The notes below the pieces were generated by a model. The model searched no databases, was not told the origin of the DNA, and worked only from the letters and a program-made list of their open reading frames with translations. The position numbers and the translations under genes are program-made. A stretch of 64,000 nucleotides of DNA, from contig QCCO01000001.1 in the NCBI GenBank assembly GCA_003278895.1, positions 146,566 to 210,565 of the forward strand. Direction: 5' to 3'. Positions 1 to 64,000 of the stretch are shown piece by piece (the first letter of the stretch is position 1; each line of letters starts with the position of its first letter). The stretch is from Prochlorococcus sp. AG-347-L19 (lineage in GTDB: Bacteria > Cyanobacteriota > Cyanobacteriia > PCC-6307 > Cyanobiaceae).

Positions 1-184
1 AATGTGTATTAAATCCTGCATTAGGAGAAATAATATCTTCGTTTATAACTCTAATTTTCCCAAAATTATCCCATTTTGGATCTCTATGCTCTGCGAAAGA
101 AAATGAATGCATCGAATTTAGCCAATCTCTAGTCGATCTAAATCTTTCGTGTGATTTCCTTATTTTAATTATTTTCAAGGACAT
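1..184 (-). CDS. Pirin family protein, N-terminal part (runs off window edge)
   Basis: Reverse-strand translation from ATG at 184: MSLKIIKIRKSHERFRSTRDWLNSMHSFSFAEHRDPKWDNFGKIRVINEDIISPNAGFNTH, pirin/YhhW N-terminal pattern. Confidence 0.8.
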   Translation of the reverse strand, partial: MSLKIIKIRKSHERFRSTRDWLNSMHSFSFAEHRDPKWDNFGKIRVINEDIISPNAGFNTH

Positions 185-271
185 AAATACTAAGAAATAA
201 ATATGGTTAATTTGTATAAATTCAATTTTTTTGAAAATTATAAATTATGAATAGGTAAAATTACTTTTTAT

Positions 272-400
272 TTATTTGTTGATTTTACTTTGTGCTTTAT
301 TTGCTTTGTAAATTATTTTTTTTGCTTCTTCTCTTGTAGAACATTTTTCTGCCTCAACATTCAAGTTTTTTAGTTTATTTAATTGCTTTGAAATTTTCAT
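272..400 (-). CDS. 42-aa microprotein, paralog of 46404..46541
   Basis: MKISKQLNKLKNLNVEAEKCSTREEAKKIIYKANKAQSKINK; shares R(K/E)EAxx(L/I)I(H/Y)KA pattern with ORF at 46404. Confidence 0.5.
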   Translation of the reverse strand: MKISKQLNKLKNLNVEAEKCSTREEAKKIIYKANKAQSKINK

Positions 401-482
401 ATTAGGTTAACTTAACAAGTAGAAATTAACACATATTTAATGGAATAGCTAAAAATACTGGTTTACATTTGATCCTTACTAC

Positions 483-1019
483 CTAAAAATAAGATTGGAG
501 GATGGAATTATCAGAACAATATAGAGGGTGTATTGGATTATCTTTGATTGTTTTCTTAATTAAAAGGGGTCCAAGAGGATTATCAAAATTATTTTTCCTA
601 ATTGAGTTATATTGCATTATTTTTTTTGATATTCTTTTATTTCTATTTAGAAATTTACCTTTGTTACCCCAACCTAACCATAAATCACAATTTTTACTTT
701 CAGACCAGTGTTTTAAGTTTTTATAAATATGATTATTATTAAGATAACCCACAGGGTTTTTATGTTTAAAAAGTTTTTCTGGTTTGCTTGAAATAAGAGC
801 AAATAAATTTATTAATTTTACTTTGCCGTAATTATTGCTTTTAGCAATTTTGATTATCTTTTTTGTTGTGTTGTCCAAGAAAACTTCATTCGAAAATGAG
901 GGATTTAAACCAACAAAGATAATCTCTTTTTTAGATTTAGAAATCTTATAACTTAAACTCCATCTATATAGTTTGTTAGCGCTTATTAAACAATTTCTTT
1001 CTAGAAATAAATTATTCAA
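483..1019 (-). CDS. DUF1643-like protein
   Basis: VGLNPSFSNEVFLDNTTKKIIKIAKSNNYGKVKLINLFAL pattern. Confidence 0.75.
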   Translation of the reverse strand: MNNLFLERNCLISANKLYRWSLSYKISKSKKEIIFVGLNPSFSNEVFLDNTTKKIIKIAKSNNYGKVKLINLFALISSKPEKLFKHKNPVGYLNNNHIYKNLKHWSESKNCDLWLGWGNKGKFLNRNKRISKKIMQYNSIRKNNFDNPLGPLLIKKTIKDNPIHPLYCSDNSILQSYF

Positions 1020-1501
1020 CCTAAACCTACACCTCTAGCCATGAGAGTGGCAAACAAAGGTATTGTTGCAAAGCCCACTAATTCAGTTGTGATGATTAGT
1101 CTGAACCTCATAACTAGATTTTCAGATATTTCAGGTAATTTATTTTTACTTAAAGGAATGGCCCATAAGATATAGGTTGTTGTTGGATACAAAGAAAGTA
1201 ATCCCACCAGAATGTAAAGAGAAACTTTTATCCAAAAAACAGGATTACCTGTATAAAAATCTCCTCCTTGACCAAAATACTTAACACGCAAAATCCCAGT
1301 AACCAATATTGCAACTCCTGCCAAACCATAGACTACATCTGCAATTATCATTGAAATCGTCTCATTTCTATTAAGACCTACTTTGAGAGTCAATCTTTCA
1401 AATAAAAGAGAACCGAAACACAATATAATTCCTAAATAATGAACATATGCCACTAATGCACTTTTAGCAATTTCACCTGTTAATAAAGTTCCTAATAACA
1501 T
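1016..1501 (-). CDS. DUF2214-like integral membrane protein
   Basis: 161 aa, several TM segments, family-like sequence. Confidence 0.7.
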   Translation of the reverse strand: MLLGTLLTGEIAKSALVAYVHYLGIILCFGSLLFERLTLKVGLNRNETISMIIADVVYGLAGVAILVTGILRVKYFGQGGDFYTGNPVFWIKVSLYILVGLLSLYPTTTYILWAIPLSKNKLPEISENLVMRFRLIITTELVGFATIPLFATLMARGVGLG

Positions 1502-1589
1502 TTCCTAGTCAAAATTTATACAATACTAACCACCAAATAAAGAATTTGTTTAGAAAATAGATTAAACAATAAAAAGAAGGTTCTTGATT

Positions 1590-2339
1590 CTAGGACTCTA
1601 AAAACCTTTTTTGACCATCTTCAAAAAAATCCTTTTTATTCCACACTTCGATTACATCTGGGAAATGTTTTTCCATACAATTATCACAAACCCCATGACT
1701 GAATCTAATATCACTAATTTTCGAAAGATATTTTTCTAAATGCATCCAATCGCCCTCCTTATTTTTCACTTCTCTGCAATATGAACATACAGATAAAATC
1801 CCTTCCTGTTTATGCAAATTAGATAAAGCATCTAGCAAATTTAATGACTTTTTTCTAAGCTCTAAAAATGAAACTATTTGCTTTGATAATAATTCCATAA
1901 TATTAAATTGTTGTGTAGTTAGATTTCCTGGCTTTCTGTCTATTACACACAGAGTTCCAAGCTTATTACCATCATTATTTCTAAGGGGAAAACCTGCATA
2001 AAAACGAATCTTTGGATCTCCAGTTACCAATGGATTATTTATAAATCTTTCATCTTGGAAAGCATCATGAATAATTAGTGGACTATTTTCTTTTATTGCA
2101 TGTGTACAAAAAGACCAATCTCTTCTAGTTTCTGATATTTGAAGTCCTATTTTGGATTTAAACCATTGTTTATCTTTGTCTACTAAAGTCATTAAAGAAA
2201 TAGGCACATTACAGGTTGTAGCAGCAATTTTTGTAATATCGTCATAACATGATTCTGGCTTGGTTCCCAAAATCCTATATTCTGCTAAAGCTTTTAATCT
2301 TCTTTCCTCTTCTTCTTTTTTTGATACAAGATTCTGCAT
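1590..2339 (-). CDS. GAF-domain sensor-like protein with C-terminal CxxC...CxxC
   Basis: GAF-type core PISLMTLVDKDKQWFKSKIGL..., C-terminal CSYCREVKNKEGDW..HGVCDNCMEK. Confidence 0.8.
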   Translation of the reverse strand: MQNLVSKKEEEERRLKALAEYRILGTKPESCYDDITKIAATTCNVPISLMTLVDKDKQWFKSKIGLQISETRRDWSFCTHAIKENSPLIIHDAFQDERFINNPLVTGDPKIRFYAGFPLRNNDGNKLGTLCVIDRKPGNLTTQQFNIMELLSKQIVSFLELRKKSLNLLDALSNLHKQEGILSVCSYCREVKNKEGDWMHLEKYLSKISDIRFSHGVCDNCMEKHFPDVIEVWNKKDFFEDGQKRFLES

Positions 2340-2458
2340 TAATCTTCACCAATAATTAAAACTTTAAAATTAAAGTTTCTCCAAAAAACTTTTTCCGTCT
2401 AATACTTAATAAAAAAAAGATAAACTTATTGAATTGTTACTTACTGATTTATTACTTA

Positions 2459-3778
2459 TTAATTAATTATTGATTGATTTAGCTTTGAGACTGCCATCCC
2501 AGCGATCCATCCACTTGTCCAACAATGTTGAAAATTAAATCCACCAGTGATACCATCAACATCCAAAACTTCTCCAGAAAAAAATAACCCTGGACAAATT
2601 AAGCTTTCCATACTTTTAAAATTAACCTCATTAATTTTTACGCCTCCGGAAGTAACGAATTCCTCTCCAAATGGACCTTTGCCTGAAATTATATATTTAT
2701 CCCTCATTAGAGTATTTATCATTCTCTCTCTTTCATCCGCCAGTAAATCAGCCCACTTTTTCTCTTTATCAATACCTATTTTCTTTAATAAAAAAATCCA
2801 TAATCTTTTTGTTAATAGTGGCACAGGTCTACTATTAATAAGATTCACCTTGCCTTTATTTAATCTTAAATAATTAACTTTTTCTTTTAACTCCTCATAA
2901 CTTAAAGAAGACCATTTAATGATTAGATTAAATTTATATTTTTGGTTATAAAGTTCCCTTGCTGCAATTGATGAAAGTTTTAATACTGCTGGCCCACTAA
3001 ACCCCCAATGCGTTATTAGTAAATCGCCTCTATTTTGAAAATTCTTATTATTTAATTTAATTTCTATATCTATGCCCTTTATCGATACCCCACTACATTC
3101 ATCCAAATTTGGTTCTTTTGTAGAAAAAGTAAAAAGCGATGGTACAGGTTTAACAATGGAGTGTCCAAGATTTTGAGCTAATTTATATCCGCTTGGATTA
3201 CCTCCAGTTGAAAGAATAATATTTTTTGCAGTTACCTTTGCTTTTTTAAGACTAAAAATATTGAATATATTATCAGGAGTTTTTGAAATTTCTTTTACAA
3301 AAAATTTTGTTAATATCTCTACGTTTTTTGATAAAGCACTTTTTCTCAAACAATCAATAACATCTGAAGAAGAATTAGATACTGGGAAAACTCTTAGATC
3401 TTCCTCAATTTTTAATTTTAATCCTTTTTTCTCAAACCAATCATATACATCTCCAGCAGCAAAACGATTAAATGCTTCCAAGAGCTGAATTCCACCTCTT
3501 GGGTAATTCTCAACTAATTCATTCGGTATCCATGTCGCATTAGTGACGTTACATCTTCCCCCTCCACTAATCCTTACTTTCTCCATAAGTTTTGATGTGC
3601 CTTCAAGAATTATTATTTTTTTTATTCCATTTTCAGCAGCAGTTATTGCTGTCATAAAACCAGCTGCACCGCCTCCTACAACTGCTAAATCAAAAGGTTC
3701 CAAAAACTTATCATTCAATATGCTTCTATCTGATAATAGCAAGGAGTTATAAAGAAAAATTATTCCAAAAACTATCAA
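2459..3778 (-). CDS. NAD(P)/FAD-dependent oxidoreductase, HI0933/YhiN family
   Basis: DLAVVGGGAAGFMTAITAAENG; RISGGGRCNVTNA; TSGGVKINEV; start may be internal. Confidence 0.85.
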   Translation of the reverse strand: MIVFGIIFLYNSLLLSDRSILNDKFLEPFDLAVVGGGAAGFMTAITAAENGIKKIIILEGTSKLMEKVRISGGGRCNVTNATWIPNELVENYPRGGIQLLEAFNRFAAGDVYDWFEKKGLKLKIEEDLRVFPVSNSSSDVIDCLRKSALSKNVEILTKFFVKEISKTPDNIFNIFSLKKAKVTAKNIILSTGGNPSGYKLAQNLGHSIVKPVPSLFTFSTKEPNLDECSGVSIKGIDIEIKLNNKNFQNRGDLLITHWGFSGPAVLKLSSIAARELYNQKYKFNLIIKWSSLSYEELKEKVNYLRLNKGKVNLINSRPVPLLTKRLWIFLLKKIGIDKEKKWADLLADERERMINTLMRDKYIISGKGPFGEEFVTSGGVKINEVNFKSMESLICPGLFFSGEVLDVDGITGGFNFQHCWTSGWIAGMAVSKLNQSIIN

Positions 3779-3881
3779 AAAAATAAATAAAAAACTTCAT
3801 AAAAAATAGCTGCAATTCACTAATTTTTAAATATCAAAAAAAATCAACGCAGTCGTTATTTTTATGCTTTAACTTAAATAT

Positions 3882-4118
3882 ATGAGTTTAATATTTTCTT
3901 ACGTCAAATATTCTGAGGCCAGTTTTCCTATGACAGGTCAATATACAGCTCTTCTTTTAATAACTTCTATTATTTGGGTTTTACTTTGGTTTGGTTACAG
4001 ACAAAACAAGATAAATGATGAGATCAAGAAAAAAGAAAAAGAAGAAAGAATTAATGCGAAAGTTCAAAGAAGAAAGAAGTTAGAAAGTTTATATCCTAGT
4101 AATAAAAAAACTGTTTAG
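3882..4118 (+). CDS. small membrane protein, hypothetical
   Basis: 78 aa, one TM segment then basic coiled tail. Confidence 0.6.
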   Translation: MSLIFSYVKYSEASFPMTGQYTALLLITSIIWVLLWFGYRQNKINDEIKKKEKEERINAKVQRRKKLESLYPSNKKTV

Positions 4119-4142
4119 AATTAAAAAATTAATTAAGTAAAT

Positions 4143-4241
4143 ATGAAAAAAAATAATTTCAAATCACTAATTCAGTACTTGCCAGGGATTTTGATTCTTA
4201 TTTATGTATTCTTTTTAGCATTTACTCAATTTATAAAATAA
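4143..4241 (+). CDS. 32-aa single-TM microprotein
   Basis: MKKNNFKSLIQYLPGILILIYVFFLAFTQFIK; below ORF-track cutoff. Confidence 0.4.
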   Translation: MKKNNFKSLIQYLPGILILIYVFFLAFTQFIK

Positions 4242-4262
4242 AATTTCTAAAAATTACTCGTT

Positions 4263-5135
4263 TTGATTGGAATCCTATCTGCTTTTGGAGCTGCTGCATC
4301 TTGGACTTATGCGTGCTTTATTTGGCGCTCGCAAACTCAGAAATATAAAATAATAGATATTAATTTAATAAAAAATATAATAGCTTTTTTAGTTTTTGCA
4401 CCTTCCTTTATCAATATTAATCCTACAATTGAATTAAAAAACATATTTATACTATTAGTAAGTGGAATAATAGGTATTGGTTTAGGTGATACTTTCTACC
4501 TAAAGTCATTACAAACAATAGGCACAAGAAAAACTTTATCTGTAGAAACTCTTTCTCCGTTAATGGCTGCTTTTTCAGGGGAAATTTTCATTAATGAAGA
4601 TTTAACAATTAAATCATGGGTTGGGGTAATCATAGTATCGATTTCGCTATTTATAATTCTCAAAAAAGGGAATGATTTTAAAGATGAAAACCCACCTTTC
4701 TCAGAAAAAAATAATTTTAAGATTTTTGCTTTTCCTTTTTTATCAGTTTTATGTGCTGTTCTTGGAGGTCTTTTTTCAAGGATGGTTTTCCTTCAAAGCA
4801 ATTTATCACCTTTCATTACAACTGAGATAAGATTATTAGGTGCAATAATTTTTTTGATAACTTTAAAAGGGTTTAAGATCAATTATTTTTTAAAAAACAT
4901 AGAAAAAAAAGAACAAAAAAGATTTTTGCTTTCAATACTTCTTGGAACGAATATAGGAATATTGCTACAACAAATTGTATTTAAAACTCTTCCCATAGGA
5001 ATAGGTTGGGCATTATTAAGCACATCTCCAGTAATTTCTTTACTTTTAGCTAAGAATGAGGAAAGAGAAATTACCAAAAAAATAATATTTTTTACTTGTT
5101 TTTTATTTTTTGGCTTAACATTAATAATTATTTAA
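4263..5135 (+). CDS. EamA/DMT-superfamily permease
   Basis: 290 aa, ~10 TM, duplicated EamA-like halves; non-ATG start. Confidence 0.8.
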   Translation: MIGILSAFGAAASWTYACFIWRSQTQKYKIIDINLIKNIIAFLVFAPSFININPTIELKNIFILLVSGIIGIGLGDTFYLKSLQTIGTRKTLSVETLSPLMAAFSGEIFINEDLTIKSWVGVIIVSISLFIILKKGNDFKDENPPFSEKNNFKIFAFPFLSVLCAVLGGLFSRMVFLQSNLSPFITTEIRLLGAIIFLITLKGFKINYFLKNIEKKEQKRFLLSILLGTNIGILLQQIVFKTLPIGIGWALLSTSPVISLLLAKNEEREITKKIIFFTCFLFFGLTLIII

Positions 5136-5212
5136 TCTAAGAGTTAATGTAATAAATACTCATGTTAATAGAAATCAGATTAAATAAAATTATCGTGTAA
5201 AGATTCAGAAAA

Positions 5213-5329
5213 ATGAAAATTTTTAAGAAAAAAAGACTTGGAACAATGGAGGTTTATTTTATTTTTTTAAGCTGTATTTATTTAGGATTTATAGGTTATA
5301 AATCTCTATTAAATATTTTATTTACTTGA
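5213..5329 (+). CDS. 38-aa membrane microprotein
   Basis: MKIFKKKRLGTMEVYFIFLSCIYLGFIGYKSLLNILFT. Confidence 0.4.
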   Translation: MKIFKKKRLGTMEVYFIFLSCIYLGFIGYKSLLNILFT

Positions 5330-5583
5330 GATTAATTAATTCTTTGGAATGATTTAATCAACTTACCGCCATCTTGATCATCATCATCGTTTGAAGCGAA
5401 AAAAATAAAAAATATCCCTAGAGAAGCTATAGATAATGAAATTGACAATACAGAAAGCTCGTCCATAGATTTTAATTTATTTTATGATAAACCAAAAAAA
5501 ATAAAAGACAGTAAACAAATACACATTCTTGCAAATATAAATTTCCTTTATTTGTAAAATAAAAAAAATGTCCGAACTATTTC

Positions 5584-5859
5584 GTGAAAGTTTTAATCAC
5601 TTCCCCTTGTAGTGCAAGCACAATAATTCAGTATGGAATAAAAAGTTGGCCTATTTGGGAATGTGACCCAAGTAAATTTCAATGGAATTACGATGATAAA
5701 GAAATTTGCTTAATTCTTGAAGGCCAAGCGAAAATTAGTACGAAAAACGGTGACATTTATTTTATTAAAGCTGGAGATCTTGTTGAGTTTCCTGCTGGAC
5801 TTAACTGCGAATGGGAAATAACCAAAAGTATTAAAAAACATTATCGATTGGGTAGCTAG
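5584..5859 (+). CDS. cupin-domain (DUF861-like) protein
   Basis: KIS..NGDIYFIKAGDLVEFPAGLNCEWEI cupin pattern; GTG start. Confidence 0.75.
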   Translation: MKVLITSPCSASTIIQYGIKSWPIWECDPSKFQWNYDDKEICLILEGQAKISTKNGDIYFIKAGDLVEFPAGLNCEWEITKSIKKHYRLGS

Positions 5860-5951
5860 ATTTAAGAAATAAGATTTTTTCTTTCTTTACTGCAAACTCA
5901 ATGCAGATAAAATATGGTTAACAAATAATTTTCAAAAGGGGAACTAATATT

Positions 5952-6122
5952 ATGCCTTTTTCTGATCAAGAATATTTTGAGGTTATTGAAAAAAATGAAA
6001 TAGTAAAAAAAGCATTTGAAAATATTAAGCAAATTTGCATTGATTTGCAAAAACAGACAAATTGTCCTGAAGAGGACCTAAAAGATTTTCTTGAGTTTAT
6101 TTCTAAACAATGGAATAAGTAA
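5952..6122 (+). CDS. 56-aa hypothetical microprotein
   Basis: MPFSDQEYFEVIEKNEIVKKAFENIKQICIDLQKQTNCPEEDLKDFLEFISKQWNK. Confidence 0.5.
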   Translation: MPFSDQEYFEVIEKNEIVKKAFENIKQICIDLQKQTNCPEEDLKDFLEFISKQWNK

Positions 6123-6188
6123 TAATTAACAAGCCTTTTAAGAATACTAGATTTAAAATCTCAATTTATTTTTCTCACATAATCAGTT

Positions 6189-6371
6189 CTAATCTAATTC
6201 CTTTTTTGGTTTTGTATTGATACTGGAAGTTCCCTTAGCAGCAGAAACAAAGAAAAAGAAGCCTACAATTCCTGATATACCAAATATCGCAGCCAAAGGA
6301 TCAAAAGTGAAAGAAAACATAGAATTTATAAAATCAAGATAAATAATAGTTTTTGAATCAAAATTGCACAA
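6189..6371 (-). CDS. small membrane protein, hypothetical
   Basis: 60-aa ORF with one hydrophobic segment. Confidence 0.4.
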   Translation of the reverse strand: MCNFDSKTIIYLDFINSMFSFTFDPLAAIFGISGIVGFFFFVSAAKGTSSINTKPKKELD

Positions 6372-6599
6372 TTATTGTTAAGTATAAAAAATAACAATAA
6401 CGCGATTCATTATGTCATTATTATTTTCTCATAAGGTTCAACAAAATTATTATTCACATTCATGTTGAAGAATAAATATGAATAAATACTAAAGATTTAT
6501 TCGTGGGACAGAGAAAAGTTTAAAAAATATTTATTGAAATATTGAACAACACTTCCTGGAGGATCCACAATTGTTGTTTCTTTAGATTATTATCAATCC

Positions 6600-6779
6600 A
6601 TGACAGATTTTTACTCAGCTTCTTCAGCAGTAAGTCCTTTTACAGCTGTATTATGGTGTCTTTATCCAATAGCTGTACTTGTAATCATTGAATTACTTCT
6701 CGGGGGTGGATTTGATGATGATAACGATGACCAAGATGGTGGAATGCTTATACCTGCTTACTCTAGATCTGACGTTTGA
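6600..6779 (+). CDS. 59-aa membrane microprotein with acidic tail
   Basis: MTDFYSASSAVSPFTAVLWCLYPIAVLVIIELLLGGGFDDDNDDQDGGMLIPAYSRSDV. Confidence 0.6.
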   Translation: MTDFYSASSAVSPFTAVLWCLYPIAVLVIIELLLGGGFDDDNDDQDGGMLIPAYSRSDV

Positions 6780-6824
6780 AATTTTTTAGATTTTAAATTA
6801 CAATTTCTATAAAATTTCAGTAGA

Positions 6825-6965
6825 TTGATTAACAATATTAATATCACTCATATCTCTTTAATTACACTAACCATTTTTATCATTTCCTCTCTGTCTTGGC
6901 TTGTCTTAAGAACCCTTAAAGAAGGGAGAAAAGCTTTAACAAATATAAACAAGGATAAATCGTAA
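6825..6965 (+). CDS. membrane microprotein
   Basis: TTG start; INNINITHISLITLTIFIISSLSWLVLRTLKEGRKALTNINKDKS. Confidence 0.4.
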   Translation: MINNINITHISLITLTIFIISSLSWLVLRTLKEGRKALTNINKDKS

Positions 6966-7077
6966 AAAACTTAAATAAATACTAGAATTTGAAGGATAAT
7001 TAAGTTAAACAACTACAAATTCATAGTAGTTCCTTGTTGTGACGGGGCTCTCCTACAAGTTACTTTAATAAATACAA

Positions 7078-7173
7078 ATGCATCTAAATTCTTTACTTTA
7101 TATTTGTTCTATATCTTTATTCATTTATATAATGGCGCTATTTTGGAGAGACTTGCCAAATCAAAAAAAGTGA
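7078..7173 (+). CDS. membrane microprotein
   Basis: MHLNSLLYICSISLFIYIMALFWRDLPNQKK. Confidence 0.35.
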   Translation: MHLNSLLYICSISLFIYIMALFWRDLPNQKK

Positions 7174-7251
7174 ATAATTAATATTAAATTTATTGCTTGT
7201 TAAAAACAATTGAGTTATTAATTAAATATTGGATTTAATTTTTTTATATAA

Positions 7252-7416
7252 ATGCTGAAAGAATCTTCAAATAACAATAACAAAAATATATTCTCAGAGA
7301 CTACAAGTATTTCAAAAGAAAAGATGATTTGCAAAGACGGATTCTGTTCATTACCAAATAAAGATGAGATCCCAAAACAAGATTCAAATGATATTAATTT
7401 ATTTGATCCTGTTTAG
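7252..7416 (+). CDS. 54-aa hypothetical microprotein
   Basis: MLKESSNNNNKNIFSETTSISKEKMICKDGFCSLPNKDEIPKQDSNDINLFDPV. Confidence 0.45.
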   Translation: MLKESSNNNNKNIFSETTSISKEKMICKDGFCSLPNKDEIPKQDSNDINLFDPV

Positions 7417-7485
7417 GAAATAAATAACACCTTAATAAATTAAAGATTAAATAGAATATGTTCAATTTTTTTAAATTTTTAATTT

Positions 7486-7821
7486 ATGCTTAAGAAATTT
7501 TTCTGCGCATATAAAGGGTTTTGGATTAAAGCTACAGACTTCAAAGGATTCACATCCCGAATGGACTGGTGGTTAGTTCAACTAGCGAATCTTATAATTT
7601 CTTTCCTAACTATCCCAATATTTTTAAAAACGTTTGGTTTTAATGCTTATGGATTAGTTTGTATTATTCCTCAAATAGCTATTGATATAAGAAGAATTAG
7701 AGATTTTGGAAAAGATTGGAAATGGATTTTTATTAATTTAATTCCTATTTTCGGATGGATCTTGTGGTTCATCTGGCTAGGCTTTGGAAAGACTGGTAAT
7801 GGGAAAAATAAACTTATGTAG
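7486..7821 (+). CDS. DUF805-like membrane protein
   Basis: GFTSRMDWWLVQLANLIISF...IDIRRIRDFGKDWKW...GWILWFIWLGFGKTGNG. Confidence 0.75.
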   Translation: MLKKFFCAYKGFWIKATDFKGFTSRMDWWLVQLANLIISFLTIPIFLKTFGFNAYGLVCIIPQIAIDIRRIRDFGKDWKWIFINLIPIFGWILWFIWLGFGKTGNGKNKLM

Positions 7822-7832
7822 AAATTAACGCC

Positions 7833-8150
7833 TCATTTTTTTCTTTTTTTAAAATCTACAAATCTTACCTTTTTTCTAAATTCTATTTGTTTTTCAAGAA
7901 TTCTAAACACATGCATCTCGCATTCGGTTAATTTAAGAAACTGATCGAGTGTATCTTTATCTTCTTCATCAAAATCTTCGAAAACTTTTGATATAGCAGT
8001 ACTATTTCTATAAATAAAATCCTCTGCTACATCTCGTGGATTCTTTCCAGATTCGAAACCCTTAAAAGCTTCATAAGAATTAAGTTCTCTCGTTAACCAT
8101 TTAAACCATGGTTCACTTTTATTATGTTTTTTATTTATGATTTTCTTCAT
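7833..8150 (-). CDS. hypothetical protein
   Basis: 105-aa ORF. Confidence 0.55.
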   Translation of the reverse strand: MKKIINKKHNKSEPWFKWLTRELNSYEAFKGFESGKNPRDVAEDFIYRNSTAISKVFEDFDEEDKDTLDQFLKLTECEMHVFRILEKQIEFRKKVRFVDFKKRKK

Positions 8151-8359
8151 GAAAAATTTTTTACTAGTTTAATCATTATTAAATATTCATTCTTTGACAG
8201 CTGTACAAATACTTATTTAAAAAATTTAATTTAAGATTAACCTTTTTTATTTTTTACAAAATAACTAGCATAATTGCCATAAAGCTTTTTAAAAAATAAG
8301 TATTTATTACTCATTTTTTTGTTTATGAGATAGCTAGTATTTGTTTTTACTAAAGTAAT

Positions 8360-8578
8360 TTGTCAATTCCATTTTACGACTTTCCTTCATCTCCGATTTT
8401 AATAATTGGTGCTCTTGGCATTGCAGTAGCAATAGCAGTTTTTTTTGTCTCCTACCAAAAATATTTCAATTCTCCCTTGAATAGAGAGCTTGCAGAAAAG
8501 AAAAAAGCCTTAATTAAGGAACAAAAAGAATTAAATGAAAGATTAGAAAAAATAGAACAAGATTTAAAAAATTTATAA
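8360..8578 (+). CDS. small membrane/coiled-coil protein
   Basis: 72-aa ORF: TM segment then EKKKALIKEQKELNERLEKIEQDL coiled coil. Confidence 0.6.
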   Translation: MSIPFYDFPSSPILIIGALGIAVAIAVFFVSYQKYFNSPLNRELAEKKKALIKEQKELNERLEKIEQDLKNL

Positions 8579-8663
8579 AAAATTACTCTCAATAGAGATG
8601 AATTAATGATCTCGAATTCAAGACCTTAATTTTTTTAAAAGGAATTTTGGTCTATAACAAGTT

Positions 8664-8819
8664 ATGGATAAAGATCATCTTATTGAGTTAATTTCTAATA
8701 GTCTTCTTTACGAGAGTAAAAATTCTGACTCTAATAAGAACCTTAGTGACTTTAAAAATTACTTAGAGAGATTAAATCTAGATCAATTGAGAACTATGTC
8801 TAAAGAATTTATTCTTTAG
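8664..8819 (+). CDS. 51-aa microprotein, MDKDHLI family copy 1
   Basis: MDKDHLIELISNSLLYESKNSDSNKNLSDFKNYLERLNLDQLRTMSKEFIL; paralog at 43709. Confidence 0.65.
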   Translation: MDKDHLIELISNSLLYESKNSDSNKNLSDFKNYLERLNLDQLRTMSKEFIL

Positions 8820-8900
8820 TATGGCTTTTAAAATTTGTTTTTGTTTATTAAATAATCAATAGTTTTTGAAAATTGTTAGTATCTAAAAAATAAGAGAAAT

Positions 8901-10007
8901 ATGCATAGAGTAAATAGAGGTGAATTTTTAATAAAGCCATTTCTAAAAAGAAATAATTTTAGAGCTTCTTATCAAATTATTTCTACCATCTTTCCGATAA
9001 TCTCAATTTGGTTAATAATCCACCACATAATAAATCATCCTTTTTCATTATTGATTAAAGGATTTCTATTAATACCTTCGATAGTTCTTCTAACTCTATT
9101 CTCTTCTCGAACATTCTCATTAATGCATGATTGCGGTCATAATTCTCTTTTTACAAAACGGAAATTAAACCGCTTCTTTGGATTTTTACTTGGCTTAGTT
9201 AATGGCATTCCACAAAAGTCATGGTCGATTGATCATGCATTTCATCATAGAAATAATGGAAATTGGGAAATTTACAAAGGGCCGGTAGATGTTTTAAGTC
9301 TTGAAGATTATGAATCCCTTACAAAAAGAGAGCAAATATTTTATAAAGTAAGTCGAAACTGGATGATGATTTTCCCAGGCGGTTTTTTTTACTTGGTTTT
9401 AAAACCCAGATTAGGACTTGTTATTGTTATTTTTAATTTAATTAAAGATATATTGAAAGAGACTTTTATCAAAATAAAAAACAGACAAATTTCTCAACTT
9501 CTAGGTATTAATTCAAGAGTCAAACCACCTTTTTCTGATTATGGAGATAATTTCGGTGAACTAAGTGAATTAATAATCAATAACATAGTAGTAATAACAG
9601 GGTGGATTTTTATGTGTAAATGGTTGGGGTTAGTTTTTTTCTTATCATTTTATTCCATTGTATCAACATTATCAGCAGCAATTTTAATATGTGTTTTTTT
9701 CGTACAACATAATTATGAGAATGCATATGCTAAAAATACTAAAAATTGGGATCTCATAGATGGAGCTATTTTAGGTAGTAGCAATTTAGATATCCCTAAT
9801 TGGCTAAATTGGTTTTTAGCAGACATATCCTTCCACAGCATACATCATCTCTCTGAGAGAATACCAAATTACAACTTAAGAGCTTGTCATAAAGCAAACA
9901 TTCATTTGCTCCAACAATCAAAGTTCTTAAAATTAAGCGATTTTTCAAACTGCTTCAAATATATTATTTGGGATAACAAAAATGAAAAATTAATTCCCAT
10001 AAATTAA
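8901..10007 (+). CDS. fatty acid desaturase family membrane protein
   Basis: His boxes HDCGHNS, HAFHH, FHSIHH. Confidence 0.85.
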   Translation: MHRVNRGEFLIKPFLKRNNFRASYQIISTIFPIISIWLIIHHIINHPFSLLIKGFLLIPSIVLLTLFSSRTFSLMHDCGHNSLFTKRKLNRFFGFLLGLVNGIPQKSWSIDHAFHHRNNGNWEIYKGPVDVLSLEDYESLTKREQIFYKVSRNWMMIFPGGFFYLVLKPRLGLVIVIFNLIKDILKETFIKIKNRQISQLLGINSRVKPPFSDYGDNFGELSELIINNIVVITGWIFMCKWLGLVFFLSFYSIVSTLSAAILICVFFVQHNYENAYAKNTKNWDLIDGAILGSSNLDIPNWLNWFLADISFHSIHHLSERIPNYNLRACHKANIHLLQQSKFLKLSDFSNCFKYIIWDNKNEKLIPIN

Positions 10008-10010
10008 TAC

Positions 10011-10163
10011 CTAATTCAACCTTCTTCTTAATTTTCTTTTTAGAGGAATACTGCTATACGCATGAGTACCAATAGATGGGGGCAAGTCATTCTTTAAAGG
10101 ATGTATAAATGCATTTGCCATACTCTCTAACATTTTCGAAAGCCAATTAATTAATGATTTCAT
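10011..10163 (-). CDS. 50-aa hypothetical microprotein
   Basis: MKSLINWLSKMLESMANAFIHPLKNDLPPSIGTHAYSSIPLKRKLRRRLN. Confidence 0.45.
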   Translation of the reverse strand: MKSLINWLSKMLESMANAFIHPLKNDLPPSIGTHAYSSIPLKRKLRRRLN

Positions 10164-10453
10164 TTGAAAATCTAAAAATTTACTTTTTTAATCATCTAAC
10201 TAAATTACTGAAAAGTAAATCAGTCTTTATGCTGATTTTTTTGAAGATTGCCTTATAAATTTAATATTAAATAATCAAAATTAATGTTTCATTTGCTCTT
10301 TTTAGTAAAAAATATTACTCCCTTTATAGAAGGCAAACCAGGTCCAAAATCAATTTAGTAAATAATACTTATTTTTTCTAATTCACTTAATAAATTAAAT
10401 TATTCAGCATAAATTCATGCTATATCTCTATTCCAAATAAATCTAACAATATT

Positions 10454-10612
10454 ATGAATGACTCATTTGCTTCCACCAACCAGAATACAGAAATAGATTC
10501 TATTAATTCATATTTCGAGTGTATTACTGAATGCAGTATTGTGGATGGTCATCAAGAATGTATTACTCGTTGTTTAGAAGTCCATTTAAAGGGAGGTGAT
10601 CTAAATGAATAA
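10454..10612 (+). CDS. 52-aa twin-CX3C microprotein
   Basis: MNDSFASTNQNTEIDSINSYFECITECSIVDGHQECITRCLEVHLKGGDLNE. Confidence 0.6.
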   Translation: MNDSFASTNQNTEIDSINSYFECITECSIVDGHQECITRCLEVHLKGGDLNE

Positions 10613-10757
10613 AAAAAATTCACCTCAAAGGAAAACAACTTTAAAATGGAACTCAAATGGAGAGCTTTCCGAAATTGATATGTTAAGAATTTTAGAAAAG
10701 TTATCATCAAATGATCTTAATCAATGCGATTTAACATGCGATTCTGATCAATTTTAA
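10605..10757 (+). CDS. 50-aa microprotein overlapping preceding ORF
   Basis: MNKKNSPQRKTTLKWNSNGELSEIDMLRILEKLSSNDLNQCDLTCDSDQF; 8-nt overlap with 10454 ORF. Confidence 0.55.
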   Translation: MNKKNSPQRKTTLKWNSNGELSEIDMLRILEKLSSNDLNQCDLTCDSDQF

Positions 10758-11009
10758 AATTAATTATTTCTAGATCTTTTAAAAACATTAATTACTCAAA
10801 ATCTAATTCTAATATCAAAAAAATATTTCTATTAAGCCGCATTTTAATAATCTGAAGTCAGACTTGATTTTAAAATTTCTTTTTCAATATTTTTAAAAAA
10901 GCTGCTGATGCAAAACAGCTTACAGGATTTTAAGATATCAATTTTTAATTAACCAGATTTCAATGAAGATTTAGAACATTTTCACAATAACTTACGTTTT
11001 TTAAAAAAA

Positions 11010-11150
11010 TTAATTTTTAGAACTCCTACCTTTTTTTAAGAATGTTGTATTAATTTCTTTTTTTGTTAGTTGAATCGGTTTCACTAAACCTGAATCACCA
11101 TGAGTTGGACAATAATAAGTCATTAGCATCCACTTTTTTTCTTCATCCAT
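11010..11150 (-). CDS. 46-aa hypothetical microprotein
   Basis: MDEEKKWMLMTYYCPTHGDSGLVKPIQLTKKEINTTFLKKGRSSKN. Confidence 0.45.
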   Translation of the reverse strand: MDEEKKWMLMTYYCPTHGDSGLVKPIQLTKKEINTTFLKKGRSSKN

Positions 11151-11338
11151 AATTAATTTCTCATAAATAATGATTAAGTAAATAGGATGAATTATGAAAA
11201 AATTGATTTTTTTTAATCTTTTTTTCTTTTTTACTTAATAATTGATAAAAATTTTGAATCTATTCTCACAAAATAGATATAAATACGCATGACTTTAAAA
11301 AAAAATCCTGCTATTTATAAATAAATTCAAAATTATTC

Positions 11339-11470
11339 ATGTCCCTAGAATCTATAATGATGGTAGTTGCTCCAATCTGTCTTTTTACGGTAGGAGTTAT
11401 TGTTTTACCAATTTTAGTAAAGCCGCGTAAACAATCTGGTTTACCTAAGAGATATATACGCGGTCTTTAA
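11339..11470 (+). CDS. 43-aa membrane microprotein
   Basis: MSLESIMMVVAPICLFTVGVIVLPILVKPRKQSGLPKRYIRGL. Confidence 0.5.
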   Translation: MSLESIMMVVAPICLFTVGVIVLPILVKPRKQSGLPKRYIRGL

Positions 11471-11717
11471 ATTAGTTAAGCTTTAAACAAGAGTAAAGAC
11501 AAGCAGAATAAAAAGAAATAAAGAAAGAGATAATTAATAAGATTGCGATAAAAAAATAAAATAAAAATGTTTAGCACAAATAGTTTTATTTGAAGATGAA
11601 ATTGAAATCATAAAATCTTTATCGAAAAAATTATAAATTCTTTTCATTATGCGATCCTGTGATGGATAATAGAATATATAAATTCACTTTTATTTAGCAA
11701 AATTCTTAACCAAAAAT

Positions 11718-12884
11718 TTGATTAATATAAAATTTTCAGGTCTTAAAGGCCGAGCGCTTGTAATAGAAGATAAAGATATTCCAAGCATAAAAGAATTCCA
11801 GAATGTTATTCCAGATCACTACTTTAAGAGCAATACCAAAACTTCTTTGAGATATCTTTTACAATCAGTTTTAATTCAAGCATTAGTAGTTGGGATAGGG
11901 TTATCTATTCCATTTACTCCAAAAATGATCCCAATTTGGATTGTTTATGCATTAATATCTGGTACCACTGCAATGGGATTCTGGGTAATTGCCCATGAAT
12001 GTGGGCATGGAGCATTCTCTAAAAACAAGACATTGGAATCCATAACTGGTTATTTACTTCATTCACTACTTCTAGTGCCTTATTTTTCTTGGCAGCGTTC
12101 TCATGCAGTTCATCATCGATTCACAAATAACATAACCAATGGAGAAACTCACGTCCCTCTAGTCATTAAAGGGAATGGAGTTACAGAAAAAGTTGGAGGT
12201 GAAAAAGAATTACATTTTTCAAATTCCTTAGGTAAAAAAAATTATGGAATTCTTCAACTTTTTTTACATCTAATATTTGGCTGGCCTGCTTATTTACTTA
12301 CCGGAAGTACAGGGGGGATTAAATATGGTACTTCAAATCATTTTTGGCCAATTAAACCATTTTCTAAGGCATTATGGCCATCAATATGGGCCAAGAAAGT
12401 TTGGATATCAGATATTGGTGTAGGTTTGACATTAGTGGTGAATGTTTATTTAGTTTTCAAGTATGGATTATTTCCAGTAATTGCTCTGTATTTTGGCCCT
12501 TTATTAGTGGTTAATTGTTGGTTAGTAGTTTATACATGGCTTCATCATACAGATTCAGATGTACCTCATCTTTCAAATACTGAATTTTCCTATATGAGAG
12601 GAGCATTTCTATCTATTGATAGGCCATACGGTAGAATCCTTAATTTTCTTCACCATAATATAGGTTCTAGCCATGTCGTTCATCATGTATGTCCAACGAT
12701 CCCTCATTATCATGCAAAAAGGGCAACTGTCTTAATTAAAAAAGCATTTAAAAAAGCATATCTTTTTAATCCTGATCCAATACACAAAGCTCTATGGAAT
12801 ATTGCTTGTAATTGCGTTGCTGTTAAGTCAGACATTAAGAGAGGAAGATATATATGGCAATCTTCATACAAAATAGTGGATTAA
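11718..12884 (+). CDS. acyl-lipid desaturase (delta-12/DesA-like)
   Basis: HECGHGAF, HAVHHRF, HVVHH boxes and C-terminal HYHAKRATVLIKKAF. Confidence 0.85.
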   Translation: MINIKFSGLKGRALVIEDKDIPSIKEFQNVIPDHYFKSNTKTSLRYLLQSVLIQALVVGIGLSIPFTPKMIPIWIVYALISGTTAMGFWVIAHECGHGAFSKNKTLESITGYLLHSLLLVPYFSWQRSHAVHHRFTNNITNGETHVPLVIKGNGVTEKVGGEKELHFSNSLGKKNYGILQLFLHLIFGWPAYLLTGSTGGIKYGTSNHFWPIKPFSKALWPSIWAKKVWISDIGVGLTLVVNVYLVFKYGLFPVIALYFGPLLVVNCWLVVYTWLHHTDSDVPHLSNTEFSYMRGAFLSIDRPYGRILNFLHHNIGSSHVVHHVCPTIPHYHAKRATVLIKKAFKKAYLFNPDPIHKALWNIACNCVAVKSDIKRGRYIWQSSYKIVD

Positions 12885-13001
12885 AAAGACAATAAACATT
12901 AATTCTTTATCACATTAATTTACGCAAATCTGAAAAGAATATAAAAGAATTAGCAATAACAAAATTTTCATCTTAGAAATTTATTTAGAAATAAAAATCT
13001 T

Positions 13002-13163
13002 ATGAGTGGTGACAATTTGCATGGTAAACAGCCTATTAAATTTTATTCGGAAAAAATAACTCTTACAAAAGTTGAATTATTAGAAAGACAGTTGAGCTTA
13101 GGCGAAAAAATTTCAGATTTAGATCAAAAACATAAAGAGTGGAGCAAAAAACTGTTAGGTTAA
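13002..13163 (+). CDS. 53-aa hypothetical microprotein
   Basis: MSGDNLHGKQPIKFYSEKITLTKVELLERQLSLGEKISDLDQKHKEWSKKLLG. Confidence 0.5.
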   Translation: MSGDNLHGKQPIKFYSEKITLTKVELLERQLSLGEKISDLDQKHKEWSKKLLG

Positions 13164-13456
13164 TCAACTAACATTATGAATATTCATAACTTATTTATAT
13201 CTATTTTTGTATTTGAATTATTAAGAAACTTTTCTGTAAATTATTGAAAAATTATTTTCAAGGAAGTGTTTTTGAAAAAATACCCCATGCTCACCACTGG
13301 CACTCCCAATTTCCAATACTGAACCTTTTTTTATGAATCTGGATAATACATTACCAATGCAATCTCTGTTTCTTTGAGTTGCCGAAAAAAAAGTCTATTA
13401 TCCAAAATAAAAAAAATTGAGCGTTTCAGAACAAAGAATAATTCTAAAATCCTTCG

Positions 13457-13621
13457 TTATTTAACTTTTCTCAATTTTGGAGCCTTAAAAAACATAATTT
13501 TAAGACTAAAAAACAATATTGAAATTGTAAGAGCAGGCAAAATGTAAATTATTAAATCAGAACTAATCAGAGATGGAATTCTTCCAAAAATTAAATGCAT
13601 GTAATAAGTCGCAAATGACAT
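13457..13621 (-). CDS. 54-aa membrane microprotein
   Basis: MSFATYYMHLIFGRIPSLISSDLIIYILPALTISILFFSLKIMFFKAPKLRKVK. Confidence 0.45.
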   Translation of the reverse strand: MSFATYYMHLIFGRIPSLISSDLIIYILPALTISILFFSLKIMFFKAPKLRKVK

Positions 13622-13707
13622 AAATTCATATAGATCTAATATATTAATAGCAATTATTTAAATTCTAAAAATCTAATTTTATTAAAAAACTAAAAATTCT
13701 AAAAAAA

Positions 13708-13741
13708 AAGAGTCAGCCTGTATCCCTACTAGCTGACTCTT
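13708..13741 (-). terminator. Rho-independent terminator (reads on minus strand)
   Basis: 10-bp perfect stem AAGAGTCAGC/GCTGACTCTT with flanking A-run 13700-13709 (U-run on minus transcript). Confidence 0.6.
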
Positions 13742-13984
13742 AGAATATATTAATTTAAATTACCTTTAAATGAGGATTTAAATTTAAAAGAAAAAGATAA
13801 AAATTTATATTTTTTCTTTTAATTTTGAAGATATAAGAATAAAAGAAATAAAAATTATATGGTAAGTATTGATACATAAATGTAGCAGTTTTTTGGAGAA
13901 TACCAGACTAGTTGGGTTTTTTTAACTTTTTTCTTTACATTAATAAATAAATATGTTATATTTTTTAACAATTACTTTAACAAA

Positions 13985-14092
13985 ATGACTCCAGAAGCAG
14001 AACGTTTTAATGGTTGGGCAGCTATGTTAGGCTTCGTTGCCGCTGTCGGCGCATACGTAACAACAGGTCAAATTATTCCAGGCTGGTTCTAA
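13985..14092 (+). CDS. hli: high-light-inducible (Hli) protein, 35 aa
   Basis: MTPEAERFNGWAAMLGFVAAVGAYVTTGQIIPGWF. Confidence 0.85.
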   Translation: MTPEAERFNGWAAMLGFVAAVGAYVTTGQIIPGWF

Positions 14093-14232
14093 TGAAAAAC
14101 AACGAATCAAAAATAGTTGAAAAAGAAAAAATCATTGCTGAAAAACTTAATGGTAGATTTGCAATGGTTGGTTTTATTGCTTTAATTGGAGCTTATTTAA
14201 CAACAGGTCAAATTATACCTGGTTTTATCTAA
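14092..14232 (+). CDS. hli: high-light-inducible (Hli) protein, 46 aa, coupled to preceding hli (TAATG overlap)
   Basis: MKNNESKIVEKEKIIAEKLNGRFAMVGFIALIGAYLTTGQIIPGFI; ORF track start 14014 is upstream in-frame and unlikely. Confidence 0.85.
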   Translation: MKNNESKIVEKEKIIAEKLNGRFAMVGFIALIGAYLTTGQIIPGFI

Positions 14233-14621
14233 CAAAAAAATCTTTTTTTTCTAAAGAATCTAAATTTAAATTAGGTTCTTTTTTTATGGATTTTTTTACA
14301 TTTTTATATTAAATTTTTACTATTTGATATTTGAACAATATTATCTGATAGAAAAAATTGTTAAAAATTAAAGTAAAATTTTTATTGCAACTTTTAAAGT
14401 AAGACTTCTATAGATTTTTTGTTTAAAGGTTATCTATTCAAACCAAATAGGGTTATAAATAAAAATATTAAAGGATTAAATTTTTATTTAAAAAGGAGCA
14501 ATAATAACCGAATATAAAAATTCGATTAAAGTCAAAATATTAATTAGATTATTTTTTCTTTTTTAAAAATTAAATTTAATTATTAAGAGATGCTATCGTT
14601 ATCGAGATAATCGAGGATTTA

Positions 14622-14750
14622 ATGAGAGTAAAGCTTGAACCGGAGACAGCTTTTATAGGCAAAAAATTTGCCTTGATATTCCTAGGAATAATATTTAGCC
14701 TAAATGCTATAACTTTTATTTGGTTTTTCTTATTTTCAAATTTAAAATAA
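14622..14750 (+). CDS. 42-aa membrane microprotein
   Basis: MRVKLEPETAFIGKKFALIFLGIIFSLNAITFIWFFLFSNLK. Confidence 0.5.
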   Translation: MRVKLEPETAFIGKKFALIFLGIIFSLNAITFIWFFLFSNLK

Positions 14751-14851
14751 ATTATTACTAAAACAACTAGGTTGTTAATTTAGAAAAAATTCTAAACTTG
14801 ATATTTAAAAAACTCTAAGAATACAATTTTTTTTAAAAAGTAGTCTAGATA

Positions 14852-15058
14852 CTAAAAAATTCCTGGAATTATTTGTCCTGTTGATATGTAGGCCCCTAAA
14901 AGTGCAACGAAACCAACCATAGCCCATCTGCCATTTACTTTTTCTGCATTTTGAGGGTACCCATCGTAAGATACTGTTTCATCAATATAAGGCCTAGTTT
15001 CTGATGGGAACATATTCTGTCTTCCACCTGATTCTGTAGTCACTCCTGATTTTGTCAT
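14852..15058 (-). CDS. hli: high-light-inducible (Hli) protein, 68 aa
   Basis: EKVNGRWAMVGFVALLGAYISTGQIIPGIF. Confidence 0.9.
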   Translation of the reverse strand: MTKSGVTTESGGRQNMFPSETRPYIDETVSYDGYPQNAEKVNGRWAMVGFVALLGAYISTGQIIPGIF

Positions 15059-15257
15059 TGAAAAGAAATTAATTGTTAACTAAAGTAACACAATTATTAA
15101 CTTATGTAAACCATGACCTTTAACGATTTGGCTCAAAATATTTACAGGTCAATAAGTGACATTACTGTTTAAAAAATTAGCAGGGGGTAATTTGTTAACT
15201 AAATCACTTTTTTTATCAAATTTACGGGTAAATAGCCAAAGATAAGCATTTATACTC

Positions 15258-15384
15258 ACAATAAGTAATTTTACTTAGTAAGCTAAATATAGCATTTAGG
15301 AAGTGCTTAGCTGGTTAAAACAGAAAATCTGCATTTAACTAGGTCGTCATGAGCTTGCAGGTGGGATACTTGCAAGCTTTTTTA
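15258..15384 (+). ncRNA. candidate small RNA with intrinsic terminator
   Basis: -10-like TATACT at ~15251; hairpins TAAGTA/TACTTA and CTGGTTAAA/TTTAACTAG (inner CAGA/TCTG); terminator AGCTTGCA/TGCAAGCT + T-run at 15352-15383; no ORF. Confidence 0.6.
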
Positions 15385-15519
15385 ATTTAAAGATCAAGCA
15401 AATAAAATAACAAATTATGTAATTTGTATTTTCTAATAATTTCTATCGAAAAATTTTAGGAATATAGCATCTGTCAAAATCCTATTTTGTTGCTAAATAA
15501 TAAATAAACTAAAAAACGT

Positions 15520-15621
15520 ATGTCTTTAGACTTTATTTTAATTCCTTTTTGTATTTTAATAATCATTTTTCTGTTAAATAGAGAAAATAAAATATACAAA
15601 AGGGGGCAAAAAGCTAAGTAG
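15520..15621 (+). CDS. 33-aa membrane microprotein
   Basis: MSLDFILIPFCILIIIFLLNRENKIYKRGQKAK. Confidence 0.4.
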   Translation: MSLDFILIPFCILIIIFLLNRENKIYKRGQKAK

Positions 15622-15745
15622 CTAAAATATTTAGAAGAACCTCTTTAAGAATCTACAAAAACATTATTATTTTTCCTTTTATAAACTTATCAAAAAAATC
15701 TGCCAGTCCAAGGTCGCTGCGAATTGAAGTGATTTCTAAGAAATA

Positions 15746-15865
15746 CTAAGCTGAGTTTTTCCTAAAAATTAATTCTTCCCAATATAATCTGGAACTATTG
15801 ATCTGCTCCAATTTTTGTATGCAATGCTTACATTGGCAATCTTTAAATAAAGCTTTATTTTTCAT
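15746..15865 (-). CDS. 39-aa Cys-containing microprotein
   Basis: MKNKALFKDCQCKHCIQKLEQINSSRLYWEELIFRKNSA. Confidence 0.4.
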   Translation of the reverse strand: MKNKALFKDCQCKHCIQKLEQINSSRLYWEELIFRKNSA

Positions 15866-16079
15866 TAATTTTCTCTTTCTTTAAAAGAAACACATAATCA
15901 AATATTTTCAAGTCTATTTAATTATTTTATAAGTGATGTAAGCTGAATAAAGTAAAGATTTGATTAGGAAGAGAATTTTAATCCTATAGTTTTAATGGAT
16001 TAAAAAAAGAGTAAAAAGTAGTAAAGTAACTGCCTTAGTTGTCTTCTTATCTTGAGGAGTGAGTATGTAATAAAAATAA

Positions 16080-17267
16080 CTAAATTTTATTGGATCTACG
16101 CAATAAATGAGTTCCAAAACCCAAAAAAATAAAGACAGGAATCCAGGCAGATAAAAATGGGGTTATTAGTCCAATTATTCCCATAGAACTAAATACAAAG
16201 CATGTTAAATAATATAAAAAAATAAGTATTATGCTTAATCCAAATCCTTGACTTTTAGAAGATCTAATATTTTGTTTTATTCCCAAAGTACTTCCAATAA
16301 GAGAAAAAACTATACAAGAAATAGGTAAAGTTATCTTTTCGTAAATTCTAACTTTCATCTTTCGAGATTCTTTAATATTTCCAGCCATCGCATACATTCT
16401 CTCGGCTTTCCTAGCTTCAGCGATTGTCATATTTTTCGCATCATTTGGGATAGCAGCTAACTTAGAAGGACCATTATCTAAAGGGTATTTATAAGTATCA
16501 AATGAAATGGTAGATAATGACCCTTCGTCGTTGGTAATAATCATTTCTCCATTACTAAACTCCCAATTATTTAATTGATCAATAAATTTGCCATTATCTG
16601 CTGCTATTAAAATTTTTGTCCCTTTTTTAGATAGATCAACAACAGTTACTTCATACATAACATTTTCAAGGAATCTTCTTGCATAAAAAATATGGGTTAA
16701 GTGGGAAGCATTATCAATTGGTTTATTAGTATTGGGATCTATTATTGACCCGTATTTCGAGAAAGAGATATTATATTTTCCTTTTTCTGTTTTTATAGAT
16801 TTACCTATACTATTCTGCATAATATCCGCAGCGACACGATTAGATATTGGTACCAAATTATCATTAAAAATAAAGGTTAGTATTGTCATAAAAAGTGCGA
16901 GTGATAAAGATGGCAGAATTATACGGAAGTTATTAATTCCCAGACTTTTTAAAGCTAATATTTCTGAATTTGAGGAAAGATTTCCATAAGTTAACAGGCA
17001 TGTAAGCAAAACTGACATAGGAAATGCAAGTACCAAAAAACCAGGCAAGCTCAAGAAAAAAATTTTTAAAGCTACTACAATTGGCAGTCCAAACTCAACG
17101 ATTTTCCGTATCAGATCAAACATCACTCCAACAGATAGTGATACGATAGTGAAAGCAGAAATCGCAAAAAATAAAATTGGTATTAATTTCGAAATTATCC
17201 ACCTATCAAGAAGTGGAATTCTTTTAAATGTTGAATTAAATTTTTGCAAATATTTTATATTTTTCAA
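16080..17267 (-). CDS. LptF/LptG (YjgP/YjgQ) family permease
   Basis: LLDRWIISKLIPILFFAISAFTIVSLSVGVMFDLIRKIVEFG... C-terminal TM bundle. Confidence 0.85.
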   Translation of the reverse strand: MKNIKYLQKFNSTFKRIPLLDRWIISKLIPILFFAISAFTIVSLSVGVMFDLIRKIVEFGLPIVVALKIFFLSLPGFLVLAFPMSVLLTCLLTYGNLSSNSEILALKSLGINNFRIILPSLSLALFMTILTFIFNDNLVPISNRVAADIMQNSIGKSIKTEKGKYNISFSKYGSIIDPNTNKPIDNASHLTHIFYARRFLENVMYEVTVVDLSKKGTKILIAADNGKFIDQLNNWEFSNGEMIITNDEGSLSTISFDTYKYPLDNGPSKLAAIPNDAKNMTIAEARKAERMYAMAGNIKESRKMKVRIYEKITLPISCIVFSLIGSTLGIKQNIRSSKSQGFGLSIILIFLYYLTCFVFSSMGIIGLITPFLSAWIPVFIFLGFGTHLLRRSNKI

Positions 17268-19006
17268 GAGGAAATTTTTTGGTTAGAAGAAATTACTTCT
17301 ATTGGGAAAATATATACACTATTGGATCTACTGTAAGGGTTATCTCTTTTCCCATAAAGGATAGATTTTTTGTTGTAATTCATTGAATCAAAAAATACAT
17401 TATTTTCTTGAAAATAAGGATCCTCTATTAATTTAATCCTAACATTTTTATATTTAGTAATAAGCTCGTCCCCTTTCTTTAAATTTAATGAAAAGTTTTC
17501 AATCTCTTTTATGCTTTGAGAAACTAAAAGTCTTTTCCCAATAAAATCAAGTGGGACATATGTGTAGGGATCTTTTTTATTATAAGTAGCTCTTATTTCT
17601 GAAAAATCATTATATAAATAATGAGTATCACAATCAACTAAAGAAATCGTATTAGTTTGATTTTTAGCTGCAAACTCTCTGATTTTTATCGGTATTTCAT
17701 TAGTTTTAAGTGGATCAAATCGTAAATAAGATGAATAACATGACACTATCACTAAAAATGTGATGCAAATAATTGTTAATAATTTCTTGAAAAGAAAAAA
17801 TCTCGAAAACTTTTTTTCTAGGTCTAAGTAAATTATTTGCAAACCAACTGCTACTAAGAAGAAAATATAAGGCTGAATAAATAATGAATGCCTAGTTAAA
17901 CCAAATGATAGCTGTCCAAAACTAATCAAAAGAACTACAAATATTAAATTTATTATTGTTACATCTAATGCAAATTTTAGTGATTGAGATTTTTTATATG
18001 AAATAGAAATTTTTATATTATCCTTTAATCTTTTATAAACAGTATAGATACACAGAAATAATATTATAAATGAATTTGATAATGTAAGAATACTGATTTT
18101 AGAATATTGAGGTAAGAAGGCAAATGGAGTGAAAAAACCTCTATAGTCAAATGGAATTCTTTGCCCGCTATTAAAAGGTAGAAAAAATATAATTACCAGA
18201 AAAAATGTTAAAAAACCTAATTTATTGAATTTAATTAAAGCAATTAATTTATCCAATAAGAATTTTCTTCTTGAATTTATTGAAATTAATTTGATTTTAA
18301 AAATTCTCTTTAAGTAAAAATATAAATTATGAGAAAAAAAATGTACTAGAGAAGGATAACTTGTAATTAAAGACAAGCAAAAACCATATTTTGAAGCCTT
18401 ATTATGAAAAAATATTGTTGAAGAAATAGATAATAATGAACCATATATAAACCAAATAGAACTTCCCAAATGATATGTATAAGAATTTATAGAATAAAGA
18501 CCCAACAAGCCAAAAGAACAAATAAAGGATATATATTTTGATATACCTAAAAATTTAAGTGATTGATAAAAAAGCAACATCAATAAAATAAAAAAGAATA
18601 TGTTAACAAACGAGGCATATTCATAAAAGTCTCCAAAACCATCAGGTAAATATAATCCATATACAAAACCTGATAAAGGTGGATATGTCATTTTAAAAGA
18701 CAAAAAAAGTAGAGATCTAACAAAGTCGAAAGGAATTATCTCAGCAACTAAGGCTAATAAATATCTAAAAGGAGTAAATATTGAACCTGTTTTCCATATA
18801 TGACCAATCCAATGACCTCGCGAAAAAATTGAAGAATCAGTTAGATATTTATAAACATCGCTAGAATCACATTCGTGAAAGTGAAATACAGAAACAATTG
18901 AATGATTTATTAATGTTAGAAAAATAAATATTAAAATTATTATTTTTTCTTTACTATCAAGGATATTAGTAAGTTTTTTTAAAATAAACAATTGATTAAA
19001 TTGCAA
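17264..19006 (-). CDS. polytopic membrane protein (GT-C-like), hypothetical
   Basis: 580 aa, many TM segments; 4-nt overlap with LptF/G gene. Confidence 0.65.
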   Translation of the reverse strand: MQFNQLFILKKLTNILDSKEKIIILIFIFLTLINHSIVSVFHFHECDSSDVYKYLTDSSIFSRGHWIGHIWKTGSIFTPFRYLLALVAEIIPFDFVRSLLFLSFKMTYPPLSGFVYGLYLPDGFGDFYEYASFVNIFFFILLMLLFYQSLKFLGISKYISFICSFGLLGLYSINSYTYHLGSSIWFIYGSLLSISSTIFFHNKASKYGFCLSLITSYPSLVHFFSHNLYFYLKRIFKIKLISINSRRKFLLDKLIALIKFNKLGFLTFFLVIIFFLPFNSGQRIPFDYRGFFTPFAFLPQYSKISILTLSNSFIILFLCIYTVYKRLKDNIKISISYKKSQSLKFALDVTIINLIFVVLLISFGQLSFGLTRHSLFIQPYIFFLVAVGLQIIYLDLEKKFSRFFLFKKLLTIICITFLVIVSCYSSYLRFDPLKTNEIPIKIREFAAKNQTNTISLVDCDTHYLYNDFSEIRATYNKKDPYTYVPLDFIGKRLLVSQSIKEIENFSLNLKKGDELITKYKNVRIKLIEDPYFQENNVFFDSMNYNKKSILYGKRDNPYSRSNSVYIFPIEVISSNQKISS

Positions 19007-19084
19007 CTAACACTTTAAAAATAACTTAAAAATACATTGATTCAAAATTAATCACTAATTTTCTAGTTTTTATTAAGTCAAATA

Positions 19085-19180
19085 TTTATTGAATTGAATC
19101 CCCCTTTTTATTTGCTTTAACTTTTGGTGAAGTCTCAATTATGGGCACTACATACACCCTAAGCTTATTAACGAGAACTA
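19085..19180 (-). pseudogene. truncated copy of the small gene at 27556..27699
   Basis: 21-nt identity CTTTAACTTTTGGTGAAGTCT (19115-19135 vs 27582-27602) and similarity on both sides; encodes PIIETSPKVKANKKGGFN-like remnant. Confidence 0.6.
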
Positions 19181-19322
19181 TTACAGAAGGTCTTCAAAAT
19201 AAATAGTTTTTAAAGGAATAATGAATAACCAATTTTTATTAGATATAAAAAGATTTATAAGGAATTATTCTAATAGCATTTAATTATCAATCTAAGTTAG
19301 ATAGTAAGGGAATGAATTATCT

Positions 19323-19841
19323 TTAATCTATTCTTAAATCGTAATTATTCAATATTCTCCATATGTTTAATTCTTCATTAACGTATACCAAAGATATTTT
19401 GGATAATAAAATTTTTTTCCTTAGTTTAGGCATTCTTGAAATCAAAAGATCTTTATGATATTTTTTATGATTCCCATATGCGAGGCTTATATGTGGTTCA
19501 TAATCTTTTTTGCTAGCAAACTTAGATAATTTATAAATATTATTTCTTAAATTATTTAATTCAATAGATTTATTCGTTTTTATAAAAAATGATTTAAATT
19601 TTTCATCACTAAAATCAAATTTTTCTAAATTTAAAATTATTGCTTGATTTTTATTACTTAAATTTTTCAGATTTTTTAAAAAATCACAACCCAATTTTTC
19701 ATATGGACCGCATATTGTTAAATGGATATCAAACTTTGGACTTTTGAGAAATATTTGCACATTATCTTTAATTGAGTTTAGATATAAAGTGTCTTTTATG
19801 GAAAACTGTCCCCATATCCAATAGGCCTTACTGATCCTCAT
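19323..19841 (-). CDS. 2H phosphoesterase (2'-5' RNA ligase-like)
   Basis: Two HxT/S motifs: DIHLTICGPY and EPHISLAYG. Confidence 0.75.
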   Translation of the reverse strand: MRISKAYWIWGQFSIKDTLYLNSIKDNVQIFLKSPKFDIHLTICGPYEKLGCDFLKNLKNLSNKNQAIILNLEKFDFSDEKFKSFFIKTNKSIELNNLRNNIYKLSKFASKKDYEPHISLAYGNHKKYHKDLLISRMPKLRKKILLSKISLVYVNEELNIWRILNNYDLRID

Positions 19842-19962
19842 AAGAAAATTTATAACAGTAAAACTTTAATTTCGATTCAAAAATTTTAATTAGAAACATT
19901 TAGTCACTTAATATACTATTAAATAATTTAATCCCTTATATTTAAATTATTAATTATTAATA

Positions 19963-20958
19963 ATGTTTAGTGAGATTTTTAAATTAAAAGAACTTTCTGC
20001 AAAATTAGGTAATGATTTGTCTTTAATACAAGCCAGTGGAGGTAACACATCAATAAAATTAGATGGTAAATTATTAGTCAAAGCTTCTGGAAAGAAATTA
20101 AAAGATGCATTAAATGAAGATATATTTGTTTCTCTTGATTTAATAAAGATAAGAAATGAATTAGCAATAAATAAATCTAAAAAAGAACTTAATTTTAAAA
20201 ATATTTGTGGATCAAGTTTAAGAGCATCAATAGAAACTAGTCTGCATGCCATCATGCCATATAAGGTTGTCCTCCATACACATTCAGTTGATACAATTGC
20301 TATCACCTTATTGTCTAATTCATATAATTATTTAGATAAATTAATGAAGGATATTAATTGGAAATTTATACCTTATTTCAAACCAGGCATAACACTAGCT
20401 AAAGCAATCTCCAAGGAATTTCAAGACAATCCTACTCCTGCGAATGTTTTGGTACTTGCCAATCATGGGTTAGTTGTTGGAGAAGAATCAATTGAGAAAG
20501 CGGAAGCATTGCATAAAGAAATCATCTCAAGATTAAAACAGAAACTTAGGAAGCAAATAACTCCAAATATACAAAAATTAAATTCAATAATTAATAAAAT
20601 CCCAAATTCAAGACTTCCCACTTTTGAAGTGATACATAGTTTAGCGACAGATCGACAAAGCTTTAAATATGTACAAAATAATTCTCCTTTCCCAGATCAT
20701 TTAGTTTTTTGCGGGAGAAAGCCATTAATAATAAATAATGATTTCAGTTTTAAAGAAAATACATATGGGATTATCAAAGGACTAGGTGTGATATTGTTCG
20801 AGGATTCTAATATTGCGACAGAGGAAATGCTTAAAGCTCAAGCAGAAGTCTTCTTAAGAATACCTGAAAACAAAAATATAAATTTTTTATCGGATAAAGA
20901 TTGTGATGAAATCTTGAACTTAGAATCTGAAAAATATAGAAAGAAATTGTTTGTTTAA
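19963..20958 (+). CDS. class II aldolase/adducin-domain protein
   Basis: LIQASGGNTSIKLDGKLLVKASG; LHTHSVDTIAI; NHGLVVGEE. Confidence 0.85.
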   Translation: MFSEIFKLKELSAKLGNDLSLIQASGGNTSIKLDGKLLVKASGKKLKDALNEDIFVSLDLIKIRNELAINKSKKELNFKNICGSSLRASIETSLHAIMPYKVVLHTHSVDTIAITLLSNSYNYLDKLMKDINWKFIPYFKPGITLAKAISKEFQDNPTPANVLVLANHGLVVGEESIEKAEALHKEIISRLKQKLRKQITPNIQKLNSIINKIPNSRLPTFEVIHSLATDRQSFKYVQNNSPFPDHLVFCGRKPLIINNDFSFKENTYGIIKGLGVILFEDSNIATEEMLKAQAEVFLRIPENKNINFLSDKDCDEILNLESEKYRKKLFV

Positions 20959-20970
20959 AAAAACATAAAA

Positions 20971-22623
20971 ATGCAAATAATAATACCAATGTCAGGAAAA
21001 GGTGAGAGGTTTAAAAAAGCAGGTTATTCGCAGCCTAAACCTTTGATAGAAATAAACAATAAACCAATAATTGCTCACGTACTAGACATGTTCCCTGGAG
21101 AAAAAGATGTGACTTTTATATGTAATCGAGATCATATTGAGACAACCAATATGGAAGCTTTGCTTAATCATTATTGTCCAACAGGTAGAGTTATTACAAT
21201 CGAGCCACATAAATTGGGTCCTGTTTTTGCTGTCTCTAAAATTTTTGATTTAATTGATGATAAAAAGCCTACAATTGTCAATTATTGTGATTTTAACTGT
21301 TATTGGAATTATGAATACTTTAAAAAATGGCTTTTGAAATTAAATCCTGATGGATGTATTCCTGCTTATAAGGGATTTCATCCGCATTCACTAGCTGGTA
21401 ATAATTATGCCTTTATTAGAGAGAAGAACGGGTGGATGACAAAAATACAAGAAAAAAAACCATTTACGAATGATAAGTTAAATGAATTTGCGTCTAGTGG
21501 GACCTATTACTACGCAAACGGGAAAATACTAAAAGATTTTTTTAAAAAAACGATTGATTCAAATTTAAAAGTAAATAACGAATATTATTGCAGTGTTGTT
21601 TATAATTTAATGGTTAAAGAGAGTCTAAAAGTAGCTATATTTGAACTTCAGCATTTTATGCAATGGGGAACCCCTGATGACTTAAATGAATACTTGAGAT
21701 GGTCTAATGGATTTACCGCATTAGCGAGTTACAAAAACTCAAAAACTATTTTTCCATCCTCGACTCTAATTCCAATGGCAGGGAAAGGGAGTCGTTTTAA
21801 AAAAGAAAACTATAAATTATCTAAACCTTTAATACCGATATCGGGAATTCCAATGGTTATTCAGGCCGTAAAAAGCCTCCCAAAAACAAATACATACTCT
21901 TTCATTGCTTTAGAAAATTTATTTAATAAAAATGATTTAAAAAAAGTATTAAATTCTAATTTTGAAAATATTAGAATTAAATTATTAAATAAAATAACTG
22001 ATGGACAATGTTCAACATGTTTAAGTGCGATAAATGAAATCCCGTGTCAGCAACCAGTCACTATTAGTGCTTGTGATCATGGCGTCATATTCAAGAATCA
22101 AAAATTTGATAAAATGTTTAGTGATAAAAATATAGACATAATTGTATGGGTAACAAGAAGCCATCCTGAAGCAATAAGAAAGCCTGAAATGTTTGGTTGG
22201 GTACAAGAATCAAATAATAAAATAAATAAAGTATCGGTTAAGAAGCCGTTAGGTAATCCCAAAAAGGATCCAATATTAATAGGAACTTTTACATTTAAAA
22301 AAGCTTCAATTTTTAAGGAATGTGCACAAAATCTAATCCATAGAAATGGGAGAGTTAATGGTGAGTTTTACGTAGATAGTTGTATAAATGATGCTTTATT
22401 ACTTGGATATAAATGCCACGTTTTTGATGTCGATCATTATTTCTCGTGGGGGACTCCAAATGAACTTAGAACCTTCGAGTATTGGCAATCTTGTTTTCAT
22501 AAGTGGAAAAGTCATGAATATTCATGGTCCAGAGATCCTTGGAAAGATGATTTAACTAATGGTTTTGAACCAGAACACTTAAAAGAAATAAATCCCAAAT
22601 TACCTTTATTAAATAATGCTTAA
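20971..22623 (+). CDS. tandem nucleotidyltransferase (two NTP_transferase domains)
   Basis: IIPMSGKGERFKKAGYSQPKPLIEI and LIPMAGKGSRFKKENYKLSKPLIPI in one ORF. Confidence 0.85.
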   Translation: MQIIIPMSGKGERFKKAGYSQPKPLIEINNKPIIAHVLDMFPGEKDVTFICNRDHIETTNMEALLNHYCPTGRVITIEPHKLGPVFAVSKIFDLIDDKKPTIVNYCDFNCYWNYEYFKKWLLKLNPDGCIPAYKGFHPHSLAGNNYAFIREKNGWMTKIQEKKPFTNDKLNEFASSGTYYYANGKILKDFFKKTIDSNLKVNNEYYCSVVYNLMVKESLKVAIFELQHFMQWGTPDDLNEYLRWSNGFTALASYKNSKTIFPSSTLIPMAGKGSRFKKENYKLSKPLIPISGIPMVIQAVKSLPKTNTYSFIALENLFNKNDLKKVLNSNFENIRIKLLNKITDGQCSTCLSAINEIPCQQPVTISACDHGVIFKNQKFDKMFSDKNIDIIVWVTRSHPEAIRKPEMFGWVQESNNKINKVSVKKPLGNPKKDPILIGTFTFKKASIFKECAQNLIHRNGRVNGEFYVDSCINDALLLGYKCHVFDVDHYFSWGTPNELRTFEYWQSCFHKWKSHEYSWSRDPWKDDLTNGFEPEHLKEINPKLPLLNNA

Positions 22624-23017
22624 AAATAAAAAAAATAAAGAATTACTAAAATATATTTTTGTAGGTTTATCAACGGTTCTTATCGATTTTATTATCTACA
22701 AATTTTTAATAAAATTTATTGTTATTTATTTAGCCAAAACCATAAGCTTTTTATCCGGAACCTTTTTCTCCTACCAATTAAATAGAACTTGGACTTTTAA
22801 ATCAGGAAAAAAAACAGTATCACAATTTATTAAATACCTAATTATTCACATCACTAGTTTAATGCTAAATGTATTTATAAATTCATTACTTCTTAATACA
22901 TTTTCTAAGAATTATTTTTTGAGTTATGAAGTTTCTTTTTTGATAGCTACTTTAACATCAGCTATTTATAATTTTTTATTTATTAAAGTGTTTATATTTA
23001 ATAATACTAAGAGTTAA
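22616..23017 (+). CDS. GtrA-family membrane protein
   Basis: FVGLSTVLIDFIIYKFL...KTISFLSGTFFSYQLNRTWTFKS. Confidence 0.85.
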   Translation: MLKNKKNKELLKYIFVGLSTVLIDFIIYKFLIKFIVIYLAKTISFLSGTFFSYQLNRTWTFKSGKKTVSQFIKYLIIHITSLMLNVFINSLLLNTFSKNYFLSYEVSFLIATLTSAIYNFLFIKVFIFNNTKS

Positions 23018-23080
23018 TATTAATCTTTGAGTTAAAAACTTAACAATTAAAATAACACTAATTAAAGAAATTTTATTAAT

Positions 23081-23812
23081 TTGAAAAAACTATCTGTCAT
23101 ATTACCTTGTTTTAATGAATCAAAAAATATTCCTTATGTGCTTGAGAAATTTGGCAAAGTGATAAATAGTGATGATATTGAATTAATTATTGTAGATAAT
23201 GGCTCTGAAGATAATACTCTTAAAATATTAGAAGAACTAATTCCTAAATACTCTTTCGCTAAACTTGAAAAAGTTAAAGTAAACAAAGGATATGGTTATG
23301 GAATTAAATCTGGTTTAAAGGTAGCGCAAGGTAAATATTTATCTTGGACTCACGCTGATATGCAAACTGATCCCAATGATGTAATTAAAGGACTTAATTT
23401 AATTGAAAATTGTAGCTCAAGAGATAAATTATTTATTAAAGGGAAAAGAAAAGGAAGACCATGGAGTGATGAATTTTTTACAATAGGAATGTCTTTTTTT
23501 GAAAGCATTTTACTTTTTACACCTTTATGGGATATAAACGCTCAACCTAATATTTTTTCAAGAGAATTATTTGATAATTTGAAATGTGCTCCGGATGATT
23601 TTTCATTTGACTTGTTTTATTATTATTTGGCAGTTAAAAATAACTACAAAATAATTCGTTTTGAAGTTAGTTTTAGGAAAAGATATTATGGACAATCTAG
23701 TTGGAATATTAATTGGTTATCAAAGATCAAGTTTATAGCAAGAACTGTTAAATTTACATTCAAACTTATTTTGAAAATCAATTTTAGTAATAAACTAAAT
23801 TATAGGATTTAG
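23081..23812 (+). CDS. family 2 glycosyltransferase (DPM1-like)
   Basis: LSVILPCFNESKNIPYVLEKF..ELIIVDNGSEDNT...WTHADMQTDP. Confidence 0.85.
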   Translation: MKKLSVILPCFNESKNIPYVLEKFGKVINSDDIELIIVDNGSEDNTLKILEELIPKYSFAKLEKVKVNKGYGYGIKSGLKVAQGKYLSWTHADMQTDPNDVIKGLNLIENCSSRDKLFIKGKRKGRPWSDEFFTIGMSFFESILLFTPLWDINAQPNIFSRELFDNLKCAPDDFSFDLFYYYLAVKNNYKIIRFEVSFRKRYYGQSSWNINWLSKIKFIARTVKFTFKLILKINFSNKLNYRI

Positions 23813-23834
23813 TATTGATAAATAAAAATTAAAA

Positions 23835-24422
23835 ATGCTGGTTATACACCATAGAAGGAATACTATAGACTCATTAAAGGCAGTTAATTCCCATTTAGGA
23901 GTCGAAGTTGATATTAGAAGTTTTGGAAACAAATTAATCATAAATCATGATCCTTTCAAAGAATCTATAAATTTTGAAGATTGGCTAATCCACTATAAAC
24001 ACAAATTATTAATTCTTAATGTCAAGGAAGAAGGTTTAGAGGAACCTTTAATTCTTTTGATGAAAAAGTATAAAATAAACAATTTCTTTTTTTTAGATCA
24101 ATCATTCCCCTTTCTTATAAAAACAATCTTTATTGGCGAGAAAAGAACATCTATAAGAGTCTCTGAATATGAATCAATTGAAACTGCCCTAAAATTGAGT
24201 GGGAAAGCTGAATGGGTTTGGGTGGATTTTTTTAATTATTTCCCTCTTGATTATGAAAGTTTTTTAAAACTAAAAGAAGCAAAATTTAAACTTTGCCTTG
24301 TTTCTCCTGAACTTCAAGGGCATTCTTATAAAAAAGTTGATCATTTAAAAAATGAAATAAAAAAAATGAAAATTAATTTTGATGCAGTTTGTACTAAAAA
24401 TCCAAATCTTTGGAATGGATGA
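23835..24422 (+). CDS. glycerophosphodiester phosphodiesterase-like protein
   Basis: HHRRNTIDSLKAVNSHLGVEVDIRSFGNKLIINHDPF, GDPD-like N-terminus. Confidence 0.65.
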   Translation: MLVIHHRRNTIDSLKAVNSHLGVEVDIRSFGNKLIINHDPFKESINFEDWLIHYKHKLLILNVKEEGLEEPLILLMKKYKINNFFFLDQSFPFLIKTIFIGEKRTSIRVSEYESIETALKLSGKAEWVWVDFFNYFPLDYESFLKLKEAKFKLCLVSPELQGHSYKKVDHLKNEIKKMKINFDAVCTKNPNLWNG

Positions 24423-24429
24423 ATAACTT

Positions 24430-26568
24430 ATGTTTATTAATGAAAATTTCACAAAAATTATATATTTATATAAAAAAATTACTTTAATAGCATCTTCCAA
24501 TATTAGAGAAAAGCAATTATTAAATGAGGTCCATAAATCCAAATTATTTAAATTTGGTTTAGTTATTAGATTATTGTTGATTATTTTTTGCATCCCATAT
24601 ATACAAAAAATTTGGTTTCTAGAATTTATAAATAACAGCCTAGAAAGTCTTTCCTTTAATCCTTGGCAAGCTCATTTAAATGCAGGAGGTGATATTAAAG
24701 CTTTTCCCTATGGATACATTATGTATTTGTTTTATCTACCTTTAACAACACTAGGATGGTTATTCGATAAATTATTAAACTTAGAATACTTTTCTCGATT
24801 TGGTTTTGCCATAACAACTCTAATTTTTGATTATGGAATCTTGCTGGGTATTATTCGTCTTCTCAAAAATTATTCTTCAAAACTAATCCTACTTGCTTAT
24901 TGGTGTTCTCCTGTAATTTTTTATATTTTTTATTGGCATGGCCAAATTGATGCATTACCTGTTTTTTTCTTAATTTATGGTTTATCTCTCCTACAAAAGG
25001 AAAAAACAAATTTAGCTGGATTTTTTTTAGGGCTTGCTATATCTTCAAAATTTAGTATGCTCGCTGCGATACCTTTTATATTTATATACCTTATTAGAAA
25101 CAAAAGATTAAAAAACAAATTAAATATTTTATTTGCAAGCATTTTTATTACTTATTTTTTTTCAATCTTACCTTTCATAAAATCTACCGCTTTCCAGTCA
25201 ATGGTTTTAAAAAATTCTGAGACAGAGAAATTATTCAGTGTTTTTATAAGTTACGGATATGATTTAAAGTTATTCTTGTTACCTACTGTATATTTTCTTT
25301 CTCTATATTTAGTTTGGCGTTTAGAAAGAATAAATCTTGATTTATTTTTAATTTCAATTGGGCTAGGATTTTTCTCCGTATTATTATTTTTACCTCCTTC
25401 ACCAGGGTGGTTTGCATGGATTATGCCTTTCTTGGTGTATTATCAACTTCGTTCGAAGGACCACTACTTAATATCAACCCTTCCGTTTTTTTTCATATAC
25501 CTTACATATAATTTACTATATTCGACTGGTGCTGATATAACTTTCTTTAATATTCCTACAGACTTGCCTTTAGAAAAACTTTTTAGATTAAATAACTCAA
25601 GATTAAAGTCTATTCTGTTTACTGGATTACAAGCCACTGGATTAATAGTTTGCACTAGGATGTATCTTTTTGGAATAGTAAGAAATAATTATTACAGAGG
25701 ATTTGGGAATAAATTAGCTATAGGAATAAGTGGTTTTATACCAGATTATATAAACGATATATTAAAGTCTTTTGAGAATCTTTTCGGACCAAAATCAATT
25801 TCTTTTTTGGAAGTTTCAGATTATAAAAAATCAGATAATAATAACCATTTACAAGCTTCAAAAAGTTTTTTAAATCCCAATTCTTATAATTTAAGTCGAT
25901 TAACTAAAGACCTTTATTTATTAGCTGATGGCAAGTCAATTTGTCAAAACATAAAAAATAATAGAAGAAAAATTGATAGCCATGATTTTATATTCATTAA
26001 TGGGATTCATAGTTTAACTGTTAAACGTTTAAGACAAAGACTTGATTTGAAGATTTTTTTTGAAATTGATCAAGAACTCCATGACTACTTTTTTAAAAAA
26101 AATAATCATAGTATATATTCATTTAAATCTAAGTTAGAAAAAAAAGAGTTTAATAATTATCAGGAAAGTCAATTTAAATATTCCGATCTTTCATTCAAAA
26201 TTTCCCCTGTAAATTCAAATTTATTAAAAAGCAAAGAAGAAACATTAATTCCTAAATTAAAACTATTTGTAAAAATGGATAACGGGTTTTTTCATGAAGA
26301 ACTGATTCGAAGTCTAATAAGTTTATGTGGTATGTATGTTGATGTAGAACAAACTTCTTTTTCTGACGATGTTTATCTTTGCATTGAGGGCGAGGCGACA
26401 AAAGAAGATATTGCTCAGATAGCAAATATATTAATACCTAATCTCGAAGATCTTTTGATATGTAATCCATCATGGGAAAATGGTTATAGGGGATTAATTC
26501 AATTAATAATATTAGTTCACATTTCAAACTTATTGTATAGATCAAGTTCATCAAAAAATTATGTTTAA
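24430..26568 (+). CDS. fusion: GT-C-like membrane domain + degenerate uridine kinase/PRK-like domain
   Basis: N-terminal ~8-10 TM; C-terminal LAIGISGFIPDYINDIL..FGPKSISFLEVSDY..FIFINGIHSL..LDLKIFFEIDQEL resembles PRK/udk fold without Walker A GK(S/T). Confidence 0.65.
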   Translation: MFINENFTKIIYLYKKITLIASSNIREKQLLNEVHKSKLFKFGLVIRLLLIIFCIPYIQKIWFLEFINNSLESLSFNPWQAHLNAGGDIKAFPYGYIMYLFYLPLTTLGWLFDKLLNLEYFSRFGFAITTLIFDYGILLGIIRLLKNYSSKLILLAYWCSPVIFYIFYWHGQIDALPVFFLIYGLSLLQKEKTNLAGFFLGLAISSKFSMLAAIPFIFIYLIRNKRLKNKLNILFASIFITYFFSILPFIKSTAFQSMVLKNSETEKLFSVFISYGYDLKLFLLPTVYFLSLYLVWRLERINLDLFLISIGLGFFSVLLFLPPSPGWFAWIMPFLVYYQLRSKDHYLISTLPFFFIYLTYNLLYSTGADITFFNIPTDLPLEKLFRLNNSRLKSILFTGLQATGLIVCTRMYLFGIVRNNYYRGFGNKLAIGISGFIPDYINDILKSFENLFGPKSISFLEVSDYKKSDNNNHLQASKSFLNPNSYNLSRLTKDLYLLADGKSICQNIKNNRRKIDSHDFIFINGIHSLTVKRLRQRLDLKIFFEIDQELHDYFFKKNNHSIYSFKSKLEKKEFNNYQESQFKYSDLSFKISPVNSNLLKSKEETLIPKLKLFVKMDNGFFHEELIRSLISLCGMYVDVEQTSFSDDVYLCIEGEATKEDIAQIANILIPNLEDLLICNPSWENGYRGLIQLIILVHISNLLYRSSSSKNYV

Positions 26569-27307
26569 AAAAATCAATTCATCAAAAAATATATATAAAC
26601 CTGATGCCGTTATTTTTGATACTGATAATACACTTTATGAATATGCTCCAGCAAATGAAAAAGCAGAGGAGGCAGTCGAGAGAAAAGTAAAGGCTCTTCT
26701 TGGAGTTAATTCCAAACTATATCGCACTACTTATGCACAATCAAAAAAGGAGATTAAAAAGCAATTAGGCATGACTGCGAGCAGTCATAGTAGACTTTTA
26801 TATTACCAAAGATTTTTAGAAATCTTAGGATTCAAAGCGCAATTAATGACAGCGCTTGACTTAGAACAAACTTTTTGGAGAACATTTCTTGCTAATGCAC
26901 CCCTTTTCCCAGGAGTAACTCAATTACTTGATTATCTGCGCTCCAAAAATATATTAATAGCCATAGTGACAGATTTAACTTCTCATATACAAATGCGAAA
27001 AATGACATACTTTAATCTAGAAGAAACCTTTGATGCTTTTGTTACATCAGAGGAAATTGGTGCTGATAAACCAGACTATAGGAATTTTGAGTTAGTATTA
27101 AATAAATTAGGTCTTACAAAGAAGAATAATATTTGGATGGTTGGAGATAATCCATATACCGACATAATTGGAGCTAGAAGTATAGGAGCAACAACATTTC
27201 AAAAAATAAATAATTTAGAAAAAATTGGAGAAGGCAAATACATGCCAGATTTCGTATTTAGTAATTTTGAGGACTTTTACAATAACATCATAAATCTCAT
27301 TAATTAA
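26561..27307 (+). CDS. HAD-superfamily hydrolase
   Basis: AVIFDTDNTLYEYAP; VTDLTSH; ADKPDYRNFE; MVGDNPYTDIIGA. Confidence 0.9.
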   Translation: MFKKINSSKNIYKPDAVIFDTDNTLYEYAPANEKAEEAVERKVKALLGVNSKLYRTTYAQSKKEIKKQLGMTASSHSRLLYYQRFLEILGFKAQLMTALDLEQTFWRTFLANAPLFPGVTQLLDYLRSKNILIAIVTDLTSHIQMRKMTYFNLEETFDAFVTSEEIGADKPDYRNFELVLNKLGLTKKNNIWMVGDNPYTDIIGARSIGATTFQKINNLEKIGEGKYMPDFVFSNFEDFYNNIINLIN

Positions 27308-27555
27308 AGTAATATATTTTCGCTATATGTATTTCTGATTTAAAAATGAACTCTTGGAACTGAGATTTTTTATCCTCAATGTTCAAACCAAAAACAATTA
27401 TAGATTTTACAAATAAAGATCAAATCCTATCAATTATACTAAAAAAAGACTATTTACAAAATTTTAAAAATATTTCCCTTTTTAGAATTGAAAGTTACTG
27501 AAATTTAAAATATCAGAATTATTTCTAAAAAATTTTTATTAAATTAGGAATTCCT

Positions 27556-27699
27556 TTAATTAAACCAACCTTTTTTCTTTTCTTTAACTTTTGGTGAAGT
27601 CTGAATCTTAGGCGCTTCATCTACTCTACCTTTAATAATCATTAAGGGGACTATTGCCCATAATGCCAAAAATAATATCCAGAATAGGTAAATGTTCAT
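27556..27699 (-). CDS. 47-aa membrane microprotein
   Basis: MNIYLFWILFLALWAIVPLMIIKGRVDEAPKIQTSPKVKEKKKGWFN. Confidence 0.6.
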   Translation of the reverse strand: MNIYLFWILFLALWAIVPLMIIKGRVDEAPKIQTSPKVKEKKKGWFN

Positions 27700-27952
27700 A
27701 GTATTAAAAATTAATGAATTTATACTAAGGTGAATTAATTAAAATTCGTGGCTTTCTTTTTGTAGTACTAATTTAAATGTACAATCAAATTTTTTTATTA
27801 ATCAATAAAAATTATTTGCACTCAACAAAGCCACTGCTTTGCTTCAGGATTTTCAGAGTGCTTATTTATAGTGAGATGATAAAAACTTTTTCGTGAATCT
27901 TTTAAATAAACCTAGTTTATATCTAAAATTTATTTACCAAAGTTACTTATGC

Positions 27953-28108
27953 ATGAAAAAATGTGATTTATGTCTTAAGCCAGATAAAACTCATTACAGA
28001 GTTAAATCCATAATTCATACTGATTGGATTTTTTGTTGTAAAGAATGTTGGAATCAAATTTCTAAACATAAAAATTATTCCTATGGTGGCACTAGAAAGT
28101 CAAAATAA
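27953..28108 (+). CDS. small zinc-finger-like protein
   Basis: MKKCDLCLKPDKTHYRVKSIIHTDWIFCCKECWNQISKHKNYSYGGTRKSK; start revised from ORF track. Confidence 0.7.
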   Translation: MKKCDLCLKPDKTHYRVKSIIHTDWIFCCKECWNQISKHKNYSYGGTRKSK

Positions 28109-28140
28109 CTAATTTTTTTAGTAAGAAGTATTTTAATTTT

Positions 28141-28617
28141 CTAAAAAAAATCGTTAATTTCTTTTTTTAGAGATTTATATTCTAAATTAATATCTTTAAT
28201 AAATTCATCTGCTCCTTTTTTTATATTTTTATATTCATTTATTTTTTGTTTGCTTTTCTTATAAAAAATCGATTCAAATTGTCCCGGATTTGCCACCTCA
28301 ATCCAATATCCTGCTAGACAATAAATTTGGTTTGGAACAAAAGTTATAATAAATAATTTTTTGGTATTTTTATATTGATCAATTATCTTATTAGCTAATT
28401 TACCTTTAGTTTTGTTAGTCCCAAATAGAGTAATATCTTTTGCTAAAGGCTTAAAATTCTTCGATAAATTATTACTTCTTTCTACTGAATTTCTAGAAAT
28501 TATTTTTTCTAGAGAAAAACAATAATTGAAAAAGTTTGTATTTTCTTTTTTTGAAGGATATATAGTTATGAGAGAACTAAAAAGTAAAAAAGAAGTTAAA
28601 AGTAATTTATTAAACAT
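28141..28617 (-). CDS. putative secreted protein
   Basis: 158-aa ORF, hydrophobic N-terminus MFNKLLLTSFLLFSSLITIYPS. Confidence 0.6.
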   Translation of the reverse strand: MFNKLLLTSFLLFSSLITIYPSKKENTNFFNYCFSLEKIISRNSVERSNNLSKNFKPLAKDITLFGTNKTKGKLANKIIDQYKNTKKLFIITFVPNQIYCLAGYWIEVANPGQFESIFYKKSKQKINEYKNIKKGADEFIKDINLEYKSLKKEINDFF

Positions 28618-28815
28618 TTTTAATTTAAGCTAAGCTTATAATTATATAAAAATAAAAAGATAATCCAGAAGAAACTCTTAATTTCCTTTAAAAGATTCAT
28701 AAGAATTGAATAGATTTATATTAATTGCAGAGAACACTTTTAAAAAAAATTTAAAAGTATTTCGGACTAATTAAGAATTTGTCAAACGAATAAATTTTTT
28801 TCTTACAATTAGATT

Positions 28816-29196
28816 ATGAAAAATTCTTTTTTGAAAAATAAAAGTATCAAATCTTGTTTAGATTTTTTTTCAAGAGTATCAATTTCAGCAATATTTATTT
28901 CAGCCATACCAGGAAAAATAAATGATTTTGAAAAAACAGCTGAATATATTTCTTCAAAAGGTATTCCTGAACAAATTTCATCTATTCTTCTAGTGGCGGC
29001 GATTATATGTCTTATCTTAGGTTCGGGATTTTTTATATTTGGAGAAAAACAAAAAATCGGTTCAGTCTTTTTATTACTATTTCTTATTCCAACAACAATA
29101 ATTTTTCATATATTCCCTTTCCATCAAAGAGCAGTATTTATGAATCTCGGATTAATAGGTGGATTAATTATTACTGCAATAAGGGAACCGAAATAA
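28816..29196 (+). CDS. DoxX-family membrane protein
   Basis: FSRVSISAIFISAIPGKINDFEKTAEYISSKGIP. Confidence 0.8.
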   Translation: MKNSFLKNKSIKSCLDFFSRVSISAIFISAIPGKINDFEKTAEYISSKGIPEQISSILLVAAIICLILGSGFFIFGEKQKIGSVFLLLFLIPTTIIFHIFPFHQRAVFMNLGLIGGLIITAIREPK

Positions 29197-29224
29197 AAAA
29201 ATTAATAAAGAAACCTAAATTTTT

Positions 29225-29419
29225 TTATTTTTTCTCTCTTAATTCTGGGAAGCAATTCGCAATATGAATTAACTCATAAACCTCTTTGCTATCGTATTTT
29301 TTATTAGGAATTCCACTTCCTACCTCTATGCCTCTCTCTTTCATCTTCTTTAATATCAATTCTTGTCTTTGCATACTTGACATAGACTTAAATCTTTTAG
29401 TTCGTTCTTCTTTATTCAC
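29225..29419 (-). CDS. hypothetical small protein
   Basis: 64-aa ORF. Confidence 0.5.
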   Translation of the reverse strand: MNKEERTKRFKSMSSMQRQELILKKMKERGIEVGSGIPNKKYDSKEVYELIHIANCFPELREKK

Positions 29420-29704
29420 TAGATCTTAATTTAGTTAAAATTTATTGTTAAGGTTATTCAATTAGCGATTCATTAGATAAGTAAGAAATCCAGTAAATGT
29501 AAGTAATTTAAATCCAATAAAGAAAGGCAAATATTTTTTGAGCTTTTTGCCAACGGGCAATAATTTATTTAATGAATTGATCATGATTTACATTAAAAAT
29601 CTAATTATTTCGGTCATCCTAACGAATTTTTTTTAGAATTATCTATTTGATTTGTACATCTTTAAAAGTAGATCTAAACTAGAAGGGTTACGTTCCTTTT
29701 TTTT

Positions 29705-30091
29705 ATGAATGATAAAGAAACAATAATTTCATTATTAAATGAGTTTGCTAATCCAAAAAAAATGGCCTCATTTTTTATTGACAATGCGTCACCAGAATTT
29801 TTATTCATTAGACCGAGTGGTAATCCTATAAATGCAGAAGGGTTCGAACAAATGATTAATGATGAAATTGTTCAAGAAAAAGCAGAAATAACTAAAATTC
29901 ACCGATTCGAATTTTTAAGCGAAAATGTAGTAATGTGCATTTTTACACTAGGTTCAAAATTTACTTATAAAGGGACACCTAATGATGACTTACCAACAGT
30001 TACATCAATTTTTAAAAAAGTAAATAATGTTTGGAAAATTCACTGGATGCAAAGATCTACAGGAAATTCGGATTTATCTTTATGGGATTAG
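29705..30091 (+). CDS. NTF2/SnoaL-like protein (DUF3804-like)
   Basis: MNDKETIISLLNEFANPKKMASFF...VNNVWKIHWMQRS. Confidence 0.7.
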   Translation: MNDKETIISLLNEFANPKKMASFFIDNASPEFLFIRPSGNPINAEGFEQMINDEIVQEKAEITKIHRFEFLSENVVMCIFTLGSKFTYKGTPNDDLPTVTSIFKKVNNVWKIHWMQRSTGNSDLSLWD

Positions 30092-30171
30092 CAAAGTTGA
30101 TAGCACTTTTAATGGTGCTACTACTTGTAGGAAGTTCTTTTGTTGGTTTAATTTTTTATTTTATAAAATAA
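30082..30171 (+). CDS. 29-aa TM microprotein overlapping previous CDS
   Basis: MGLAKLIALLMVLLLVGSSFVGLIFYFIK. Confidence 0.4.
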   Translation: MGLAKLIALLMVLLLVGSSFVGLIFYFIK

Positions 30172-30584
30172 GTAGATCAAATAAATAATACCCAGTAACT
30201 ATTTCTTGTTTTAGAAAATAATTGCTTCTTTTATGCTAAGTAATTTGATTTTCAGGTAAAAATAAAAACTTTAGACAAACTAACGCCTATATCTAAAGCC
30301 AATAAAGCAATTAGTAACTTACTCATTTTTTAGAACTCTCAACTATTTTTTTGTAAAGTTCCTCAGAAATAGGTTGCATAACCTTTTAAAAATCTAATTA
30401 CAAATTAATTATTTTAAAATTAATTTCTCGTTACAAAATATACGAATATATGAATTTTGAAATAGGCAAAAAATATATTCACTATAAGTTCTTCTTATAA
30501 AGTATTAATAAATACTTAATCCAAAAACGTCAATAAATGTCCAAACTTTTTTTAAAAGAAATTAGAGATCTTATTTTATGTAAA

Positions 30585-30806
30585 TAGATCCTCTATAAGT
30601 AAGCTTTATAATCTTTTCTTCTTGTTTTCTACAATATACGAATGACTTTCCATTGAAATACATGTTTACCATGATGCAGCTCCTGAGCCTGCTCAAGTCC
30701 CCGTCCTATGGCTTGAGTCGTACTGCGGTCTATCAGATGGTAGATCGGACGATTTTGTAGTATTCACTACAATCTATTTATAAAGTATTTATACTTAGAT
30801 GTCAAC
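30585..30806 (+). repeat. 222-nt dispersed element, copy A
   Basis: Aligns without gaps to 45531..45752; highly similar core CATGTTTACCATGATGCAGCTCCT...GTCCCCGTCCTATGGCTTGA. Confidence 0.85.
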
Positions 30807-31092
30807 AATTAATAGAAACTAAATTTAAATTTAAAAGTTGTTTCAGCTCTCATACACTCCCTAACAAGAATATAGAACATATAACTACGAGTAACTCCCA
30901 TAAAAACTGAAACAAATGCTAGAACTACGCAAATAGGGCAATGTGGGAATCCCATTATTTATTTTCCAATATAAATTTCAATTCAGTGTCTGCATTAAGA
31001 ATATCGATTCTTCTCTTGAGCAGTTTAAAAAATTTAATTATTTTTTTCAAAATTAAATCTTCTTTAGGCATCAATAATAATATTATTTAAGA

Positions 31093-31314
31093 ATGAATAT
31101 ATCAATAAGCAAAAATACTGAAGCCATTGATATAACACAAGTTTCGTAGCAAATTTATACAATAAACAACACCAACATATGCTCAGATAATCTTGCTCAA
31201 TTAGCTTATACAGAGTCAAATATAAAAATTGGTGATCTAGTTACCTTGCAGTGCTATTTTTCTTTTGCTAAAAAAATAGAGCGGACTAAAGTCCAATACT
31301 CCACGAGGATTTAG
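31093..31314 (+). pseudogene. small ORF interrupted by a single in-frame TAG
   Basis: MNISISKNTEAIDITQVS*QIYTINNTNICSDNLAQLAYTESNIKIGDLVTLQCYFSFAKKIERTKVQYSTRI*. Confidence 0.5.
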
Positions 31315-31320
31315 TCCGCT
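31280..31320 (+). promoter_or_regulatory. strong RNA hairpin with 17-nt antisense match to downstream GTG start region
   Basis: AGCGGACTAAA/TTTAGTCCGCT 11-bp stem; CTCCACGAGGATTTAGT (31299-31315) is exact reverse complement of 31454-31470. Confidence 0.7.
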
Positions 31321-31464
31321 GCCTAAAGTCTGAGAGTGCAAATTTTTCTTAATTAATATGCCAGTATGCTTTATGAGGTAAATATCTTGATTGCGCAATA
31401 AATTTATTTTGTATATTGCTATTACAAAAATGATGAGTTTATTTAAATAAGTTACTAAATCCTC

Positions 31465-31584
31465 GTGGAGAAAGCTTTAGTAAATTTCTTTTATTGGTTA
31501 CTGATAAGATCAGCCGAATCTCATTATGGAGAATCATTTGTATCTGTAGAAGTTCCATCTAATTCAATCAAAAGTTTTTCTTGA
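31465..31584 (+). CDS. 39-aa microprotein (GTG start), YWLLIRSAESHYGES family
   Basis: VEKALVNFFYWLLIRSAESHYGESFVSVEVPSNSIKSFS; paralog of 35913 ORF with start codons aligned. Confidence 0.6.
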   Translation: MEKALVNFFYWLLIRSAESHYGESFVSVEVPSNSIKSFS

Positions 31585-31729
31585 TTTTAGAAAGTTTTTA
31601 ATACTTAAATTCATAGCTTTCTGAACATCGAATAACTAATTTGAGTTAAGTTGGTTAATTATCTCTATTGCAAATAAAGGTAAGGTTGTTAATCTTGCAC
31701 TTAAAGAAGAAACTTCATTTCTTAAACTG

Positions 31730-31939
31730 ATGCAATTTGATCATTTAAATTTCAATCAAGATGATGGCCTCATGTCCATAGAAGATTTAAGGGCTTTACG
31801 TCTTCGAAAAAAGAAAATTGAAAGTGATAAGAAAGCTAGAAAGTATATCCTTGATATAAATCAAAGATATAGAAAAATGAGTACCCGCAAAAGTAATAAC
31901 TTTTTAAGGAATATGAACCCTTTTAAAAAGGCCGCATAA
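31730..31939 (+). CDS. hypothetical basic small protein
   Basis: 69-aa ORF followed by strong terminator. Confidence 0.6.
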   Translation: MQFDHLNFNQDDGLMSIEDLRALRLRKKKIESDKKARKYILDINQRYRKMSTRKSNNFLRNMNPFKKAA

Positions 31940-32028
31940 ATTGTTAATCTTGATTTTGTTAATTTGTTTAACTTTGCAACTTTCAGAGTAAGATTTTAAT
32001 GGTGTTTCTTTGGAAGAGTTTCACCAAG

Positions 32029-32049
32029 AGGGGCCAATTTTTGGCCCCT
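32029..32049 (+). terminator. intrinsic terminator
   Basis: AGGGGCCAA TTT TTGGCCCCT stem followed by TCTTT. Confidence 0.7.
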
Positions 32050-32265
32050 TCTTTGCGAAGATATTTTTTAATTGAAACTCGTTATAAAATTAAAGTAATA
32101 CTTTCCTAGAAGGCGAAAGTGATGTAAATCTTTTGTTTAAAGTTTTTTATTACCACTTAATGAAAACTCTACATCTTCAACTAAATCCACTTATTAAAAA
32201 AACAAAAGTTTTAGCTTATGGATCATTTCCCATAATTTATTGAATTTTTTCAATTACGATTTTTA

Positions 32266-32469
32266 ATGGCTTCACCTACAAGTTGGGAATTCTACAAAGA
32301 AGTTGAAACTAAAATTCTATGGGTCAATATTTGTACCCAAAATTTAGAAGGAGTAGCTATTTCGATCAATAAATGGTGGAAGACAAGATATCCAGCATAC
32401 AAAATCAGAATAGTTTCTAAAAAAGAATTTGAGCTAGTAAAAATGCAAGCTGAGAAAAAGGAACAATAA
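32266..32469 (+). CDS. hypothetical small protein
   Basis: 67-aa ORF MASPTSWEFYKEVETKILWVNICTQNLEGVAISINKWWKTRYP... Confidence 0.6.
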   Translation: MASPTSWEFYKEVETKILWVNICTQNLEGVAISINKWWKTRYPAYKIRIVSKKEFELVKMQAEKKEQ

Positions 32470-32544
32470 AATTTTTTTTGGTAAATATTGATGCTGAATA
32501 TTTAATTTTTGCAGCTATCATAATAAAAATAAATTAAAAAACAA

Positions 32545-32700
32545 ATGAACTCTGCATTTGCAAAAGTCTCAAATTTGAAAGTTAACAGGGCTTCTAAAAT
32601 AGCAATTACTCTTGCATCATCAACTTTCTTTTTGTATGCCTTGGGTCAAGCACCAATTTTTAAAAATATTCTTGCAGGTGCCTTCTCTTGCTCTGGCTAA
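32545..32700 (+). CDS. 51-aa hypothetical microprotein
   Basis: MNSAFAKVSNLKVNRASKIAITLASSTFFLYALGQAPIFKNILAGAFSCSG. Confidence 0.5.
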   Translation: MNSAFAKVSNLKVNRASKIAITLASSTFFLYALGQAPIFKNILAGAFSCSG

Positions 32701-32745
32701 ATAAAATACTGTTTTTTTAGAGAAGCTAAAAAGCTAAAATAAACT

Positions 32746-32796
32746 TTGATTGACAGTCGATCTAAACTTAGAGGGATAAACCCCTCTTTTTTAATG
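32746..32796 (+). repeat. GACAGTCGATCTAAACT leader element, copy 1
   Basis: TTGATTGACAGTCGATCTAAACTTAGAGGGATAAACCCCTCTTTTTTAATG. Confidence 0.75.
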
Positions 32797-32853
32797 TTTA
32801 ATAGATTTATTGCTGAAAAGATAATGACTCTTCTTATTTCTCTTTTCAGCTGA
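32794..32853 (+). CDS. 19-aa micro-ORF, first of a coupled series
   Basis: MFNRFIAEKIMTLLISLFS; stop overlaps next ATG (TGATG). Confidence 0.3.
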   Translation: MFNRFIAEKIMTLLISLFS

Positions 32854-32969
32854 TGAATATTTCCCCCCACCTATTAATTGATGCTTTAATATTAAGCGCT
32901 GCCCTTACGATAACTTTGGTATTAAGAGCAAAAGGTAATGCTGCCAGAAAAGAAAAAGAAAATAAATGA
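32853..32969 (+). CDS. 38-aa TM microprotein
   Basis: MNISPHLLIDALILSAALTITLVLRAKGNAARKEKENK; ATGA overlap with next. Confidence 0.5.
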   Translation: MNISPHLLIDALILSAALTITLVLRAKGNAARKEKENK

Positions 32970-33106
32970 TTACTAAAGAAGAAGAAAAAGAATTTAAAAA
33001 ACCTAAATTATATAGATTTTGGAACTTTCTTATTTATGGAAGTTCCATAGCTATTGGAGTTTTCTTAGTTTATTTATATTCTGCTTATATCTTTATAAAT
33101 AAATGA
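32966..33106 (+). CDS. 46-aa TM microprotein
   Basis: MITKEEEKEFKKPKLYRFWNFLIYGSSIAIGVFLVYLYSAYIFINK; ATGA overlaps both sides. Confidence 0.55.
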   Translation: MITKEEEKEFKKPKLYRFWNFLIYGSSIAIGVFLVYLYSAYIFINK

Positions 33107-33198
33107 CTTACATCTCCGGCATAGCGATTACTTACGGGGTTGTGAGTCTTTTATTGCTTGGTGGGTTTGTATACTTTACTTTTAAAATGAGACGCTAA
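33103..33198 (+). CDS. 31-aa TM microprotein
   Basis: MTYISGIAITYGVVSLLLLGGFVYFTFKMRR. Confidence 0.5.
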   Translation: MTYISGIAITYGVVSLLLLGGFVYFTFKMRR

Positions 33199-33205
33199 TT
33201 TTTAA

Positions 33206-33328
33206 ATCTTCTTCAATAAAGATTTATTAGATAAATTTTTTGATTTTTGTAGAGAATATCAACAAGAAATTCCACCTTAAAAGATGGTTGAGACTTTAAG
33301 AGAATATGCAGATAGATTAGATGAATGA
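33206..33328 (+). pseudogene. small ORF remnant with in-frame TAA
   Basis: IFFNKDLLDKFFDFCREYQQEIPP*KMVETLREYADRLDE*. Confidence 0.3.
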
Positions 33329-33460
33329 TAGATACAAACTGACCTAAGAAGGTATTAAGAGAAGAAAATTTCTAGCAAAATTCATATAAATTTTTTTAAA
33401 GTTGGAATAAATTTTTTGAAGATATTTTCCTTGCAATTATTCATAATTTGAGATTTTTTT

Positions 33461-33718
33461 TTGATCCTTAATCCGTACAATTTTGTTCCTCTAACCGCAC
33501 ACATAAAACTTGAAATTTACTATTCAAATGAATTAGAACATAGTTGTAGTCAAGTGGTAAGTCTTATGGCACTAAATGACACATTTACTATCCAAGAAAT
33601 TAATTTGGATAAAAAAGAGCTTTCATTTGATAATAAGCTCAAAAAAATTGAAGCTTATTGGAATAATGAATTTACAGAACATCCGAGTAACAACCATTGC
33701 AAGATTTTTTGTGATTAA
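33461..33718 (+). CDS. microprotein, YW(K/N)xE...HCxxxCD family
   Basis: C-terminus KIEAYWNNEFTEHPSNNHCKIFCD matches 45770..45952 product. Confidence 0.5.
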   Translation: MILNPYNFVPLTAHIKLEIYYSNELEHSCSQVVSLMALNDTFTIQEINLDKKELSFDNKLKKIEAYWNNEFTEHPSNNHCKIFCD

Positions 33719-33804
33719 AAACTTTAACTTTTAGGTATTCTTACGCTTGATTTTTACATAATACCCGTACTAAAGAATAATCAGATAGAAAGGAGGCCAA
33801 GCAA

Positions 33805-33906
33805 ATGACTAATTTAGGTATAGAAATTTTATTTTGGACAATTTTAATTTCTTATCTGGGATTAAGATTTTCTCAAACTTGGAATGGATTCAAAAAACAG
33901 TATTAA
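33805..33906 (+). CDS. 33-aa TM microprotein
   Basis: Clear AGGAGG SD; MTNLGIEILFWTILISYLGLRFSQTWNGFKKQY. Confidence 0.55.
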   Translation: MTNLGIEILFWTILISYLGLRFSQTWNGFKKQY

Positions 33907-33921
33907 TTTGGAGAATAGAAA

Positions 33922-34068
33922 ATGAAACTACAAACTCAGTTCACGGTTCCAAAAAAAGAATTAAAAGATCTTGATTATGTTAAGAAAGTATATTTTTTAG
34001 AAGAAACTTTAAATAAAGAATGTATAGATTATCCAAATCAAGAAGATTGCTTGGTTTGTTGCAATTAA
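33922..34068 (+). CDS. 48-aa microprotein of the ...CLVxCD/N family
   Basis: MKLQTQFTVPKKELKDLDYVKKVYFLEETLNKECIDYPNQEDCLVCCN. Confidence 0.55.
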   Translation: MKLQTQFTVPKKELKDLDYVKKVYFLEETLNKECIDYPNQEDCLVCCN

Positions 34069-34146
34069 AAATCAAAAAATAGTTGTTTTTAAAAGTAAAT
34101 ATATTTTTATTAGAATCTTAAAATTTTCTAAAAGGGAGTTAGCACA

Positions 34147-34665
34147 ATGGAATTAAGATTTTTCTCAATAAATGTTTTTAGAGAGACCCCAAAAGTCACA
34201 TTCTTCGATGCAGGCATAGATGGTTCTGATGGTTCTGATGTTGTGATCCATTCTGGGGAAGCTATATCTCCTCCAGATGATTTAAAGGATGAGCAATACT
34301 ATGTTCACAATCATCAAATTGACCACAATTTAGTTATCACTGGGGAAAGGACATTTGTTTTAATAAATCCTTCCTGGGATGAACCTCATCATGTGATTTA
34401 TTTAAATAGATCTATGGGAGCATTAGAAATACCTATAGGTACTTATCACAGATCAATCTCAGGGAAAAAGGGTAGCATTGTTTTAAATCAACCCAAAAGA
34501 GATAAATTTTTTGATCCCGCTAAAGAATTTATCCCACAAAAATTAGACAAAATTAATTTAATTAATGCCAGAAAAAGTCCACCTGTATATTGGATTTACG
34601 AAAATAAAAAAATCAAAAGAGTCTATTTTAATCCTCTAGAAAGAAAAGTTAAAACTCTTGCATGA
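34147..34665 (+). CDS. cupin-like hypothetical protein
   Basis: 172 aa; HNLVITGERTFVLINPSWDEPHHVIYLNRSMGALEIPIGTYHRS. Confidence 0.6.
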   Translation: MELRFFSINVFRETPKVTFFDAGIDGSDGSDVVIHSGEAISPPDDLKDEQYYVHNHQIDHNLVITGERTFVLINPSWDEPHHVIYLNRSMGALEIPIGTYHRSISGKKGSIVLNQPKRDKFFDPAKEFIPQKLDKINLINARKSPPVYWIYENKKIKRVYFNPLERKVKTLA

Positions 34666-35533
34666 CATGAAAAAAACGAAAAAACATATGTCGCCTGAAA
34701 TTAATAATTTCAAAAATCTGAATTTAATTATTAATTCTGATACTTATAAATTAGCTCAGGAAGATATTGGTTTACTTAGCCGAAATGAAATGCGTGGAGT
34801 CAGAATGCTTCTTGAAATTACTAAACCGGATTTAATCCTTGAAGAAAATAAAATTATTTCAACCATAATTATTTTTGGAGGGGCAAGCATTACGGAAGAA
34901 TCAAATACGAAAAAAAGAATTGAAAATATAGAAAAGTTAATTGAAAAAAATCCTAAATCAATACTTCTAAAAAGAAATTTAAAAAGATTAGAAAATTTAC
35001 TACTAATGAGTCACTACTATGAATCCGCAAGGGAGTTTTCAAAACTTGCTTCAATTAGTAATCAAAATAAAAACTGTAATTCTCATGTAATCGTGACAGG
35101 TGGGGGTCCGGGAATTATGGAAGCTGCAAATAGAGGTGCATTTGAAGCAAATTGTAAATCTATAGGATTAAATATCAGTCTCCCTAATGAACAAATCCCA
35201 AATGCTTTTATAACTCCAGGTCTTTGCTTCAAATTTAATTATTTTGCATTAAGAAAGATCCATTTTGTAATGAGATCAGTAGCTGCTGTATTTTTTCCTG
35301 GAGGTTTTGGAACACTAGATGAATTATTTGAACTATTGACACTTTGTCAAACAGGCATGAAAACTAAAATTCCAATCATACTTTTTGATCGAGAGTATTG
35401 GAATAAGATAATTAACTTCGATTGTCTAGCTGATCTTGGATTAATTAAAGATGAACACTTAAATCTTTTCCAATATGCAGACAGTGCATTAGAAGCATGG
35501 AAAATTATCAAATCATCAAAAAAGCCAGCCTAG
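34658..35533 (+). CDS. LOG-family protein
   Basis: GGGPGIMEAANRGAFEA and PGGFGTLDELFELL. Confidence 0.9.
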   Translation: MHDMKKTKKHMSPEINNFKNLNLIINSDTYKLAQEDIGLLSRNEMRGVRMLLEITKPDLILEENKIISTIIIFGGASITEESNTKKRIENIEKLIEKNPKSILLKRNLKRLENLLLMSHYYESAREFSKLASISNQNKNCNSHVIVTGGGPGIMEAANRGAFEANCKSIGLNISLPNEQIPNAFITPGLCFKFNYFALRKIHFVMRSVAAVFFPGGFGTLDELFELLTLCQTGMKTKIPIILFDREYWNKIINFDCLADLGLIKDEHLNLFQYADSALEAWKIIKSSKKPA

Positions 35534-35575
35534 AAAATACAAACTGACTTAAAAACAAATGCAAAAGAAGATTGA

Positions 35576-35692
35576 TTAATAAGTATTTGATATTTTGTTT
35601 TTCATGCTTTCAATCTTATTAATTAATTCATCTAACCATTCTGTATTATTTTGCTCTTGTCTTTTATGGCTTTGACTTTTTTGAGTACTCAT
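35576..35692 (-). CDS. 38-aa microprotein, NNTEWLD family
   Basis: MSTQKSQSHKRQEQNNTEWLDELINKIESMKNKISNTY. Confidence 0.6.
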   Translation of the reverse strand: MSTQKSQSHKRQEQNNTEWLDELINKIESMKNKISNTY

Positions 35693-35912
35693 AAATTTCT
35701 TACGTTAATATTTTATTTAATATATCCTCAGAATTTCAGGAATCAATAAGCAATATTACCAAATCGATTGGGAAAACAAGCTTTAGTAGCATTTCATACA
35801 AACCTAACCATCACAAATTAACTATGAAAATCTAAATCTCTTCAGTTAAGTATTTTCTACGATGTTTTTATTTGAAATTCTGATTTGAATTAGTAAAGGT
35901 ATAGATGTTTTT

Positions 35913-36020
35913 ATGGAAAAATCATTTCTTAATTTTATTTATTGGATCCTATTAAAGTCAGCTGAAAGTTACTACGGAGATTCATTAAAAACAGAAGTGC
36001 CTTATACACCCTATTTTTAG
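35913..36020 (+). CDS. 35-aa microprotein, YWILLKSAESYYGDS family
   Basis: MEKSFLNFIYWILLKSAESYYGDSLKTEVPYTPYF. Confidence 0.6.
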   Translation: MEKSFLNFIYWILLKSAESYYGDSLKTEVPYTPYF

Positions 36021-36323
36021 TTTTGGTGGACCTCAACTTTTAATATTAGAGCTCTATTGTGAGAGTTATTAGTTTGAAATTAATTTATTAAAAAACACAA
36101 TATAGGTTACTTATAGATTCACTACAAAATAATCACTTGCGTTGAATTTCATTTACTGATTGTTAATAAATTTTAGCGGTAAGTATCCTTCCAAAATTAA
36201 TTAAAACTATAATTAGAAGAAGTAGCTCAATTGCAAGGTTGGTCATAAGATCGCTCTCATTAAATTTATATAGAAGCCTTATAACGGCAGGATAAGTATT
36301 GAATAGAGTTTAAATTCCTATTT

Positions 36324-36488
36324 TTAGCCATCGAGATTCTTTGGTACTAGACTATTTTCACAATTTTCGACGCATTCTTCTAAAGACTTTTCAGAATTAC
36401 TCTTAATTTCGCAACTACGAAGACAATCATAGAAGGCATACTTGGGATCTAATTCATTTTTAAATTGTTTATTTCTAAATATATTCAT
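36324..36488 (-). CDS. 54-aa twin-CX3C microprotein
   Basis: MNIFRNKQFKNELDPKYAFYDCLRSCEIKSNSEKSLEECVENCENSLVPKNLDG. Confidence 0.6.
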   Translation of the reverse strand: MNIFRNKQFKNELDPKYAFYDCLRSCEIKSNSEKSLEECVENCENSLVPKNLDG

Positions 36489-36490
36489 GA

Positions 36491-36598
36491 TCAAACTCCC
36501 TTTGATTTTTTTTCAAGTTGATTAATTAATCTATCCAACCAAAGAGTGTTATTGATCTTTTTTGTTTTTTTAAAGTATTTCGTTTTGTAAGTACTCAT
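36491..36598 (-). CDS. 35-aa microprotein, NNTxWLD family
   Basis: MSTYKTKYFKKTKKINNTLWLDRLINQLEKKSKGV; directly upstream of twin-CX3C ORF. Confidence 0.6.
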   Translation of the reverse strand: MSTYKTKYFKKTKKINNTLWLDRLINQLEKKSKGV

Positions 36599-36788
36599 GA
36601 AGTCAAATCTCCAATCAGTGGATCTAATTTAAAGGTGATGATTCAAATTTCCTAGAGCAAAAATACTGATTATGAATTTAGTGAAATATTTAAAAAACAA
36701 TTAATTTATAGTTTGTATTTTAGGTATTAAAACTCTTGATCTTTGTATCTATGTAATACTAAATAAATTCTAAAAAAGGGGGTTAATT

Positions 36789-36959
36789 ATGATTTACGGA
36801 AATCTAATTAAAAATAAAATTCAAAATGCATTTGGTGGTTTGTTTGATACGTTATAAATTGAGAGGAAAATAACTGATGCTCAAATAGAATGTATGCAAT
36901 TCGGAATTTGTGATTATGTTCCAAAACAAGTTGAGGAAGTTCCCTTTTTTCATTATTAA
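36789..36959 (+). pseudogene. small ORF with single in-frame TAA
   Basis: MIYGNLIKNKIQNAFGGLFDTL*IERKITDAQIECMQFGICDYVPKQVEEVPFFHY*. Confidence 0.45.
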
Positions 36960-36986
36960 TTTGAATTTATTTCTAAAGAAGAGCAA

Positions 36987-37295
36987 TTAGCTCCTCCTCA
37001 CCCAATCAGGAGATCCACTAAACCAATCAGCAAGATCATCATTTTTGGGGTCGAAATGATTTTCAGTCTCTAAACCATCCAGGCCAAGATTTTGGATAAG
37101 TCCATTTATTCCATCTGATTTTTGCTTACCATATCTCCTCAAGCTATTAGCTTTCTTAAGCCATGTCCATATTGTTGAATTATGTTTTGCAAACTTTTCT
37201 ACATAAATTCTTTCTTCCAATGCGACGTGTTCATCTAGTGAAATCCTTTTTACAATATCCTTAATTTTTAAACGAGTCTTGTTGGTTAGAAACAT
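36987..37295 (-). CDS. hypothetical protein
   Basis: 102-aa ORF. Confidence 0.6.
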   Translation of the reverse strand: MFLTNKTRLKIKDIVKRISLDEHVALEERIYVEKFAKHNSTIWTWLKKANSLRRYGKQKSDGINGLIQNLGLDGLETENHFDPKNDDLADWFSGSPDWVRRS

Positions 37296-37541
37296 ATTTA
37301 TAAAAGAAGTTAATGTTTTATAAAAGTTTTTTTTATGAATGTCTTGTCAATCTTTATTTCAAGAAAAAGTATTTTTTAGGGGCTTTTCAAGCACAAATGT
37401 ATTTATTTAAAAACAGGTATATTTAATTGGTAAAATAGACTACTTAATTCGATTTATATAACTTATACAAAACGACTTGCGTATAAGTTTATCTACATAA
37501 TTTAAGATTTAATTTATAAAAAAGAATAAGGAAAATTTACA

Positions 37542-37610
37542 ATGACACTCAATTTAAAATAAGAAGCTCAAGCACCGCATAAAAGATTTGTACAAAAACA
37601 AAAAAGTTAA
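37542..37610 (+). pseudogene. micro-ORF with early in-frame TAA
   Basis: MTLNLK*EAQAPHKRFVQKQKS*. Confidence 0.25.
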
Positions 37611-37725
37611 ATCAAGTTCTGAAAGATATTTAAAAAATAAAGAATGATATTAATGCTCCAGATCTGATACCTAAAATGTTGCCTTTTTATATGTTTTAAT
37701 TTATTATTTCCAAAAAATAATAAAA

Positions 37726-38379
37726 GTGCTAAAAGATATAGTATTCATTTCCTTTTATACTGACCAAGGGAAATATCCAGAATTAGCAATAAAGTTAAAA
37801 AAATCTATAAATAAATTTAATCTGCAATCTCATATTGTAAAAATCAATAGTAATTTTGCCAGTTGGGAGCAAGGAACTCACTTTAAATCAAAGTTTATCC
37901 TTCAATCTCTTTTGAAATTCAGAAAACCTGTAGTGTGGATGGATATTGATACTGAAATTTTGAAATTCCCAGAATTATTATTCGGTGAACATGATTTTGC
38001 TATTTATAATTGGATAGCGGATAAAGATCATCATTTATCAGGTAAAATTCCCTATGATCCCAAAACTAAAGCCTTATTATGCTCAGGCGGTGTTCAAAAA
38101 TATAGCTATACAGCACCTTCGATTCATTTATTAATTAATTGGATAAATAACTTAAATGAACCCAATAATAAGAATAAGGGTGATGATCCTTGCTTGGATA
38201 TAGCTTTTAATAAAGGAAACTTTGACTTAAAAGTTCTATGGCTCCCAAAGACTTATAACAGAATGGATAAACATTCCATTTTTTGGTCCAAAATTTCTAG
38301 AGATTCAGTGGTTATTAATCATGATTATGTAGCAGGAAACCACCGAAAAAATTCTTTGAATATAAACAAAGGATTTTAA
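37726..38379 (+). CDS. putative nucleotide-diphospho-sugar transferase
   Basis: KPVVWMDIDTEILKFPELL; LLCSGGVQ; GTG start. Confidence 0.65.
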   Translation: MLKDIVFISFYTDQGKYPELAIKLKKSINKFNLQSHIVKINSNFASWEQGTHFKSKFILQSLLKFRKPVVWMDIDTEILKFPELLFGEHDFAIYNWIADKDHHLSGKIPYDPKTKALLCSGGVQKYSYTAPSIHLLINWINNLNEPNNKNKGDDPCLDIAFNKGNFDLKVLWLPKTYNRMDKHSIFWSKISRDSVVINHDYVAGNHRKNSLNINKGF

Positions 38380-38380
38380 T

Positions 38381-38547
38381 AAATTAATTAATAATATTGA
38401 GGACATGAAGAACAAGATATCAAAAGATTCTTAGAAATTTAAGAAAGAAACTTTTTTATTAGTTCTTTAGTTTGAATGAGAAGCAATTCAAAAAAGATCT
38501 GAATTTTGTATTTAAGGTAACAGCTTTTTTGTGAGCATTATTCAGAA
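38381..38547 (+). repeat. direct repeat copy 1: 3' end of NNTEWLD gene plus downstream sequence
   Basis: Near-identical to 42753..42920. Confidence 0.85.
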
Positions 38548-38608
38548 ATTGTAAAATATTTATAGAACTTAGAGCCCCCTCTAGATCCTCATCCACTACC
38601 TCAGAGAA

Positions 38609-39457
38609 TTAATCTTCTCTCACATACCAGGCATCAAATTGAGTATATGGAGCAAACATCCTTTTATATTTATTTTCTTTAAATAAAGAATCTAATTTCT
38701 TTTCTGATGAAGTGAAGTTATGTTCAACAGTTACAATTTTAGGACCATATTTATCAAAGTTAAAATTTGAAAGAATTAGGAATTCACTTCCTTCGGTATC
38801 AACTGACATATAGTCAATTCTTTCTCCATTAAAGTATTTAATAAAAACATCATTTAGTGAAATGGTGGGTACTTTAATAGAGTATCCATCGTCATTTCTT
38901 ATTTTTGTATTAATTGGAATTGATTCAATATCTGATTCTCTGAATTCTTCTATTGTCGAATAAACCCCTTCTTTTGAAACAAAGAAATCAACGTTTTTAC
39001 CTGTTTCTGAATATATGCATTCAGTTAATAATTGACTCTTTGGACGATTTTCTCTTAGTTGAGTTTGCCATTGAGGGCTTGGTTCTGCTAGAACACCATT
39101 CCAATCAAACTCTTTTTCAAGCAAGAGACTATTTGACAATTCAACCCCATTAGTTGCACCAAACTCTAAATATTTACCCTCCCTTTTCTTTTCTAATAAA
39201 TAAATAACAAAAAGATCCTGATATAATTGAGAAAATGAAATATTTTTATTATTAAAAATAAAAGTATAGAAATCTAATAATTCATTATCATAAGAATTAA
39301 TTATTGAATTTAAATCAAAAAATTTGGGAATAGATTTTGGATTTTTATTAATATTTTGCAAATAAAGAATATATTGCATTGTCTTTTCATCAACAAATGA
39401 TGATTGTCCATTTTTAAAATTTATTTTGAACTTTTTTTGAAGAGGATTATGATCCAA
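38609..39457 (-). CDS. FkbM-family methyltransferase
   Basis: FSQLYQDLFVIYLLEKKREGKYLEFGATNGVELSNSLLLEKEFDWNGVLAEPSP...IDYMSVDTEGSE. Confidence 0.85.
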   Translation of the reverse strand: MDHNPLQKKFKINFKNGQSSFVDEKTMQYILYLQNINKNPKSIPKFFDLNSIINSYDNELLDFYTFIFNNKNISFSQLYQDLFVIYLLEKKREGKYLEFGATNGVELSNSLLLEKEFDWNGVLAEPSPQWQTQLRENRPKSQLLTECIYSETGKNVDFFVSKEGVYSTIEEFRESDIESIPINTKIRNDDGYSIKVPTISLNDVFIKYFNGERIDYMSVDTEGSEFLILSNFNFDKYGPKIVTVEHNFTSSEKKLDSLFKENKYKRMFAPYTQFDAWYVRED

Positions 39458-39863
39458 ACCCTTTTAAATATTTTTTATAACTGTTCAACATTAATTGATA
39501 ATAGTTTTCTTGCCAATGTTAATTATATGATTTCTAATTATTATTTCATGATTGATTTTTAGGCGAACTCTTATGTAAGCGGATAAACTCTATACTTGCA
39601 ACACCTCAATGAATTAAGCATCTTTTGGTGTATTCTTCAAAGATACAAAAGCCTTCCCTAGAGCCCGTTCCTCATAGGAGATTACAGAAAATAAAAAAGA
39701 GTATCTGGCGGTTTACATAGGAACACGGATGACTCAGGTTACTCACTGACATCCCTCAAAAACTTAGGAGTGAGAAAAAAAAATGGTAAAAACATTCATT
39801 CAAATAATCCTGTAGAAAAAACACTTTTTTGTAATTATCATATTTAGTTTTTAAATATTTTTT

Positions 39864-40637
39864 TTACTTTAATTTCTTATTTTTATTATCAACGTCATTA
39901 ATGAGCCAATTTGTTATTTGAAAAGATATTGGGACTTTATTGGTCAGCGTGAAAAGCATCAAGCTAACTTTACTTTCCTTAGCTATTCCCTCACTGGGGT
40001 AAACAAAAGCTACATTTCCAATAATTGTTCTATCCTTTTTTTCATAATTTCGAATACCACTCTGTTGATGATGAATTGTTTTTATTCTTAGACATGGATT
40101 TATTAATTGCCAATTTCTAAGCCAAAACTCATAAGCTAACTTATTATCACACCTAGGTATACCAAGAGCTATTTTCAAGGAAGATAAATGTGATTCTTCA
40201 ATATTTTTTAAATCACTAGATCTCAAACACCATGTATCTTGACTATAGTAAGCATTTTTTACCAATCTTAGCTCTTTATCTCCTATAAGATCATAACGAC
40301 TTAATAGTAAAAAGCTCTTGTCATTTTTTAGTTCATTTGAAATTAACTCTTCAAAATCATCTTGAAATTCAATATCAGCATTTGCAATTACAAAGTATTT
40401 ATCATCAATAATAAATTTTTTTGATTCTCTTATCCAATCCTCGAAAGTTGGTCTCCTATTGAAACGAATTATTGTAATTTTTGGACTTATTAAATTTTGA
40501 TTCTTGAATGTATCATCATCAATTAATAATAGGATTTTCTTTATAAATTTTTTTTTGATATTAGAGTTAAGTACTGAAAATAATTCTTCGCGTCTTTGAT
40601 TATTTTTTGGAGTATAAAAAGGAACAGTTAAAATCAA
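39864..40637 (-). CDS. glycosyltransferase-like (GT-A type) hypothetical protein
   Basis: ADIEFQDDFEELI...LLSRYDLIGDKELR. Confidence 0.55.
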   Translation of the reverse strand: MILTVPFYTPKNNQRREELFSVLNSNIKKKFIKKILLLIDDDTFKNQNLISPKITIIRFNRRPTFEDWIRESKKFIIDDKYFVIANADIEFQDDFEELISNELKNDKSFLLLSRYDLIGDKELRLVKNAYYSQDTWCLRSSDLKNIEESHLSSLKIALGIPRCDNKLAYEFWLRNWQLINPCLRIKTIHHQQSGIRNYEKKDRTIIGNVAFVYPSEGIAKESKVSLMLFTLTNKVPISFQITNWLINDVDNKNKKLK

Positions 40638-40806
40638 TTTTTAATTTTTAACAAATTTTTAAATATTATAACTATATTTCTACAACTAGCTTTAATGGCT
40701 TGTTTATTAGCAGTAGCCTTATTCAATACTTTTAAAAATTAATTAAAAAATAAATTTTTTTTTAACAACTTTAATTGATCAAAACTGTTTTACCCCCCTT
40801 ACCCAT

Positions 40807-40962
40807 TATCACTTTCCTAAAAAGGAAATTTGATGGATAATGAGCCTAGAATTGAGCGTTTTCAGTATTCTGTTCACACACAGTTCACACATTGTAATTT
40901 TCTTATAACTAATTGATATGACTGAAATTAATTACTGGCTAATGAACCATGTACCAGCTTGA
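40807..40962 (+). pseudogene. truncated 5' copy 1 of EVE-domain gene with leader
   Basis: Leader ATCACTTTCCTAAA..GTTCACACACAGTTCACAC..TTGATATG + MTEINYWLMNHVPA*; matches 49392 onward. Confidence 0.8.
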
Positions 40963-41065
40963 TATAACTAGGTTTTTCGAAATTTATAAAGTTTTATTCT
41001 AGCAAAATTCTAGAAAAACTAATAAATATAAAGCATCCATTGAGGTAAAGATTTAGGATAATTTG

Positions 41066-41115
41066 TGATTGACAGTCGAGCTAAACTTAGAGGGATAAAA
41101 GCCTCTTTTTTGATG
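41066..41115 (+). repeat. GACAGTCGATCTAAACT leader element, copy 2
   Basis: TGATTGACAGTCGAGCTAAACTTAGAGGGATAAAAGCCTCTTTTTTGATG. Confidence 0.75.
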
Positions 41116-41286
41116 AGAAACAAATTTAAAAGATCAGCTTTTTTTGATATGTCTGATGACCTTTTCTATCGAATATCATTAATAGGATTTTTAGTTGTTT
41201 TTAGCTCAATGGTATTTTTTCTAACGAAATATAGAGAAAAAAAAGTTAATAATATAAGCCAGATTTCCATAACTGAACAAATTTAA
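41113..41286 (+). CDS. small membrane protein
   Basis: MRNKFKRSAFFDMSDDLFYRISLIGFLVVFSSMVFFLTKYREKK...; start revised. Confidence 0.6.
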   Translation: MRNKFKRSAFFDMSDDLFYRISLIGFLVVFSSMVFFLTKYREKKVNNISQISITEQI

Positions 41287-41300
41287 TTTTTAAAGCAGTA

Positions 41301-41657
41301 ATGCAAAGATTTATAATTTCACCATTATTTGCTTTATCTAGGTTTTTTATAAATATTTACGGAATATTTTTAAAGTTTTTTCTTCAATTAAATGGTGGTT
41401 ATTGGTCAAGAATTGGTTTAGCCGAAAATATTACAGAGGAAAGAATAAAAAAAAGAAGATTTTATATCCTTCCTTTTTATATTCTTCTTGCTTTATTGTT
41501 TGGATTACTATCTGCTCTATATTGGTATTTTGTTATTCTCCATGTGCCACTTTCAATAGAAAAATATTTAAGTCCATTGAATAACAATATTGCTTTAATA
41601 ATTGCTTTTGCGACTTTCTTTGGTTGGCTTTATATTCTTTGTAAAACAAACAAATAA
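41301..41657 (+). CDS. membrane protein, hypothetical
   Basis: 118-aa ORF, ~3 TM. Confidence 0.6.
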   Translation: MQRFIISPLFALSRFFINIYGIFLKFFLQLNGGYWSRIGLAENITEERIKKRRFYILPFYILLALLFGLLSALYWYFVILHVPLSIEKYLSPLNNNIALIIAFATFFGWLYILCKTNK

Positions 41658-41667
41658 AATGCTTACT

Positions 41668-42073
41668 AAGAGATGATGTGGTCCGCGGATTAAAGATTTA
41701 ATTAATCATGATTAAATCATTCTTAAGGATTCATGCCAAATATTTATGACCGATTACTTTATATATACGACAGTTCTGGTGATCGACTCGTCCAAGGTTG
41801 ACCTACTAGATCTTCACTAATCCATGGTCTGCAACACCAAGGTAAATTAACTTATCTAATCTTTACGGTAAGAAAGTTAAGTGATCAGATATTAATCTTT
41901 CGGGATTAATTCTGAACTATCTTAAAAATAAAGTCGTTTGTAAAGCATGAAGAAGTGAGTAATCACTTTTACATTCAAAACTAATTTCTAAGAAAATTCT
42001 TAATCTGATTATCAAATAGATCTCCTCTCTGTCGTACCATTTAAAAAAGACCTGTAAAAGGGTCTTTTTTTAT
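41668..42073 (+). ncRNA. candidate structured non-coding RNA with terminator
   Basis: Several strong hairpins incl. TCAGA(T)ATTAATC/GATTAATTCTGA, AAGTGA-GTAA-TCACTT (GNRA-type loop), terminator AAAAAGACC/GGTCTTTTT; no supported ORF. Confidence 0.5.
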
Positions 42074-42258
42074 GTCTTAAATTTTATTTATTTACTGTTA
42101 ATCCACAAATAATTAAATATTTTTATCTCGCTCTTTCGCGATCAGTTAATCCTTTATCAAAAGTAAAAAAGAAAGTACAGATGCTATTCAATGCAACCAA
42201 CAAAAGAACTACTGATCTTCCATGTTGATTTAATTGAAGTGATCTTTGAGTCATACTT

Positions 42259-42441
42259 TTAATAATCTTCATTGTAATCGGATGGACTACCAGTTAAAGA
42301 ACAAACAACTGATTCCTCTTTTTTCATTTCTTTTATTTCCATTATTGGTCTGCCCATTTTCTTAAGAACATCTATATCTTCTTTAGTCTGACAGCGAGCA
42401 ATTATGTTTCCTTTTTGATCAAAGCAACTGTAGTAAGTCAT
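42259..42441 (-). CDS. 60-aa hypothetical protein
   Basis: MTYYSCFDQKGNIIARCQTKEDIDVLKKMGRPIMEIKEMKKEE... Confidence 0.6.
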   Translation of the reverse strand: MTYYSCFDQKGNIIARCQTKEDIDVLKKMGRPIMEIKEMKKEESVVCSLTGSPSDYNEDY

Positions 42442-42464
42442 TTTATTAAATGCAATTTAAAGTT

Positions 42465-42592
42465 CATGGTTGATTTCAGTTGCAGCAACGCAACCAACTC
42501 ATGACAACCATATATTTAATTTAGGTCAGCCATAGATTTAAATGGCTAAAAAAACATACCTCTTTCCGTACCTAAATGTTCCTCAAACCGCA
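42465..42592 (+). repeat. upstream module, inverted relative to 46009..46134
   Basis: CATGGTTG...CTCATGACAACCAT...CCGTACCTAAATGTTCCTCAAACCG. Confidence 0.7.
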
Positions 42593-42668
42593 CACATTAG
42601 ATACGCAGTGTTTTAGTCAAATCAATTATAACAAAGAGGTAGTTAAACGAATATACAAAGGAGAATTT

Positions 42669-42806
42669 ATGAGTGGAGATTTTGAGACTCTTGAAATTAA
42701 TCAACCTAAAATTAAATATTTAAAACCAGAAGATAATACAGAATGGTTAGACAAATTAATTAATAATATTGAGGACATGAAGAAGAAGATATCAAAAGAT
42801 TCTTAG
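42669..42806 (+). CDS. 45-aa microprotein, NNTEWLD family
   Basis: AGGAG-like SD; MSGDFETLEINQPKIKYLKPEDNTEWLDKLINNIEDMKKKISKDS. Confidence 0.65.
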   Translation: MSGDFETLEINQPKIKYLKPEDNTEWLDKLINNIEDMKKKISKDS

Positions 42807-42920
42807 AAATTTAAGAAAGAAACTTTTTTATTTGATCTTTAGTTTGAATGAAAAGAAATTCAAAAAAGAATTTAAATTTTGTATTTAAGGTAACCGCTTT
42901 TTTGTGAGCATTATTCAGAA
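42753..42920 (+). repeat. direct repeat copy 2
   Basis: Near-identical to 38381..38547. Confidence 0.85.
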
Positions 42921-42941
42921 TAAGAGTCCGACTATTTTTTT

Positions 42942-43085
42942 ATGCAAAAAAATTTAGATGAAAATTCTTATGAAAAAAGAATTGAAAATATAGAAAAAGG
43001 AAAATCTTATTTAAAAAGTAATGGATTTTTTAAATCAAAATCTAATTTATTCGAAGACATACAAAGATTTATCTATAAAAGGTAA
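42942..43085 (+). CDS. 47-aa microprotein
   Basis: MQKNLDENSYEKRIENIEKGKSYLKSNGFFKSKSNLFEDIQRFIYKR. Confidence 0.45.
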   Translation: MQKNLDENSYEKRIENIEKGKSYLKSNGFFKSKSNLFEDIQRFIYKR

Positions 43086-43203
43086 TTTAAAAAATATTTT
43101 TTACTTTTGATTAATTAAATCTCTCCATAAGCAAGCCATTACATAAAAGAAAGAAAGACTTGAAAAGGTTAGGAGAAAAAAAGAATGGGTCAATTTTCTA
43201 TAA

Positions 43204-43308
43204 CTAAATTAGACCAAATAATCCTACAGTAAAACCAACAGCCGAAAAGAATATGAACTCAATCAAATCTCTTGGGGCAGAGTTCATAAATAAACCGATT
43301 TGAGTCAT
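43204..43308 (-). CDS. 34-aa membrane microprotein
   Basis: MTQIGLFMNSAPRDLIEFIFFSAVGFTVGLFGLI. Confidence 0.4.
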   Translation of the reverse strand: MTQIGLFMNSAPRDLIEFIFFSAVGFTVGLFGLI

Positions 43309-43312
43309 GATT

Positions 43313-43507
43313 TTATGACTTGATAGAATCTCTTAAATCAAACTTTTCAGCTTTTTCAATTTGACACTCAGTATCATCTTCAGCACATTTGATTTCAGCT
43401 TTTTTGTTTATGTGGCTACTACAACCGCCTGCTATGACTGGTAAACCGGTCGTAGCTGTAAAACCAGTTAAACATGCAAAAGCTATATAAGGAAAAAGAC
43501 TTTTCAT
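43313..43507 (-). CDS. small putative secreted protein
   Basis: 64-aa ORF with hydrophobic N-terminus and acidic Cys-containing C-terminus. Confidence 0.55.
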   Translation of the reverse strand: MKSLFPYIAFACLTGFTATTGLPVIAGGCSSHINKKAEIKCAEDDTECQIEKAEKFDLRDSIKS

Positions 43508-43708
43508 TTTATTGTTACTTTATGTAAACCTATTATGTTACATAAAAAGCTCAAGTGTGAGTATCTGATAATTCGCGTGCACCCTATACCAATCATCTAA
43601 TGTGATTAAGCAAACCTATGAGTTTTATACTTATCTGAGTATTTTTACTTATATGTTGAATTGAAGACTTTAAATAATTAATGTTTGTTTTGGGTTTATA
43701 TATAAGTC

Positions 43709-43864
43709 ATGGATAAAGACCATTTAATTGATTTAATATCTAATAGCATTATTTCTGAGATTAAAGATCTCGAAATTAATGAGGAAAAATTGATTGCAAA
43801 TAATTATTTAAATAATCTGAATTTAAATCAGCTTAGAATAATTTCTAAAGAATTTATTTTGTAA
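43709..43864 (+). CDS. 51-aa microprotein, MDKDHLI family copy 2
   Basis: MDKDHLIDLISNSIISEIKDLEINEEKLIANNYLNNLNLNQLRIISKEFIL. Confidence 0.65.
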   Translation: MDKDHLIDLISNSIISEIKDLEINEEKLIANNYLNNLNLNQLRIISKEFIL

Positions 43865-43942
43865 TTTTTATTGAATATTTATTTAAATAAATGAGATTTT
43901 CTTTACTATCATTTGAATTTTAATAAGTTAATACCTTTTAAT

Positions 43943-44128
43943 ATGAATGATTCAGAAGAATTTAAACCTAGCCTTAAACAGATAAATGAGGATATCAGAC
44001 CTACATGGGAAGATATCAAAAAACAATCAGAAGTTTTAGTTAACAAACTTGGTTGCCCTAGATCATTTGTAGGAGGGATGCTTCATGCAATAGCAAGCGA
44101 CTTCTCTGATATGAAAACTTGGGAATAA
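43943..44128 (+). CDS. hypothetical small protein
   Basis: MNDSEEFKPSLKQINEDIRPTWEDIKKQSEVLVNKLGCPRSFVGGMLHAIASDFSDMKTWE. Confidence 0.6.
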   Translation: MNDSEEFKPSLKQINEDIRPTWEDIKKQSEVLVNKLGCPRSFVGGMLHAIASDFSDMKTWE

Positions 44129-44278
44129 ATGAAAAACTTATTACTTACACCACTTTTCAAACTATTCAAAAAAAGCACTTTCCTCTTATCACTAAATCAA
44201 AACTCTTGCCCTGTTTTAGATGCTGAAGACATAAAACAGCAAGAACAGAAAGAAGCTATTGAAAGGTTGTACCCGTAA
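44129..44278 (+). CDS. 49-aa microprotein adjacent to previous stop
   Basis: MKNLLLTPLFKLFKKSTFLLSLNQNSCPVLDAEDIKQQEQKEAIERLYP. Confidence 0.45.
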   Translation: MKNLLLTPLFKLFKKSTFLLSLNQNSCPVLDAEDIKQQEQKEAIERLYP

Positions 44279-44346
44279 ACTTTTAAGAGAAATGTATCAG
44301 ATCATATATGCGATGCAGCACGGTCCTAAGACCCCCCATGCCACCC

Positions 44347-44520
44347 ATTACTTTCCTAAATTCTGACTTTGATGGATAATAAACATATAAAAAAAATCTG
44401 ATTCTAGCAAAATTCTAGCAGATAAATTCCTCCAATTACCTTGATATGACTGAAGAAAATTTTTGGCTAATGAACTATGTGCCAGTAGTCATAGCAAAGG
44501 TTCTCGGAAACCTATAAAAA
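44347..44520 (+). pseudogene. truncated 5' copy 2 of EVE-domain gene with leader
   Basis: ACTTTCCTAAA..TTTGATGGATAAT..TTGATATG + MTEENFWLMNYVPVVIAKVLGNL*. Confidence 0.7.
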
Positions 44521-44580
44521 AATGTTCACGATATGTTCACGATTTTTGCAGCTAAAATTGATTGAAAAAATTTGATAATA

Positions 44581-44727
44581 ATGGCAATTTCACACTATAG
44601 AAAACAAAGGATAATGCTTTTAGCAAGACTCAATCTTGGTTTAGCTACTGAAGATCAAGAAGAAATTGATCTTTATAATCACTATCAAAAAAATATTTAT
44701 TTAGAACAAAATCAACAGCAGCAATAA
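44581..44727 (+). CDS. 48-aa microprotein
   Basis: MAISHYRKQRIMLLARLNLGLATEDQEEIDLYNHYQKNIYLEQNQQQQ. Confidence 0.5.
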   Translation: MAISHYRKQRIMLLARLNLGLATEDQEEIDLYNHYQKNIYLEQNQQQQ

Positions 44728-44736
44728 AAAAATATC

Positions 44737-44785
44737 TGATTGACAGTCGATCTAAAATAAAGTGCAAATAGCTCCTTTTTTTATG
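44737..44785 (+). repeat. GACAGTCGATCTAAACT leader element, copy 3
   Basis: TGATTGACAGTCGATCTAAAATAAAGTGCAAATAGCTCCTTTTTTTATG. Confidence 0.65.
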
Positions 44786-45061
44786 TCTCTTGAAACTACT
44801 GTTTTTACATTCAAAATTAGTGTCCCTTATGAAAAATGGGCTGCTGTTTATGACAGCGAAGAAAATATAAAAATGATGAAAGAAACTGGAATGACTTGCT
44901 TATACAAAGGTGTAAATAAAGATGATCCAACCAGTGTAATTGTCATTGAGCAGGGTGAAGAAGGTAAAGCAATAGCTATGTTTAAAGATCCAGAAGTTAA
45001 ACCATTAATTGAGAGTGCAGGTCATATTTATGATTCAACTGTTATTTCGAGCTACTTTTAA
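44783..45061 (+). CDS. DUF3764-like protein
   Basis: MSLETTVFTFKISVPYEKWAAVYDSEENIKMMKETGMTCLYKGVNKDDPTSVIVIEQGEE...; start revised. Confidence 0.7.
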   Translation: MSLETTVFTFKISVPYEKWAAVYDSEENIKMMKETGMTCLYKGVNKDDPTSVIVIEQGEEGKAIAMFKDPEVKPLIESAGHIYDSTVISSYF

Positions 45062-45096
45062 TTGACAGTCGATCTAACCTCGACCCTACTTTTTTA
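45060..45096 (+). repeat. GACAGTCGATCTAAACT leader element, copy 4
   Basis: AATTGACAGTCGATCTAACCTCGACCCTACTTTTTTA. Confidence 0.6.
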
Positions 45097-45163
45097 GATA
45101 AAGTACCTATATTTTCTTTTTGATTTAAAAGTTATTATTTTTGCAAATAACGGGATTAAAAAA

Positions 45164-45286
45164 ATGATGAAACTTGCGATCATTTTCTTACCAATTGTCT
45201 TTGCACTTATATGGGCTCTGTTTATTGGGTTAAGAATAAATAGAGTAGAAACTAGAGATGGAAAGAGAAAATTAGTTAATTATTAA
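45164..45286 (+). CDS. 40-aa TM microprotein
   Basis: MMKLAIIFLPIVFALIWALFIGLRINRVETRDGKRKLVNY. Confidence 0.5.
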   Translation: MMKLAIIFLPIVFALIWALFIGLRINRVETRDGKRKLVNY

Positions 45287-45323
45287 AGGATTTTCCTCAG
45301 ATAACAATCTTATTTTTATCTAG

Positions 45324-45458
45324 TTATTCAAAATCTTCTCCGGTTTGACTTTCACCTTCCCTTTTCCAATAGTCCTCATATTTTAAATTTCTTTTTTGAT
45401 AATCTAATGCGTTCATGTTCTTATCGAGTATGGCAAAAGGAGAATTAGTAAATTTCAT
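45324..45458 (-). CDS. 44-aa microprotein, EDYWKRE family
   Basis: MKFTNSPFAILDKNMNALDYQKRNLKYEDYWKREGESQTGEDFE. Confidence 0.55.
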   Translation of the reverse strand: MKFTNSPFAILDKNMNALDYQKRNLKYEDYWKREGESQTGEDFE

Positions 45459-45530
45459 GGCATAACACCTCTAAAAAAAATAGTTTATTGAATATCTAAT
45501 AGATATGAGATTTTATTTATCTCAAGTAAC

Positions 45531-45752
45531 TAGATCCTCTATAAGTAAGCTTTATTGTTTTCTCTTCTTGGCTCTTGCAATATACGAAAGATTTGCCGTT
45601 AAAATACATGTTTACCATGATGCAGCTCCTTGTCTTGATCAAGTCCCCGTCCTATGGCTTGATTCGTACTGCGGTCTATCTAATAGTAGATCGGACGATT
45701 TGGTAGCATTTACTACACTTTATTTATAGAGTATTTATACTCAGTTGTCAAC
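45531..45752 (+). repeat. 222-nt dispersed element, copy B
   Basis: Gapless alignment to 30585..30806. Confidence 0.85.
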
Positions 45753-45769
45753 CCTTAAGATTAAAATTC

Positions 45770-45952
45770 TCAGTCGCAATAGACTAAACAATGCTGATTA
45801 GTTGGATGTTCTCTACATTCCCTCTTCCAATAGTCTTCAAATAAATGGTTATCTCTATCAAGATTTCTTGTTATTTCTTCCATTCTGTTTCCAGCATAAT
45901 TAAATGCTTTTAGGTATCTTGGAAGGATTGTGAATTGATTGAATAGTTTCAT
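45770..45952 (-). CDS. 60-aa microprotein, EDYWKRE/HCLVYCD family
   Basis: AGGAGG SD; MKLFNQFTILPRYLKAFNYAGNRMEEITRNLDRDNHLFEDYWKRECREHPTNQHCLVYCD. Confidence 0.65.
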   Translation of the reverse strand: MKLFNQFTILPRYLKAFNYAGNRMEEITRNLDRDNHLFEDYWKRECREHPTNQHCLVYCD

Positions 45953-46008
45953 TTAGACCTCCTAGATCTATACTTATATTGTCCTCCTATAGCCTTGAAA
46001 TTTATAGG

Positions 46009-46134
46009 TCGGTTTGAGGAACTATTAGGTACGGGAAGAGGTATATATTTTGAATCAAAAAATACTAAAGCAGTCCTAAAATTAATACATGGTTGTCATG
46101 AGGCAGTTGCAGGGATACAACTGAAGCCAACCAT
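46009..46134 (-). repeat. upstream module, inverted relative to 42465..42592
   Basis: Reverse complement matches CTCATGACAACCAT...CCGTACCTAA..GTTCCTCAAACCG. Confidence 0.7.
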
Positions 46135-46403
46135 AAATTATTAGAGATCAATTCAAGATTTAAAACACACTCATTATTTAAAAAGAAATCTTCTCCACTT
46201 TAGATAAAACTAAAATAAATCAGGATTTGAAAACAATGTAATCATAGATACCAACAGGTATTTAGCTAATTGATTATATATTTAACACACGAGTTAACCC
46301 GTTCCAATTTGTTGACTCTGAGGTTTTACCGTTGATTCCTTATCTTCTGAAAGTTGTTCCTTGCAGCTTTAGATTAAAAAACGGTCTTTATTTAATCTAA
46401 ACC

Positions 46404-46541
46404 ATGCAAAAGAAAATCGTAAAAAAATATGCTGAATTAATGCATCAGGCGCAACAAGCTACTGGAAGAAAAGAAGCAGTTGGACTAATACATAAAGCAG
46501 CAAAGTTAAAAACTAAATTTGATAATTACGAGATGATGTGA
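46404..46541 (+). CDS. 45-aa microprotein, paralog of 272..400
   Basis: MQKKIVKKYAELMHQAQQATGRKEAVGLIHKAAKLKTKFDNYEMM. Confidence 0.55.
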   Translation: MQKKIVKKYAELMHQAQQATGRKEAVGLIHKAAKLKTKFDNYEMM

Positions 46542-46778
46542 TCATCTACAAAGCAATTTTCCCAAATAAGAATGTCATTCTTAAATAAATTCTCGATTAA
46601 AGATATCATTCTCTCAAGCAAAGAGGCATATCAAAAGGAACTCAAGAACAACGGTGTGGGTTCACAAATAGGTAAGTCATTATTTAATAAATTCTCGATT
46701 AAAGATTTTTCCTTCAATATTTCCAACAGATAAGCGTAATTTATAAAGGGGTACCGTCATGATATATAGAGGAAAGGG

Positions 46779-46922
46779 GTACACTTTCCTAAATAGAAAC
46801 TTTGATGGATAATAAATTCATATTCAAAGAAGTTACCCAAACTTTACTCAAACCCTATATATTCGCCGAGATCCTATGGTACAACAGGAACCTAGCTACT
46901 AGCTAATGAAGTGGGTACTTGA
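46779..46922 (+). pseudogene. degenerate 5' copy 3 of EVE-domain gene with leader
   Basis: ACACTTTCCTAAATAGAAACTTTGATGGATAAT ... CTACTAGCTAATGAAGTGGGTACTTGATGC vs intact CTACTGGCTAATGAAGAGTGAGCCTGATGC. Confidence 0.65.
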
Positions 46923-46924
46923 TG

Positions 46925-47650
46925 CTAAAAACTAAGCCTTCCAAATCCCTTAATTCTTTTTTCTGTTTTATATCCTGCTTGTACGAATTGAGTATTATCA
47001 GTCCCGACATCATAAAGAGTATAATTTTTTCCTGCCCCAATACCAATAACAGCTTTTTGAGGAACTTTCTGCTCTTTCTTACGATTTCCATTTAAATCTT
47101 CTACTTCAGAATTAACAATCCCCTCTGTCAATTCCAAGTGAAACTGCTGTTTACTTCTTGCAGTAAATAATCTGTTTACCTGAAGACGTGTAAGTCTATC
47201 AAGGAGTGTCAGTGGCGGCGTATCTAGTGTTAAATTTTCGCCAACATCTTTTGAGCTTCCGTGAATCAAACCACAATCAAGTTCAACAAATCCAAATTGA
47301 AGTGCTGCTATCCAATCAAGAAATGATTTGTCTACAGCATTCGTAAGAGACTTAACTACTTCTTCACCCTTATTTATTCTCAAAGCTTCAGCTCTTTGAT
47401 CACCACGGTAACCACTTTCCAAGAGGATTTGTTCTTCCCACCAACCATATATGCACCATGGTTGTAAATCATTACTTTTTGGATTAATTAACCTATGGAG
47501 AAGCCTATTACAGTTTTTTTCAGGACCTATCATATCCCCCAAAACAAAAAGAGTTATATTACCAGGAGTTTTTTTTAAGTCTTTTTGAATAAGTTCATAA
47601 GTATCTAGATCCCCTTTAAGACCACTTACGAGTGCCCAGCGTTCTATCAT
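46925..47650 (-). CDS. calcineurin-like phosphoesterase-fold protein, divergent active site
   Basis: LFVLGDMIGPEKN..WCIYGWWEEQ..CGLIHGSSKD. Confidence 0.7.
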   Translation of the reverse strand: MIERWALVSGLKGDLDTYELIQKDLKKTPGNITLFVLGDMIGPEKNCNRLLHRLINPKSNDLQPWCIYGWWEEQILLESGYRGDQRAEALRINKGEEVVKSLTNAVDKSFLDWIAALQFGFVELDCGLIHGSSKDVGENLTLDTPPLTLLDRLTRLQVNRLFTARSKQQFHLELTEGIVNSEVEDLNGNRKKEQKVPQKAVIGIGAGKNYTLYDVGTDNTQFVQAGYKTEKRIKGFGRLSF

Positions 47651-48462
47651 CTTTCACAAACATGAGATGCATCTTCAGCTTGTTCTGCAAATTCGAATCC
47701 ATTTTTTAAACGCCATGCAAAAATCGGAGGAAGACCGGCATCTATTATTGCTTTACAAGTAAGTTCAATATCATATTCCACTTCTCTAATTTTTACTTCA
47801 TTAGTGACATCGTTATAAACAACATAAGTAGCTTTAGTTCCTCCATGTCTTGGCTCTCCAACTGAACCTGCATTTACTATTCTTCGCATCGGCAATTGAA
47901 TTTCTTTTTCTTGAGTATCTTTGGGAACAGCATTTTTGATCTTTACAGCAATTGAACCATCTGCTAATTCGCGAATATAAGGTTGGTGAGTATGACCACA
48001 AAATAGAATCTCTGCTCTGGCATTTTCAACTCTCTCAAGAGCTGCGAATGCATCCATATCGGGTAGAAGATATTCATGTTGACTATTAGGACTACCATGA
48101 ACAAAAAGACACTTATCTTTACGTATTGAGTAGGGTAGATTAGCTAGATAATCCTTATTTTCTGTAGTTAATTTATCTGTAGTCCATTGATGAGCAAAAT
48201 GACCTCTTTTTTCAGCAAGCTGAGAAGGATAACTACAATCGCAAGCATCTAATCCATCAACAACGTCTTCGTCCCAACATCCCTGACAAGTAGGAATTTC
48301 TTTATCTCTTATTAACTCAATAACCTCATTAGGTTGAGGACCATAACCCACTAGATCTCCAAGACAGGTAATATTTGTAATTCCTTGGAGTTCAATATCT
48401 TTTAAGACAGCCTCTACTGCAGGTAGATTTGCATGTAAACATGAGATGACAGCTTGATTCAT
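47647..48462 (-). CDS. metallophosphoesterase family protein, divergent active site
   Basis: AVISCLHANLPAVEAVL; CLGDLVGYGPQPNEVIELI; GCWDEDVV; FVHGSPN; FCGHTHQP. Confidence 0.85.
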   Translation of the reverse strand: MNQAVISCLHANLPAVEAVLKDIELQGITNITCLGDLVGYGPQPNEVIELIRDKEIPTCQGCWDEDVVDGLDACDCSYPSQLAEKRGHFAHQWTTDKLTTENKDYLANLPYSIRKDKCLFVHGSPNSQHEYLLPDMDAFAALERVENARAEILFCGHTHQPYIRELADGSIAVKIKNAVPKDTQEKEIQLPMRRIVNAGSVGEPRHGGTKATYVVYNDVTNEVKIREVEYDIELTCKAIIDAGLPPIFAWRLKNGFEFAEQAEDASHVCER

Positions 48463-48469
48463 TTTTAAG

Positions 48470-49252
48470 TTAACGGCGAGCAGTTTGTAATTGTGAATTT
48501 CTAAGTGAAGTTTGATGATGATCTAGTACAGCATCATTAAGAAGGCAATTATGAATCGTTGCTTTTATTGACTCGAAGTTTAAATTTTTCCCTTGTATAA
48601 CAATTTCAGAACATCTTTCTGGTCTTCCATTAAGAGGGGCAACTTGGTTTAATGTTTGATATTGAGATCCTTGCTGACTGACTATCCAATTAAACAAGAT
48701 GTAACGCCCATCAGGTAAGTTCATTAATGCTTTTGCTCTATATACATCCCCATAAGCACCATTAACTAATTCAAACCAAAAAGTATTCAAGCTTGCAGGA
48801 TCCCAAATATGCTTTTGAAGATCAAGGCTTATTGATTCAATTTCTCTAAAATCTAAAGTATCTTTAATTGATAATTCTGGATCTCTACCAAAATGAAGAT
48901 ATCTATTTGGCTGGAGATTATATTTTTCAAGTTCATTAATAATTCTCAGATCAACTCCATTAATACCCTGAGATTTAGGTATAAAAAATTGTGGAAATTC
49001 AATAATAATAAAAATGTTTTCTTTATCTTTCTCTGATATTGAGTTTGAAATAGATAAGTCTAATAAGTTAGGAATTTGATCTTTCAAAAAAGCAAAATCA
49101 ATTTTTGAATTTATTGCTTGCTCTAAATTAATTTCGGAATATCCTCCTAGACGTAAGTAACCACAATTACCAGAATAATTCTTAAAAGTATTTAGTATCC
49201 AATTTGTCTTACCGCATCCTGGCGAACCTGATATTAAACAGACTTGACTCAT
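48470..49252 (-). CDS. CobW-like (COG0523-type) P-loop protein
   Basis: CLISGSPGCGKTNWI; C-terminal GDVYRAKALMNLPDGRYILFNW. Confidence 0.75.
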   Translation of the reverse strand: MSQVCLISGSPGCGKTNWILNTFKNYSGNCGYLRLGGYSEINLEQAINSKIDFAFLKDQIPNLLDLSISNSISEKDKENIFIIIEFPQFFIPKSQGINGVDLRIINELEKYNLQPNRYLHFGRDPELSIKDTLDFREIESISLDLQKHIWDPASLNTFWFELVNGAYGDVYRAKALMNLPDGRYILFNWIVSQQGSQYQTLNQVAPLNGRPERCSEIVIQGKNLNFESIKATIHNCLLNDAVLDHHQTSLRNSQLQTARR

Positions 49253-49291
49253 AAAAAAATACTACCTAATGTATAAAATTTACACCAATAT

Positions 49292-49310
49292 GAAAATGAA
49301 AATCATTTCT
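49292..49310 (-). promoter_or_regulatory. Fur/Zur-like box upstream of CobW-like operon
   Basis: GAAAATGAAAATCATTTCT, 15/19 by eye to Fur consensus GATAATGATAATCATTATC. Confidence 0.55.
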
Positions 49311-49501
49311 GTTTTCGATTTTAAATATTTATTTTTTGATTTAAGTGATAAAAACATTAATATTTAGAGAATTAATTACTCCATACCAACCATCACTTTC
49401 CTAAATAGATAATTTGATGGATAATTAACCTAGATTTGAACGTTTTTAATATTCTGTTCACACACCGTTCACACATTGTAATTTTCTTCTAAATTATTGA
49501 T

Positions 49502-49960
49502 ATGACTGAAATAAACTACTGGCTAATGAAGAGTGAGCCTGATGCCTACAGCATAGATACTTTAAAAAATGAAGGCGTAACTTTATGGGACGGAATAAGA
49601 AATTATCAGGCTAGAAATTTTATGAGAAAAATGAATAAAGGAGATAAGGTTTTTTTCTATCATTCGAACTGTAAACCCCCAGGTATTGTGGGACTTATGG
49701 AGGTAATAGATTTAAATATTGTTGATCCTACTCAATTTGATAAAAATTCAAAATATTTTGATCCAAAATCGAAACCAGATAATCCAAGATGGGATTGTGT
49801 AAAAGTAAAATTTAAATCTAAGTCAGATAAAATTTTAAGTTTACCTGAATTGAAGATTTTATTTAATGAAGATGAGTTATTAGTCGTAAAAAAAGGGAAT
49901 AGGTTATCTATATTACCTGTCAAAAATGATATTGCAAAAATACTACTGGGAAAAATATGA
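49502..49960 (+). CDS. EVE-domain protein
   Basis: MTEINYWLMKSEPDAYSIDTLKNEGVTLWDGIRNYQARNFMRKMNKGDKVFFYHSNCKPPGIVGLMEV. Confidence 0.9.
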   Translation: MTEINYWLMKSEPDAYSIDTLKNEGVTLWDGIRNYQARNFMRKMNKGDKVFFYHSNCKPPGIVGLMEVIDLNIVDPTQFDKNSKYFDPKSKPDNPRWDCVKVKFKSKSDKILSLPELKILFNEDELLVVKKGNRLSILPVKNDIAKILLGKI

Positions 49961-49967
49961 AAAATTT

Positions 49968-50219
49968 TTAGTCCTTAAAATTCATTGAGAACATATTGCC
50001 AATATAGAGTCTCGTTAAATGCCTATTTTGAAATCCTTTTTGCATCAAAAATCCTGCAATAGCAGCTTGCAATATCCTGTATTGATCCCAGTTAGGATGC
50101 TCCTCAACAAATTCTTTCATAGCCATTTGAAGATTTTCTTGAAGTTCACATTTGAAACTTATTACTTCATCATTATGATTTAGAACTTTTGAATTTCCGT
50201 AGTTATCTAACTCTTTCAT
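49968..50219 (-). CDS. DUF2811-like protein
   Basis: VSFKCELQENLQMAMKEFVEEHPNWDQYRILQAAIAGFLMQKG; start revised to MKELDNYG. Confidence 0.75.
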   Translation of the reverse strand: MKELDNYGNSKVLNHNDEVISFKCELQENLQMAMKEFVEEHPNWDQYRILQAAIAGFLMQKGFQNRHLTRLYIGNMFSMNFKD

Positions 50220-50532
50220 ATTGAAAAAACTTGTTTGAAATTTAAATCTACAAAATCTAGTTTTCTCCAAAATTATTAAATCGTCAACAAGCATTATTAA
50301 GAAACAGTCTCAGGTAATAGAATAATGAGAATCTAGTCATAGTGTGGAGGATCATGGAAATTAATTTTATAAAATTAAATCTTACTGAAATATAAAGATT
50401 TATATAAAATCAGAAGTTTTCCACATGCTTTAGATCAGTAGATATTTTTTAAAAAAATGCTGTGGAAAAGATGTGTAAAAAATTTTTTTAAAGGGGGAAA
50501 TATTTTCTAAAAATTCCAATTTTATTTATCTT

Positions 50533-50904
50533 TTAATCCATTGATTCCCACATGTTTTTTATTTCATAAAATAAATTTTGTGCAATTGGTATCGGCCAAT
50601 ACATTTCGAAAGATCTAGTTTGGTCTTGACTTTCAAAAACAAACCTTAAACTCCATTCATTCTTTTTCCCCTCTAATCGTATAAACCAAGGGAGTTGTTC
50701 TAATTCTAAAATTATAGATTCTTCATCCATTAGTTCATCCTTGATAACCAATAGTTGTTCATTAATTCTTAAGAGTAGAAGGTAAAGTGAATAGAATTCA
50801 CTTTTTTGTAACTCAATTGCCCAATTATCAACACCAATCAAAAAGCAAAATTTGCCTTTTTTAAAATCTCTATGTAATCTCCAACCTTTTTGGTCTTTTA
50901 CCAA
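50533..50904 (-). CDS. DUF1818-like conserved cyanobacterial protein
   Basis: GWRLHRDFKKGKFCFLIGVDNWAIELQKSEF. Confidence 0.7.
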   Translation of the reverse strand: MVKDQKGWRLHRDFKKGKFCFLIGVDNWAIELQKSEFYSLYLLLLRINEQLLVIKDELMDEESIILELEQLPWFIRLEGKKNEWSLRFVFESQDQTRSFEMYWPIPIAQNLFYEIKNMWESMD

Positions 50905-50906
50905 AA

Positions 50907-51143
50907 TTAGCCTGGAAGTAAATCTGGTTGATCTTGTTCATCGCTTAGCTCAATAATTGACCTTTGAACAGGTTTAATAGTTGACTCCTCTAGTAAGCCA
51001 TCAAAATCATCAAAACGTCTTTGTTTAGCTCTGAAAGCAATTTTCACTGTCGTTAAATATCTATTAGTTGATTTTCTTATTAAGCTCTCGCCTCTTTTTG
51101 CAAGATCATTAGAATCAATTCCTGGATTATTTGATATGTTCAT
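50907..51143 (-). CDS. rpoZ: RNA polymerase omega subunit
   Basis: [37 protein letters not shown]. Confidence 0.8.
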
Positions 51144-51240
51144 TAAAAAATTTTTTTTACTATAAAATAATCTTACAATTTATTGGACCATTTCAAAACA
51201 TAAATTACAAAAAGAACTTAATTGATTCAAACAATATCTT

Positions 51241-52809
51241 ATGGATGAAAGTTTAACTGGAACACTTGCTATCGATTTAGGCAACACTAATACTGTAATA
51301 GCTTTTCAAGATCAAAAAGATATAAATTCTATCCTAGTTGAAATACCAAATATTACATCATCTCCAGGAGTTATTCCTACAGCAGTTTGGTTCGAGGAAC
51401 CTTCAAAAGTTTCTAAAATTGGTAAAAGTGCTCTAAAGATGAGGGGCAACTCGAATTCTGATTTGTTTTTTCATTCGAACTTTAAAAGATTAATTGGAAA
51501 TTCTATTGAAAAAATTGAGCAAAAAAATATTTTAAACCCCAATGAATGTGGCAAAAAATTTTTTCAAATATTGTGGGCAAGCATTCCCAATAAGTATCAG
51601 ATCAAAAGGCTTGTTTTAACTGCTCCAATAGATACATATAAGGGTTACAGAGAATGGTTAGTTAACCTTTGCGAGGAAATATCTGTAGACGAAATAGCAC
51701 TTGTTGATGAGCCTACTGCAGCAAGTTTAGGAATAAATACGCCATTTGGCTCAAAAGTTATGACATTAGATATTGGAGGAAGTACAATCGATATGAATAT
51801 CGTCAAAATAGAAGGAGGAGAAGGAAAATCTGGTCCAATAGCCGAACTATTAAAATTTAAGGGAACTGATATAAGCTCAATTTCAAAACAAAAAATCAGG
51901 TGTGCCGAAATAATTGGGAAAACAGGCTCAAAAATTGGTGGAAAAGATATTGATCAATGGATAGTTGATTATTTTATTCCAGGTAATAATTATGCAAATA
52001 ATCTTTTAAAGGCAGAAGAAATAAAATGTAAACTCAGTTCATCTGCAATCAAATATGAAAATAAATATCCGATAAAATTATTTACCGAGCAAAATCAAGA
52101 GAAGGTTTTCTACCTAAGTAAAGAAATATTTGAGAAAATACTTATTGAAAATAATCTTCTTAATCACTTTAACTCTTTACTAAAAGATTTATTAAATCAA
52201 GCAAGAGGAAAATTTTGCACGGTTGACGACTTAAATTCAATTGTTTTGGTTGGTGGAGGAACTCAAATACCATTGATAAAAGAATGGCTAACAAAAAAGA
52301 TTTCAAAAATTCAAATAAAATCGCCGCCTCCTATCGAATCAATAGCTTTGGGAGCTTTAGCAATGACCCCAGGGGTAAAAATTAAAGACGTATTAAACAA
52401 AGGATTATCCATAAGATTATTTAATAAAAGAGAACAAAAACACTTTTGGCATCCTATTTTTTGCAAAGGTCAAACATGGCCAACAGAAAACTCATTTAAA
52501 CTGATCCTTCAAGCCAGTAAAAGTAATCAAAAAATATTTGAAATTATAATTGGAGAGACACATAAAGAGAGGGAATATGATGTTATTTTCGAAAATGGAT
52601 TACCAAAATTATCAGAGGTGCAAAATGAAGAAGAAATTATAAAATGGGATAAAAAACCACTCAAAATAGTATTAAAAAATAAATCTAATATTGGTGAAGA
52701 CAACTTAAAACTTTTCTTTAAAATTACTAAAAGTGCTAATTTACTAGTTGAGTGTTTTGACATTCAAGATGAATTCTTAGGAGAATATAATTTAGGAAAT
52801 ATCTATTAA
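51241..52809 (+). CDS. Hsp70-family (DnaK-like) protein
   Basis: LAIDLGNTNTVIAF; LVDEPTAASLGI; TLDIGGSTIDM; VLVGGGTQIPL. Confidence 0.9.
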   Translation: MDESLTGTLAIDLGNTNTVIAFQDQKDINSILVEIPNITSSPGVIPTAVWFEEPSKVSKIGKSALKMRGNSNSDLFFHSNFKRLIGNSIEKIEQKNILNPNECGKKFFQILWASIPNKYQIKRLVLTAPIDTYKGYREWLVNLCEEISVDEIALVDEPTAASLGINTPFGSKVMTLDIGGSTIDMNIVKIEGGEGKSGPIAELLKFKGTDISSISKQKIRCAEIIGKTGSKIGGKDIDQWIVDYFIPGNNYANNLLKAEEIKCKLSSSAIKYENKYPIKLFTEQNQEKVFYLSKEIFEKILIENNLLNHFNSLLKDLLNQARGKFCTVDDLNSIVLVGGGTQIPLIKEWLTKKISKIQIKSPPPIESIALGALAMTPGVKIKDVLNKGLSIRLFNKREQKHFWHPIFCKGQTWPTENSFKLILQASKSNQKIFEIIIGETHKEREYDVIFENGLPKLSEVQNEEEIIKWDKKPLKIVLKNKSNIGEDNLKLFFKITKSANLLVECFDIQDEFLGEYNLGNIY

Positions 52810-52816
52810 AATCAAG

Positions 52817-53353
52817 CTATTCAAGAAAAACCCCTTCTTCATTATCAATATTATTTAAACGTAGGCTAATACTTTCAATTTTACTAGTTGGCACTTTTTT
52901 ACCACAAAAATCTGGTTGAATAGGCAATTCTCTATGACCTCTATCTACCATTACTAAAACCATTACTCTTTGAGGTCTGCCCCATGAATATAAAGCATCC
53001 ATTGCAGCTCTAATTGTTCTGCCAGTATAAATAACATCATCTATTAAAAGAATTTCTTTTTGCTCTATAGGAGTTGGGATATCTGCAGCTTTTATCAGGC
53101 GAGTACCAACTCTATTTTGATCATCTCTATAAAAAGTTGGATCAATTGTTCCTTTTTTAACTCTTAAACCTGTCCTAGAAAATAATTCCTTTTCTAGCAC
53201 CTCGGTCAACTCAATTCCTCTAGTCGGAATTCCAACCAATAGAAGGTTTTCTAGGTTTTTAACTTTTTCTATAATTTCGGAAGTTAAACGTGAAATAGTT
53301 TTTCTAAGCTCAACTTCAGTAAGTATTACGATCTTTTTTGTTTTCTTGGACAT
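52817..53353 (-). CDS. pyrR: bifunctional pyr operon regulator/uracil phosphoribosyltransferase
   Basis: VLIGIPTRG-like LLVGIPTRGIEL; EILLIDDVIYTGRTIRAAMDAL. Confidence 0.9.
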   Translation of the reverse strand: MSKKTKKIVILTEVELRKTISRLTSEIIEKVKNLENLLLVGIPTRGIELTEVLEKELFSRTGLRVKKGTIDPTFYRDDQNRVGTRLIKAADIPTPIEQKEILLIDDVIYTGRTIRAAMDALYSWGRPQRVMVLVMVDRGHRELPIQPDFCGKKVPTSKIESISLRLNNIDNEEGVFLE

Positions 53354-53490
53354 AATTTGTCAATAAATAAAAATCGTCTAATGCTTTCATAAATTAGCAA
53401 AAGCTAACTATTTTAAATATAAATTGTTAAAGAGTAACGTTTGAAGCTAGATTTAAGGTTGGATCAGTTAAAAATGAATTTGATCTAAAT

Positions 53491-55113
53491 ATGTCAAAGA
53501 TTAGCAGCAAAAATATAAAAAGATTAAGTGTTCCTCAGAGCCCTGTAGTTCTCGCGATACTTGATGGATGGGGATATCGACAAGAAAAATCAAATAATGC
53601 TATTAAAAGTGCCAATACACCAATAATGGATTCATTGTGGCATGCTTATCCCCACACACTAATAAATGCTAGTGGATCTGATGTAGGCCTCCCAGATGGT
53701 CAAATGGGCAACTCAGAGGTAGGGCACCTCACCATTGGTTCGGGAAGAATAATACAACAAGAACTTGTAAGGATTTCAAATATTGTAAAAAATAATCAAT
53801 TAGGATTGGTTAATGAGTTAAAAGAGATGGCTGACTCATTAAAGAAAAATAATTCTACTTTGCATATCACAGGATTATGTTCTGATGGAGGCGTTCATAG
53901 CCATATTGATCATTTGTTAGGTTTAATAAAATGGGCATCTGAGAATGAAATAAAAAAAGTTGCAATCCATATTATTACCGATGGAAGAGATACTCCTGCA
54001 AAAAGTGCCTCTAAATATCTAAATCAAATAGAATCGTGTATAAAAAAATTTAACACAGGCGAAATCGCTTCCATATGTGGAAGATACTGGATAATGGATA
54101 GAAATCTTTTATGGGATAGAACAGAAAAAGCATATAATAATTTGACTGATCCAGATATTCAAATAACAAATATTTCTCCTCAGGATTATATAGAAAAAAG
54201 TTATGACGAAGACATAACCGATGAATTTATAGAGCCTATACGAATTTCTGAAAATTATCTTAAGGATGGGGATGGTTTGATTTGCTTTAACTTTCGTCCA
54301 GACAGAGCAAGACAAATAGTCAAATCCCTTTCAAGTAAAGATTTCTCAGAATTTGGAAGAAAAAATTCTCCAAATCTTGATTTTGTAACTTTTACTCAGT
54401 ATGATCCGAGCTTTCCAGTTAAAGTTGCATTTCCTCCTGAATCGCTCAATAACTTTATAGGCCAAATAGTTTCAGAAAACGGACTTAAACAATATCGAAC
54501 CGCGGAAACTGAAAAATATCCCCATGTAACATACTTTTTCAATGGAGGTGTCGAAATTCCTTTACCTGGGGAAGAGAGACATTTGATTCCATCTCCAAGA
54601 GTCGCAACTTATGATATGGAACCCGAAATGTCTGCCGAGGAATTAACTATTAGTTGCTCTAAAGCAATTAAAAGCGGGAATTATGCTTTCGTTGTAATTA
54701 ATTTTGCCAATCCTGATATGGTTGGTCATACAGGAAACATGGATGCAACAATTAAAGCTATAGAAAAAGTAGATAAATGTATAGGTCAAATAGTTAATGC
54801 TACTGGAGAAATGGGTGGAAGCATTCTTATTACAGCAGATCATGGTAACGCAGAGGTAATGAAAGGACCTGAAGGTGAACCATGGACAGCTCACACAATA
54901 AATAAAGTTCCATTAATTTTGATTGAAGGTGAAAAAAGAAAAATACCAAATATGGGAAATGAAATTAATTTAAGAGATAATGCCGGCTTAGCTGATATTG
55001 CACCCACTTTATTGCAATTATTGAATCTCCCAATACCAATAGAAATGACAGGTAAATCACTTATTCAAGAAATTGAATTAAAAGGTTATAATAAAGTCAT
55101 TCAACACGTCTAA
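53491..55113 (+). CDS. gpmI: 2,3-bisphosphoglycerate-independent phosphoglycerate mutase
   Basis: [33 protein letters not shown]. Confidence 0.95.
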
Positions 55114-55134
55114 AGTTAATAAAAGTCTTAAGCA

Positions 55135-55362
55135 ATGATTCAAATTATTAGTTGGATTTGGGTATTTTCTGGAGTTCTTCTCATTCTCTTAGTTTTACTT
55201 CATAGTCCCAAAGGAGATGGAATGGGAGGAATAGCCGCTAGTGGAAGTTCTATGTTTAACAGCGCAAGTAGCGCTGAAGCCTCTCTAAACAAAATAACTT
55301 GGACTTTTTTAGTGATTTTTTTGTCTCTCGCGATTATTCTTAGCGCTGGCTGGATTTCATAA
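55135..55362 (+). CDS. secG: preprotein translocase subunit SecG
   Basis: LLILLVLLHSPKGDGMGGI...FNSASSAEASLNKITW. Confidence 0.9.
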   Translation: MIQIISWIWVFSGVLLILLVLLHSPKGDGMGGIAASGSSMFNSASSAEASLNKITWTFLVIFLSLAIILSAGWIS

Positions 55363-55427
55363 AATTAAAAAAAAGAGATCATTTTGCATGATCCCTTTAA
55401 AAAATTTATTAAAAAACTTTTAGTTAG

Positions 55428-57092
<1,665 letters not shown>

Positions 57093-57116
57093 TTAATAAT
57101 TTTTGAAACAAATATT

Positions 57117-57428
57117 TTAGCTTACTACAGCTAAAATATCTTTTTCTGAGAGCAAGACATATTCATCTCCTCCCAATTTAATGTCTGTACCAGCGTACTT
57201 GCTGTACAAAACTTTATCGCCAATACTCACTTCTGGAGTTTGTCGAGAACCATCGTCATTAAGTTTGCCAGGGCCCACCTGAGCAACTTCTCCAACCTGT
57301 GGTTTTTCTTTAGCTGAATCAGGCAAAAGAATGCCCCCAGCAGTTTTTTCCTCAGATGCGGAAACTTTAATAAATATTCTATCTCCCAGTGGTTTTACTG
57401 TAGAGACTGTAAGTGAAACAGCTGCCAT
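57117..57428 (-). CDS. groS: co-chaperonin GroES
   Basis: [37 protein letters not shown]. Confidence 0.97.
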
Positions 57429-57644
57429 AGATTAATGGAGGATCATGATTGAGACGCTTTGCGTCATAAAAATGGAAAGAGAAATTCTCAGTCCGTATCA
57501 TCAACAACATAATCTGCAAAGTGTCAATTCAACCATACTCAAACTGTGCGGGTGGCCGAACCCATTTAACGAATCTACCCATGAGGTGGTAGTATTTTCG
57601 GATTATGAGCTGTTTAAAATCAGCTATTCATCACCAATCAATAA

Positions 57645-59108
<1,464 letters not shown>

Positions 59109-59152
59109 ATATTTGAATATGTATATATTTAACCTTCAATAATTTTAAATTA

Positions 59153-59557
59153 ATGGCAATTTCTCTAAAAGTTTTAGCTCCCAATAAAAATGTTTATCAA
59201 GGCGAAGCTGAAGAAGTAATCCTTCCTAGTACTACCGGTCAAATTGGTGTACTACCAGGACACATTTCTTTAGTTACTGCTATAGATATTGGCGTATTAA
59301 GGCTAAGAATGAATTCCCAGTGGAAGTCTATAGCTCTAATGGGAGGCTTCGCTGAAATTGAATCAGATGAAGTAATAGTTTTAGTAAATAATGCTGAAAT
59401 TGGTTCTGAAATTAATGTTCAAACTGCTGAACAAGATCTTAAAGAAGCAAAATTAGCAATAAGCAAATTTTCTGATAATGAAAAAAATCCAGAAAAAATT
59501 AAAGCCTTGAAAGAGGTTTCGAAAGCTGAGGCTAGGATTCAAGCTGCAAAGAACTAA
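59153..59557 (+). CDS. atpC: ATP synthase F1 subunit epsilon
   Basis: [31 protein letters not shown]. Confidence 0.95.
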
Positions 59558-59560
59558 TAT

Positions 59561-60037
59561 TTAAGCTGTTCCACAAAAAGTTACTTCGGGAAACTTTAAT
59601 TTGGCTTCTTCTAATTTTTTTGTTTTACCTTCTTCTTGCCAATAATTTATTACTTCAGTAGCTTTATTCAATATCTCTACTCTTTCGTTATCTGTAATCC
59701 AAGCTTTATTTTCTAATTCACTTTTTAATTTTTCCCAAGCATCATCTCTCGGCCAAAAATAATAAGCAGTAAGAGGGCTTGGCCCCCCACCTACTATCTG
59801 ATCCACTGCTAAAGCCACATTATCAGGTAACCACAATACCTTAATTATAAACCTTCCTTCATCAGGTTTAGGGGTGTAGCCAGTAGGTACCCCATCTTCA
59901 TCAATTGTGGCAGCTGCTAATACAGCTGTGGCGCCCATCATTCCTGAATTAGGAGAGGAATTTTTAGACTTTGGTGCACCACTATTTTTTTCCTTTTTTT
60001 CTGTTGAATCTTGATTTAACTTATCTGATGAAGTCAT
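59561..60037 (-). CDS. PSRP-3/Ycf65 family ribosomal protein
   Basis: [44 protein letters not shown]. Confidence 0.85.
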
Positions 60038-60142
60038 TCACTTATTTATGTTTAATAAATAATTTATCAGTTTATGGTCACATTTTGATTGATTTATTCA
60101 AAATTTCTTGATTTTAGTTATTGATAGCTTCTAAATAGGATT

Positions 60143-60301
60143 TTATCTATCATGAGATACTTCATAAAAATCATAAATAGTAGCTTCCAATGAATCCCAA
60201 AGATCTTTAGGGATATCGTTTTCTTCTGCGAACATGCCAAGCTGACTAGCTAAGCCTCTTGCTTGAGAAAGTTTAGAATCATATGAATTAGATTTATTCA
60301 T
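60143..60301 (-). CDS. 52-aa conserved microprotein
   Basis: MNKSNSYDSKLSQARGLASQLGMFAEENDIPKDLWDSLEATIYDFYEVSHDR. Confidence 0.6.
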   Translation of the reverse strand: MNKSNSYDSKLSQARGLASQLGMFAEENDIPKDLWDSLEATIYDFYEVSHDR

Positions 60302-60354
60302 TTTTGAGCTTTGAACTTAATAAAAATAAATCTATTCACTGGATAAGTCAAATT

Positions 60355-61680
60355 TTAAAATTCTAAATCAGAAATTTCTTTTAGTGCAGTAATACTTAAA
60401 ACTTCTGGGTTTGTATCTTTGATCAAAACATCATCTTCGATTCTGATCCCAATGCCTTTCCATCTTTCATGAATAGTGGGCTGCCCCTCTGGAATAGGAA
60501 TCCTGTCACTTATATAGATACCAGGTTCCACCGTAAGAATCATTCCATTCTGTAGTGGCACTTCATATTCCCCCATTCTGTAAGCTCCAACATCATGAAC
60601 ATCTAATCCTAGCCAATGACCAGTTCTATGCATGTAGAGATGTTTGTACGATTGGTTCTCGATTATCTCCTCAGTGCTGCCCAATAATAATCCAATTTCT
60701 TTCAATCCCTCTACTAGAACTTTTAACGCAGCATAATGAACAGCGCTAGAATTAGATCCAGTTATAGCATTCTTTATTGCAGTTTTTTGAGCACTTAAAA
60801 CAATTTCATAGATAATTTTTTGCTCTTTAGAAAATTTCCCGCTTATTGGAATAGTTCGTGTTATGTCTCCATTGTAATAATCAGTTAAGGAGCAGCCAGC
60901 ATCAACCAATAACAAATCCCCTTTATTCAATGAGGAGTTATTTGAAGTGTAATGCAAAATACATGCATTATCTCCTGAAGCAACGATAGAATTATAAGCG
61001 GGCCCTCTTGCACCTCTTTCCAAAAAGAATCCCTCTATAATACCCTGAATTTGTCTTTCATTTTGCTTAGATGAAATAGATTTTCTGACTAGTTCATGTG
61101 CTTCTGCCGAAATTTGTATGGCTTCTCTCATTCTCTTGATCTCAAATTCACTTTTAATTAATCTCATTTCATTTAAGTAAATTTCTGGAGATTCTATAGA
61201 ATTTGCGCCAGTCCCCAATCTTGAGCGATTTTCAAGTTGTTGTGAAAAAATTTCCAGTATTATTTTCTCAACCGATGGATGCTTACCAATAGAAAAAACA
61301 AGTTCGTCAGATCCATTTATGTAGGCTGGGAGTAAATCTTTTAATTCGTTTATTGAGTGAGCCTTATCAGCCTTAAACTCTTTTTCAGCGCCTTCTAAAC
61401 CCCATCTAAAGCCATGCCAGACTTCGCTTATAATATCTTTAGGAGCAACAAACATAATAAATCTCTCTCCCTTTGGCTTATGCGATAAGAAAAGAGCGAT
61501 TGCATCTGGCTCATCGAAGCCGGTTAAATACCAAAAATTACTATCTTGTCTAAACGGATATTCACAATCAGCATGATGCTTTACGAGACTAGCACCAGGG
61601 ATAATAGCAGCTTTTCCATTTAATTTATTGAGAAAGATTTCTCTTCTTTCTTCAAAAACTTTATTTTCAGGTTTAAACAT
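60355..61680 (-). CDS. pepP: Xaa-Pro aminopeptidase (aminopeptidase P)
   Basis: LLVDAGCSLTDYYNGDITRTIPISGKF; HRTGHWLGLDVHDVG; LTVEPGIYI. Confidence 0.92.
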   Translation of the reverse strand: MFKPENKVFEERREIFLNKLNGKAAIIPGASLVKHHADCEYPFRQDSNFWYLTGFDEPDAIALFLSHKPKGERFIMFVAPKDIISEVWHGFRWGLEGAEKEFKADKAHSINELKDLLPAYINGSDELVFSIGKHPSVEKIILEIFSQQLENRSRLGTGANSIESPEIYLNEMRLIKSEFEIKRMREAIQISAEAHELVRKSISSKQNERQIQGIIEGFFLERGARGPAYNSIVASGDNACILHYTSNNSSLNKGDLLLVDAGCSLTDYYNGDITRTIPISGKFSKEQKIIYEIVLSAQKTAIKNAITGSNSSAVHYAALKVLVEGLKEIGLLLGSTEEIIENQSYKHLYMHRTGHWLGLDVHDVGAYRMGEYEVPLQNGMILTVEPGIYISDRIPIPEGQPTIHERWKGIGIRIEDDVLIKDTNPEVLSITALKEISDLEF

Positions 61681-61754
61681 AGATTGTGTATTGGCGTGTT
61701 TTAAAAAAAAATGGAAGAATGAATTAATACAGATTTAATAACTAATCTATTTTA

Positions 61755-62732
61755 ATGGAACCAAGTGTTTACGGTTTATTTGTTCTTATAATAATTATCT
61801 TAATTGGGTCAGCATGTTGTTCGGGAGTAGAAGCTGCTTTTTTAGCCGTAAATTCGATTCGAATTCTAGAGATAGCCTCTAAACAAAAACCAAAGAGTTC
61901 TGCAAATCAACTCCTTAAACTTAGAAAACATCTTGGAAGGACATTAACTGTAATTACTATTACTAATAATGGATTTAACATAATTGGAAGTCTTATTTTA
62001 GGTGTATATGGAGCATTGGTTATTAATAGTAGTTATGGCCTAACCCTGTTTTCAATTTCTTTTTACATACTAGTCGTACTAGTAGGAGAAGTACTACCTA
62101 AGGCTCTTGGTACAAGATTCTCAGTTCAAATAGCATTATTATCAGTTCCTATCTTGAGAATATTGAATACTTTAATGAGGCCATTTTTAGTATTAATAGA
62201 ACAAATATTTCCAGTTATTACGGCAGAAAATGAAATTTCAACAGATGAAGAAGAAATTAGACAAATGGCAAAGATTGGAAGCCAAAAAGGTTTGATAGAA
62301 GCTGATGAAGCAGCAATGATATTTAAGGTTTTTCAATTAAATGATTTAAAAGCTAAAGATTTAATGATCCCTAGAGTATCAGCACCTTGTCTTGATGGGT
62401 CTTCGAATCTTGAAGAAATTTCAAAACTTATAATGGACGATAACTCTCAATGGTGGGTTATTTTGGGAGATAAAGTTGACAAAATACTTGGGGTGGTTCC
62501 CCGTGAGAGAATGCTAGCAGAATTAATTAATGGAGAAAATAAAAAATTATTGTCAGAAATTTGCGAACCTGTGGACTACATTCCCGAAATGATTAAGGCA
62601 GATCAATTATTAACAAGATTTGACAAGAATCATAAAGGAGTGAAAGTAGTAGTAGATGAATTTGGAGGATTCGTGGGCATTATTGGTGCAGAAGCTGTGT
62701 TATCTGTTTTAGCTGGCTGGTGGAAAAAATAA
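61755..62732 (+). CDS. CNNM/CorC-type (CBS) transporter-associated protein
   Basis: SACCSGVEAAFLAVNSIRI; VLVGEVLPKALGTR; KAKDLMIPRVS. Confidence 0.88.
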   Translation: MEPSVYGLFVLIIIILIGSACCSGVEAAFLAVNSIRILEIASKQKPKSSANQLLKLRKHLGRTLTVITITNNGFNIIGSLILGVYGALVINSSYGLTLFSISFYILVVLVGEVLPKALGTRFSVQIALLSVPILRILNTLMRPFLVLIEQIFPVITAENEISTDEEEIRQMAKIGSQKGLIEADEAAMIFKVFQLNDLKAKDLMIPRVSAPCLDGSSNLEEISKLIMDDNSQWWVILGDKVDKILGVVPRERMLAELINGENKKLLSEICEPVDYIPEMIKADQLLTRFDKNHKGVKVVVDEFGGFVGIIGAEAVLSVLAGWWKK

Positions 62733-62735
62733 ATC

Positions 62736-63977
62736 ATGAAACAATTCAAAATTAATAAAAATTATTTACTTTTAAAAAATTGGTGGGAAACTATTGATCT
62801 TACCAACTATGAAAAAAGTTATTTTAATAGGGACATAATTTCTTTTAATCAAAAACTTTTTAGGCTCAAAGAAAAAAAAATAAGAATCGGCGCATATGGT
62901 AAATCAGGCGTAGGAAAATCTTCTGTTTTAAATTCTTTATTAGAAAAAGATAAATTTAAAACAGATATTATCAATGGGACCACAAGAGAAATTCAGGCTG
63001 AAGAATGGAAATTTAAAGATCAATCACTTTACAGTATAGAGTTACTAGATTCTCCAGGATTTGATTTCTGCGATATTAAATTCCCAGATAAAGTTTACTC
63101 CTCTATAAATAACTCAGATGTTATTTTATTTGTAATTTCGGGAGATTTAAATAGAAATGAGTTAAACGAAATCAACTCTTTTATAAAAGATGGAAAAAAA
63201 ATTATTTTAATTTTAAACAAAATCGATCTATTTCATAAAAATGAATTAAAAGAAATAATTGAAAATATAAATTTTAAGCTTCCAAAAGATTTAAATATTC
63301 CAATAATCATTAATAATGAAACCAATCTTAAAAATTACATAGCTAAATTAATCAATCAATATGGTGAGATACTATTAACATTAAATTCTATTCAATTAGC
63401 TGACAAATTATTTCTGAAAATAAAAGAGCAAAGATTGAAAAGAAGGCAGAAATTAGCTCAATCAACTATTGGTAAATTTTCGACTATAAAGGCATCCGCA
63501 GTAGCTCTTAATCCTTTTATCTTATTTGATGTTGCAGGTAGTTTTGCACTAGATACTGCATTGATTAACGAATTAAGTAATATTTACGGCTTAAAGTTGA
63601 AAGGTGAATCTACAAGAAAAATATTTAAAAATATATCCATTAATAATTTATGTTTGGGAATCACTCAAGTTGGCATTAATACCTCTTTCAACCTTATTAA
63701 GAAACTAATTCTTTTAACAGCACCTTTTACTAACGGGCTTTCATTATTACCCTATGGACCCATAGCAATTATTCAAGCTGCAATCGCAATATATTCAACA
63801 AAAATTCTAGGGAAATTAGCAGCAAAAGAGATATTTGTAAGAAGCAAAGCTTCTTTTATGGAACCTGCTATTTTGATCCAAAATATGAATTTTAATGACC
63901 CAGAGATTTTTAACTACATAAATATTTATTTTTCAAGTAGAAATTTAAATAATAATTTTGTTAGTTTTCTACCTTAA
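62736..63977 (+). CDS. Era/dynamin-like GTPase with C-terminal DUF697-like membrane region
   Basis: GAYGKSGVGKSSVLNSLL; LLDSPGFDF; LILNKIDLF. Confidence 0.88.
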   Translation: MKQFKINKNYLLLKNWWETIDLTNYEKSYFNRDIISFNQKLFRLKEKKIRIGAYGKSGVGKSSVLNSLLEKDKFKTDIINGTTREIQAEEWKFKDQSLYSIELLDSPGFDFCDIKFPDKVYSSINNSDVILFVISGDLNRNELNEINSFIKDGKKIILILNKIDLFHKNELKEIIENINFKLPKDLNIPIIINNETNLKNYIAKLINQYGEILLTLNSIQLADKLFLKIKEQRLKRRQKLAQSTIGKFSTIKASAVALNPFILFDVAGSFALDTALINELSNIYGLKLKGESTRKIFKNISINNLCLGITQVGINTSFNLIKKLILLTAPFTNGLSLLPYGPIAIIQAAIAIYSTKILGKLAAKEIFVRSKASFMEPAILIQNMNFNDPEIFNYINIYFSSRNLNNNFVSFLP

Positions 63978-64000
63978 AACTTAAAATGGAAAAAAGCATT

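Follow-up and report, generated by a model that had tools for sequence, protein, structure and literature searches.

Why should the start of a gene recur, always in the same orientation, upstream of the gene itself? The 64-kb stretch of Prochlorococcus DNA analysed here (the window) carries one intact EVE-domain gene preceded by three further copies of its leader and first codons, and the original prediction was that this 5′ end had undergone repeated site-specific or recombination-driven insertion, with a new gene start and a fossil boundary produced each time. Comparison between genomes bears out repeated insertion of the site-specific kind, with the start renewed and a boundary left on each occasion. 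We conclude, with a probability of about 0.9, that the array consists of integrative elements inserted serially by a tyrosine recombinase at the 11-bp sequence TGGCTAATGAA within EVE codons 7-10; the evidence is computational throughout, with none from the bench. A central question that remains open for Prochlorococcus, the ocean's commonest photosynthetic bacterium, whose genomes are streamlined, is by what route it acquires adaptive genes.

In the mechanism that we propose, each element would have its own leader at the right end, comprising arm-type repeats, the first 6-8 codons with their start codon and a promoter-like motif, and further arm-type repeats would mark the left end. Crossover within the core would displace upstream the leader and start codons already present and join the incoming ones in frame to the remainder of EVE, and since the element supplies an in-frame start the gene would never be lost. 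Autonomous elements of 5.6-10 kb encode a divergent 528-aa tyrosine recombinase, and most units (median 3 kb) would have lost the recombinase and kept their ends.

Leaders and units at the EVE locus

Exact matches to the leader motif, ACTTTCCTAAA-N7-TTTGATGGATAAT, number four in the 1.30-Mb genome, all of them in the window and on the plus strand as originally predicted (Table 1), and none in a reversed control. The first displaced leader is, again as anticipated, close to that of the intact gene (87% identity over 150 bp), the block of leader similarity ending within EVE codons at TGGCTAATGAA. The leaders are nevertheless not copies of one, as had been supposed, but belong to several families delivered by different elements, and the third, previously taken to be merely the most decayed, is a member of another leader class. 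Comparison of the EVE locus across genomes found each displaced leader of the window joined to EVE in another genome: the first in L067 (96.3% over 214 bp), the second together with 2 kb of upstream sequence in L073 (96.6% over 2,011 bp), and the third continuous with an intact EVE gene in both L036 and L054, the L036 version being 99.4% identical over 1,556 bp when 1.5 kb upstream is included. The segments between leaders differ in cargo, as was first noted. Unit 1 has an 18-nt match between its left and right ends and whole-unit counterparts, 97-98% identical, in four other genomes; unit 2 is probably a composite, since the arm type of its leader is not that of its right-side repeats.

Table 1. 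Positions of the EVE gene, leaders, repeats and units in the window
Feature	Position	Strand	Description
Displaced leader 1	40811-40946	+	Promoter-like motif 40811-40841; start codon 40918 (MTEINYWLMN)
Leader 1 arm repeats	from 40872, 40883	+	GTTCACACACA/GTTCACACATT
Leader 1 core	40936-40946	+	TGGCTAATGAA
Unit 1 (3,528 bp)	40936-44463	+	Microprotein cargo; own leader at right end, same arm type
Unit 1 right-side arm repeats	from 40996, 41007	+	ATTCTAGCAAA/ATTCTAGAAAA
Displaced leader 2	44350-44474	+	Promoter-like motif 44350-44380; start codon 44446 (MTEENFWLMN); core 44464-44474
Leader 2 arm repeats	from 44401, 44412	+	ATTCTAGCAAA/ATTCTAGCAGA
Unit 2 (2,436 bp)	44464-46899	+	DUF3764 gene
Unit 2 right-side arm repeats	from 44523, 44534	+	TGTTCACGATA/TGTTCACGATT
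Glutamine-II riboswitch, within unit 2	45638-45700	-	
Displaced leader 3, other leader class	46783-46910	+	Promoter-like motif 46783-46813; start codon 46876 (MVQQEPSY)
Leader 3 arm repeats	from 46833, 46844	+	TTACCCAAACT/TTACTCAAACC
Leader 3 core	46900-46910	+	One substitution (TAGCTAATGAA; TGG->TAG)
Unit 3 (2,620 bp)	46900-49519	+	No left-end arm repeats; leader 4 at right end
Unit 3 cargo			Phosphoesterase (PF12850, calcineurin-like), 241-aa protein without Pfam match and CobW_C-domain protein on minus strand
Active leader 4	49395-49530	+	Promoter-like motif 49395-49425; EVE start codon 49502; core 49520-49530
Leader 4 arm repeats	from 49456, 49467	+	GTTCACACACC/GTTCACACATT
EVE-domain gene, intact, target	49502-49960	+	PF01878, E=6e-53; core within codons 7-10 (W-L-M-K)

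Of 266 genomes of the genus, 121 have the leader motif in exact form, with 1-5 copies each (reversed control 0), and the spacer is exactly 7 bp in every match listed, with 2-12 bp allowed. The EVE gene itself was found in 221 of the 266 genomes, nearly always as a single match. At 58 EVE loci there are arrays of 1-9 cores, uniform in orientation throughout, along which leaders of different classes alternate, and cargo and order differ among relatives; the finding that would have refuted the original prediction, namely the same four copies with identical cargo everywhere, was not made. The reading frame is regenerated, with an in-frame ATG in all 56 EVE-adjacent leaders and in 114 of 129 displaced ones. 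In this the elements satisfy one requirement for 5′-end-replacing islands, entry at the start of a protein gene whose first codons are exchanged in frame. Other Prochlorococcus genera have the same anatomy, with an EVE protein only 62-68% identical.

Exchange of ends at the core

In the 140 junctions compared, the 110-bp ends on either side can be sorted into classes, and almost any left class may be paired with any right one; we observe these interchangeable ends to join precisely at TGGCTAATGAA, which encodes the W-L-M-K of EVE, the switch being restricted to this sequence. Identical leaders with 1,011 bp upstream (98-99.7%) stop at the core and are followed by either EVE or another unit, and at all loci read the core lies within EVE codons. 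On its own the 11-mer is no rarity in the window, where 4 occurrences with one mismatch or fewer compare with 2.35 expected; its significance comes from context and the comparison between genomes. Alignment of the leaders had been proposed as a means of defining a core, and a core was indeed found, although it corresponds to the WLMK codons and not to the leader motif; the ends switch 95-125 bp farther right than that motif (ACTTTCC...GATAAT), which is ruled out as the crossover. We likewise rule out that the motif is a pair of half-sites flanking a conserved 7-bp overlap, as the spacing is fixed and the sequence variable, a pattern better fitted by a promoter-like element; that the motif is a promoter is inferred.

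Tandem repeats of 11-bp period are observed at the unit ends, where they stand at a fixed distance from the core to its left as well as to its right. Of 129 right ends, 86 have exact tandem copies of a 9-mer at spacing 11, usually 58-60 bp from the core, and so have 65 of 185 leaders, 62-67 bp before it. The four control sets yielded 0 such copies, and spacings other than 11 yielded virtually none. Both ends have an arm sequence in common in 43 of 101 units, compared with a shuffled mean of 17.2 and maximum of 28 (2,000 shuffles), and all five integrase-bearing elements with both ends visible have one arm type at both. No arm type is common to both ends in the other 58 units, and composite units, overlooked cores or homologous recombination must thus play a part too. 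We infer that the repeats are arm sites of the recombinase, for which there are no binding data.

A linked tyrosine recombinase

A gene for a divergent tyrosine recombinase of 528 aa lies to the right of the core in seven genomes of the genus, beginning about 75-120 bp from the core in full-length cases, and a recombinase is found at the same site in other Prochlorococcus genera. The suggested search for a recombinase with matching att sites was thus rewarded in relatives; the earlier remark that no integrase is visible in the window agrees with the lack of a homologue at 40-50 kb of the window and of any recognisable copy of the 528-aa protein in the window's genome, which is 79% complete. 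Adjacency of integrase and att site holds in the full-length cases, most units, including those of the window, being without an integrase, and scars of its C-terminus are present at 18 of 129 right ends. The linked gene was discovered by reading large ORFs; a PF00589 search near EVE in 46 genomes detected none because the integrase scores below the cut-off (E=0.002), and PHROGs and NCBIfam gave no useful match, the linked recombinase having no NCBIfam hit. A conserved tyrosine recombinase of ~389 aa, encoded elsewhere in all genomes, had been considered as a trans-acting enzyme and was abandoned after the linked integrase was found.

The AlphaFold2 model of the integrase (pLDDT 76.8; an earlier model from six sequences was, at pLDDT 46.9, too poor for use) has the predicted core-binding and catalytic fold expected of a tyrosine recombinase. 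Foldseek pairs it at probability 1.00 with Cre, XerA, lambda Int and Tn1549 Int, the E values for the first three running from 1e-8 to 1e-5; the hhalign profile match to typical tyrosine recombinases is 99.9%, and the profile is related to those of other long Prochlorococcus tyrosine recombinases. R464 and Y496 are invariant in 22 sequences, and three other positions of the R-K-H-R-H pentad are altered, with Ser300 at the first Arg, Tyr461 at the first His and Asn487, or His in relatives, at the second His. In IntDOT of CTnDOT the first catalytic arginine is absent and another downstream arginine takes over (PMC8138268); by analogy only, the invariant R319 is a candidate, as yet untested, for the residue that may substitute for the missing arginine here. 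The N-terminal domain is predicted by AlphaFold2 to be a beta sheet plus helix. Repeat types linked to integrases include CATACCAGCA and TTATCCAAAC. In a handful of elements N-terminal identity is 84-100% between integrases with the same arm type and 40-51% between those with different types, and the catalytic domain is 81-90% identical within the genus whatever the arm type. Such an invariant core with swappable arms constitutes a natural experiment on change of arm specificity in tyrosine recombinases. That this enzyme catalyses exchange at the core is inferred.

Spread of units and comparison with known systems

Between genomes, homologous units share 98.9% identity and the EVE bodies next to them 92.0%, the units being higher in 54 of 54 pairs, and at least some must therefore have spread recently; the boundaries foreseen at the outset are real, but they are not all fossils. 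Judged by these identities, the units spread horizontally. Integrase-free units are 99.5-99.9% identical in several genomes, beside EVE genes 85-94% identical and with different left neighbours, and unit 3, which is 99.0-99.8% identical in 8 other genomes with EVE bodies 88-94% identical, has spread despite missing its left arm repeats. We infer that integrase-free units move in trans. Excision is also inferred, empty and occupied junctions in different genomes being compatible with it and with a restored target. Viral contigs and phage records yielded neither an excised circle nor a free attP, and they had no motif and no integrase relative. In a first screen no segments of at least 200 bp at 85% identity or more were shared with other genera, and later screens of the window's genus against other genera gave only leader-sized and short similar segments.

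Could the same pattern have arisen without serial insertion? Remnants of whole EVE paralogues whose bodies were lost, that is, decayed tandem duplications, would all adjoin the gene in one orientation, as the copies do, and might have mutated cores, as some have. We find this hardly credible at all, since every copy ends within the same 11 bp and is followed by one of a few element ends and not by decayed EVE, the leader classes alternate, and nearly every genome has one EVE match; for the array as a whole the uniform breakpoint is refutation enough. A second possibility is that similar leaders recombine homologously and so shuffle the segments upstream of EVE without any recombinase of their own; this draws support from leader similarity extending to 150 bp, from composite-looking units with unmatched ends and from the spread of unit 3 without left arms. 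It is quite improbable, however, as breakpoints fall only within the 11 bp even though adjacent same-class leader sequence would permit exchange elsewhere, repeats of 11-bp period stand at fixed distances in the ends, to which a tyrosine recombinase is linked, and units 99% alike stand beside EVE genes 85-94% alike.

An old, vertically inherited array, in which each unit was fixed by its own former integrase, none moved in trans and neighbours changed only through new autonomous insertions, is unlikely but cannot be neglected: all autonomous elements with both ends visible directly adjoin EVE, and 18 right ends retain integrase scars, yet the near-identity of integrase-free units beside divergent EVE genes and different left neighbours is hard to reconcile with it. 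It is very improbable that these are tycheposons of the described kind (Hackl et al. 2023, here as represented in PMC10872708), with which they have in common the Prochlorococcus host, a tyrosine recombinase and islands of non-phage cargo such as nutrient genes; the relation of the recombinase profile to those of other long Prochlorococcus tyrosine recombinases also speaks for this reading. PMC10872708 places 7 tRNA genes at tycheposon borders and gives tRNA sites as their targets, whereas the target here is the protein-coding EVE gene, and the tRNA gene expected at a tycheposon border is lacking, none being present in the 64-kb window.

Serial insertion into the 5′ end of EVE belongs to a class of mechanism that is already known, that of 5′-end-replacing islands; what is new is that the units stand in an array like that of an integron, mostly lack an integrase and have exchangeable arms. 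In dusA islands the integrase gene adjoins the att site, as here, but these are mainly single, occasionally a tandem pair, with their own integrase and att repeats of ~21 bp (Farrugia et al. 2015, PMC4482086; IMEVchUSA3, PMC8409611), whereas the EVE arrays have an 11-bp core, as many as 9 cores per stretch and mostly small, integrase-free units. The SXT/R391 ICE in prfC also replaces a 5′ end, but is a large conjugative element without a cassette-like array, and no conjugation genes were noticed in EVE units. Integrons and CALINs are similar in their directional arrays of small cargo units, most without an integrase, joined at a short core; EVE units differ in carrying a leader and arm repeats, in being added beside a protein gene and rebuilding its start, and in joining at a fixed 11-mer. 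Short of a dedicated attC search, neither an attC site nor an integron integrase came to light as such. On balance, and without great assurance, we favour the view that this is an undescribed integron-like Prochlorococcus system residing in a protein gene, with an invariant 11-bp core, interchangeable arm-repeat types, exchangeable N-terminal readers, a Ser-for-Arg recombinase and many integrase-free cassettes that different integrase variants can move in trans; on this view every cassette would restore EVE's promoter and start.

The EVE arrays would represent a second and very common route of gene acquisition beside the described tRNA-gene route, in which each cassette gives EVE a new leader and first codons and the arrays spread and shuffle adaptive genes; the system could possibly serve as a tool for gene insertion in Prochlorococcus, which is hard to engineer. 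Since unit boundaries are precise, one can tell which unit carries a given cargo, such as the phosphatase PhoX or a type I restriction system, and measure how it spreads.

Leaders, core and crossover at the EVE gene

The original prediction had placed four leaders of the EVE-domain gene in the window, all in one orientation, and both their places and their orientation are borne out. The two-block motif that they share has no further occurrence in the whole assembly, and the reversed pattern, used as a control, has no match there. We infer that this motif (TTTCCT, 17 bp, GATAAT) is a promoter; it is absent from the predictions of a simple sigma-70 scan. An intact EVE gene, strongly matched by Pfam, lies in the window, and within the genus the gene is near-universal and single-copy almost everywhere. 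The motif is present in 121 of 266 genomes of the genus, with 1–5 exact copies apiece, and among the matches listed the copies are clustered, lie on a single strand per locus and have a constant spacer of 7 bp.

EVE loci sampled from about 58 genomes contain 1–8 leaders per 20 kb stretch when mismatches are allowed (eleven across two stretches in genome G006), and alignment of these leaders yielded several families and, unexpectedly, a shared block that terminates within the EVE reading frame. Scanning with the core in this block, TGGCTAATGAA, found 1–9 cores per EVE locus, every one in EVE orientation. When 110 bp on either side of 140 cores were clustered into left and right classes, the main left classes were found paired with nearly all of the main right classes. 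Pairs with the same left class and different right classes show a jump in mismatches at position +11, those with the same right class show it just before position 0, and within the 11-mer mismatches are near zero in both comparisons. Downstream of the same 1,011 bp up to the core (98–99.7 % identity), one genome has EVE and another has a unit, the segment between neighbouring cores. Comparison of empty with occupied sites likewise upholds the predicted insertion at the gene start, each displaced leader of the window being joined to EVE elsewhere: copy 1 in locus L067, copy 2 in L073 (96.6 % over 2,011 bp) and copy 3 in L036 (99.4 % over 1,556 bp).

On the best reading, these arrays arise by iterated site-specific integration with replacement of the 5′ end of EVE, each unit comprising core, right-end arms, cargo, leader and first codons. 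The dusA islands and SXT also integrate with 5′-end replacement (PMC4482086, PMC8409611), although at EVE the integration would be iterated. No description of the EVE insertion site was found in the literature searched, and a mention in the primary tycheposon paper is not excluded. This reading lacks excision data, and many of the source genomes are incomplete.

Arm-like repeats and the recombinase

On either side of the core, at a fixed distance, stand paired direct repeats whose period is exactly 11 bp. Exact 9-mers at this spacing occur at 86 of 129 right ends and in 65 of 185 leaders, with none in control stretches and essentially none at other spacings (8–15). The sequence types include GTTCACACACC, ATTCTAGCAAA, TTATCCAAACT, CATACCAGCAC, CGTCCACACCT, CATTCGAACCT and TGTTCACGATA, and both ends of a unit have one type in common more often than expected by chance (43 of 101 units; shuffled pairs averaged 17.2 and reached at most 28). 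Units with unmatched ends are partly explained by inverted arm versions, and composites and missed boundaries probably contribute.

Large ORFs in the arrays led to a 528 aa protein whose start in G044 lies some 115 bp to the right of a core and which is followed by HsdM, HsdS and HsdR. It is full-length in G044, G092, G142, G215, G052 and G120 and divided between two frames in G124, and dozens of fragments occur in other genomes, many at EVE arrays. Both ends are visible in five elements (G044, G092, G215, G120 and G124), and each of these has a single arm type at its two ends and directly adjoins EVE. Against Pfam the protein gives only a sub-threshold trace, but its AlphaFold2 model (pLDDT 76.8, built from 22 sequences) matched Cre, XerA, lambda Int and the Tn1549 integrase in Foldseek, and its profile can be aligned over the full length to other Prochlorococcus tyrosine recombinases (99.9 %). 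Neither R464 nor Y496 varies. Throughout the EVE-site clade the first catalytic arginine (usual TGxR) is replaced by serine, at position 300 of the G044 protein; this clade and Synechococcus relatives have TGMSPEE, whereas sisters at other genes have TGARPEE (TGARPEEL). The CTnDOT integrase has undergone a similar loss, and another arginine takes over there (PMC8138268). By analogy, R319, invariant in our alignment, is a putative candidate for such a substitute.

With the G044 integrase as reference, identity over residues 1–75 is 84–100 % for integrases of CATACCAGCA elements and 40–51 % for those of other arm types, whereas the catalytic domain is 81–90 % identical within the genus whatever the arm type. 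The N-terminal parts of two TTATCCAAAC integrases (G120 and a G001 fragment) are 97 % identical. N-terminal identity tracks arm type, in the direction predicted for an arm-binding domain, although numbers are small.

Among 400 genomes of the family, integrase relatives were found in 53 genomes of 17 genera. Twelve of the loci read from other genera (L144, L146–L154, L156 and L158) have the integrase to the right of an EVE-type core that is accompanied by 11 bp-period repeats; longer stretches there also contain multi-core arrays, and the adjoining EVE is only 62–68 % identical in protein. More distant relatives are located at other genes. Two of them, in L159 and L170 (~30 % identical), directly follow a frame resembling the 3′ end of ychF, a name inferred by sequence reading alone, which suggests that the family may target further protein genes besides EVE.

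Movement of the units

An in-frame ATG without a stop is present in all 56 EVE-adjacent leaders and in 114 of 129 displaced ones. Between genomes, homologous whole units average 98.9 % identity and the EVE body 92.0 %. In 54 of 54 pairs the unit diverges less than the EVE body; these pairs are non-independent, many sharing one unit. Eight other genomes have copies of unit 3 of the window at 99.0–99.8 % identity, and the EVE bodies of these genomes match that of the window at 88–94 %. Scars of the integrase C-terminus lie beside the arms at 18 of 129 right ends, so some small units are internal-deletion derivatives of autonomous ones; none was recognizable in the window units. Since their ends are intact and their spread recent, we infer that integrase-free units were moved in trans.

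Cargo and repeats

Positions of features in the window and in two other EVE loci
Feature	Sequence	Position	Strand	Remark
Leaders, copies 1–4	Window	40811, 44350, 46783, 49395		Copy 4 joined to EVE
EVE gene	Window	49502-49960	+	
~48 bp cargo leader	Window	41060-41110, 44731-44756, 45053-45090		
Glutamine-II riboswitches (Rfam RF01704)	Window	45638-45700 and 30692-30754	-	45638-45700 within mobile unit 2
Inverted pair, 128 bp, 76 % complementary	Window	42463-42590 and 46010-46137		Connects units 1 and 2
Direct repeat, ~165 bp, 91–93 % identity	Window	38381-38547 and 42753-42920		Left of array; inside unit 1
Alkaline phosphatase PhoX (PF05787, E=1e-169)	L066	4606 bp unit, core 11102 to 15708 (EVE orientation)		Between two cores
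Nitrilase-type CN_hydrolase and flavoprotein gene	L068	6.5 kb unit, 8290-14807 (EVE orientation)		

A conserved leader of about 48 bp, GATTGACAGTCGATCTAACATAGAGGGATAAAACCCTCTTTTTT, directly precedes the start codons of many cargo genes and consists of a −35-like box, then a terminator-like hairpin; it may be a portable promoter or attenuator. Over the fetched EVE loci, copies of TTGACAGTCGA number 93 on the + strand and 4 on the − strand. Since one of the glutamine-II riboswitches lies within a mobile unit, it may travel as cargo. One copy of the ~165 bp direct repeat lies outside the array, on its left, and the other in unit 1; DNA to the left of copy 1 may represent an additional, older element. 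Other loci contain short ORFs like those of the inverted pair in either orientation, and the L068 unit resembles a nitrilase gene cluster.
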